Below are positions 1 through 64,000 of a stretch of DNA of 64,000 nt, piece by piece. The stretch comes from Romanomermis culicivorax. Taxonomy: Eukaryota; Nematoda; Enoplea; Mermithida; Mermithidae. Every line of letters begins with the position of its first letter. Position 1 is the first letter of the stretch. The notes under the pieces were generated by a model. It searched no databases and was not told the origin of the DNA. It saw nothing but the letters and a program-made list of their open reading frames with translations. The stretch spans positions 124,001-188,000 of the forward strand of contig CAWUHX010000040.1 in assembly GCA_963922205.1 (NCBI GenBank), read 5' to 3'. Made by a program: the position numbers and the translations under genes.

Positions 1-1422
1 ATCGTCAACCTCGTGATGAAGGGGTGTATGGCATCCGATCGCAGATGGCCAACTTGTATATCAGGGAAACCGGGAAGTTGAGCAGCTCAAAATCTGGTCG
101 GTGAGGTTGCTCTTCATGGCGGAGGTGACGACTGCTTGAAGGCCTTTGGGATCGTCAAACATGGATCGTGGTCTGAGAGCCGGATCTTCGTCGTCGGAAA
201 CGTCCGGTGATTTGTTCCACTCGTCTTTTTGTTTCTTTTTCTTTTTCTTTGGCGCCTTCGGAACGGGAAGAAGTTTCGGTTGGGTGGTGCGCGTCAACAC
301 TTTGACATCTCGAAAGCCGTTGGTTACCATTCCTAAACAAAAAGACCGACCCTGGTCGGACGCTGTGCAATCATACATGAAAAATTTATGAGCTGAGAGA
401 ACTTCATCTCGCATAATCACAGGTAAGGCGACTTGCGATGTCGTTGGATATATTCGGTTGGCGTAGTCGGGGGGTAAAACATCCAACAACGCGACGTTGT
501 GAAAAGCGGCGATAACGGATTCGGCGAGGTGGTCGATTTCGGCAGCATCCAGTGAGTCGTTGGGAAACAATGCAGGGGCGTTGTAAACCTCGGGGATGAA
601 GCCATAGCGACCAAAGGCCAAGAACAACAACAAAGGATAGTAGGCGTCGAGGGCCGCATAGGCGAGGACGTCGGATTGCAAAAACGACGTCATCATGTTG
701 TTGAAGAAACACAGGGCTGCCCCAGAAGTGTAGTGTGAGTTTTGAAACATCCAGCGCCCACATGGCAGAAACAGTTGCTTTTAACGTACGTTTTTGGGGG
801 AAGAAGCCAATTCGTGGCGCCAGCTCGTATAGCAGCTGGGATATGTCGATGTTTCGGATAACGCGGTACGCGTCGAAATGAATGGCTTTTACGATGGGAT
901 CTTTGTTCTTCTTTTGCCGATCAGTCCCAAATTGGGTACCCAGAAGAGCATATATTCCCGCCCAGTCGTCGGCTCCATCAAAGGAAACTACGATGGTGTG
1001 TTCATTGTTGACTAGGGAGAACAGTGCGGTCCAATCTTCCGGGGTAGCGGTGAACGTTTCAAAGACAAACATCGTGCCGTTCGGGAATGCGAGTTGAATG
1101 TACCGAGGGTAGCTAGACGCCGTGGAGTCGGCTGGCATGGGCAAGGTAAACTGGAAGTGTTTCATATCGGCCGCCATGATCGATTCGGTGTTGAAACCGA
1201 CCAGCGTATAGCCACGGAAGTTTGGTGTGGGTTGGGCGGCCAAGGCCTGCCCCAAACTTCCAGGTGAGAGGAATATCGGTGGCGGCAACACATTCGCAGG
1301 TCGTGCGTACATGGATATGTACCACGACCACGTGGGTCAGGGGTTTGACGTTGTTCTCTAAACAAGAGCGAGCACGATATTTAACATGTGACGCATGGGG
1401 CACCAAATCGAAAGAGCGAAAT
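1..1422 (-). pseudogene. Copy B ORF3: DEDDy-type exonuclease domain, broken and partial
   Basis: This is homologous to the 1580-residue ORF3 of copy A. The position matching copy A's ATG reads ATT (complement of 1420-1422). The frame shifts between the segment ending near 1312 and the upstream leader, again near 720-740, and again near 100 by an apparent one-base deletion. Exonuclease motif I reads FNTES where copy A has FDTES, so the first metal-binding aspartate is lost. The motif III block YAALDAY is intact in the 61-750 segment. Rapid change at the active site with the rest still aligning fits a dead copy under no selection. Confidence 0.85.
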
Positions 1423-1702
1423 GGAGATTAAAGGATGATTTTAAGGTGAAACCAGGAGGGAGGCGCGGTGTTGCTTTCGGTTCGTTAGGAGGACACATGC
1501 TCTGAGAAGACGGTGGCTTGGGCGGTGATGTCACCTTGATGGGCGCATTTTGACAACTGGATCGGGCTACGATAGCGAGATGACGAGAGTTGTCATATGC
1601 GGAAATCAAAGCAGCAGCCGGTTGTGGACTGAAGAGGCCACAACTTGACGATGACGGGGATCGCGGCCGCTGACCATGGATCTCTGGTGCAAAACTACAG
1701 AG

Positions 1703-1912
1703 TTACCCATGGGGTCCCAAGCAAAAGAGCATGCAAGAATAAGCAGCAAAAGCATAAAACGTGAGAAAAATACCGTCGCAGGCGAAGCTTAGGTCGTTTT
1801 GGTGGGGCTGCTGCTCGGCCCAATGTACGTATCGTTCATTGACGTTAATTGATTCACGATACGGCGGAGGCTCGTCGGCCGTGGAGGTTGATCCAATCGA
1901 CGGCGTCGTCAT
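1703..1912 (-). CDS. Copy B ORF2: small PPPY protein with hydrophobic C-terminus
   Basis: This ORF of 69 residues starts at the ATG complementary to 1912-1910. It aligns with copy A's 66-residue ORF2, sharing the PPPYRES motif, the NVNERYV and FACDGIF blocks and the hydrophobic FYAFAAY tail. An insertion relative to copy A inside the tail keeps the frame, which argues for past coding constraint. The two copies differ at the last few residues through a two-base length difference. Although the neighbouring genes of copy B are broken, this small frame is still open. Function is unknown. Confidence 0.55.
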   Translation of the reverse strand: MTTPSIGSTSTADEPPPYRESINVNERYVHWAEQQPHQNDLSFACDGIFLTFYAFAAYSCMLFCLGPHG

Positions 1913-2423
1913 TTTGAAAAAATAAAATTTTGGGAGCGGCTGGAAAATGCGACTATTGCTGATGGAAGCGAAAGATGGAAATGAAATAGTAAAAGAATAA
2001 GCCGCTGAAAGTTGAAGAAAGTGTAAAGTAAGAAAATGCAAACACTACCATTGCGAAAAGCAATGCAAACACCACTATGTTAATGGGGACTACAATCAAC
2101 CTTTCCCAATTAGTCTTATGAGAGTGATAGCGGCCAGGGTCCGGCGGAAATAAACCGAATGGCCTCGCGCCAAACAGAACCTAACATTAAAGAAGAAACC
2201 CCCTCCTATCGCAAAAATGTGGGGACCGGGGCAAAGTGTAAGGTGATGGTGTAAAGTCGGCCGAGTCTGTTTGTAAAAGACGGGTCGAAGGGAAGTGTTT
2301 CAAAACCGCTGTGCATCCTTGCTCGTCAAAGAGGTCGCCATGATCTAAATTAAACAAACGTGAGGATTATTTACAACGCGGCGTGATGAGCGCCGTATTA
2401 CAAAAGAAAAATTTCAAAGCAAA

Positions 2424-5400
2424 CTATTGCCGGCGAGAAGTGTGGGGCATACTTGGTCCACCTTCTTCATTTTCGAACGCGTCCTTTGCGGGTTGCAGAA
2501 CGAATGGTTTTAGAGGCGTTATGGAGACGGTTTGTGGGTGGCCGGGCACATCGAGTGAATCGATGGTGACAACGTTTTCGGCTGCGCGGGAGGCGTCTGT
2601 GATGAGAAAAGGGCCGATGAAGTCGGGTTGAATTTTGTTGGCCTTGCGCGTATTGGTTAAAAGAACTAGGTCGTTGATGACGAAGTCGCGTTTTCGGGCT
2701 TTGCAATCAAAGTATTCTTTGCTGACGGCGGCTGCTGCATCGAGGTTAGCTTTAATTTTTTCATGCATTTTGAGTTGCGCTTGCGTAAGAATATGCTGAT
2801 AGGTGTCGTAATTCAATGGCAATGTGAGTCGGCAGGCGCAATGGTAGTCGAAGGTAATGCGCGGTTCATATCCTCGTAATAAACTGAATGGTGAATGGCG
2901 AGTAGCTGTCTGCCGCGTGGCATTGTAGGCGAATACGGCATAAGGCAAGTAGCGCTCCCAGTTATCGGGATCGTCAGCGGTATACCTTTTTAGTTGGGCG
3001 ATCAATGTTTGATTGAAACGTTCGACCATTCCGTTGCACTGGGGGTGGTATGCCATCGTTTTGACCTTGCGAATTTTGAGAAGCTCGCAGATATCTTGCA
3101 TAAGCTTTGATGTAAAGCATCCACCTTGGTCGGAGAGGAGGACGAGTGGGCTACCGTGCGTGAGGATGACATTGTTGATGAAACATTCCACTATTGTTGA
3201 AGCCTTTTGATCCGGTATCGGGTGCGGGGACACGAATTTCGTGAAGTAATCCTGAAAAACAATAACGTAGGGACGTTTCTCACCTATGGGCGAAATGTTG
3301 ACCATGTCGGTTGCCATGATCTCAAATGGGTGTTTGGGTTGAATCGGCAGCAGAGGCGGAGGCGGTGACATGCCCGGCGTTGTTAGTTGGCAAATTTTGC
3401 AAGTTTTAATCCAATCACGAACGTTTTCTTCCATGTGGGGCCACCAAAAGTGGGCTTTAATTGCTGCTAGCGTGTGGTTTGATCCTTGATGATTCAAAAT
3501 TTTCGCGCCCTGGAATTGATGAAGGGTTTGGTCGACCATGGAGGCGGGTACGACTAATTGTTTGACATCTTTGGGTTGACGATACAAAATTTGGTCTTCG
3601 AGGAAGAAAATCGGTGGCTGTTTGGCGGCATTGTCTGTTCTGAGGGTGGCGATGATTTTTGTTATGACTGGATCCGCAGCTTGAGCTTTTAAAACTTCCT
3701 CGTGAGCGGCGATCGTAATGGCCTCAGCCAGTGGCGGTTCGTGGTCGACAATTATTGGCATTGAATTGGAGAGTGTGGGTTGACTGATGGTCTTTTTGGT
3801 CATTGCACGGGTGACGGTGTTGATTTCGGGGTCGACTTCTGTGGGCGGTGAGGCCCCTGCTGGGCGTAGTTCTGGTACCGTTAAGTCGGTGTCGGCAGTT
3901 GCACCAGCAGGGTGGAAATTTTTGCCGAAAATCGTTGCGGTCAAATTTTCGGCGGTCTGGATTGGGGATTTGTCGCGGTCGTCTTTCCTGGACAAGAAAT
4001 CGGCGCAAGCGTTGTCTTTCCCTTTAACCTATTCAACTTTATAATCGTAGTCCTGGAGGCTAATCGCAAAACATTGGAGGCGGGAGTTTTGATGTTTTTC
4101 GTCTTTGAGCCATTCGAGGGGCTTGTGATCGGTGCGGACAATAACTTTTTGGCCGTACACATAGTGGCGGTACATCCGGAAGCCGTAGACAATGGCGAGG
4201 CATTCGCGCTCAGTTGTACTGTAGCAGGTTTCGGCATCGGTGAGTACGCGACTATTGTAGGCGATGACCCATTGATCATTTCCGTTTTCTTGGTACAAAA
4301 TTGCTCCGATGGCGGTCGTACTGGCGTCGGTTGGGATGACAAATTGGGCTTTACCATCATAGACCGGGTAGCAAAGGAAAGGTGATGACGTGAGGGCTGC
4401 TTTGATGCCTTCAAATGCCATGTGGTGTTCGTCGGTGGAGATATACTGGGCATCTTTGCGTAGAAGCCCATACAAAGGACTGGACAATGTTGCCAAATTC
4501 AGAATGAATCATTTGCACCATTGGACTAAACCTAAAAAACTTTGCATACCTTTTTCGGTTTTCGGAAATTCGTATCCGGTGATCGCTTCGACTTTTTCTG
4601 GATCCGCTGCAATTCCGGGGGGCTAAGGAGGTGTCCCAAAAACTTGACTTGCGGCGGCAGGAATTCGCACTTGTCTGGCCGAAGCGTGAGGTTGGCTGTG
4701 CGGAGGGCGTCGAAAATGATTTGTAAATGCTCCAAATGTTCTTCAAAGGAATTCGAGAAAATGATGATATCGTCGATATAAACGAGGCAAATCTTCCAAA
4801 TGTATGGGCGGAGGATTCTTTCCATTAGACGTTGAAATTCGGGGGGCGCGTTTTTCAAGCCGAACGGCAAAACTTTGAATGGAAACAAACCTTCTTGGCA
4901 GACGAAGGTTGTTTTATCCCAAGAGTCGGCATCGAGAGGTACTTGCCAGTACCCTGCTTCGAGATTGAGTGTGGTGAAGAATATCGCGTGTCCCATTGCG
5001 TCCAAATAATCGTCAATGCGCGGGATCGGAAATTTGTTGCTAGGTGTAACGTCGTTTATTCCGCGGTAGTCAACAACGGGTCTCCAAGAGCAGTCTTTCT
5101 TCTTTACGAGGAAGCGGGGTGCGGCCCAGGGATGGTTCAATAAAATCGTTGTCGAGCATTTCTTGAATATGGCGGCGTACAATCGGTCTTTGCTCCATTG
5201 CGGCGCGGTAATAATGGCGGGAAACGAGTTTTGCGATGCGGGTGTCGATACTGATGGTCAACTCGCTAGTGATAGTTAGTTTGTCGCCGGGGAGGCTGAA
5301 GACATCGCGGTGTTGTTGAAGCATCTGGAGGGCTTTTGCTCTTTGGGCGGCAGAAACGTAAGTTTTTTCGGTCATTTTGTTTAGGGCGTACTACAGCTTT

Positions 5401-8400
5401 TGTTGTGCGGTGTGGCCAGGGAACGATTTATCGAGTGCCGCCGGCTCGTGATCAGTTAAGTGGCGGTCGGCGGCGGCGGTTACTATCTGGCAATAAGCGT
5501 ATGTTTCAGAATACTCTAGCATGTGCTTTGCCATTGCGATGAGCTGATTTGGTCGGAGTTTGATGCTGTTTGGCGTGTTATTAATGAAAAGAAGCGGGCA
5601 ATGACCATTGGTGATGTTGACAACTGGGGTTTTGACTGGAAGTTCTGCGGCTATGTTGTCAGTGGCGAGGGGTTGTACAATCACCTCGGGAACAGTCGCC
5701 GATGTTGTGGGAAAAATGGTACTTTTGACCCATTAATGGCAGTGTGGCGAAATCGAAAGGGAAGCTTGGGCCACGAGAAAAATCGGTTCGGCGAGCTTGG
5801 TAACCTCCAACGGCCGAGGGGGCGGTTGGTGTGGATTAGGTTGAGCCTGCCGTATCGGTTGTTCAGCTTCGATTTCTTCGGGTTGGCTGAAAATATCGGA
5901 TTTATCGTCATAAAAACTTACTCGCTCGTCCTCTGGGATTTCTTCTAAGACATTGTCGTTGGCCGCGTTTAGGAACAATTCCATTCGAGGGCAGACCGAG
6001 GCGATTACCTTGAGCGGCAGTTTTACGTCTTGGATTTCTATGTAATTGTCTTTAAAATTCAAAATGGCATGGATATCTGGGTGCGCGAGGAAATCGGTCC
6101 CGATGATACATTGGTCGTTTCCATCGTCATCGAGGATTACGCATTTGATCATGTGTTCTCCGAACGCAGATTCCATCGTAACGACTATTGGGCCATGAGC
6201 ATTGACAACGGCGCCATCGGCTACTTTGATTTTTCCGCAAATCGGGAGTTGGAGCGATTGTTTGTCGAAAGCGGGTTTGACTAATCCTGAGGACAAGACG
6301 GAGCATTGGGCACCTGTGTTGATGAGCGCCTGTGCTTTAACGGCTCCAATTTTGATTGGAATTTGAAAGGCTCTCGTGGAAGCGTACTTGCGGACAAAGG
6401 ATTTGGAAGATGGAATAAGGTTATCAATTTGACAAACGGATGAGCAGATGTGGCATAGGTCCTGAAAAGCGCGGCCCGTTGCGTTCCAACAGACTATGCT
6501 GGGGCTAACAATCGGGGCGGCGGAAGTGATTCCTTTGGATGGGATGACCATATTGGCCAAGGACGTCCATTGGTTGTTAGCACGTCTTTCAAGCGGGGGT
6601 GTTGACGCGGCATTGGGTGCCGGAAGTGCGGGTAGGGCTAGTTGTAACTCTGAAGATTGAGAACTAGCGCGCGATGAGTCTGTCGGCATTGTGACGTATG
6701 GAGCCAGTACAGCATTGTAGTGAATATGTTGTTCCCATGGTGCCAGGAATTGATGGTTTGGGTAAACGGCGCAGGTATTCTGAACAAAATCATGTGGGTG
6801 CTGTATAGAATTACCTTCATAAAAATGGTTTCGCGCGCCGCGGGCGTAGTTTGTGCCTTGTTGGGGCGGTCCTCCGCGGCGGGGTCTCCAATCGCGCTGT
6901 CCATGGATTTTGTTCGAATTGGTTCCGAAATCAGCTTGCCGTGGATGGGCGGTGTAGTTTGGGCGGTTTGATTCAAGTCGGGTTACCTGTTGAGTGTTTT
7001 GCTGCTTGAGCCAGACCCAATCTTCGGTGTTGTAGGTGCGGGATTTGTGAGCGTCGCACCAAAGACCTGTAGGTTGTGTTGTGCATGCGCGATCGCGGCT
7101 GGTGGATCGGTCGAAGCGATTGGCGTACGGCTCTCTGTTTTGAGATTGATGATGCGGGCTGTGTTGCCTATTGGTTGGTAATGTTTCCTCTGGGCGTTGT
7201 CGTGATTTTCTTTCTTCGTAGTCGCGATCCTATCTCTGAATCAATTGTTCCAAGAGAATCTCCGTTCGCGGCGGATGCGGCGGCGGTGGTTCAATCGCTT
7301 GTGGTTGGAAAGAGACGAATTTAGTGGGTGGTGGTGTCGAATTTTGGAGCCTGCGATCCGTAGATGGAGAGCGCTCGCGGTAGTGGTGTTGGGGGTGGTG
7401 TTGGGGGCGATCCATGCTGCGGCGGCGTTCGAAACGGCGATCAAATGGTTGTGGAGACTTCAGTGGTGGTGCGTCCTGATCGGCTTGGTTTATGAGGATG
7501 GGTCTTTCCGCGGTTCCAATTTCGGCTTTGGTTGCATTGAGGACACTACGGGCTTTAGCTACGGCGTCGGCCAATTGTTGGACGTTTGTAAAGCTTTTGG
7601 CTTGTTCGCCAATTGTTAGTTGATAGAAAACAGGTATTTTTGTCAAAAAAGTGTCAATTACTTGTTTGTGCCGAAAGGTTTGATCTTCATGCTGATACAA
7701 TAGTTGTACATAAGTCATTACCTTACTTAAAAACGCGGCGGGTTCTTCTCCAGCTTCTGGGGTGATTGATGCGAGCTCGCGTTTGAGAGTCATCGGGTTG
7801 CAATCTGGAGCCAATTGGAACATGAGTAAATGTTTGGCATCTTCTTACCGAGTCATATCTTGGATCATATCACTCGGCGTATCGCGGCTGAGTCGGCGTA
7901 GTGCACTCATCTTTACATGGTTGGAGGCGTCGTAGCCGAAATCCTTTTCCAGGCGGATGAAGAAGTGTAGCAGAGGTTTATTTGTCACGGCGCCGTCAAT
8001 AATCAGCGGGTGCATGTTGTCGACAATTGTTTTGATGCGGCTATCTTCCTCATGATGAGACATGCGCGGCATGTTGTACGGAGGTTGCGGGTGGTCATAA
8101 TAATCTTCTGGTGGGTAGTCTGAGAAACCGAAGTGGTTTGCCCCGGGCGGTTGGCCTCTTATAAGCGCGGAATGGTGTAAATCTTCGTTGGCGCGTGTAG
8201 TGCAGGCGAATTTGTTATTGTACAGGGTATCCGTCGATGGCGCTTTAGGTTTGACTTGATTGGGTAGCCTGCCAAAGACTGGAGCCGGTTCAGTTTCGCG
8301 GAGGGTTTCGTTTGGGATATAAATATCTCTTGTTTCCTCGCAGTGAAATGGTGAGGACACCGGCGGCAGTCTTGGTGTGGGCGGATTGCGCGCATTAGTT

Positions 8401-9155
8401 GCGGCAGCGGTTGTGGAAATCAACTGTTGCATTTGCTCGGCGAGTGCGGCGAAACGCGCGTTTGTAGCTTTGGTTTGTTCCTGGATTTCGCGTTGGACGC
8501 GTAATTGCTGGGCTTGGAATTGGTCCGAAAGGGCACCGATAATTTGGTCGATCGTTTGTACAGTAGGAACATTGTTGGTTATGCGCGCAGCGGCGGTGTT
8601 GAGTTGGTCCAGCGCGTCGCGTGCTTCTATTCGAAAATTTTGAACTTCATTGGCATTTGCGATGGCTAGGCTGCTGCAGTGATTGTTTACTGAAACACAG
8701 GTGGCAGCTGGGGCTTGCGGTGGTTCGATATTGACAAAGGATTCGGAAGAGTCAGTTCTGGCAATGGTTTGGTCATTGTTATTTCGGGCCGCGGCACTTG
8801 GCGGCGGCATTTGCGGTGCGGGCGGCGCATTAGGGCAATTTACTGCGGCGGTAAGGGGGTTTTGATTTAGCGACCACGGGAGTTGAGAATTGATCATCGC
8901 CCCGGTTGTGGGAATGAGCGGTACTTGCGGTTGTGCCATCCCGTCCAGCGCAGGAGTACTGAAAGAAGACAAGGGCAGATTATGGGGCGGGAGGCTTACT
9001 GTGGGTACCGCTGTCGATTGCGCAATATTTGACAGTCGCAGTAATAACATTTGATCAAAACCTAGGGGGCGGCGTGCGGCTGTGGCGGCGTTCGGGGAAC
9101 TGGATCCCGAGGGAAAGTGGGTGAAGTCCGGTGGTGTGTGGCTTACTTTTGGCAT
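2424..9155 (-). pseudogene. Copy B gag-pol polyprotein, multiply disrupted
   Basis: It starts at the ATG complementary to 9155-9153 and aligns with copy A's gag-pol to 2424. Visible breaks include in-frame stops at 7845-7847 and 7230-7232, near 5733 and near 5391, and at 4029-4031. A small deletion near 5130 shifts the frame at the start of reverse transcriptase, and a one-base deletion near 4620 shifts it after the polymerase palm. The last cysteine of the gag zinc knuckle is tryptophan and the protease DTG reads NTG. YIDD of reverse transcriptase, the RNase H TDAS block and the integrase segment (3995 down to 2424) remain readable. Confidence 0.92.
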
Positions 9156-9293
9156 CTTTTTTTCGCAGGGTATAATAACCTCTTGTGTACCCTTTGGGGC
9201 AGCTGCGGCGGGGTCGAATTTTGGACTCTTTGAGCACTTTGGGATGCAACGCATCGGCGGAGAGAGGCAGCGTACAATCCAAGTGGTCACCAG

Positions 9294-9866
9294 TGTTGTA
9301 CGTCGTCTTTTGGGGCGGTGATGATGTGGCGTGAGCAGGATTGGGATTCCGAGGTTGCGTCCTTAATGTACGTGCTTCCCACACCCACATTTACCCGATA
9401 ATCTAATTACTGGTACTTAAACCCCAACACTAATTGTCCCAACAATTAAAGAAAGATCTACTTTCTTTAATTGTCTCCCTTATTGCGCAAGATCGAAAGG
9501 CAAGAATTTTCTACCTTTTTAATATTACGCAATAACACACAAAAACTTACATGAACAAAGCGGAGACGGGCAAGAAGAATAAAAACACAAAATCTACTCC
9601 CACGCACGGGCGAGAGAAAACGAAAAGGCGTGGTGGGAGGCGGGGAGTAATGACTAGTGGTGGCCAACGGGGCGCACAACTAGTAAGAAACACATAAAAA
9701 TTATTATACTAATAATAACAACCGAGAGAGACCAGCGCACGCGTACCGATGTGCGCTACAGTAAGATGGCTGCTGGTGGTCCGCGTTGCTCTCTCCACTT
9801 GCCACCTGCGGGCCTCTAACGCACTTTGACAAAATGATAAAAATCGGCGGAAAACACACTACAACA
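9294..9866 (-). repeat. 5' LTR of copy B
   Basis: On the minus strand it begins TGTTGTAGTGTG and ends ACAACA, 573 nt long, and aligns along its length with the 593-nt LTR of copy A, with many substitutions and short indels. One base past its end comes TGGTGACC, the same primer-binding-like sequence as in copy A. The divergence from copy A's LTRs shows that B is not a recent product of A. Confidence 0.85.
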
Positions 9867-9948
9867 AATATCCAAGTACTAAATAGTACAATGAATCAAA
9901 TGAATGAATGTACAAAACAACACACATACAGTGTCACGGAAGACGAGG

Positions 9949-10016
9949 GAATGTTCTAGAACTATGTAGAATATAAAAGAATGTTATAGAATATTATGGA
10001 AGGTTCTAGAACTTTC
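9949..10016. promoter_or_regulatory. Pair of heat-shock-element-like sites flanking a TATAAAAG
   Basis: GAATGTTCTAGAA at 9949-9961 is a perfect three-unit alternating GAA/TTC array. GAAGGTTCTAGAACTTTC at 9999-10016 is a perfect four-unit array. TATAAAAG lies between them at 9972-9979. This matches the pentamer consensus known for heat shock factor. No adjacent coding start is evident, so activity is inference. Confidence 0.5.
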
Positions 10017-10040
10017 CGGTACAGTGCAGTACATGAACTA

Positions 10041-10190
10041 TACCTGCACATCATGTGGTGTGATTATACTGTAAGGTATGCATCACATCGTACTTGCATA
10101 TTATGCCATGTGATCATACTCTAAGGTATGCATCACATCGTACTTGCACATCATATTAATTGATCACACTGTAAAATATGTATCAAATAT
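10041..10190. repeat. 50-nt tandem repeat, about three copies
   Basis: The phrase AAGGTATGCATCACATCGTA recurs with a 50-nt spacing (10073 and 10123). A more diverged third unit follows. Nothing suggests a function. Confidence 0.75.
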
Positions 10191-10379
10191 TAACCACAGA
10201 TATTTGTTTTTTTAGTCGTTTTTCCATCTTTTTTGCTCTTTTACTAGTTTTAAGATTGTTTTTTATAATTCACGCATCATTGAAGATGTAGCGGTTATTG
10301 TAGGTGCAAGTGTTTGAGTTCCAGTGGTGCACAAGCATGTGAATGCAGTAAAAAGAGGCCCAAGCAACAAATTTACATG

Positions 10380-10867
10380 AATTTATTTCGCTAATGTTTT
10401 GTGTGTTTTTGGTCAGTTTTTATGATGAGTTTTTCATCAAGATTGTATGCGTCACCTAATCTTGACATTGCCCTATTGATTTCCCAATGCAAGCTCAACA
10501 GAATAAATTGTATTGTTTTTCTAATTAAGGGAAGGTCCAATAAGATTAGGAACTTGGAGATGAGGGTAGGAACTTCCTCATCAGTAGTCACAGTGTTCTG
10601 ACTAAGACTTAAGGAGCTTCTGGGTGAGGTATCTGTGCATTTGGTGTGAGTTGGGGAGTGTTTTTGTATTGTTAACTTGTGGTGGAACTGTTGCAACTGC
10701 CTTCGTATAAACCCAAAGATCAACCTCATCTTGCCTAATCCATAGAAGCCCAACAATGTCAGCTCTGATCTTTTGCAGCTCATTTCCACTTGAAAAATTC
10801 TGACATTTCACAGGCATCTATACATTCAAAACTTGGTCGAAAAAAGGCCTCCACTGCTCATCAAATA
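10380..10867 (-). CDS. Unassigned minus-strand ORF region, possibly a 3' exon split by element A
   Basis: Two overlapping minus frames (10391-10789 and 10602-10817) are open for about 130 and 70 codons at ordinary host composition, and an AATAAA lies just past the stop at about 10381-10387. The segment ends at copy A's insertion point, and the sequence after copy A (25084 onward) would have continued it upstream. I recognise no domain and could not settle one frame through the whole stretch. It could be a terminal exon, a decayed gene or chance. Confidence 0.25.
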
Positions 10868-10871
10868 CAAT

Positions 10872-11464
10872 TGTTGTAGTGTGTTTTCCGCCGATTTTTC
10901 ATTATTTGTCAAAACGCGTCACAGGCCCGCAGGTGGCAAGTGGAGAGAGCAACGCGGACCACCAGTGGCCATCTTACTGTAGCGCACGTCGGTACGCGTG
11001 CGCTGGTCTCTCTCTATTGATTATTCGTTACGTATACTTCACGTGTATTTTTTATTTTTCTTTACTAGTTGTGTGCCCCGCCGGCCACCACTAGTACGTA
11101 TTAGCCGCCTCCCACCACACTTTCTCGTCCTTGCTCGCCCGTGTGTGGGAGTGGAATTTTATTGTCATTTTCATTTTTCGTCTCGCCCGTAACGATTTGG
11201 TCACGTAAGTTCTTCATACGTTTTTGTATAGTAATAAATAGGTAGGAGAGTCCCCTTATTTTAGTAAGTGAGAAAAGAAGGGAGACAATTAAGGAAACTA
11301 GGTTTTCTTTAATTGTTGGGGATAATTATTGTCGGGGTTTAAGTACTAGTAATTAAGTAATCGGGTAGACGTGGGCGTGGGACGCACGTACATTAAGGCC
11401 GCAACCTTGGAATCCCAATCCTGCATCACACCGCATCACCCCGACCGCAAGGCAAGATATAACA
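10872..11464 (+). repeat. 5' LTR of copy A
   Basis: It begins TGTTGTAGTGTG and ends GATATAACA. It contains a consensus splice donor GTAAGT at 11205-11210 and an AATAAA-type signal near 11230. Its sequence matches the 3' LTR wherever compared, including two identical short chance ORFs. Confidence 0.96.
11205..11210 (+). promoter_or_regulatory. Candidate splice donor in the LTR leader
   Basis: GTAAGT in the context TCACGTAAGTTC is a consensus donor upstream of gag. With the acceptor at 18741-18742 it could make a subgenomic mRNA for ORF2 and ORF3. This is inference from motifs only. Confidence 0.35.
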
Positions 11465-11465
11465 C

Positions 11466-11483
11466 TGGTGACCGTTTGGATTG
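11466..11483 (+). other. Primer binding site candidate
   Basis: TGGTGACC starts one base after the LTR and begins with the TGG complementary to a tRNA CCA end. The same eight bases sit at the same place in copy B while the following bases differ (CGTTTGG versus ACTTGG). I cannot name the tRNA. Confidence 0.65.
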
Positions 11484-11600
11484 TACGTTGCCGCTCCCCG
11501 CTGTTGCGTCGCATCCGAAGAAATTAAAGAATTCAAAATTCGACCCCGCCGTAACTGCGCCAAAGGGTACAAACGAGGTTATTATACCTTGAGAAAAAAG

Positions 11601-14600
11601 ATGCCAACGGTAAGCCACACACCGCCGGACTTCACTCGATTTCCGTCCCGTTCCAGTTCTCCCAACGCCGCCACAGCCGCACGCCGCGCTTTAAGTTTCG
11701 ATCAGATGATGTTGCCGCGACCGTCAAATATTACGCAATCGGCAGCGGTCCCCGCGGTAAGTCTCCCGCCCCATAACCCGCCCTTGTCTAATTTCAGCAC
11801 TCCCGCACTGGACGGGACGGCACAGCCGCAAGCACCGCTCATTCCCGCAACCGCGGCGACCAACAATTCCCAAACTCCGCGGTTTGGAAACCAAAATACT
11901 CATGCCACCGCCGAAAATCGTCTCAACGCGCCGCCCGCATCGCAAATGCCGCCACCGCCCGCGCCGGCTCGAAGTAATGATGACCAAATTGTCGCCAGAA
12001 CCGACTCTTCCGAATCCTTTGTCAATATTGAACCGCCGCAAGCCCCAGCCGCCACCCGTGCTTCAACAAATGATCACCGCAGCAGTCTCGCTATCGCAAA
12101 CGCCAACGAAGTCCAAAATTTTCGCATAGAAGCACGCGACGCGCTGGAACAACTAAACACCGCCGCCGCGCGTATAACTAACAATGTCCCCACGGTACAA
12201 ACCATTGATCAAATTATCGGCGCCGTCTCCGATCAATTCCAAGCCCAACAATTACGCGTTCAACGCGAAATTCAAGAACAAACAAAAGCCACTAACGCGC
12301 GTTTCGCCGCGCTCGCCGAGCAAATGCAACAATTGATTTCCACAACTGCCGCCGCGACGCACGCGCGTAATCCGCCTACACCAAGACCGCCGCCGGTGTC
12401 CTCACGGTTTCACGGCGAGGAGACAAGAGATGTTTATATCCCTAACGAAACTCTCCGTGAAACTGAACCGGCTCCAGTCTTTGGCAGGCTACCAAACCAG
12501 GTCAAACCCAAAGCACCGTCGACGGATACCTTGTATAATAACGAATTCGCCCGCAGTACGCGCGCCGATGAAGATTTACACCGCTCCGCGCTTCAAAGAC
12601 GCCCACCGCCCGCGGCAAACCAATTTGGCTTTTCAGATTATCCACCCGACGATTATTATGAACACCCGCATCCTCGGTACGACATGCCGCACACGTCTCA
12701 TCGTGAAGAAGATAGCCGCATCAAAACAATCGTCGACAATATGCATCCGTTGATAATTGACGGCGCCGCAACAAATAAACGCCTGTTACGCTTCTTCATA
12801 CGACTGGAAAATGAGTTCGGCTACGACGCCTCCAATCACGTAAAGATGAGTGCCCTCCGCCGACTCACCCGCGATACGCCAAGCGACATGATCCAAGATA
12901 TGACGCGGTACGAAGACGCCAAACATTTGCTTATGTTCCAGTTGGCGCCCGATTGCAATCCGATGACTCTTAAACGTGAACTTGCGTCAATCACCCCAGA
13001 AGCTGGAGAGGAACCCGCCGCATTCTTAAGTAAGGTAATGACTTATGTACAACTATTATATCAACATGAAGATCAAACTTTCCGGCATAAACAAGTAATT
13101 GATACCTTTTTGACAAAAATGCCTGTTTTCTATCAACTCACAATTGGCGAACAAGCAAAGGGTTTCACAAATGTTCAACAACTGGCCGACGCCGTAGCCA
13201 AAGCCCGTAGTGTCCTCAACGCAACTAAAGCCGAAATCGGAACCGCGGAACGACCCATTCTGGTAAATCAAGCCGATCAAGACCCACCGCCTCCGAAGTC
13301 GCCGCAACCGTTTGAGCGCCGTTTTGAACGCCGCCGCAGCATGGACCGTCCTCAAAACCGCTACCGCGAGCGCTCTCCCTCAATGGACCGCAGGACGCAA
13401 AACACGGCGATGCAGCCCAATAAATTCGTCTCTTTCCAACCACAAGCAATTGAACCAACGCCGCCGCAACCACCGCGCACGGAGATGCTCCTGGAACAAT
13501 TGATTCAACGATACGACCGCGACTATGAAGAAAGAAAATCTCGACAACGCCCTGAAGAAACGGCACCCAACAATAGGCATCAAAGTCCGCGCCACCCATC
13601 TCAAAACAGAGAGCCGTACGCAAATCGCTTTGACCGATCCGCCAGCAGAGACCGCGCACGCCCGGCGCAACCCACAGGTCTGTGGTGCGACGCTCACAAA
13701 TCCCGCACTCACAACACAGAAGATTGCGTCTGGCTCAAACGGCAAAACGCTCAACAACAAGCCCGAATTGAACCAAATCGCTCAAATTATGCCGCCCAAC
13801 CACGGCAAGTTGACTTCCGAAATAATTCAAACGACGTCCGTGGACAACGCGATTGGCGACCCCGCCGCGGAGGACCGCCCCAACGTGGAGCGAACTACGC
13901 CCGCGGCGCGCGAAACCAATTTTATGAAGGTAATCCTATACAACGCCCAAATGATTTTGTTCAGAACACCTACGCCGTCTACCCGAACCATCAATTTCCG
14001 GCGCCGTGGGAACAACATATCCACTACAACGCGGTACCGGCTCCATACGTCACAACGCCAACGGATTCATCACGCGCTAGTTCTCAATCTTCAGAAATGC
14101 AAATTGCCCTACCCGCCCTTCCGGCACCAAACACCGCGCCCGTATCTGCGCTCGAAACACGCGTTAACAATCATTCAACGTCCGCGGCCAATATGGTCGT
14201 TCCATCCAAAGAAATTGCTTCCGCCGCGCCGATTGTCAGCCCCGGCATCGTCCGTTGGAACGCAACAGGCCGCGCTTTTCAAGATCCCTGTCATATTCGT
14301 TCGTCCGTTTGTCAAATTGATAATCTAACGCCATCTTCCAAATCGTTTGTCCGCAAATACGCTTCTACGAGAGCCTTTCAAATCCCAATCAAAATAGGAG
14401 CCGTCAAAGCACACGCGCTCATCGACACAGGTGCCCAATGTTCCGTACTATCATCAGGTTTGGTCAAACGCGCTTTCGACAAGCAATCGCTTCAACTCCC
14501 GATATGTGGAAAAATTAAAGTAGCCGACGGCGCCGTAGTCAACGCTCACGGCCCGGTAGTTGTCACAATGGAATCCGCCTTCGGAGAGCACATGATCAAA

Positions 14601-17600
14601 TGCGTGATCCTTGACGACGACGGAAACGATCAATTCATCATCGGAACCGATTTCCTCGCGCACCCCGATATCCACGCCATTTTAAACTTCAAAGACAATT
14701 ATATCGAAATTCAAGACGTTAAACTGCCGCTCAAAGTAATCGCCTCGATCCGCCCGCAAACGGAATTATTTCTCAACGCCGCTAACGACAACGTTTTAGA
14801 AGAGATACCAGAAGACGAACGAGTAAGTTGTTATGATGATAAATCTGATATTTTTAGTCAACCCGAAGAAATCGAAGTCGAACAACCGATTCGGCAGGCT
14901 CAACCTGGTCCACACCAACCGCCCCCTAGGCGGTTGGAGGTTACAGAGCTTGCCGAACCAATTTTTCTCGTCGCCCAAGCTTCCGTTTCCATTTCACCGC
15001 ACTGCCAACAATGGGTCAAAAGTAGCGTTTTTCCCACAACATCGGCGACAGTGCCCGACGTGATTGTACAACCACTCGCCACGGATAACGTTGCCGCAGA
15101 GCTCCCAGTCGAAACCGCAGTGGTCAACATCACTAACGGCCATTGCCCGCTCCTTTTCATCAACAATACGCCGAACAGTATAAAACTACGACCAAACCAA
15201 CTCATTGCGATGGCAAAGCACACGCTGGAGTATTCCGAAACCCACGCCGATTGTCAGATAGCAACCGCCGCCGCCGACCGCGACTTAACCGACCACGAGC
15301 CGGCCGCATTGGACAAGTCATTCCCTGGCAACACCGCTCAACAAAAGCTGGAATACGCCCTGAACAAAATGACGGAAAAGACGTATGTTTCTACCGCGCA
15401 AAAAGAGAGAGCCCTCAAGATGCTCCGACAACACCGCGATGTTTTCAGCCTCCCCGGCGATAAACCAACCATCACTAGCGAGTTGACCGTCAGCATCGAT
15501 ACCGGCACCGCAAAACCAGTTTCCCGCCATTACTACCGCGCCGCGATGGAACAAAGACCGATTGTACGCCGCCATATCCAAGAAATGCTTGACAACGATT
15601 TTATCGAACCATCCCGCTCACCCTGGGCCGCACCGCTATTTTTGGTAAAGAAAAAGGACGGCTCGTGGAGACCCGTTGTTGACTACCGTGGAATCAACGA
15701 TGTTACGCCAAGCGACAAATTCCCAATCCCGCGCATCGACGACTACCTAGACGCAATGGGACACGCAAAGTTCTTCACCACGCTCGACCTCAAAGCAGGA
15801 TACTGGCAAGTACCCCTCGACGTCGGTTCCCGCGATAAAACAACCTTCATTTGCCAAGAAGGTTTGTTTCGCTTCAAAGTTTTACCGTTCGGCTTAAAGA
15901 ACGCGCCCGCCGAGTTTCAACGCTTAATGGAACGAATCCTCCGCCCGTATATCTGGAAAATCTGCCTCGTCTACATTGATGATATAATCATTTTTTCGAA
16001 TTCGTTTGAAGAGCATTTGGAACACCTTCAAATCGTTTTTGACGCCCTCCGCGCTGCCAATCTTACGCTTCGACCCGACAAATGCGAGTTTCTGCCGCCG
16101 CAAGTCAAATTCTTGGGACATCTTCTTAGCGCCCGCGGAATCGCCGCCGATCCCGAGAAAGTCAAAGCGATCGCCGAATACGAATTTCCAAAGACTAAAA
16201 AAGGTATGCAAAGTTTTTTAGGTCTAGTTCAATGGTGCAAGCGATTCATTCCGAATTTGGCGACATTGTCCAGTCCTTTGTACGGCCTCCTACGCAAAGA
16301 CGCCCAATATTTCGCCACGGATGAACATCACGCCGCTTTCAAAGGCATCAAAACAGCCCTTACGTCGTCGCCATTCCTCCGATATCCCGTCTACGATGGC
16401 AAAGCTCAATTCGTTATTCAAACCGACGCTAGTACGACCGCCATCGGAGCAATTTTGTACCAAGAAAACGAACACGACCAATGGGTCATCGCCTACAATA
16501 GTCGCGTACTCACCGATGCCGAAACCCGCTACAGTACAACTGAGCGTGAATGCCTCGCCATTGTATACGGTTTCCGGATGTACCGCCACTATGTGTACGG
16601 CCAGAAAGTTATTGTCCGCACTGACCACAAGCCCCTTGAATGGCTCAAAGACGAAAAACATCGTAATTCACGACTCCAGCGCTTCGCGATCAGTCTACAA
16701 GATTACGATTACAAAGTGGAATATGTTAAGGGTAAGGATAACGCTTACGCTGATTTTTTATCTAGGAAAGATGATCGCGACAAATGCCCGATCCAAAACG
16801 CTGAAAACTTGACCGCCAAGATCTTCCGTGAAAATTTTCACCCTGCTGGTGCAACTACGGAAACCGACTTAACGGTACCGGAAACACGCCCAGCAGTGGC
16901 TCCACTATTCACGGAAGTCGACGCCGAAATCAACGCCATCACCCGTGCGATGACAAGAAAGACCATCAGTTCACCCACACTCTCTAATTCAATGCCTAAG
17001 GATGCCGACCACGAACCGCCTCCGGCCGAAGCCATTACGATTGCCGCTCACGAAGATGTTTTAAAAGCTCAAGCCGCAGATCCAGCCATAACGAAAATCA
17101 TCGCCTCTCTCAAGACGGATAATGCCGCCAAACACCCGCCGATTTTCTTCCTCGAAGATCAACTTTTGTACCGGCATATCAAAGATGTCAAGCAATTAGT
17201 CGTACCCGCCTCATTGGTCGACCAAACCCTTCATCAATTCCACGGCGCAAAAATTTTGAATCACCAAGGAACCAATCGTACGCTAGCCGCCATTAAAGCT
17301 CACTTTTGGTGGCCCCGCATGGAAGAGGACGTTCGGGATTGGATCAAAACCTGTAAAATTTGTCAACTAACAACACCGCGCACGTCACCGCCTCCGCCGT
17401 TGTTGCCAATTCAACCCAAGCATCCATTCGAAATTGTGGCTACCGACATCGTCAACATTTCGCCAGTAGGTGAGAAGCGTCCCTACGTTATTGTTTTTCA
17501 GGATTACTTTACGAAATTCGTATCCGCGCACCCGATTCCGGATCAGAAAGCCTCAACAATAGTGGAATGTTTTATCAACAACGTCGTCCTTACGCACGGT

Positions 17601-18329
17601 AGCCCACTCGTACTCCTTTCCGATCAAGGTGGATGCTTTACGTCAAAACTCATGCAAGATATTTGTGAACTTCTCAAAATTCGAAAAGTCAAGACAACGG
17701 CGTACCACCCCCAGTGTAACGGAATGGTCGAACGTTTCAATCAAACATTGATCGCTCAACTTAAAAAGTATACCGCCGACGATCCAGACAACTGGGAGCG
17801 ATACCTGCCCTACGCCGTGTTCGCTTACAACGCCACGCCGCATACAGCCACACGACATTCGCCGTTTAGTTTATTACGAGGATATGAACCGCGCATCACT
17901 TTCGACTACGATTGCCCCTGCCGCCTCACCTTGCCCTTGAATTACGACGCTTATCAACATATTCTAACGCAAGCCCAACTTAAGATGCACGAAAAGATCA
18001 AAGCTAACCTCGATGCCGCAGCCGCCGCCAGCAAAGAATATTTTGACCGCAAAGCTCGAAGACGCGACTTCGCCGTCAACGACTTAGTTCTTTTGACCAA
18101 CACGCGAAAAGCCAACAAGATTCAACCCGACTTCATCGGGCCTTTCCTCATCACGGACGCTTCCCGCGCAGCCGAAAACGTTGTTACCATTGACGCACTC
18201 GACGCGCCCGGCCGCCCGCAGACCGTCTCCATAACGCGTCTAAAACCGTTCATCCCACGACCGGCAAAGAATACTTTTGACAACGAAGAAGGCGGACCCC
18301 GCACGCCCCACACTTCCCGCCGGCAATAG
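11601..18329 (+). CDS. Gag-Pol polyprotein (Ty3/gypsy), 2242 residues, single frame
   Basis: The start is the ATG at 11601, 136 nt past the LTR; the frame is open slightly upstream but has no earlier ATG. Gag is alanine/proline-rich, then structured, and ends in a basic arginine-rich part. It carries a zinc-knuckle-like C696-X2-H-X4-H-X4-C709, where the usual second cysteine is histidine. The protease aspartate is in DTGAQ (D942). Reverse transcriptase spans about 1300-1480 with YIDD at 1458-1461. The RNase H aspartate is D1609. Integrase has an H1881/C1918-C1921 zinc-binding region and a D1949, D2008, E2044 triad (D-58-D-35-E). A GPF-type C-terminal segment follows, with no chromodomain seen. 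Gag and pol are fused with no frameshift or stop. It should act in cytoplasmic particles and then integrate cDNA into chromosomes. Confidence 0.97.
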
Positions 18330-18410
18330 TTCGCTTTGAAATTTTCTTTTGTGATACGGCGCTCATCACGCCGCGTTGTACATAATCTTTGTGTTTGTTT
18401 AATTTAGATC

Positions 18411-18650
18411 ATGGCGACCTCGATAACGAGCATCGATGCACGGCAGTTCCAACGTTTCCACGCAATCCATCGTTTTTGCCCTCAACCGACTTTACAATGT
18501 CACTTTACACCCGGTCTCGGTTTCCACACTTACGCAATAAGAGGGGGTTTCTTCTATAATGTTAGGTTCTGTTTGGCGCGAGGCCATTCGGTTTACTTCC
18601 GCCCGACCCTGGCCGCTATCACTCTCATAAGACTAATTGGGAAAGGTTGA
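18411..18650 (+). CDS. Possible accessory ORF of copy A (79 aa), unassigned
   Basis: This ORF starts with ATG in a good context (ATCATGGCG). Copy B keeps the first codons nearly unchanged (MATS, then TS, then DA), but its frame stops about a dozen codons in. The product would be rich in histidine, phenylalanine and arginine, and I recognise nothing in it. It may be untranslated leader for ORF2 and ORF3 rather than a gene. Confidence 0.22.
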   Translation: MATSITSIDARQFQRFHAIHRFCPQPTLQCHFTPGLGFHTYAIRGGFFYNVRFCLARGHSVYFRPTLAAITLIRLIGKG

Positions 18651-18741
18651 TTTTACTCTCCATTAACATAGTGGTGTTTGTGTTGCTTTTCGTAATGATA
18701 GTGTTTGCATTTTCCTACTTTACACTTTTTTTCACCTTTCA

Positions 18742-18742
18742 G
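18742..18742 (+). promoter_or_regulatory. Candidate splice acceptor before ORF2
   Basis: A run of pyrimidines followed by CACCTTTCAG ends here, close to the nematode acceptor consensus. Copy B has CAACTTTCAG at the same place. It could be used to express ORF2 and ORF3 from a spliced RNA. Confidence 0.4.
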
Positions 18743-18836
18743 CGGCTTATTCTTTTTACTATTTCATTTCCATCTTTCGCTTCCATCAGCAATAGTCGCA
18801 TTTTCCAGCCGCTCTCAAAAATTTTATTTTTTCAAT

Positions 18837-19037
18837 ATGACGACGCCGTCGACCGCATCATCTTCCACGGCCAACGACCCTCCGCCGTATCGCGAATCGA
18901 TAAACGTAAACGAACGTTACGTCCGCTGGGCCGAACGGCAGCCCCATCAAAACGATTTAAGTTTCGCCTGCGACGGTATTTTCTCATTTTATGCTTTTGC
19001 TGCTTATACTTGCATGCTCTTGCTTGGGACCCCATGA
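18837..19037 (+). CDS. ORF2: 66-residue PPPY protein with C-terminal hydrophobic segment
   Basis: The start is the ATG at 18837. The N-terminus is serine/threonine-rich, followed by PPPY, a known WW-domain-binding and retroviral late-domain motif, then a polar middle, and finally a hydrophobic stretch (FYAFAAY then CMLLL) long enough to touch or cross a membrane. The frame is conserved in copy B with an in-frame length difference, and upstream of this ATG the two copies are not alignable in frame, which supports this start. Position between pol and ORF3 is where env-like or accessory genes sit. A role in membrane targeting or budding is inference; no signal peptide or glycoprotein features are visible. 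Confidence 0.55.
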   Translation: MTTPSTASSSTANDPPPYRESINVNERYVRWAERQPHQNDLSFACDGIFSFYAFAAYTCMLLLGTP

Positions 19038-19325
19038 GTATCTTCCCCTCTGTAGTCTTGGGTCAGAGTTCCATGGTCAGCCGCCGCGATCCCGTCATCG
19101 TCAAGTTGTGGCCTTCTCAGTCCACAACCGGCCGCTGCCTTGATTTCCGCATACCACAACTCTCGTTATCTCGCTATCGTAGCCCGATCCAGTTGTCCAC
19201 GTGCGCCCATCAAGGTGACATCGCCGCCCAAGCCAACGCCGCCTCAAAGCATATGTCCTTCTAACGAGTTGACGACACCACAGCGTTTCCCTCTTGGTTC
19301 ACGTTTACATCATCCTTAAAACCCC

Positions 19326-22300
19326 ATGTCGTTCATTCGACGTGGCGTCCCATGTGTCACTGATGAGTATCACATTCGCTCTTGTTTAGAAAACAACGTC
19401 AAACGCCTAACTCGCGTCGCCGATTTAGAGTCGTGGTACATTTCCATGTACGCGCGACCCCCGAACGTCTTGCCGCCGCCGATTTTCCTTTCACCCGGAA
19501 GTTTGGGACAGGCCTTGGCCGTCCAACCCACACCAAACTTCCGTGGCTACACGCTGGTCGGCTTTGACACCGAATCCATCTCGGCCGCCGATTTCAAACA
19601 ATTTCAATGCACCGTTCAAATGCCAGCCGACCTCACGGCGTCTAGTTACCCCCGCTACGTTCAACTTGCGTTTCCGAACGGCACAATGTTCGTCTTCGAA
19701 ACGTTCACCGCCACCCCAGAAGACTGGACCGCGCTTTTCGCCCTAGTCGACGGCGACCACACCATTGTAGTCTCTTTCGATGGAGCCGACGACTGGGCGG
19801 GAATCTACGCGCTTCTGGGCACTCAATTTCGCACCGACCGGCAAAAGAAGAACAAAGATCCCGTCGTGAAAGCAATCCACTTCGACGCGTACCGCGTCAT
19901 CCGCAATATCGACATATCTCCGCCACTGTACGAGTTGGCCCGCCGAATCGGTTTCTTTCCGGAAAAACGCACGCTCAAAGCCACAGTCTCCGCAATGTGG
20001 GCGCTAGACGTCTCAAAGCTCACCTTACGCTTTCCTCACGCTCTACGCTTTTTCAACAATCCAGCAACGTCGTTTCTACAATCCGACGTTTTGGCCTACG
20101 CGGCCCTCGACGCCTACTATCCGCTGTTATTGTTCTTGGCATTCGGTCGTTACGGTTTCATCCCCGAGGTCTACAACGCGCCAGCGTTGTTTCCCCACGA
20201 CTCGTTGGACGCCGCCGAAATCGACCACCTCGCTGAGTACGTCATCGCCACTTTTCACAACGTCGCGCTGTCGGATGTCTTGCCTCCCGACTACGCCAAC
20301 CGGATCTACCCGACTACGTCACAAGTGGCCTTGCCCGCGATCATGCGAGATGAAGTTCTTTCAGCATACAAATTTTTTATGTATGATTGCACGTCGTCCG
20401 ACCACGGTCGGTCTTTCTGTTTAGGAACGGTTCCCAACGGCTTCAAAGACGTCAAATCCTTGACGCGGACAACTCACCCGAAGCTTCTTCCCGTTCCGAA
20501 AGTGCCGAAAAAGAAGAAAAAGAAACAGAAAGACGAATGGAACAAGTCACCAGACGTCTCCGACGACGAAGACCCGGCTCTAAAACCGCAATCAGTGTTC
20601 GATGATCCTAAACGTCTTCAAGCAGCCGTTACGTCGGCCATGAAAAGCAATCTCACCCACCGCATCATCGAGTTGCTCAACTTCCCGCTTTCACCGATAT
20701 ACAAGTTGGCCGTCCGCGATCGTATGCCTTACAACGATCCCAACTTGCCGCCGCTTCCCCACGAAGTCGAAGATCTTTGGACCGAACGCGTCGCTGCCGA
20801 CCAACCCCTACGCGAGCGCACTTATAACGGTACCCATTATCGTTATCACCCTTCAACCTTCCTTAATTTTTTACAGGTTGATGGAGAATGGTTCCGGAAG
20901 CTAACGACTTTTATGCCGTTAGCAGCGCTTCTAGCTTCACCATGCTCCGCCGCGGAATACGCCTGGGTCAATGACGTCCTCCTCCGCCACGCGCAATCAA
21001 TGACGCCAGATACACGTGCCGTGTTCTACGAGTGCATGTGGTACCGAAGCGACGGCAACCCCAATTCGCTCCTCACGACTTGGATGAACCGCATTCCGGA
21101 ACGCGAGCCCAGTTTTTCGGCCGACTCGAGCACGTACATATGCAACCGCTTCGCGTTACGCCCGATCGTGTTCGACGAAAACTTCCACATGGAAACGTCG
21201 GTAGAAGAAGTCGAAATCGATGAAAACGATTACACGGCCAATCCACATAGCCGTTTCCATTTTTATTCGACGTTTATCGCGCTCATCGACCATCAAAACC
21301 GCCTTTCGTTCCCCGCGCCGGTGTATGCGTACCCCATGCCGACTACGGCTTCGGTGCACACGCTCACCGCCGAGGAACTCCTCGACCGCCCCACCGACGT
21401 TGAAGTTGAACCCGCCGACGATGAACTACTTGAAACGCCAATTTTCGATCTCAACATAGCGAAGCTGCCGCCGTCAACAGACGTGTCGGCCCTTCCTATG
21501 GTACCCGCGCCTTCCGATATTACCGCAACTGCCACGCAAATCAACGATTTCCTGAAATTGATGCTAGACGAAATTTCCAACATCGCTCCGGCCCCGATGG
21601 ACGAGTCCACACCCGTCCAACCCGCCGCGATTGACTCCGAGACAATGACGTCAGAGCAAATGTTGACTGACATACCCGAAGAAAGTACGGTGGACCAATC
21701 CACGTCTATGGACGTCACCCCTATGGAACCAGCCGCTGCGCCTATCACCACGGCACCCGCTGTGGATCCACGAATATATTTGGCGACGCCGGCCGTTTTG
21801 CCGGGACCTCCGCTTATCGCTACTGTTGCCGCAGCCAGGTATAGTGCTCCTGTACGTTTTTCGCAACAGTTTATTTCAGCTCCGCAATGGGACGCTTTGG
21901 CCGCAGCACTGACCGCGCATCATTTCCCGCCACCGCCGCCAGGTATGCTATTTCCTGAGCACCAATGGAAAGATTTCCCCGAATCGTTGAAAGAACAAAT
22001 ACAACAAATTTTGTTGCCGCAACCGACGTTGATCGCTCCGGCCCCGCAAGTAGCTCCAATGGCTCCCGCGATGGCCCAACCCGTCACGCAATTACCGGCT
22101 CCGTTACCGCCGCCGGTCATATCGCAACCGCAAGCGATCTCGCAACCGCCGCAACCAGCGATTCTACCGCCGCCGACGGCGCCTGTGGATGTCCAAACCC
22201 CACAGGCATCCAGCACGTCCGTGCCGGCCTTAGATCGCTATGGTGATCCCATCAGAAGACCCGGGCGGTATGAACATTCGATAAAAAGAAAACAACAGCT

Positions 22301-24068
22301 TCAGGACGAATCAGCGTACCGCAAATCTCACAAGACCAAAACATCGGACGAACCGAGTACACGGCGTACGCCGCCACCCAGCACCTCGCGTGCTGAGCGC
22401 GGCCGAACGCCCAGTGAGCGCACCACTCGACGCCGTGAACAACGCGATAAGCAAAGAACCCGCGAAGAAGCCGCACGCTCTTCGCACGCTACGTCAACGC
22501 CGAAACCCAAACGCGATTCTTCCAAAACAACAGCGTCGGCAACGTTACCGCCGCCTGCTCACAAGACAGACAGTCACCGTTCACACCACGAGTCCCATTC
22601 TCGTGATGACCGCCACCGAAAAGAAACGAAACAAACCCCAGCAACCGGCAGGGATAGCCGCCAACACGAACGCCGCGATGACGCACCGCCGCATCGTACT
22701 CAGAGCGAACAAACCCGTAAGGTGCACACAACGGGTTTTTACGAAGAACACTATCGCCACGGTTTCCGCCGTTCACGGACGAAATTGACCGACTATATTA
22801 GCCCATTGCACCGAGACGCCGAAATCCAGCGCCGCCTGGAAGCTCTAAAGAATCCGCCGAAAGATGAATTTAAAGCTCCGCTCCCGCCGCCTCCTATGGA
22901 CGGGGAGCCCGCACAACCCTCGACTACGCCTACGGTAACGTCGCAGCCGCCCACGGCTCCGACAACCGCCATATCGACCACGGTAACCCACACCACGTCG
23001 CTGCCGCCTACGGCCCCGACGTCGGCTCCGGTTACTGCGGTCCAACAGCCGCATATGATCATCACCACCAAACCGGTCCTTGGAGTTCCGTTGCCACCAA
23101 GTTCCGCGCCAGCAATCAAACCCCGGTTGCCTAGCGAGGCTAAGCGCTTGCCGAACTATACGCGTTTCCGTACTACCGATAAGCCGCACGCTGTTACGAT
23201 TGCCACGCCGGGCTATCCGCCACATATTGACCCGGCCGTTGAGTTTTTCTCGCCGCGCACGATGCACGAGATGGTGCTGATCAATTTTTTCGGGCGCCTC
23301 CGCATTCACATCATTATGCCGGTGCACATACGCGCCACGAACGCTTCACTGGCGTTGTACCAATATTTCCGCGACCACTACCGCCCCTCGTACGTAGAAC
23401 AGCAACCACCGATCTCGCACGCCGTTGCCACGGTAATATTGAAATGGGTCGCCAGTCTTTGGGCCGAGGAGCTCGGCGTCGTTGACGCCGTTCACACCGC
23501 CCATTTGACGCTTTTCCTCTACGAAGCCCGCGGCCTGGACAATCCTTCGTGCCTGCTCCAAGCCTACAACACCGCTGTCGGACTCATCGACAGCTGGATG
23601 GCTTACCCAGACTACGCACCGTTTCCACAGCCGCCCGAACTCGCCGACGTCCGAAAACTTTATTTACACTACCATAGCGAGACGGATCGCCCCGCGCCCG
23701 TGCTGCGTCGGCACGATTTCTCTGCCCGGTGGAATCTTTTACCACCGCGACCGTTGCCGCCAACAGGGACGCCGTCCGACAAACCGTCGTTAATCGCGAC
23801 TCAGTTACCAGCGCCGGGCATTAACCCGCTATCGCCGCTCCCGCCTCAAACGTCAACTTCGTCGTCTCGCCGCCGGGATACCTCTGACTACGGTCGATCC
23901 CGCTATTCTCGTAGCTACCGCTTTGACGGCCACGAAGATCCATACGATCCCCACGGCTACCACATCGAACGCCAACGAGAAAGAGAAAGAGAACGAGAAC
24001 GAGACCGCCGCGATCCGCCACGAAACCACCGTTCAGCGTCCGACACTCGTTATCGCCGCCGCCACTGA
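19326..24068 (+). CDS. ORF3: 1580-residue protein with N-terminal DEDDy 3'-5' exonuclease domain
   Basis: The start is the ATG at 19326, with no earlier in-frame ATG. Residues about 70-285 read as a DnaQ-fold exonuclease: motif I FDTES with D81 and E83, a motif II candidate around D152-D156 (FDGADDW), and motif III YAALDAY with Y258 and D262 in the Y-X3-D spacing that defines the DEDDy subgroup. Arrangement and a leucine-rich helix before motif III resemble WRN, EXD2 and MUT-7. A lysine run lies near 393-400. Residues about 430-700 look globular but unassigned. About 700-1250 is proline/threonine-rich with basic RS/RE patches and three PTAP tetrapeptides (near 950, 1209 and 1227). A second compact domain lies at about 1285-1470, and the tail is RE-rich. 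Catalytic residues are intact here but not in copy B. No env-like features are seen. Confidence 0.85.
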
Positions 24069-24473
24069 TCACGAGCTTTTGTACAGTAACTTTTACTTCT
24101 TTTTCGTTTTTGTTGTTTTCTTTTAACCTCATTTTTCACACCGGTTGTTTATTTTCTAATCTCGTTCGTGCTTTATTATTTTGTACTAGTGATCCCAGCG
24201 CACGTGCAGCCGACGCTGCAAACACACAGTAAGTTGACCGCCGGTGGCCCGCTACACGCCCCCACTTGCCCCGTCCTTGTTCGTACACTTCGCCGCCGGG
24301 CTAATGGTCGCAGCCCCAAAAATCGGCTCAAACTACCCCAACAACTCCGCCGGCCCCGCTGTGTGACGCCGAAGACTCTTCGGCAACCCCGGCGACGGCC
24401 TGTAGTGGCGGAGCCCTTCCCCTTGCACGTTCTTTTCGGTATTTCTTGACGATCGCTTAGGGCGATCTACTGC
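24069..24473 (+). other. 3' untranslated part of copy A
   Basis: This noncoding stretch lies between the ORF3 stop and the polypurine tract. I see no ORF or domain in it. Confidence 0.6.
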
Positions 24474-24486
24474 AAGGGGGGAGGGG
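24474..24486 (+). other. Polypurine tract
   Basis: AAGGGGGGAGGGG lies immediately before the 3' LTR, the expected place for the plus-strand DNA primer of an LTR retrotransposon. Confidence 0.9.
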
Positions 24487-25079
24487 TGTTGTAGTGTGTT
24501 TTCCGCCGATTTTTCATTATTTGTCAAAACGCGTCACAGGCCCGCAGGTGGCAAGTGGAGAGAGCAACGCGGACCACCAGTGGCCATCTTACTGTAGCGC
24601 ACGTCGGTACGCGTGCGCTGGTCTCTCTCTATTGATTATTCGTTACGTATACTTCACGTGTATTTTTTATTTTTCTTTACTAGTTGTGTGCCCCGCCGGC
24701 CACCACTAGTACGTATTAGCCGCCTCCCACCACACTTTCTCGTCCTTGCTCGCCCGTGTGTGGGAGTGGAATTTTATTGTCATTTTCATTTTTCGTCTCG
24801 CCCGTAACGATTTGGTCACGTAAGTTCTTCATACGTTTTTGTATAGTAATAAATAGGTAGGAGAGTCCCCTTATTTTAGTAAGTGAGAAAAGAAGGGAGA
24901 CAATTAAGGAAACTAGGTTTTCTTTAATTGTTGGGGATAATTATTGTCGGGGTTTAAGTACTAGTAATTAAGTAATCGGGTAGACGTGGGCGTGGGACGC
25001 ACGTACATTAAGGCCGCAACCTTGGAATCCCAATCCTGCATCACACCGCATCACCCCGACCGCAAGGCAAGATATAACA
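24487..25079 (+). repeat. 3' LTR of copy A
   Basis: It has the same length (593 nt) and, wherever I compared, the same sequence as the 5' LTR. The target duplication CAAT follows at 25080-25083. Confidence 0.96.
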
Positions 25080-25319
25080 CAATCCTCACAAATGCCAAGG
25101 GGCCACCTTGAAAAGTCGCAATTCATCTGCAAAGTAGGCCTCTCCTGGCGACGGAAACAATCGGTATGCCTTTCACAGAATTCTGTGCATTTTCTGTTCA
25201 GAAATTGGAAATTTTAAAACTAAGTTCAGCAATATGTAAGCACTGCTACAGTAAACAATGCGCATGTCTAGGGAGATCATATAATTTGGATCAGAAATAG
25301 TTATTTTTTAAATGATCTC

Positions 25320-25920
25320 ATTGAGACAACCTGCATACATCAAAAATTGAACAGGGCTTAATAATGATTAAAGGTATAACATATTGGGTATCAATTGAAA
25401 GACCTGATTGAGATCTTTCTCATTGCTCAAGCCAACATATTGGATGAGCTAGGACAACCTGTATACATCAAAAATCAAACTTCAGGATAGTTTGAGCAAA
25501 AGTACATCATGTTGGATATCAAACGAAAGGTGTCATCGAGATCTATCCGAAAATTATGTCTCCACGACCCAGGTTCAATATTAAGCAAGTTATTGCTGAC
25601 TAAAAAAAAATTTTCCAGACAACCAGTTTACATTAAAAATTCGAATTCAAAAAATTTTCAGAGCAAAAGTATAACGTATAGTGGGTATCAAACGAAAGCT
25701 CTCATTAAGATCTACCATTAAATTGTATTCTTGTGATTCTAGCTGGAATATTGATGGAGTAAAGGTTGATCGAAATTTTTTTTAATACGTCCTGTATGCA
25801 TTAAACTTTGACGGTCATGAAATTCTAATCAAAAATATGACATATTGGGTATCGAACCGAGGCTCTAATCGAGGTCTATCAGAAAACTTGTCTTTGGAGG
25901 CTTCAACTCAAATGTCATTG
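25320..25920. repeat. Degenerate ~166-nt tandem repeat
   Basis: A phrase like ACAACCTGTATACATCAAAAAT recurs at about 25328, 25452, 25618 and 25785, each followed by a TATTGGGTATCAAACGAAAG-like block and then GAGATCTATC. The spacing is 166-167 nt, except one shortened 124-nt unit. No gene is seen here. Confidence 0.75.
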
Positions 25921-26164
25921 AAACCTAGCCATTTTTAATTTTTGTATTTTTTTGCTCTATCCTTTATTCAAACGTTTTGTTTGCTTCTTTATGTATATGA
26001 CACGTTAATGGGTCAAAGAAAGAGCTTGTCGCTAACTAAGCATCCGATGATTGCATCATTATTTACGATCTGTGTCCAGACAGGCAGCTGGTAAAGCTTT
26101 GCAAAAATATAACTCTGCTGGCACATTTACCAAGACTAAGTGAAGCGATATATGCTTGAAACTG

Positions 26165-26460
26165 ACCAGCAGAGATGATAGATGCTTGGTTCATTTACGT
26201 GAGGAAAATGGTTGAAAATCTCGGCCCACATTGTAAGATAAACTTTCTGTTGGTGGAGGAACCTCGGTTCATAGAGCAACGATCAGTAGACTACCCACAA
26301 ATCTTGGATTTTGTACTAGGATTACTGTGAAAAAACTATTTATTAGCAAAAAATTTGAAAAAAGCAGCTTAAATTTGCTAAAATCTAGGGACACTGGACC
26401 CGATCCAAGTGGCGGAAGGTATTGTTTATTGATGAATCAAAGTTTGATTGTTTGAGTGAA
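26165..26460 (+). pseudogene. Tc1/mariner transposase fossil
   Basis: A RDDRCLVHLR-like block at about 26172 and a WRKVLFIDESKFDCL block at 26410-26454 match the DNA-binding linker and the second catalytic aspartate region of Tc1-type transposases. Frames between them are broken by stops and shifts. No terminal inverted repeats were identified. The assignment to Tc1/mariner rests on these signature blocks. Confidence 0.7.
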
Positions 26461-26489
26461 AAATCTCCAGTTGTTGTTCTTCAATGACG

Positions 26490-26980
26490 AGGCCCCATTG
26501 TATAAAAGACTTGTTGTACAACAAGTCCAACAAGTTCGACAAAACAAGTAAATTTGCGTTGCATAAAAATTTTCTAACAAGCAACGAGCAACAAGATCGA
26601 AACAAGTGAAATGCATCAAGTCAACAAGCTTGTTTGGAAATGAACGTTGCATAAAAATTTGTTAACAAGCAACAAGTAACAACTGTAGGCCTAATGCTCA
26701 CGTATTTCCAACAAGTGAAGCATTGCAAAAAATTTCGCTTGTAATTTTTTGACAACTTGTTCTATTTTTTTGCATGCTAAATTTCGCGGTGCTATATTAC
26801 TAGCTTTACCTCAGCTTAATATATATTATCTTATAGAGAAATTGTTCCTCTATACAATGATGCTTTTTTGTCCATGTATTCCAATTATTGAATGTGAAAA
26901 AATGATTTTTCTAAAAGTGGTAATTTTTTTTTGGATGAAATACAATAAGTATAAAAATTGTCGTATTTTATTTCTAGGTT
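26490..26980. other. AT-rich sequence with ACAAG-rich repeats upstream of the Harbinger fossil
   Basis: A GTTGCATAAAAATTT phrase occurs twice (about 26560 and 26645) among many CAACAAG words. This may be the 5' part of the PIF/Harbinger element. I found no matching terminal repeat on the other side. Confidence 0.35.
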
Positions 26981-26981
26981 A

Positions 26982-27306
26982 ATGGATTTTGATAGTTTAT
27001 CTGACAGTGATCAAAGCACTGATGTACAACATATAGATTCATTGTGAAAACAACGGACATTTCGGCCGCCGATCAATTTTGATCGAGATTCGAAGGAAAA
27101 TATTGAGCAATTTCGATTAAATGATGGTGATGTGGAAAAACTGATTAACCTAATTGGTCCTATTTTACAACATCCAACAAAACGAAATTGTGCTTTATCC
27201 CCTGAACAACAAATACATTTAAGCCTACGATTCTAAGCAACATCATCAATTTGTAGTGTTGTTGGGGATGCACACGGAATTCATAAGTCTACAGTATGCC
27301 TGAGTA
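26982..27306 (+). pseudogene. PIF/Harbinger transposase N-terminal fossil
   Basis: From the ATG at 26982 the frame reads a stretch resembling HARBI1-type transposases: an FRPPINFDR block, a helical LINLIGPIL block, TKRNCALSPEQQ, LRF and then SVVGDAHGIHKSTV, matching the conserved helix-turn-helix part of that family. In-frame stops interrupt it after the first 23 codons and again after LRF. A TTTCTAG acceptor-like site precedes the ATG. The catalytic DDE part is missing. Confidence 0.7.
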
Positions 27307-27328
27307 GTAAGGCCGGCCCATATAGGTC

Positions 27329-27510
27329 ATATGGTTAAGGATACCCCTATCTTTTGTGTATGACCTATAATTTGTCATTTTTGGTCGATTTATAGGTCAT
27401 ATGGTAAGCATATACAGTCGATTTTTTCTCGATTTATAGGTCATATGGTAAACATATACAGTCAATTTCTTCGTCAATTTATAGGTCATACGGTTAAGCA
27501 TACAGGTGCT
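27329..27510. repeat. Short tandem repeat around TTATAGGTCATATGG
   Basis: Four units of roughly 45-60 nt, each containing a form of TATAGGTCATATGGTTAAGC, occur near 27329, 27391, 27437 and 27481. No coding sense is seen. Confidence 0.65.
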
Positions 27511-27589
27511 AGAGTTACCGTAATAGCTGAATTACGGTAATTTTCGATTATGGTAATAGTGGAGTTAGGGTAATAGGTGTATTACTGTA

Positions 27590-28570
27590 GGTGGAAAAAG
27601 AAAATCGATGATGAACGGAAATGGAAAAGGAAAGCTAAAGTGAACAAAAAATGGAAAAGAAATAAAAACAGATCTTGTATAAAAATGGCTTCCCCTCTGG
27701 GAAGAGGATGCCTTTCGAAAAATTGTGCCCTTGGACCCCCTTTGTCAAAAGGGCGCCACCTGCAGGCGTAAATATGTTCGGAGGTCCCATTCTTGAACGA
27801 TTGTTCAAGTCAATAAATGTCAGAATGGTCAAATTGGTCAGTAATGGTCTGTTTAATGAGTAAAATCTGGGGAGAGTCAATACGCGATGAAACATTATCC
27901 TTACGGGTGCATGCATATAAAGTTTGATGTTCTGCCAAAAATGGCCAAGAAGGTCTTTTATAAAAAATGACCAGAGCGAGCTGACCATAAAAAGCATGTA
28001 GACAAATAAGGTCTTTTATAGAAAATGACCAGAACGAGCTGGTCGTAAAAAGCGTGTAGAAAATTTGACGAGTTAAAAAATCTTTACATATCAAAAAAGA
28101 AATTTTTAATTCGATGCAACATTCTAGCTTATTATTATAAAACTTTGGAAACACTATTTTATTTTTGTTTATCGCCGAAATACTGTAGTCTAAATACAAA
28201 AATAATGATGATAACGTGAACAAAAATGGAAAACAAAAAAGAAAGAAAGCATTTATAAAAATGACTCCCTCCACCCACGGAGGAAGTCATTCAAAAAAAG
28301 CGCCCTCGGGCTCCAAAATAAGAGGTGCGCCATCTGCAGGTTAACAGAATAGCTAATCGGAAGCCCTGCATACTGAACAATCGTCCAAATTAGAACGGTC
28401 TTTTAGATCAGAATGCTCAATTCCACATATAAAAACTCTAAGTCTATAAAACTTGAAACATTATTCCTACGAGTTTATACTTATAAGGTCATAAATGATC
28501 AAATTCTTTTATAGAAAAATGACCCAAAAGAGTGGGGCATAAAGTGCATGTAGAAAAGTGAGCACTTGAG
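27590..28570. repeat. Diverged ~620-nt duplication
   Basis: The block at about 27640-27870 (AAAATGG then CTTCCCCTCTGGGAAGAGG then CACCTGCAGG) recurs in diverged form at about 28225-28420 (AAAATGA then CTCCCTCCAC then CATCTGCAGG). Associated phrases such as TCTTTTATAGAAAATGACC also repeat. I see no gene in it. Confidence 0.55.
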
Positions 28571-28867
28571 ATGAAAAAATATTCTAGATGTAAAAAAAAA
28601 GTAATTGATACTACAAAAAATATTAGAAGAAAAGAAAAGAAAAGAACTAAATTATCAAGGGTAGCCATACATGAACCTTACTCTGCGTATAGAAAATCAA
28701 TACATTATTTGCATGATTTATGCAGGTAGATACGATTTTGTATACAGAGTGTTTCCCAGAGCAAACATAGAAAGGTTAGACAGCTGAAGCCATTTAGATC
28801 ATAAAACCAATTAGAAATGCTAGAAAAGGTCAAAGGTTCTATAAAACATGGTAACAAGAGAGGCTTC

Positions 28868-29030
28868 ACCAAAATAATTAAGGTGGTGATTATTGTTATT
28901 TTGATAGTTTTCTAGAATAACCTAGAACCTAAAGCCTTTAAAGAGACGCAATACCAAAACAATTAAGGTGGTGATTATTGTTATTTTAATGGTTTTCTAG
29001 AATAACCTAGAGCCGAGAACCTTCAAAGAA
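28868..29030. repeat. 85-nt direct duplication upstream of the small TATA gene
   Basis: ATTAAGGTGGTGATTATTG occurs at 28877 and 28962. Each copy ends with TTCTAGAATAACCTAGA, which contains heat-shock-like TTC/GAA units. Being in the promoter region, it may be regulatory; that is inference. Confidence 0.7.
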
Positions 29031-29093
29031 AAACCGAAAAGATTCAATCAAAAAGCAGAAAAAACCGGAAAGGGTTTAATGAGGGTAAAGAGG

Positions 29094-29126
29094 TATAAAT
29101 AGAAAAAATAGAAGAAGAATCATTCT
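29094..29126 (+). promoter_or_regulatory. TATA box and initiator of the small two-exon gene
   Basis: TATAAAT at 29094-29100 is followed about 26 nt later by TCATTCT at 29120-29126, which fits the YYANWYY initiator. The ATG is about 40 nt further on. Confidence 0.6.
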
Positions 29127-29160
29127 TATTTTTGTACCTGCATGACACTGGAGAGTACCA

Positions 29161-29588
29161 ATGGAGGCCCTATTCGTTACATTTATTTTGGCATTAAGAG
29201 CTGCCTATGAGGCTTATGGTACGATGATTTTACAAATATTTTGATTTAAAAATTGATATGGATGCTATTTTATAATATTATTAATTTAGAACCGTTTTTA
29301 ACGACGGCGGACATCAACACCTGGGCGTCCGTCTTTTGGGAGGAGGCGTCAGCAGACTTCAAGATCTGGTGGAAAAGCCAGCGAGGAGTCGAATATCTGG
29401 CTAGACAGAAACCCTTTTGGGGTTTTATGAAACGTCTATGCTGGATGTTCGAAAACCCTTCGCTGGCTGACGGCCACCTAGCCTCGCACCTGTGGAACAT
29501 CCTCCCCCCAGGTGCGAGGGCTGAATGGGGAAATGCCGACAATCGCTACCTCGAGGAGAGGATAGGACTGGCGCTACCCTGCTTCTAG
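29161..29588 (+). CDS. Small two-exon gene, unassigned (~119 aa)
   Basis: Exon 1 is 29161-29218 (ATG in the context ACCAATGG) and intron 1 is 29219-29289 (71 nt, GTACGA to TTTAG). Exon 2 is 29290-29588, ending at TAG. The join keeps the frame (phase 1). The N-terminus (MEALFVTFILALR) is hydrophobic enough to be a weak signal or membrane segment. Exon 2 is tryptophan- and arginine-rich and much more GC-rich than everything around it. I recognise no domain. Support comes from TATA, initiator, start context, splice sites and the composition of exon 2 taken together. The GC-rich exon could also indicate transferred or recently domesticated sequence. Confidence 0.6.
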
Positions 29589-29793
29589 TAATTTCCGATG
29601 CTATAGTTAAACCACATCGTAGATATATAAATTTTATATTTAATGAGGGTAAAAATTATTATAAGCTTTTACTACTACAGTATTTCAAGATAAATATGTG
29701 TAAGTTAAATTGTACTAACCGCAGTATGTTACAGATTTTTAATTCATCTATATTCATGTATGTATATAGCTGAGTTGTCTAAAACTTACCAAA

Positions 29794-29823
29794 GAACGTT
29801 TCTAGAATATTCTAGAAGCTTTC
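29794..29823. promoter_or_regulatory. Heat-shock-element-like site
   Basis: TTCTAGAATATTCTAGAA at 29800-29817 is four perfect alternating TTC/GAA pentamer units, flanked by one more off-by-one unit on each side. It lies between the small gene and the candidate exon at 29976. Confidence 0.45.
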
Positions 29824-29975
29824 AATTATTTACACAATTTTATACGATAAAAATTTATGATAAAATAAAGACTATTGATAGATCTTGTACTTATTACTTA
29901 GCAGTTAAAATGATATATTAGAGTAAAAGTTTTTTGTTTAACTAAAATAGTTACTAAATTTTGTAAAATTTTTAG

Positions 29976-30056
29976 TGGATACGCCTGAAACTTTCAGCAA
30001 GGTCTGCGACGGCGGCGGCGGCGGCAGTGGTGGCTGAGGATGTATATCCTATCTAT
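29976..30056 (+). other. Candidate orphan exon encoding an alanine run
   Basis: A GC-rich island of 81 nt lies between TTTTTAG and GTAAGTA. It is open in phase 0 only and encodes a run of alanines followed by VVAEDVYPIY. I could not attach it to neighbouring exons; the exon at 29290-29588 has no suitable donor in that phase. Confidence 0.25.
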
Positions 30057-30752
30057 GTAAGTAAAAATTTTTGCAAAATTTTTGAAACTTAATGTTTTTA
30101 TTTTTAGGTGAAATTTGTATATATATGTATATTTTATTTTGTTTTAAATATTGTATATATATGTATAATTTATTCAATTTTGTTTTAAATTTTGTATATA
30201 TATATATATATGTATATTTTATTCTATTTTGTTTCAAAATAAATTAAATTGAATTAAAATTAATAAAATTTTTATTTATTGTGTTTAATAGTAGAGGTAA
30301 TTTCTTTAGAGTTCTACTATGTGTGTGTGTGTGTGTGTGTATGTGTGCATCAACCTTTGGAATATAAAAAAGGGTTTACTGTAGCTAGATAGTTAGAGTT
30401 GTAGGAGTAAACGATATGTAGAGAATATGTACAAAATTGCATAAAGTATAGTGGTGCTACTATTGAGAATTGTTGCTGTATTATATAGCTTTCTACAGGT
30501 CTTAGAATAAGAAGAACGTGCAAGATAATGACATAGTACTGTAGAACTAAGGGAGAAAATAAACTAAAGAAGGAGTAATAAAAAGAAGTTCATTTATAAT
30601 TAGGGATAAATTAAAAGAATATTTCTAAACAATAGCTAAGGAGAAGGGTTGTATAAACAACAACAACTATAAGTGATTTTTATTATTATAAAAAAATGAG
30701 ATGAAATGTACATATAAATATAACGTATTTAAATACTATAATCCGTAAAGGT
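30057..30752. other. AT-rich intergenic sequence with TA and TG microsatellites
   Basis: TATATATG runs lie at 30117-30215 and a GTGTGTGT run at about 30320-30345. No gene is seen in this stretch. Confidence 0.6.
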
Positions 30753-31797
30753 TTAACGATTTTTATCAATCATTACGAGAGAGTCAAATTCTGTGTATAT
30801 AAGTGCTTCAATACTGCCATCTGGTATATCCTCTCCAAAATTCATCTGTAAACTGGTGATTCCTTCAGGTATGAGTTCCCAAAAATTACCATCCATACGG
30901 CAAGGAGTCAAATCAAAAACAAAAACCATGTTATGCGTTGTAAAAGAATTTTGAGTAATTTCATTACCCTTGTTATCTGTACGAATTCCTACACCCTCAA
31001 ATAATTGTATAAAAGTGCGCAAATATTTGTTTTCTTTAAAATTTAGCATATAGGGCGTTGTAGGTAATGTTGTGGTACCCCTTGTTATTTTAATTTCATT
31101 TAATCCGAAATGCTTAAAATTGAAGGGACTTTGATAATAATCACCCCTTGCAGCCGCACCATCAACGAGCACCACAAGGAGACGACGAGGTGAAGGACCT
31201 GTGAACAATGAGTTCAGAGGAGCTGAGCAACGACTAGTTGTTATGTACAGACTTGTAACATGACATTGACAAATAGGGTATTTTACAGGTATTTTGTAAC
31301 ATGGATTCAATAGCTAGATTGATATTATCTGCAACTTAAACTTTTTTAATAAATAAAGACATGCTTTTAACCTCGATTTTATAAGCTTCGTTGTCAGTAG
31401 ATATAAATTTTTGCAAGCAAAAATCATCTCTATATCTGTATAAATCAATTTTCAAAGTACATTGATTCAATAGAAAACGTTCTTGCATAAATAGATCGGC
31501 ATGTATAGGAGGCATTAATTCAACAACTGCACTGTTTTTGAACATCTGAACTCTTTCCAAAGCACCCTTGTTTTTCTTTATATCAATAACATCACCATTT
31601 TCAAAAGCTTAACCAGCAGCTGCAACATGTGTCAACTTAGCATCACGACCATAGTTCAATTCCATTTCCAAATAAGATCTGTAAGCGTATCTATCACCAC
31701 TAAAATGTTAAAATGTTAAAGTTAAAAAACGTGAACATACATTCAATTATGAAACTTACCTATCAGATATTACTTTTCCATTTAAGTACATCTTGAT
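30753..31797 (-). pseudogene. F54H12.2-like protein (Polinton/Maverick-associated), broken
   Basis: Minus-strand exon 31797-31760 joins exon 31699 downward across a 60-nt intron (31759-31700, GTAAGT to TTTTAG) in phase 2. The product resembles the widespread 'F54H12.2-like' family: NGKVISD, LEMELNYGRDAK, PPIHADLF, then NPFNFKH-type and FDLTP blocks. That family is linked to Polinton/Maverick capsid-type proteins; this link is from general knowledge and I hold it moderately. Breaks are in-frame TAA codons at 31609-31611 and 31336-31338 and a frameshift near 31290. The last 185 codons (31310-30753) are open. Acceptor-like AAACAG at the right boundary suggests further 5' exons. It is probably an endogenous viral or transposon relic. 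Confidence 0.65.
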
Positions 31798-31800
31798 CTG

Positions 31801-32233
31801 TTTAAAAAAGTATAGGTGAGTGAAAAGCTTCATTATTAGAAAGATCTTTCCTTTGGAATTAAAGAGGGATGGTTGGTCAAAACTAGTTACAGCCTCTCCT
31901 TGGCTAGGCCTTGGATATAGTGCAACAGTTCTCGTCCAGGGGGCCCTCGCAGAGCGGACCTTGTAGACTCCCTGAGGAAAAAAATATTCCCTGGCAGGAA
32001 GGATAGAGGGGAATCCCTTGAGAAGTCTTTCTTGTCACTATGACATCTGAAAGATATCGACTTAAAAAATGGACCTTCATGGACTTAAAAAAAAGAAAAA
32101 AAATTAACGCAAAAGTGTAGCAAATTGCGCAATAATAATTATGTGGAAAAAAGTTTCTTCTTGTTGTTTGAGCTTTTCAAATATCACATGGTATGATGTT
32201 TATCTAAAAAAAGGAATCTTTTGATAATTCCAG
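31801..32233. other. Intergenic or upstream intronic sequence
   Basis: A piece near 31811 (GTGAGTG then CTTCATTATTAG) matches the donor flank of the 54-nt exons downstream, suggesting a truncated extra copy of that duplicated unit. A GC-rich patch at about 31920-32000 is unassigned. Confidence 0.4.
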
Positions 32234-35200
32234 ATCGATCAAACAACAATCGAGAAACTGTACCAAACCACTGGATGTCCAGCAATGGTGAGTGGAAACT
32301 TTCATTATTAGCTGATCAAAAATCTTTTACCAAGCATAAGAAATTCCAAGTAAGCCTTATTAGGACACTAAAATACAAAAATATGAGTTTGTCAAAAAAG
32401 CAATTATTTGCACAAAATGATGTTGCAAAACATTGAATTGATAATTTGGAGTACAAGCCAAAACGTGTCTACATCTACACTATAGCTTACTAATAAAGTT
32501 ATTCAATCACCTCATAATTATCCCCAAAGAAGACATTGATTTTGTGGTTCCCATTATCCTGTTATGTCGTAGTATTAATAGCAGATCCCAATAAAGCAAA
32601 TGTTTAATGAAAAGCAGGAAAACAAATTAGCTTATTTTATTTGGATAACATAAAAGAGAATAACAAAACAAAGAATAATACACAATGTGGAACACTAAAA
32701 AATAATGCAGTTTGCAGTGCCTATTTATCCAAATTTAAGACATTAGTATAGTAAATTCCAAGACGAAAATTGGATAGAAAAAGAGTGGCCTGTTTTCGTT
32801 TTTGAGCTATAAATCTGTGAAATTAACTGGCTCATATACCCTGGAAACTCTCTATCGATTTGTGAGAATTTCCTGACCTGGTTCTTATCCTACCACTAAG
32901 TGGACTAAACAGAGTTAGAGTACCTGAGAATGATAGTAGCCAAACGTAGGAAACAAAGGTTATATTTGGTAGAAAAACATAAATATACAGGTTAGGGGCA
33001 ATGCAACACAAAACCCAATGCTGACACAACAAAACAGTACAAAAGTCGCACCCACAAGAATGAACTGTAGGAAGTGGGTCCGAGACCACAGACCAAAGAT
33101 ACCAGAACTAGTAGAAGGAAATGAACCTAACTCAAGGCATGGAGAGTGTCGGTGACTAAGGGTAAACTCCTAACGATTGGGAACTCAAGAGACATTATGT
33201 CATCAGCTATGGACACCGTAAACACCTACACATAATGTGACTTGGCATCCCAGGTGACCATCTTCCAATTAAAAATAAAACGACAATGAATAAAAATGGC
33301 AAACGATGCTAAACACCAACAACAAAATACTATGCTAAATTTTCCGTCCATTTATTTTGGGCCGAAAATAGTAAAACACAAACCGTTTTGACATATTTGT
33401 CTACCTAGTGAAAAGTGGACCTGCTTTAACAACAAAGAACTTTGGGAATAAAAAGAATGATAATAGAGGACCAAAAGTCAAAGGATTCGACCCTCTGACA
33501 AATCAGTTCATGTACTTAAGCATGGATAAAAAGAATGTTTTCAAATATTTTATGGTAAGAACTAATTAATCATTATAGAACTACATACATGATGTAACAA
33601 AATTGCAAGAAAACTTAGTTACTAAATTATAGCAAATCAGTTTCTGAAAAAAAATGAACATGGTTTCTCACAAAGTAAATGCCATGTCTTTAGACAATCC
33701 TTCCCATGCAGCAAAATGGAAAACCATGAAAAACTACTAGGGGCTACTGAAAAGTCCAAAAACAGGAGGAAACTGCAACACACGGTAACCAATGCTCTAG
33801 ACTATCATTTTCACAAGCAGTAAGCATCTTTTTAATAATTCCAGATCGGCCACATCACAATGGTGAAACTGTGCCAAACTGGTGGATGCAGCGCGATGGT
33901 GAGTGCAAAGTTTCATAATCAGCAAGGGATATGTATGTCAGATCAAAATACCTTTACCAAACACAAGAAATTCCAAGTTAGCCATTAGATCAGATTATGC
34001 CCAATTTATGTTTTCCCGATAAAGTTATATGGTCACCTTAAAATGATCCTGCATGAGGCCAAGAACAAAATAATGTTGAGAGCAGTCACAGTAAGCACCT
34101 GAACTATGGATTATTGGAATTTTAGAGCATCCTTCCTATTGCTCCAATGGTTGAAGTGTGTGCACAGTAGTTGCAAGGTTCCAGATTCAAGTTCCAGACC
34201 AAGTCTAATTTTTACTGAAGCAGTGGGATCAGGTTGTCCCAACAATGAAATACATATGCTTAATGAAACAAATTCCAGAGAAAATTCATGATTCCTTCAT
34301 AAACTTATATGATATTAGAATTTAAGAGTCCCTTTCTGTGTGTGTGGTTCATAACACTATAAGTATATAGCATATTATGAGATATACCTCTTTAACACAA
34401 TATAAAGGACGACTCAGCACCACATAGAGCAATGTATAATCATCTTGTACATAATATAAACCAACAGTATAACACCATATGTTATAACATGAGCCATACA
34501 AAAAAAAATTTCCTGATTTTTTGTTGTTATTTCTTTTAACTTTATATCTAAGTCAAGTTATAACATAGTCCATGTTCTAATTTTGAGTGGTTGATTTTCA
34601 GTGATTTTTATTGATTGAAGTCCTGACTTTTTGGTATGTTATTAGTTATAAGGTTATATTAAAGACAATTTAAAACATAGTCCCATGTTATAACAAAGTT
34701 CTATTTTATAACATATCTCAGGTCATGATATAGATTATGTTATAACATGTACAAAGTTATAAGATATACAAAGTTATAAATATTCAAAGTTAAATGTTGA
34801 AACATAGTGCATGTTATAACATAGGGTATGGTATAACACATAGTATGTCATAACATAGTCTGTGTTACAACATAGAGTTTGTTATAACACTGGGTATGTT
34901 ATGACATAGGAGGATAGTATAACACCGATTATGTAACTATATGGGCAACTATGTTATAGCACAGGATATGTTGTCACACAGTGTATGTTATAATAGTAGG
35001 AGGTATGTTAGGACACCAGGTATGTTATAAACTGGGGAGGTATGTTATAATGTTGAGTGTTTTATAACATAATGTACTTATAACATATCCCATGTAGGAA
35101 AAAGTCCCACATCATTGCATTAACCACATCAAAGCATATATGTTATAAAATATCCAACCGTATAACAGGTCACATGTTATAACATGTCGGGCAGGATAAC

Positions 35201-38200
35201 GTACCAAAATTTAAAGGTTATATATTTTATAACATACCTTATGTTATAACATATCTCATGTAGTTACATATACCAGGTATTAGCATATGTGCACAAAATA
35301 TAGCAGCCTGATTAAGAAAAAGAATAAGTTATAAGAACATAATATATGGCTTCCATATGTAAAATTTTAAAAGAAATACTTTTACTGCATGTTATGACAT
35401 AGATGATTGTTATAACATATTTTGCATGTTGAAAAATAGAATATAACAAATAAAATCTCTCTATAAATGTGAGCATCATGAGCCCCAATATCTAGTGAGA
35501 TACTAAATCCTATATTAAATACTATAATGTACCTTAGATCAGTCGCAAAACAATCGAGAAGCTTTGCCAAATAGATGGGTGGTACAAACTGGTGAGTAAT
35601 TAAAAATATTACATATAGTCTGTTTTGAGCTATTAAAACCATGGGTATCAAATTTTCGTGATATCTCAAAGTTGGAGTGTTTCATTACTAAATAAGATTT
35701 TAAGGTATATCACCATGTGTATGCAGAATTTTCCTTTTTTCAAATTTTTATCTTGATTTTTACTGTAATTTTTGAGAAAAGGTCTAATTATGGGTACACC
35801 AGGTCAGTGTTCTATTTAACACAAAGCTATCTCTAAAATGAGTGTTTCATTTATTCTGCCGTGCCAATATATAATTCTCAACATTGCATAATGCATGGAT
35901 TGTAGGAGATGGTGAATTTAATTCAATTGAATTTAGTTTAATTTAATTTAGTTCAATTTAATGTAGTTTAATTTAATTTAGTTCAATTGAATTTAGCTCA
36001 ATTTAATTTAGTTCAATTTAATTTAGTTCAATTTAATTTAGTTCATTTTAATTTGGTTCAATTTAATTTAGTTCGATTTAATTTAGTTCAATTTAATTTA
36101 GTTCAATTTAATTTAGTTCAATTTCATTTAGTTTGATTTAATTTAGTTTAATTGAATTTGATTCAATTTAATTTAATTTAATTTAATTCAATTTAATTTA
36201 ATTTAATTTAATTTAATTTAATTTAATTTAATTTAATTTAATTTAATTTAATTTAATTTAATTTAAGTTAATTTAATTTAATTTAATTTAATTTAATTTA
36301 ATTTAATTTAATTTAATTTAATTTAATTTAATTTAATTTAATTTAATTTAATTTAATTTAATTTAATTTAATTTAATTTAATTTAATTTAATTTAATTTA
36401 ATTTAATTTAATTTAATTTAATTTAATTTAATTTAATTTAATTTAATTTAATTTAATTTAATTTAATTTAATTTAATTTAATTTAATTAATTTAATTTAA
36501 TTTAATTTAATTTAATTTAATTTAGTTTTATTTAACTCAACAAAATTCTATTTAATTTAATTCAACTTAATACAATTTAATTTTCAAAATTCAACATAAT
36601 TTCATTAATTAAATTCAGTTATCATTTATTCACAATTAAATTTAACTTTGAACATTTATTTTTTTGTTTTTAGATCGTTCAACAAATGTTCCAACCTACA
36701 AAAACATCATTTGTAACAATCCTGCTGAAGCGAATGATATCTATGTGGATGGCAACAGCGTTTTCAGATGTAATGGTTTAGTGGAGACTTTCGAATGTAA
36801 GTCATGTGTGCCTCTAGTAATGGCATTTTTAGAATAGGGCAATGCATATATTTTAATCATCACCATGGGATTCTTGTGGTAAGCCAGTTTGTTCAAGCTC
36901 AGTGTTGAGCATGGACATATGAACATTCTCGAAAATTCTGTTCATTCATCACGCAGCAAGTACAACAAGTACTATTGCGCCTCGGTCCGCTTATCCATTT
37001 CTTATCTTGTGTCTTATGTTTAGAGGTCTCTGCTTAGATCCGAGAATGTCAGCAATATGACTAAAGAGTCTATTGGCTTGTATCAAACTTGCTACCATAG
37101 GTCACTCAAATGAGCTTCTTATTGGTAAAGCCTGATACAGCGCAACAGTTCTTTAGCAGACCTAAACACAACCTTCAGTCGCTATACAGCAACTGAAATC
37201 CAACAGCTTACACGTGAAAAACTACCAGAGTAGTCCAGAGAACCTTATCCAATGGCTCTGGTAAAAGTCGGGAATGTGAGACCCTGCTGTAGCAGAATAT
37301 ATGTGGCCCAATACACCACTGAAGGGGCAATATGTATAATCAATAAATAAACAACGATTGGTGGCCCTACTTTACTGACGTAAAAAGACAATAACAAAAT
37401 TATGGCCGATGGGCGGCTTGCACAATACACATAGAAATTGTGAGAATAATGACGCCTTTTCGCCACTTTCACAATTTGCATGGATGGGATGCCTGCTACC
37501 CTAAGTGCATTCCCGACATGTGGGTTCTGGGTTCAAACCCCTCACCAAGTATTTTTTTCTGGTACACCAGCCATGCGAATCACTCGAAAGTACCCGACCA
37601 CTTTCCACAATTATTAAATATTCTACTGTTTTTTCGAATTTTTCAGATTGTATAGCCTGCGACCACAAAAGCGACATATTTAGCGGTCAACTGGTTACTA
37701 TGGAAAGTTTACGCAAATATGCCCCTAGTATTAAATACGGAAGTAAAATTCCAAAAAAGTCTGATGATGAATGTTGTAACGTTTTATTCCACTTTTTCTT
37801 TAGATGAAACGATACAAATGCAGTATTGCAACAAACATATGGATAGATGTTCGCTACCAAACGGCAAACCACTGGATCCACCAGGTAACACATAATTGTG
37901 TGCTGCCTAGGCCAAGTAGAGTTTTCTCTATCTTTAGTCTACAGAAAAAACACATTAACAAAAAGTTAGCTACATGCAACATATGCCACGAAATTGCATA
38001 TGTTATACATTGGATTATATCATAACATGACATATTTATTTTATAACATGCAGTACATTGATGTGGGATAGGTTATAACATGATATATGTTATAACACGA
38101 GATAGATTATAGCTTACCATATGTTATAACATGAGATATGTAATAACCTACGGTATGTTCTAACATGACGTATGTTATAACATAGTGTTAATGGTAATAT

Positions 38201-40185
38201 ATATATAATGCTCATATTCTGGAATGTTAGAAAATACCATGGTTTGGCATATCTCATGCTACAACATATTCCCAGGTATAACATATTACATCATATAACA
38301 TATCTCATGTTTTAAAATATCCTATGTTATGGCTCAGATCTATGTTATAGCATAAGGCTGTGTTACAAAATATCCCTTCGACGTGGAGAATTTCCTGCGA
38401 GAGTTTTTTCCATCTTTAGTGTATGGAAGAAATGCAATATTAAAAAGTCAGCTACATGCAACACATGCAATGAAAGTGCACATGTTGTACATTGGATTAT
38501 GTTATAACATGATATATTTACTTTATAGCATAGAATACATTGATACAGGATAGGTTATAACATGATATATATTATAGCATGAGATAGCATGGGGTATGCT
38601 ATAACATTAGATCTGTAATAACATAAGTTATGCTATAACGTGGCCTATGTTATAACATAGCGTAAATAATTATATTGTGATGCTCACATTTTGGAATATT
38701 AACACATGCCATGTTTTTGCATATCTCATGCTATAACATATCTCACCTTATAATATATCTCATCTTATAACATATCTCATGTTTTTATATATCCCATGTT
38801 ATGGCTCAGACCAATGTTATAGCATAGGGCTGTGTTACAAAATATGGCTTCAACATGGAGAATTTTCTGAGAGTGTTTTTTCCTGCATTATATAATCAGC
38901 CTCTGTCATAACTTGAGGCTATGTTATAGCATGTGCCTATGATCTAACGTAGGAAAATGTTATACCATGGGGCTATGTCATAATATACATCTCTTCGAAT
39001 GTAAAAGTCTTTGAAAAAAAATTTTTTCCTGTGATATAGACTATAATATAACATATTGCTTTGAAAAGGAATTTTTTTGAAATTTTTTTTTCATACTTGA
39101 GGGCACAAGGTGGTATTAAAACATATAGCTTCCAGAATATAATATTTTGAAAAAAAATATTTCAATACATTATAGAATAAGCACATGTTATAACATGGTG
39201 GAATGTTGCATCATGTGCCTATTTTATGGCATATGACTTCGGTGTAAAAAAGCATCTTTTTATATGCTTTAACATAGGTGCTGCTATAAAATACATTGTG
39301 TGATAACATAACCCAGGTTATAACGTTGCTCATCATGTTATAACATACTCCATGTTATAGCATACCCCATGTTATGACATGCACTATGTTACAACGTACT
39401 CTCTGTTGTACCATACCCTTGTTATAGCGTGCCATATGTTTTAACATGGCATATGTTATCACATAGGTCTATGTTACAACATGTCGGTACATTATAACAT
39501 GTCCGAAAAATGGATAATTTTTTTATGTTATAACATATGCCTATTTTATAATATGTCAGTATTTTATAATGTCGAAAAATGGTAAAAAAATTTTGTGAGG
39601 CCAATGTCATAGCCCATGTTATCAGACACAGGCCCGTGGTATAACATATGGCGTCGTACTGTAGGTATACTTAATGGACAGGATATTAACAATATGATGC
39701 TAAGGTCGTTTTGTTCTGTGTTTTGTGACAAACAGACAGACAGTGACTTGGATTTTAATATCATGGATTATACTACTTTCATATTGTTTGTGTTTTTTAT
39801 ACTATCAAATTTTTTTATTTTATTATGTGTTACATTATTGTTTTTTACATTATCATTTTTTGTATTATAATTTTTTGTATTATATTTTAAATTATTTTTT
39901 TAATTATATTTTTGTATTATTCTATTATATTTTTGTATTATTCTATTTTCATATTATTTGATTATTCTTCATTTGTTTTCTGATGCAACAGTACATAATT
40001 AATGCAACCAATTTTAGATAGCTTACAGTGTAGCTGTCATCAGAATCTTCACCATCAATTTTTATAACATGCTCTTTTTCTACTTTTTAGTCAATTTGTG
40101 CAGCCTTACTGTAACTGGCGCCTCAATATATCGTTTTAAAAATGATGAACTATCGACCAAGAAATGTACACTGTCAGATTATTGA
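32234..40185 (+). CDS. Multi-exon gene of repeated short phase-1 exons (cysteine-containing protein), 5' end not found
   Basis: Exons with AG/GT borders are 32234-32287, 33845-33898 and 35538-35591 (54 nt each), 36674-36796 (123), 37647-37775 (129), 37804-37884 (81) and 40091-40185 (terminal, TGA). All begin in phase 1 and all internal lengths are multiples of three. The three 54-nt exons are homologous: Asp-Arg at the start, a shared E-(T/A)-(V/L)-PN-x-W core. The 36674 exon begins with the same DRS. The 36674 and terminal exons share a VxGxS...R...C pattern, so the protein carries repeats with paired cysteines. An AATAAA lies at 40303. No family is recognised. I found no start exon or signal peptide. 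The intron at 37776-37803 would be 28 nt. The 54-nt exons are also open in phase 0, so the frame rests on the longer exons. Confidence 0.55.
32575..33500. mobile_element. LTR-like repeat, older copy (926 nt)
   Basis: It begins TGTCGTA and ends CCCTCTGACA, like the element at 40785-41593. The last 200 nt of the two align well (GAGGACCAAA then GACCCTCTGACA). The flanks show no target duplication, so it is an old or altered copy. It sits in the first intron of the multi-exon gene. Confidence 0.5.
34125..34280 (+). repeat. Possible tRNA-like SINE fragment
   Basis: AAGGTTCCAGATTCAAGTTCC followed by an A/T-rich tail resembles a decayed box B of the SINE family seen at 37477 and in actin intron 4. 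The similarity is weak. Confidence 0.3.
34440..35420. repeat. Array of palindromic ATGTTATAACAT motifs, first block
   Basis: The 12-nt perfect palindrome ATGTTATAACAT and close variants recur every 20-60 nt, about five exact copies and many half-sites. Spacing is irregular, so this is a dispersed motif array rather than a simple tandem satellite. It occupies the intron before the exon at 35538. Confidence 0.8.
35928..36535. repeat. Pentanucleotide (TTTAA)n satellite
   Basis: About 600 nt of ATTTA/TTTAA units, nearly perfect from about 36170 to 36520 and degenerate (TTTAGTTCAA) before that. It lies in the intron between the exons at 35538 and 36674. Confidence 0.95.
37477..37605 (+). repeat. 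tRNA-like SINE
   Basis: GGTTCAAACCC (box-B-like, 37530) followed by CTCACCAAGTATTTTTTTCTG matches the copies in actin intron 4. An A-box-like segment lies about 45 nt upstream. It lies in the intron just before the exon at 37647. Confidence 0.6.
37990..39660. repeat. Array of palindromic ATGTTATAACAT motifs, second block
   Basis: The same palindrome as in 34440-35420 appears here, with about six exact copies and dozens of one-mismatch and half-site versions. It fills most of the last intron of the multi-exon gene. Two sub-blocks (from about 38030 and from about 38510) are themselves diverged duplicates about 480 nt apart. Confidence 0.8.
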
Positions 40186-40302
40186 TTTGTCAGCAAATGG
40201 GTTCTATTGTCATACATTGAATTTGTTAAATTTTCCAAGTCTATTTTTTATGTGAAGTAATATCACTTACTTCATGGCGACATAATGAAATGAAAGTTTA
40301 TG

Positions 40303-40308
40303 AATAAA
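40303..40308 (+). terminator. Poly(A) signal of the multi-exon gene
   Basis: AATAAA lies 118 nt past the TGA of the terminal exon. Confidence 0.5.
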
Positions 40309-40599
40309 TTTTTTTGATCTGGTATACATCTTACAGTATGATCATGTAATATGATGTGCAGGTACATTTCATGTGATTCATTTTCCTAGAAAGTTGAAGA
40401 AACTGCCTTGGTATTTTATAAGTTTCTGTTTGTGGACATTTGATGATGCTCTAGAATATTCCGCAAATTTTCATAATAGTATATAAACAGTGCTGTTTTG
40501 CATATTAATTCAGTTATATGGGGCTGTAGAGGAGGTCCTCAAAACATATGCATGCACAAAATATAGGCATGAAAATATACCACCTTAACTGCATGCTAG

Positions 40600-40784
40600 G
40601 AGATGTAGAAAGTATGGCCAAAGCTTTGATGTGTGATATTCTATTTCCATGTATGAAGTACACTTGAAGCTTCAACCCTAGAATTGTTCATTCATGTAGA
40701 AAGTACGCCTAAAGCTTTGATGTGTAGAATTCTATTTCCATGTAGAAAGTTTTGAAGCTTCAACCCTAGAATTGTTCATTCATG
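40600..40784. repeat. ~95-nt tandem duplication (TGTAGAAAGT unit)
   Basis: TGTAGAAAGTAYGSCYAAAGC-type units repeat at about 40605, 40697 and 40740 and resume at 41595 after the inserted element, which supplies the empty-site sequence for that insertion. Confidence 0.7.
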
Positions 40785-41593
40785 TGTCGTATTGCGTGCT
40801 CGTATACCCTCGGCTACCTAGCTGCGGTTCTTGGGAGATCCAATCTGGTAGGGCCCCTGACGCTAACCCGGTACTAATTACAGTCCTACTGCACCTGGCT
40901 GAGACTTGATGTACGAAGATATTTATTTTGAGCAAAACAGAAAGTGCAGTGAAATACAACAGTGAAAGTAAATGGGAAACAAATATGCAAAATCCCGAAT
41001 ACGTGAACACAAACGCCTGACTCCTCCCTGCTTTGCAGATCCTTCTGTTCGTCCCTGTGCACAGAGCCACAGGGACTTCAGGATATCTCAATCTGCGGCC
41101 TAAGCTGAAACTTGTGGAAAGACGAAACAAATCTACCTGTTTTCAACACAGCAACTCACTATTTGTCTTGATCAAAATTGAGCGTCGTAACTCCTCAGGC
41201 TGCGTAGGCTCTCAAAGCTAACTTGCGACGTGAAACAATAATACACAAATAAACGCAGGCTCCTTTCTGAGTCACCGCGAATATCGACAAAACGTCGGAT
41301 CCTCAGGATAGGACGACAAGAGCGTACAAAAGGAGACTTTTCTCCAAAAATAATAAAAACGACAATCATGAATAATGTACACTGCGACGCGCCTAACATC
41401 AACTTGCAAGTTGTATGCAAAACTTTCGCGCTGACCATTTATTTGTTTTGGGCCAAAAATATGTGTGACACAAACCGCTTTATCGGTTTGTTAACTTAAT
41501 GATAAATGGAAACACTTTAACAACAAAGGGACTTTAGAGAATGAAAATGAGATAATTAGAGGACCAAAGGTCAGAGGAATTGACCCTCTGACA
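40785..41593. mobile_element. LTR-like insertion (809 nt), probable solo LTR
   Basis: It starts TGTCGTATTG and ends CCCTCTGACA. It interrupts a tandem repeat whose uninterrupted form (ATTCATGTAGAAAG) is present at about 40690. Flanking ATG at 40782-40784 and 41594-41596 would be a 3-bp target duplication. It has no coding capacity and is more GC-rich than its flanks. A diverged relative is at 32575-33500. The three-base duplication is short for an LTR element, so other element types remain possible. Confidence 0.55.
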
Positions 41594-41699
41594 ATGTAGA
41601 AAGTACGCCCAAAGCTTCAACGTGTAAAATTCGACCTCAATGTAGAAAGTCCCCCCTGGCCAATTGGGAATAATATCTCCCCAAAAAATTTCAATGTGA

Positions 41700-43290
41700 C
41701 CCTTTTAATCTAACAATCTAACGGTTTTAATCACTTTTTACAAAATTTGTACAAAAAATTTTGTTTGGGACACAATTTTCGATGATGCCCTATGCTTAAG
41801 CGTGGTTATCGGGAAATATTTTTCACTGTTTCGGACACCATTTTCCATTTTCCATTCTTCATCATATTTCAAAAATTGGAAGTTTCAAAAATTTCAAAAA
41901 CTCCTATGCCGAACAAAGTTTCCACCTCTCAAAATTCTGAATTGCTGCCTGAAATTTTCGACTTTTCAATTTCTTGAATTTTCAGTTATTTTTCTTTATT
42001 TCCCTTTTTCTATTTCCTTTTTTTCCATTCTTTTTATTTTCCATTTTTTTATTTTTGTCATTTTATGAAATTTTGCATTTCGCAAATTTTTCAATTTTAC
42101 CTTAGAAAATTTCAAATATTTGAAAAATTCAAAAATTCAAAAATTTCAAATCTTCCGAAATTTCCAACTTCCAAAAATTCCAAACTTCCCAAAATTCTAT
42201 ATCGAACATTCAAAAAAATTAGATTTTATAATTTTCAAACTCTCACAAAATTTTGATACTTGAACAATTCAAAAATTTTAAATCTTCAGAAATTCTAAAC
42301 TTCAAACATTTCAAACTTCAAAACCAAAAACCATAAAAAATTTAAAACTATCAAAAATTTAAAACTTTCGGAAATTTAAAACAGTAACAAATCACAAAAA
42401 TTCAGAAACTTCAAACTGTCGAAATTTCCAAACTTTCAAAAATTGAAAACAGTAAAAAATTTCAAACATTAAAATTATCATACATTGCAAAATTGCAAGT
42501 ATCTTAACACTTCAAAAATTGGAAAATTTCAAATATTTAAAAAATCTAGAAACCCAAAAATTTTACATCTTTAAAAATTTCATACTTCAAAATTTTAACC
42601 AGTCAAAAATTTGAAATTCAAAAATTCCAAACTTTTAAACATTCAAAAACATAGCACTTGAAAATTCCAAACTGAAAATTCTGTTTTTTTATAAATTTCA
42701 ATCGTTCGGAAAATGTCAAACTTTGGGAAAAATGACAAACTTTCAAAAGTTCCACCCACTCAAGAATTTCAAAAACTCAAAAACTTCAATTTTTTAAAAT
42801 TTTCGAAAGCTCGAAGATTTCAAAATTTCAAAATGTCCGAAATTTCAAAAATTCCAAAATTTCCAAACTTTCAAAAATTTCAAACTTTAAAAACTTTAGA
42901 ACCTTCGAAAACTTCAAACTTCCAAACATTTCAAATGTTCAAAAATTTTTAATTTTAAAAAATTCTAAACATTTTTTGAACTTCCAAAATTACAAAAGTT
43001 CAAAATTTCAAAAATCTCAAACTTTCAAAAACTTCAAACTTCTAAAAATTTCAAACATTTCCAAATTCCCAAACTTCCGGAAAATTTTAAACTTTCAAAA
43101 ATTTCAAATATTAAAATTTCAAATGATCGAAAATTTCAAATATTAAAATTTCAAAAATGTCATGCTTTGAAAATTTCCAAACTTTCAAACATTTTAAGCC
43201 TGCGGAAAATGAAAAATTTCAAAATTTCAAAATTTCAAAATATCAAAAATTTCAAAATTTCAAAATTTCAAAATTTCGAAGTTTCAAATA
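41700..43290. repeat. TTTCAAAA low-complexity DNA
   Basis: Degenerate repetitions of TTCAAAAATTTCAAA and related words. Open frames here are artefacts of composition. Confidence 0.85.
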
Positions 43291-46200
43291 TATCAATCAG
43301 ACTAGTCATTTTTTAGATATACATGTCACTGTTTCCGTTCCTAATCATCTTCTTCTATTTTATATTCTCATCACTATAGCAAACATGTTTTGAAAAAATG
43401 CTAAAATCCAAATACACATCTCTTCTTCCGAAATTTAGAATCACGGTTTCGTAGATATTAAACTTTCAAAAATTTCAAAATTTCAAGATTTTGAAAAATT
43501 GAAATTTCAAAATATTTAAATTTTTAAAAATTCAAAATTTTCAAAAATCCAAAATTTCCAAAAATTCAAAATTTTCGAAAATTCAAAATTTTCAAAAATT
43601 GAATTTTCAAAAATTTCTAATTTTTAGAAATTCAAAATTTTCAAAACTTTGAAATTTTCAAAAATTTCAGACGTTCGAAAATTTTAAATTTTGAAAGATT
43701 TTGCATTCTCAAAAAATTTACATCTAAAAAATTTCAGGCTCCCAAAAATTTCAAAACCTTCTAAAAATTAAAAAAACTGAAAGAAATTAAAACTTTTTTC
43801 AAAAATAACGAAATATAAAACTTTCGAAATTTAAAAATCTAAAAAATTTCAAAATTTCAAAAATTTCAAAATTTCAAAAATTTCAAAATTTCAAAAATTT
43901 CAAAATTTCAAAAATTTCAAAATTTCAAAAATTCCGAAATTTCATAAATTTTAAAATTTTCGCGGTTTGGAAATTATTAATCAGACTAGTCATTCTTGGG
44001 ATTTATCTATAACTTATACACATCACTCTTTGAACTCCTAATCATCTTTTTCTATTTCATCTTCTCATCACTGACGAATATTTCTTAGAAAAAATGCCAA
44101 AATCCAAGATACATCTTTCCTTCCAAAAATTAGAATCACGCCAAACCAAACTGAAAACCACCAATCCAAAACTCGTTTCGACACTTGTATTTGGATCTTA
44201 TCTATTTTTCCAAAAAAATTTAAATTTCAAAAATTACAAAATTTCATCAAATTGAAAATTACAAAATATCAAAAATTTTAAAAATTGAAAATTACAAAAT
44301 TTCAAAAATTTCAAACCTCCAAAAATTTCAAAAATTTCAAAATTTGCAAAATATTAAAATTCCAAAATTTCAAACTTTCAAAATTTCAAAATTCACTTTT
44401 GAGCTTGTAGTCTTCATTTTCTATTTTATATTCTCATCACTGACAACTAACTATTTCTTGGAAAAAATGCCAAAATCTAAGATACATCTTTTCTTCCAAA
44501 AATTAGAATCTCGCCAAACTTCACTGAAAAGCATCAATCCAAACCCGTTTCAATACCTATATTTTCGGATACTATATATTTTTCAAAAAATACATTGGAA
44601 AATATCCAAAATTTCAAAAGTTTCGAAATTCATAAAATTTTCAAAATTATCAAATTTTCAAAATTTCAGAGATAAAAAAATTTCAAAATATCTAAGTTAC
44701 AAAATTTCCAAAAATCCAAACCTTCAAAATTTTAAAATTTCAAATATTTAAAAGTTTAAAAAATTTTTAAATTCACAAATTTCAAAATTTCAAAATTCAC
44801 TTTCGAGCTTCTAGTCATCATTTTCTATTTTATATTCTCATCACTGACAAACAACTATTCCAAGGAAAAAATTCCAAAGTCCAAAACATCTCCTCTTCTT
44901 CCAAAAATTAGAATCCCGCCAAACTTCCGTTTCAATACCTATATTTTTGGATACTATATGTTTTTCAAAAAATACATTTAAAAAAATTCAAAATTTCAAA
45001 AGTTTCAAAATTCACAAAGTTTTCAAAATTCTCAAAATTTTTCAAAATTGTTAAATTTTCAAAATTTCAGAAATAACAAAACTTCAAAATATCCAAGTTA
45101 CAAAATTTCCAAAAATCCAAATCTTGAAAATTTCAAAATTTCAAATATTTAAAAGTTTTCAAAATTTTAAAATTCCCAAATTTCTAAATTTCAAAATTCA
45201 TTTCTGAGCTTCTAGTCAACATTTTCTATTTTATTTTCTCATCACTGACAAATAACTATTTCTAAGAAAAATGCCAAAGTCCAAGACATCTCTTCTTCTT
45301 CCAGAAATTAGAATCTCGCCAAACTTCACTAAAAAGCATCAATTCAAACCCGTTTCAACACTTGAATTTTTGGGATTCTATATTTTTCAAAAAATACATT
45401 TAAAAAAATTCAAAATTTCAAAAGTTTAAACATTCACAAAATTTTTTAAATTCTCAAAATTTTCAAAATTGTTAAATTTTCAAAATTTCAGAAATAACAA
45501 AATTTCAAAATATCCAAGTTACAAAATTTCCAAAAATCCAAATCTTGAAAATTTCAAAATTTCAAATATTAAAAAGTTTTCAAAATTTTAAAATTCCCAA
45601 ATTTCAAAATTTCAAAATTTATTTTTGAGCTTCTAGTCAACATATTCTATCTTATATTCTCATCACTGACAAACAACTATTTCTAGGAAAAAATGCCAAG
45701 TCCAAAACATCTCCTCTACTTCCAAAAAATAGAATCTCGACAAACTTCACTGGAAAGCATCAATCCAAACCCGTTCCAATACCTATATTTTAGGATACTA
45801 TATTTTTTTCGAAAAATATATTGAAAAAAATTCAAAATTTCAAAAGTTTCAAAATTCATAAAATTTTAAAAATTGTCAAATTTTCAAAATTTCAGAAATA
45901 ACAAAATTTCAAAATATCCAAGTTACAAAATTTCCAAAAATCCAAATCTTCAAAATTTCGAAATTTCGAATATTTAAAAATTTTCAAAATTATAAAATTC
46001 CCAAATTTCAAAATGTCAAAATTCACTTTTGAGCTTCTAGTCATCATTTTCTATTTTATTTTCTCATCACTGACAAATAACTATTTCTAGGAAAAAGTGC
46101 CAAAATCCAAGATACATCCTTCCTTCCAAAAATTAGAATCTCGCCAAACTTCACTAAAAAACATCAATCCAAACCCGTTTCAATACCTATTTTTTCGATA

Positions 46201-48200
46201 CTATATGTTTTTCAAAAAATACATTTAAAAAAATTCAAAATTTCGAAATTTTAAAAATTTCCAAATTTCCAAAATTTCCAAAATTTCCAAAATTTCAAAA
46301 TTTCAAAACTTCAAAATTTCAAAATTTCAAAATTTCAAAATTTATTTTTGAGCTTCTAGTCAACATATTCTATCTTATATTCTCATCACTGACAAACAAC
46401 TATTCCAAGGAAAAAATTCCAAAGTCCAAAACATCTCCTCTTCTTCCAAAAATTAGAATCCCGCCAAACTTCACTAAAAAGCATCAATCCAAACCCGTAT
46501 CAATACCTATATTATTGGATACTATATGTTTTTCAAAAAATACATTGAAAAAAATTCAAAATTTCAAAAGTTTCAAAATTCATAAAATTTTCAAAATTTT
46601 CAAAATTGCCAAACGTTCGAAATTTCAAAATTTTCAAAATATCAAAGTTACAAAATTTCCGAAAATTCAAATCTTCAAAATTTCGAAATTTCGAATATTT
46701 AAAAATTTTCAAAATTTTAAAATTCCCAAATTTCAAAATTTCAAAATTCACTTTTGAGCTTCTAGTCATTTTCTATTTTATATTCTCATCACTGATAAAC
46801 AACTATTCCAAGGAAAAAATTCCAAAGTCCAAAACATCTCCTCTTCTTCCAAAAATTAGAATCCCGCCAAACTTCCCTAAAAAGCATCAATCCAAACCCG
46901 TATCAATACCTATATTATTGGATACTATATGTTTTTCAAACAATACATTTAAAAAAATTCAAAATTTCAAAAGTATCAAAATTCACAAAGTTTTCAAAAT
47001 TCATAAAATTTTCAAAATTGTCAAATTTTCAAAATTGTTAAACTTTCAAAATTTCAGAAATAAGAAAATTTCAAAATATCTAAGTTACAAAATTTCCAAA
47101 AATCCAAATCTTGAAAATTTTAAAATTTCAAATATTTAAAAGTTTTAAAAATTTTAAAATTCACAATTTTCAAAATTTCAAAACTCACTTTCGAGCTTCT
47201 AGTCATCATTTTCTATTTTATATTCTCATCACTGACAAACAACTATTCCAAGGAAAAAATTCCAAAGTCCAAAACATCTCCTCTTCTTCCAAAAATTAGA
47301 ATCCCGCCAAACTTCACTAAAAAGCATCAATCCAAACCCGTTTCAATACCTATATTATTGGATACTATATGTTTTTCAAAAAATACATTGAAAAAAATTC
47401 AAAATTTCAAAAGTTTCAAAATTCATAAAAGTTTCAAAATTCATAAAAGTTTCAAAATTCATAAAATTTTCAAAATTCATAAAATTTTCAAAATTCATAA
47501 AATTTTCAAAATTATCAAATTTTCAAAATTTCAGAAATAACAAAATTTCTAATCTAAGTTACAAAATTTCCAAAAATCCAAACCATCAAAATTTCAAAAT
47601 TTTAAAATTCCCAAATTTCCAAATTTGAAAATTCATTTTTGAGCTTCTAGTCAACATTTTCTAATTTATATTCTCATCACTGACAAATAACTATTTCTAG
47701 GAAAAAATGCCAAAATCCAAGATACATTTTTTCCTCCAAAATTTAGAATCTCGCCAAACTTCATTAAAAAGCATCAATCCAAACCCGTATCAATACCTAT
47801 ATTATTGGATACTATATGTTTTTCAAACCATACATTGAAAAAAATTCAAAATTTCAAATGTTTCAAAATTCATAAAGCTTTCAAAATTGTCAAATTTTCG
47901 AAATTTCAGAGATAAAAAAATTTCAAAATATCTAAGTTACAAAATTTCCAAAAATCCAAACCTTCAAAATTTCAAAATTTTAAAATTCCCAAATTTCAAA
48001 ATTTCAAAATTCACTTTTGAGCTTCTACTCATCATTTTCTAATTTATATTCTCATCACTGACAAATAACTATTTCTAGGAAAAAATGCCAAAATCCAATA
48101 TACATCTTTCCTTCCAAAAATTAGAATCTCGCCAAACTTCACTAAATGTACCAATCCAAAACCCGTTTGGACGCTGCTCGTATTCAGATTCTATCTATTT
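43290..48200. repeat. ~400-nt satellite embedded in TTCAAAA low-complexity DNA, about ten copies
   Basis: The core GAGCTTCTAGTC occurs at about 44401, 44805, 45206, 45627, 46031, 46350, 46756, 47193, 47641 and 48019, with older relatives near 43300 and 43985. After it each unit has a ~190-nt conserved core (TTCTCATCACTGACAAA, then TTAGAATC.CGCCAAACTTC, then AAACCCGTTTCAATACC), followed by a variable stretch of TTCAAAATT words. Unit spacing ranges from 319 to 448 nt because only the low-complexity part varies. Confidence 0.9.
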
Positions 48201-48542
48201 TTTTCTTCGTTCCAAGAATATGTATATAGAATATCAACAAAATATTCTAAATATCGTGATGCTAGTCCCAAAGATGCGAAAAATTTTTACGATTCTCATC
48301 TTTTTCCCCCCAATTCCGGGAAATAGACCCTTTTCCTAATAATAAACTTTTTATAACCATATGTTATTATATATACATCTAGTAGCTACTTGTTCTTTAT
48401 TTTTCAAACCGTCCAGCTTATGTTTTGAAAATATGAGTTGCTAGCACACGTGTTGTATATATGGCGAGGGGGATGCCACATTTCTTAATAGTGAATGGGC
48501 ATGCTTGGGCTCCCGAATTCCGGGAATTCGAGCTAGTAGTAC

Positions 48543-48610
48543 TATATAAATAGAGGCCATATTCAACATTTTTGTCTATTCTATAGGCATTCGAGCTTTT
48601 CCTATATAAG
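48543..48610 (+). promoter_or_regulatory. Probable actin promoter (TATA boxes)
   Basis: TATAAATA at 48543-48550 and CTATATAAGC near 48601 follow a moderately complex, non-repeat stretch that includes the palindrome GAATTCCGGGAATTC. This lies about 2.5 kb upstream of the actin ATG, which would need a spliced 5' untranslated exon. An acceptor TTTTTTTGCAG at 50952 precedes the ATG. Confidence 0.4.
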
Positions 48611-48619
48611 CTATTTTTG

Positions 48620-50950
48620 AAACATCAGCTAGTTCGTTTGAGAAAAATTTCTCAGTCGTATTTTTCTGCACCCGTTAGGTTGACGTTTTATTTCGTCTAT
48701 TTAAACTGTATACTTTCCTACGAATTTTTTATAAATAATAATATAAAATAATATGAAATTTTTTTTCAAAAAGTCTAAAATTTAAAAATTTATTCCAAAA
48801 ATTTTGTAAATTTGTTGAAAAAAATTAAAAATTGGAAAAAAAATTCAAAAAATATATTTTTCGAAAATTTATTTTAAAATAGTATTTGAAAATGAAAATT
48901 TGAAAATATTTGAAAAATATCAAGTTTGTAAATTTTTTTTTTGGAAAAAAAATTAAAATTTCCGATTGAAAATTATCGTTTCCAATTATTTTTCTCTTTT
49001 TTGAAGTTTTTATGCAAAATTTTGATTTTTCTGAATTATTGGTCGATTTTCCTCATTTTTTCAACAAAATTTAGATGTTCTTGTCAAGTTATCATATTTC
49101 TTCATTTTTCCAACTAAAAAATGAGAATTTTCAATAATTTATTTTTTTTTATTTTTTGTGAAATTTCATTTTACTTCTTTTTTTTAAGGAAATTTCCATG
49201 AAAAATGGTAATTTTAAATGATTTTTCTTTTTTGAAATTTTTTTGTAAAATTCCAATTTTTCTGAATTTCTGCTCGATTTTCTTCATTTTTCAAGAAAGT
49301 TTCAAAAATAAGAATTTTCAATAATCTTTTGAAATTTTTTTTGTAAAATTTTCATTTCTCTGAATTTTTGGTCGATTTTCTTTACCTTTTCAATAAAATT
49401 GCACTGAAAAATGATTTTTTTTTGAAAAGATGTTTTCTTGTGAAAATTTTCATTTCTTCCCCTTTTTAAAAGAATGGTAATTTTTTTCCAGAAAAAAATC
49501 ATTTTTTGTCGAAATATTTTTTTTTGTTTTTTTTCAAATAATTTTTCGGAAATTTTTTTTCCTCTGCAAATTTGTTTTTTTTTCAAAAAAAAGAAATTTT
49601 TTCATGGATTTCCATGGAAATTTCTTAAAATCATAATTTTATTGAAAAAAATTTTTCATGTAAATTTTGTTTTTGTTTAATCTGTAGAAATTTTTTTTTT
49701 GAAAATTTTTTTATTTTTTGTCTGAAAATTTTTTCATCTTCAAATTTTTTGATTCTATTTCTCAATTTTTTTTATTTTTTAATTTTTCAAATTTTTTTTC
49801 CATAAAAAAGGTAATTCTCATCAATAGTTTCAATTTTTTGAATATTTTTTTCTAAAATTTAAATTTTTCCGAATTTTGATTTTTTTCAATTTTTCAACAA
49901 AATTTTCGTAAAAAATGAAAAATTGTCGAGAAATTTTTTATTTTTTGTGGAAATTTTTTTTGTGAAGTTTTATTTTTCTTTTTTTAAATTTTTTGTGTAC
50001 TAATTTTTTTTCAATTTTTTTTTAAATTTTTTCGCAATTTTTTTTTTAATTTTTCAATTTTTTTTATTTCTTTTAAATTTATATAAAAAATATAAAATTC
50101 TTTGTTAATTAAATAATTTTATTGAATTTACTGTAGCACTACTTGAGTATTTGAATTACTGTATTTAAGCTGTATATTTGATATATAATCTAATTTTGAA
50201 ACACAAATATCATTGTTTCTAAAAAAATTTGTATACCGATTTTTTGACACAAACTGATTTAGTGTTTCAACCACTCTATTAAAACAGTATATTTTATGAA
50301 TAAATAATTTTTTTTAAACATCAAATCCCTCGTTTTCAATAAATTTCGTATTTCGATTCAATTTTTGAACCTGATGATTCGGTGTTTCAACTATACTCCA
50401 TTTAAACTGTATATTTTACATAATTTCTAAAAAAAATTGTCTGGAATTATTATCTAATAATGTTTCATCTATTCTATTTTTTCAAAAAAAAATTTTTTCA
50501 TTTCGATTTATTTTGCAACCGAAGATACAATGTTTTAACTATTCTATTTAAACTGTATACTTTACATATAACCTATTTTTGAATTATTAGGCTTTTGGTT
50601 TCAAAAAATCCTCATTTCATTTTTTTTGAAGCCATTGATTCTGTGTTTCAGCCACACTATTTAATTTGAATTTTAATATAGAATTTAAAATTAAAATAAA
50701 TAAATCGAAAAATTAAATTTTGAAAAATTAAAAATTAATAAATTAAATATCGAAAAGTTAATAATTAATCAGTTGAAATTTAATTCCAAAAATAAAAACT
50801 TGACATTTAACTTTCAATTTTTTTTTGAAGCCAATAATTTTGTGTTTCAACACCACTTTGTTAATCGCTTACTTCGTGTATAATCTATTCTTGAAACATC
50901 AGGCTCTTAGTTTCAAAAAAAAAAAAAATTCTAATTCTCAATTTTTTTGC
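48620..50950. other. AT-rich low-complexity DNA, probable actin 5' UTR intron
   Basis: From 48740 to 50060 there are long A- and T-rich words with GAAATTTTT motifs. From 50100 to 50950 there is a degenerate ~125-nt repeat containing TTTAAACTGTATA and GTTTCAAAAAAA. No coding sequence is seen. Confidence 0.6.
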
Positions 50951-51018
50951 AGCCGTCGCGTTAGCGTTTCATTTCTTCCATTTAAATCTTTTACACGTTC
51001 AAATTTCTCCTCAATTAA

Positions 51019-60543
<9,525 letters not shown>

Positions 60544-60768
60544 GATGGAAATGTGGATATATCGCAAAGTTGCATACAATCAAAACGCTTTTTGTGCAAA
60601 TTTTCTACTTATTCCTATATATACTTAATTCGCACCTACTTTTTTCTCTTGTGTATACCATTTTTGTATTTTGATCGAAAATATGCTCGCGCTTTTTTTA
60701 AACGAAAAGTCCGTAATTTGGAATAGAAAATTTTTTTGTGCCTTTATGTCACCCGTGATTTTTAGGTG

Positions 60769-60774
60769 AATAAA
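60769..60774 (+). terminator. Actin poly(A) signal
   Basis: AATAAA lies 226 nt past the actin stop codon. Confidence 0.7.
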
Positions 60775-60831
60775 TTGATGAAAAAATATGCGAACAATAT
60801 ACCTATAGTTTTTTTTGTGTGAAAAATTCGC

Positions 60832-61290
60832 AGCTTAGGCTTAGGCTTACGTTGGCTATGGGTTAAATAGGCTTACATCGGTTGACCCGCGTCTCTTCCT
60901 AGGATCAAGCTCAAATGTAGGATTTCAATTTAGATTCAAGGCTCAAGGGATGCTTAAGGTTAGGCATAGGCTCAAACAGGCTTAGGCTTGCTTGAGCTAA
61001 CTTTTAGGTTTAGGCTTAGACTTAGCCTAGGGCTCAGACTCAGGGTAAGGCATAGGCTTACATTCATTCAGGCCAAGGGTAAGACTCAGGCTTAATTTTC
61101 AATTTAGGGCTCGGAAATTGGACTGGGCTTAGGCTCGAAGTTAGGCCCCACAGGCTCAGCCTTAGACAGGTTTAGGCTTAAGCTTGCTCATGCTTAATTT
61201 GGCTAAGTTCTGGTTTAATGTCAGTCTCGAGCTCACACAGGCTTAGGCAAAGGCTCAGAGATGCTTTGGCATAGACTGGCTCTGGCATAA
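60832..61290. repeat. Degenerate TTAGGC-like (telomere-type) repeat tract
   Basis: It opens with TTAGGCTTAGGCTTA and continues with dozens of GGCTTAGGCT, GGCTCAGG and GGCATAGG variants. TTAGGC is the known telomeric hexamer of nematodes. This is an interstitial, decayed tract, not a chromosome end. Confidence 0.7.
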
Positions 61291-61372
61291 AAAATTTCTG
61301 CATTTTTCTACAGTATATAGTTTTCCAGCAAGTGAAAATTGTGTACCCATTTGAACTTACTTTTTGTGATTT

Positions 61373-61560
<188 letters not shown>

Positions 61561-61648
61561 AAAAAAAGGAAGAAAAAAGTCAGACTTTGGCAAAAATGTG
61601 CAATATTTCAAAATCTCTCTCCAAAAACAACTGATAATAACAAAACAT

Positions 61649-61654
61649 TTTTAT
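61649..61654 (-). terminator. Poly(A) signal of the minus-strand gene
   Basis: AATAAA on the minus strand lies about 57 nt past the stop codon at 61711-61713. Confidence 0.55.
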
Positions 61655-61710
61655 TTTGTCAACAATCAACTGTGCTAAATAAATAACTGTATAAACATCA
61701 ACTGATAAAG

Positions 61711-64000
61711 TCAAATGAGCCTGGAAATCTTTTCGATTGTATCCCATAATCGCTCCACGCCTGGTATATTTATCAATTTTTGTGCCATGAAAACAAAATT
61801 TATTTCTTGATGCATTGTTCGAATAGTCATAGTTTGCGCTTTAGGGGAAATGAAAAAGTTTTCAACGATGATCGTGCGTAGATTTTCCATACCGACTAAA
61901 TCAGCGATAGCAGCGTTGGTGATCACCAATGATGTATGATTTATGTGATAAAAGTCCAAACGACCAATCGTCGAATTGACGTATATTCGATCGAACCATT
62001 CAATATCGTCTATTGGGAGTATGATCAGTTGATCTTTGGTGCTATAGTCACGTTCAACAACTTCCAACACATTAGCCATATACAAGGATATAATATTGGA
62101 AGGTTGATGGTAGCGCGGCGTATGTTCCGATAGCGGTATTTTGTTCACATTATTTTTGATTTTCATCATAGCCACATTTTGGAGTGTAATCTTTTCGTAG
62201 AAGTTGCCCACAAATGCCCCTCGTATAGTCACTCTACCAACGAGGTACCCGATATCTGTATCAATGACATCAATTTGCAGATCGTCGACGATTTTACGGG
62301 CCACAATTAAATGCGTTATAGATGTATTTAGAAACCGCGCTTGTTGATTCACTAGATTGAAATCCACAGTTAATCCCATCATTCCCGAAGCATCCACGTC
62401 TAGAGTCACTTCATCAAAGTTAAGGGTACCATTATTCATCGTTCCATTGATCAGCACCAAATATTGACCGTGGTCGAGTATAAAACGCGTCTTGTGCTCG
62501 AGGGAATTGTGGACAATGTGCAATGCGGATAAATTTTGCTGTGGTGCGAAAAGCACGGATTCCGAGTCCGTGATGGAATGCCCGAGCAAGATTTTCACAC
62601 CCAATTGTTTCACTTTGGACTTGAAACGACGGAGTATTTTTTCTGTGCTCATTTCACTGTCGACGATCAGTGTGGAAGAGTTTGGTGACAAAAGCAACTT
62701 GCTTCCGTCGGCGAAAGATACGAGCATGGTGTTGTTCACGGGACTTCGACAAACAAGCTCCACTTTGGACGATGGTCGATAATGAAATATTACTTTTTGG
62801 AGAGCATCCTTCTCTAAAAATTCAATTTTCACCAGTTTGGTGAAATTTTGCAGCAAAGCTATGTGATTATTGGACGTGTTTTCATGTAAATAAATGTGCA
62901 CATTGGTGTTAGCTGCGCTGCCGACGATATACGTAAAATTTCCACTTCTTGCATAATTTTTGACTACAGTATGACCTTGTAGGACAAAGGTCACATTGTG
63001 GGAGCAATGTACATTCTGAATAACTATACTGTCCGGATTGTTTGTGCTTCCACCCAATGTCGAAACTTGCCTCAAACTACAATCTATGATATTCAATTTG
63101 TCTGCGAGTCCTCTTCTGCCGAGCAGGGATTCAATGTCGTGGAGCGCCAGCCAAATTTTGTGATTCGAATATAATCTATTGCTGTTGTAGTGAACTACAG
63201 TATCATTGAGGGATGAAAAATCTACTGCATCGAATCCCGAGGCACCATGCAAAATCCCCGAAGCGTTGCTACTGGTCACGATAAATTTGTCACTGTTCGC
63301 CCCACCCAGGATATACTTTTCTCCTGTTGCGAGATGGAAAATATTTTTGATGTTCATGAAGCCTTTAACAACATCGTGGCCATTGTCAAGTTGGAGATAT
63401 GCAATGGGGTCCGCATTTTTCACGAGCTTGCTAACACCGAATGCATTATGACATGCATATCCTGCAATAATATGTTGACTGGTTTTATTGAACTTTGATG
63501 AAAATCCGCCTTTGGCTAGAATAATAAACTGCTCCATCTTGTGGATCAGGTTATCAACTGAAGTTTGTAAACGGGTCCAAAAATGGGGTTTTTCGACTTC
63601 GGATGACTCCTGATGCAAGGGACATATAATTTGCATGGAATTTCCGACTACGGGTGATGCACGGCTCACCTTTATTGGCACCAAATTTTGCAAATCAATA
63701 ATCGAATTTTGTCTCATTTTCAACTGTTTGTCCACAATTTCACCGGACTTAACAATTATAGTAGAGCATTGATCCTGGGACTTTAAAAATGCTGCTGCCT
63801 TTTCGACTAAATGATCATTAGCAGCTTTTTCATCAATCAATTCATGAATATTCGACACATGATTCAAATGAAGGAAAGCTCGAAACGTCTCTTCTATGCT
63901 TTCCTCAGTGGACAATGGTATAACATTTTCGACGGCTCTCATCCGGCTAATAGTTTGATAGATATTCAATCCCAAAATGAGTGCAGTTCCAGCAATGACA
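61711..64000 (-). CDS. C-terminal 762 residues of a large intronless protein, toxin-like repeat region, 5' partial
   Basis: The frame is open from the window edge to the stop at 61711; the true start lies outside. It opens with a hydrophobic run (VIAGTALILGL) that looks like the end of a membrane segment. About 200-330 residues further are glycine/aspartate blocks (YILGGANSDKF, LHGASGFDAVDF) reminiscent of beta-roll repeats. Then comes an IESLLGRRGLADKL block, a cysteine-bearing segment with NPDSI, and a GNFTYIVG block. This order resembles the C-terminal halves of very large, pore-forming-toxin-like proteins of intracellular bacteria such as Wolbachia relatives, also found in some invertebrate genomes. 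That assignment is from memory of the family and moderate. Many N-X-S/T sites and an AATAAA suggest it is expressed as a eukaryotic secretory or membrane protein. No intron in over 760 codons contrasts with actin and hints at horizontal transfer. No disruption is seen. Confidence 0.6.
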   Translation of the reverse strand, partial: VIAGTALILGLNIYQTISRMRAVENVIPLSTEESIEETFRAFLHLNHVSNIHELIDEKAANDHLVEKAAAFLKSQDQCSTIIVKSGEIVDKQLKMRQNSIIDLQNLVPIKVSRASPVVGNSMQIICPLHQESSEVEKPHFWTRLQTSVDNLIHKMEQFIILAKGGFSSKFNKTSQHIIAGYACHNAFGVSKLVKNADPIAYLQLDNGHDVVKGFMNIKNIFHLATGEKYILGGANSDKFIVTSSNASGILHGASGFDAVDFSSLNDTVVHYNSNRLYSNHKIWLALHDIESLLGRRGLADKLNIIDCSLRQVSTLGGSTNNPDSIVIQNVHCSHNVTFVLQGHTVVKNYARSGNFTYIVGSAANTNVHIYLHENTSNNHIALLQNFTKLVKIEFLEKDALQKVIFHYRPSSKVELVCRSPVNNTMLVSFADGSKLLLSPNSSTLIVDSEMSTEKILRRFKSKVKQLGVKILLGHSITDSESVLFAPQQNLSALHIVHNSLEHKTRFILDHGQYLVLINGTMNNGTLNFDEVTLDVDASGMMGLTVDFNLVNQQARFLNTSITHLIVARKIVDDLQIDVIDTDIGYLVGRVTIRGAFVGNFYEKITLQNVAMMKIKNNVNKIPLSEHTPRYHQPSNIISLYMANVLEVVERDYSTKDQLIILPIDDIEWFDRIYVNSTIGRLDFYHINHTSLVITNAAIADLVGMENLRTIIVENFFISPKAQTMTIRTMHQEINFVFMAQKLINIPGVERLWDTIEKISRLI

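What the first reader, a model, noticed from the sequence alone, without database searches (positions are those of the whole stretch)
19326..20200. LTR retrotransposon ORF3 with an intact DEDDy 3'-5' exonuclease domain
The ORF3 N-terminus shows FDTES (D81, E83) and Y258-A-A-L-D262 with the order and spacing of WRN/EXD2/MUT-7-type exonucleases. Ty3/gypsy elements do not normally encode one. Possible roles (inference): counteracting small-RNA silencing, as some viral exonucleases degrade double-stranded RNA; trimming or proofreading cDNA; or processing element RNA. In nematodes, whose silencing machinery includes MUT-7, an exonuclease captured by a retroelement would be a natural antagonist or mimic.
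Basis: partly seen in the sequence, partly recalled or inferred. Interest (0 to 1): 0.92.

Follow-up and report, generated by a model that had tools for sequence, protein, structure and literature searches.

The report
Retrotransposon carrying its own RNA-trimming-type exonuclease
A very abundant jumping element in a mosquito-parasitic roundworm carries an extra, probably spliced gene that starts with a diverged 3'-5' exonuclease-type domain kept by selection, a feature known before from rotifer elements but seen here in related element families of a nematode.

Summary
The window lies in Romanomermis culicivorax (clade I nematode) and holds a complete Ty3/gypsy element, 10872-25079 (593-bp LTRs, 0 differences, 4-bp target duplication), with gag-pol and a 1580-aa ORF3. 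ORF3 residues ~70-290 form a diverged DEDDy-type exonuclease domain. Pfam and PDB sequence searches miss it, but three results support it: a profile match to RNase D-like proteins (score 39.7; best of 199 shuffles 20.8); a related family whose ORF3 aligns with ours over this domain (24% identity, E 2e-27), keeps the catalytic positions and matches Pfam PF01612 (E 0.0015, under its cut-off); and dN/dS 0.07 against a neighbouring copy. A third integrase-bearing family of this genome carries a clear PF01612 exonuclease. The exo-II aspartate is most likely D156, not D152/D155. The ATG at 19326 is probably intronic: a conserved 46-aa exon (18837-18975) splices to 19390. The general kind is known: rotifer LTR elements carry DEDDy ORF3s (Rodriguez 2017). 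A MUT-7 mimic or captured host gene is not supported; this host lineage is reported to lack piRNAs and 22G-RNAs. Best guess: a nuclear 3'-5' RNase helping the element, perhaps against Dicer siRNAs. No activity is shown; AlphaFold models were too poor to test the fold.

The parts
10872..25079 (+). Complete Ty3/gypsy LTR retrotransposon
   Evidence: 593-bp LTRs with 0 differences, TG...CA ends, 4-bp duplication CAAT on both sides; domains
10872..11464 (+). 5' LTR
24487..25079 (+). 3' LTR, preceded by a purine tract
11481..18329 (+). gag-pol ORF: protease, RT, RNase H, integrase in one frame
   Evidence: Pfam; dN/dS 0.03-0.14 against the second copy
18837..18975 (+). Proposed ORF3 exon 1 (46 aa, DPPPY motif)
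   Evidence: ATG in 61 of 61 copies, 0 of 60 with indels, multi-copy changes 7 N and 15 S; similar peptide begins R. culicivorax gene models P0011 and P0017
18976..19389 (+). Proposed intron, GT...TTTAG
   Evidence: donor GT in 60 of 61 and acceptor in 61 of 61 copies; 15 of 60 copies with non-3 indels
19390..24068 (+). Proposed ORF3 exon 2
   Evidence: open to the stop at 24068; splice phase restores E22, as gene model P0011 has it; model P0017 uses another acceptor
19533..20195 (+). DEDDy-type exonuclease domain, ORF3 aa 70-290: D81, E83, D156, Y258, D262
20508..20525 (+). Lysine cluster KKKKKK (aa 395-400), candidate nuclear localisation signal (inference)
25..9867 (-). Second, diverged and frame-broken copy of the same family, cut by the window start
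   Evidence: 84% identical over 9.9 kb; 1-base indels and D81N in its ORF3

Best explanation
ORF3 is an accessory gene of a Ty3/gypsy lineage of R. culicivorax, probably expressed from a spliced mRNA in the env position, whose product begins with a diverged DEDDy-type 3'-5' exonuclease domain followed by a lysine cluster and a long, largely proline-, serine- and threonine-rich part. Shown here: the element, the domain by profile and by a related-family bridge, conserved catalytic positions, purifying selection, conserved splice signals. Inferred: that it is catalytically active, that the substrate is RNA, that it works in the nucleus, and the role. My ranking of roles: weakening host silencing by trimming Dicer siRNAs (about 0.4), processing of the element's own RNA or cDNA 3' ends (0.3), non-catalytic RNA binding or export/packaging (0.2), other (0.1). 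The confidence given is for identity plus selected function, not for the role.
For: Profile match to RNase D-like proteins above all shuffles, colinear with D81/E83 near DTE and D156 on the exo-II Asp when forced long; positive control: the certain PF01612 family scores E 8.9e-8 on the same set. Related family B, L100: ORF3 aa 21-317 aligned, 24% identity, E 2e-27, the five positions kept (motifs in all 9 loci read, which are 7 places), PF01612 E 0.0015; its integrase is 50% identical, E 2e-130 (L103); our ORF3 after aa 317 finds no match in the parts of family B that were fetched. dN/dS 0.068 [0.034-0.112], 0.050 [0.016-0.112] without CpG codons; RT/RNase H 0.048, gag 0.144; 0 stops in 221 codons of copy 2. 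Among 60 fetched copies pN/pS 0.06 for shared and 0.27 for singleton changes. 117 matches scored, 96-100% identical, 112 without an internal stop by my count. Splice acceptor at the homologous place in the two family B loci read. Family A (L070-L099): PF01612 E 2.8e-10 to 3.3e-12 in the three ORFs scanned, a region homologous to our integrase just upstream in 21 of 30 loci.
Confidence: 0.78

Rival explanations
1. The exonuclease trims or matures the element's own RNA or cDNA 3' ends, as suggested for rotifer elements.
For: DEDDy enzymes process RNA and ssDNA 3' ends; this role is proposed in PMC5408684 and PMC6431247. Selection near RT strength.
Against: Other LTR elements replicate without it (recalled); no direct evidence here. 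ORF3 is outside gag-pol, so it need not enter particles.
Confidence: 0.3
2. The domain is a dead or nearly dead nuclease used for RNA binding, in an export or packaging factor comparable to CERV of Cer1.
For: CERV is an env-position product of a spliced Cer1 mRNA needed for genomic RNA export (PMC10309623, passages). Maelstrom and EXD1 are inactive DEDD derivatives (PMC5408684). Lysine cluster at 395-400.
Against: The catalytic positions are kept between families at 24% identity and in 58-61 of 61 close copies (a sample biased to intact copies).
Confidence: 0.2
3. The resemblance is motif chance and the domain is not a DEDDy nuclease.
For: No PF01612 or PDB hit for the window sequence; poor models.
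Against: Shuffle control, bridge to PF01612 through family B, certain DEDDy ORFs in the same position in family A.
Confidence: 0.1
4. ORF3 is an env-like membrane protein and the nuclease-like part is incidental.
For: Position between pol and 3' LTR; spliced like env.
Against: The only 19-residue stretch above 1.6 hydropathy in ORF3 is the exo-III helix itself (a simple scan that left out exon 1).
Confidence: 0.04

Closest known systems
DEDDy ORF3 of bdelloid rotifer LTR retrotransposons (Juno, Vesta) and Terminons (Rodriguez et al. 2017, PMC5408684)
   Same: DEDDy-type exonuclease ORF between pol and 3' LTR, found in more than one retroelement lineage of one animal genome
   Different: Nematode host; ORF3 of 1580 aa with a separate first exon; [quoted passage not shown]). 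Sequence relation to the rotifer ORFs not tested.
CERV of C. elegans Cer1 (PMC10309623)
   Same: Large env-position protein of a nematode gypsy element made from a spliced mRNA
   Different: The word exonuclease does not occur in the paper's main text; no sequence comparison made here
RNase D / NrnC (PF01612)
   Same: Profile similarity over the domain and the catalytic positions
   Different: About 19% identity in the long alignment, insert between exo II and exo III, part of a giant protein
MUT-7 / Nibbler and WRN exonucleases
   Same: Same superfamily; best PDB matches of L071 of family A
   Different: No PDB match for the window domain or its profile

Membership tests
Ty3/gypsy LTR retrotransposon | LTRs, TSD, PBS, PPT | tested here: met
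   593-bp LTRs 0 differences, CAAT duplication, TGG one base after the 5' LTR, purine tract
Ty3/gypsy LTR retrotransposon | PR-RT-RH-IN order | tested here: met
   Pfam order
DEDDy 3'-5' exonuclease (PF01612) | Score over Pfam cut-off | tested here: not met
   Window ORF3: no PF01612 hit; L100 of family B 18.8 bits against 23.6 needed. So it is filed as DEDDy-type and diverged, not as a certified member
DEDDy 3'-5' exonuclease (PF01612) | D-x-E, exo-II D, Y-x3-D in order | tested here: met
   D81, E83, D156, Y258, D262; kept in family B
DEDDy 3'-5' exonuclease (PF01612) | Profile similarity over chance | tested here: met
   39.7 against at most 20.8 in 199 shuffles
DEDDy 3'-5' exonuclease (PF01612) | DnaQ fold with converging acids | tested here: inconclusive
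   Models at pLDDT 44.7 and 58.5; strand/helix order fits, fold searches uninformative
DEDDy 3'-5' exonuclease (PF01612) | Metal-dependent 3'-5' nuclease activity | not testable with these tools
   bench assay needed
Rotifer-type DEDDy ORF3 | DEDDy ORF downstream of pol in LTR element | tested here: met
   position 18837-24068, after pol and before the 3' LTR
Rotifer-type DEDDy ORF3 | Common descent with Juno/Vesta ORFs | not tested
   rotifer sequences were not at hand; no rotifer protein among the 120 listed of 142 hits, a word-limited search
MUT-7 mimic | Closest relationship to MUT-7 | tested here: inconclusive
   No PDB match for the window profile; no tree was made at this divergence
Envelope protein | Transmembrane segment | tested here: not met
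   simple hydropathy scan of ORF3

The most novel reading that the evidence does not exclude
Retrotransposon lineages of a clade I nematode carry dedicated 3'-5' exonucleases as silencing suppressors: in a host lineage that silences transposons with Dicer siRNAs whose 3' ends were found unprotected in its relative Trichinella, a nuclear DEDDy enzyme would trim the siRNAs that guide DNA methylation, and this helped the element families to reach their many intact copies.
Probability: 0.27. Interest if true: 0.85.

Novelty: new variant of a known kind. Interest (0 to 1): 0.56.

Why it matters
It shows that exonuclease ORF3s of LTR elements are not a rotifer oddity, that in a nematode one is kept by selection at a strength near that of RT, and that two related gypsy-type families share the exonuclease while no other similarity of their ORF3s was found; a further family carries a different, clear DEDDy enzyme in the same place. 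It makes the open question of what such ORFs do testable: substrate, localisation and effect on siRNAs in an animal lineage reported to lack piRNAs.

Tried and rejected
Full-length ORF3 protein search: none at E<=1. Searches with the domain (97 of 97 hits R. culicivorax) and with alignment A2 (142 hits, the 120 listed all R. culicivorax, 7996 candidates scored); candidates are limited by length and shared words, so absence elsewhere is not shown. PDB by sequence: none; L100: nothing credible. PF14258 (DUF4350) weak hits (E 0.01-0.057) set aside as under its cut-off. Two AlphaFold runs too poor; the Foldseek and VIA-align 2 lists show no exonuclease and unrelated rows, taken as uninformative. 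Window family against family A by hhalign: E 0.0054, with L100-L102 added E 0.0023: too weak to claim specific kinship. Pfam calls no integrase over its cut-off in the four upstream ORFs of family A scanned (only rve_3 E 0.038 in L071); the integrase there rests on BLAST against ours. LTRs of families A and B were not looked for. pN/pS of L002-L009 in the exo domain (0.01) not used, as these are the best protein matches by choice; outside the query, aa 401-700 give 0.03-0.12 there. The pol-ORF3 gap as coding (ORF 18647-19264): dN/dS 1.17, 5 stops in copy 2, rejected, apart from exon 1 in another frame. CpG decay as a pure methylation signature: transversions are raised too, so not claimed. An upstream acceptor at 18742 (TTTCAG) was seen in the window and in 3 other copies; four loci were not read in the right orientation by the script.

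Papers: PMC5408684, PMC4323106, PMC10309623, PMC10879605, PMC6431247, PMC6338049 and PMC11347159 were seen as passages around search terms, others only as listings. Later searches failed, so 'not reported in nematodes' rests on the listings only.

Full report
What is there. The window is bases 124001-188000 of contig C40 of a 359,112,060-bp, 595-contig assembly, which matches the published R. culicivorax v2 assembly (359.1 Mb, 595 scaffolds; PMC10879605, passages). It holds a complete Ty3/gypsy element at 10872-25079: LTRs of 593 bp without a difference, CAAT target duplication, TGG one base after the 5' LTR, purine tract; one gag-pol frame with PR, RT, RNase H, IN; and ORF3 (19326-24068). A second copy, 84% identical and frame-broken, lies on the other strand at 25-9867.

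Is the exonuclease real? The named residues are exact. Alone, the sequence is beyond Pfam and PDB sequence searches. A family profile against five RNase D-like sequences (E. coli RNase D, a NrnC, a reconstructed diDNase ancestor and two others, taken) gives E 3.9e-4 and score 32.3, with a best of 20.0 in 40 shuffles. With three sequences of family B added it gives 39.7 and E 2.5e-5 over 123 columns, with a best of 20.8 in 199 shuffles. Thirty single-sequence stretches of pol and ORF3 give at most 22.5, the best being ORF3 aa 1-241 itself. The E-values are for a single comparison. The best-supported stretch is around exo III; forced longer, the alignment runs colinearly and puts D156 on the exo-II Asp of RNase D. 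Family A as positive control scores E 8.9e-8 on the same set.

The bridge. A PF01612 search of the whole genome returned 119 matches at E<=10, 95 flagged over the cut-off by my count; any host genes among them were not sorted out. Two groups matter. Family A (L070-L099): open frames of up to 614 aa, with PF01612 at E 2.8e-10 to 3.3e-12 in the three ORFs scanned, a region homologous to our integrase upstream in 21 of 30 loci, and a mut-7 homolog (E 9e-5) and WRN (0.0021) as best PDB sequences for L071. Family B (L100-L109): open frames of up to 1396-1398 aa in the fetched places, 112 matches scored out of 3371 candidates, with a stretch that aligns with ours (24%, E 2e-27), PF01612 at E 0.0015, the catalytic positions kept in all 9 loci read, which are 7 places, and upstream of L100 an integrase 50% identical to ours; in L104-L109 its C-terminal part is 43-44% identical. 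Thus a related gypsy-type family has the same domain in the same place. Our ORF3 after aa 317 finds no match in the parts of family B that were fetched. LTRs were not looked for in families A and B.

Selection. Against the second copy, not chosen for similarity, dN/dS is 0.068 [0.034-0.112] in the domain, 0.050 [0.016-0.112] without CpG codons, compared with 0.048 in RT/RNase H and 0.144 in gag; the gap between pol and ORF3 gives 1.17, as non-coding DNA should. dS is near 1, so values are rough. In 60 genome copies (of the 116 others scored, all 96-100% identical in protein and thus biased to intact ones; DNA identity 93-99%) shared changes give pN/pS 0.06 and singletons 0.27; D81 61/61, E83 58/61, D156 59/61, Y258 61/61, D262 61/61 with the window counted. 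In UniProt gene models, largely from broken copies, these positions decay like others. Both facts are told; my reading is that the lineage that moves keeps the residues and dead copies lose them.

Gene structure. A frame upstream of ORF3 holds a 46-aa peptide (18837-18975) that also begins R. culicivorax gene models P0011 and P0017. Exon 1 was not part of the query that picked the copies: ATG 61/61, no indels in 60, 7 N and 15 S multi-copy changes over 107 N and 31 S sites, one singleton stop. The intron has frame-breaking indels in 15 of 60 copies while its acceptor is kept in 61/61; an acceptor in the same place appears in the two family B loci read. Model P0011 has the junction proposed here; model P0017 uses another acceptor. 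Hence ORF3 is probably made from a spliced mRNA, as CERV is in Cer1 (PMC10309623, passages). How the mRNA skips gag-pol was not resolved.

How it may work. Inferred only: the product carries a lysine cluster at 395-400 and no clear transmembrane segment, so a nuclear RNase is the simplest picture. Clade I nematodes are reported to lack piRNAs and 22G-RNAs; Trichinella uses 23-25-nt Dicer siRNAs without protected 3' ends and methylates transposons, and R. culicivorax has the methylation machinery (PMC4323106, passages). A 3'-5' exonuclease could attack such siRNAs. It could as well process element RNA, the role proposed for the rotifer ORFs. The rotifer authors noted that a MUT-7-like silencing role would make the element self-limiting.

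Novelty. DEDDy ORF3s in LTR elements are known (Rodriguez 2017), and a DnaQ-like exonuclease is called a well-known accessory domain of LTR-transposon polyproteins in PMC6338049. New here, as far as the listings show: a nematode, great divergence, splicing, selection, and presence in related families.

Noticed in passing
G000 contigs, loci L070-L099: Family A in this genome has open frames of up to 614 aa with a clear PF01612 exonuclease (D-A-E in 22 of 23 motifs found by the pattern) just after an integrase-like ORF; L071 is closest to mut-7/WRN among PDB sequences.
   Followed up: partly
window 18837-18975: The proposed first exon carries a DPPPY motif, like retroviral late domains (recalled); present in the five commonest exon variants.
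   Followed up: no
window 10872-20733 against 9867-25: CpG-involved sites diverge about twice as fast as others in coding parts (0.25 against 0.12-0.16), and singletons in 60 copies are raised at CpG for transitions and, unexpectedly, transversions (0.185 against 0.045 per site).
   Followed up: partly
window 18330-19389: The largely non-coding stretch between pol and exon 2 differs by about 10-13% at non-CpG sites outside exon 1 between the copies, while synonymous sites are near saturation; functional RNA or recombination could explain it.
   Followed up: no
window 57709-58224: ORF with an actin domain fragment (Pfam E 4e-29), a likely host exon beside the repeats.
   Followed up: no
window 35915-36583, 43460-48011, 51160-53317, 55131-57436: Tandem arrays with periods 15, 17/100/404-440, 252/159/341 and 38/347 among others.
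   Followed up: no
UniProt A0A915K5M7 (P0102): A fragment of this ORF3 family is named DNA-directed DNA polymerase by its source, perhaps from its exonuclease-like part.
   Followed up: no
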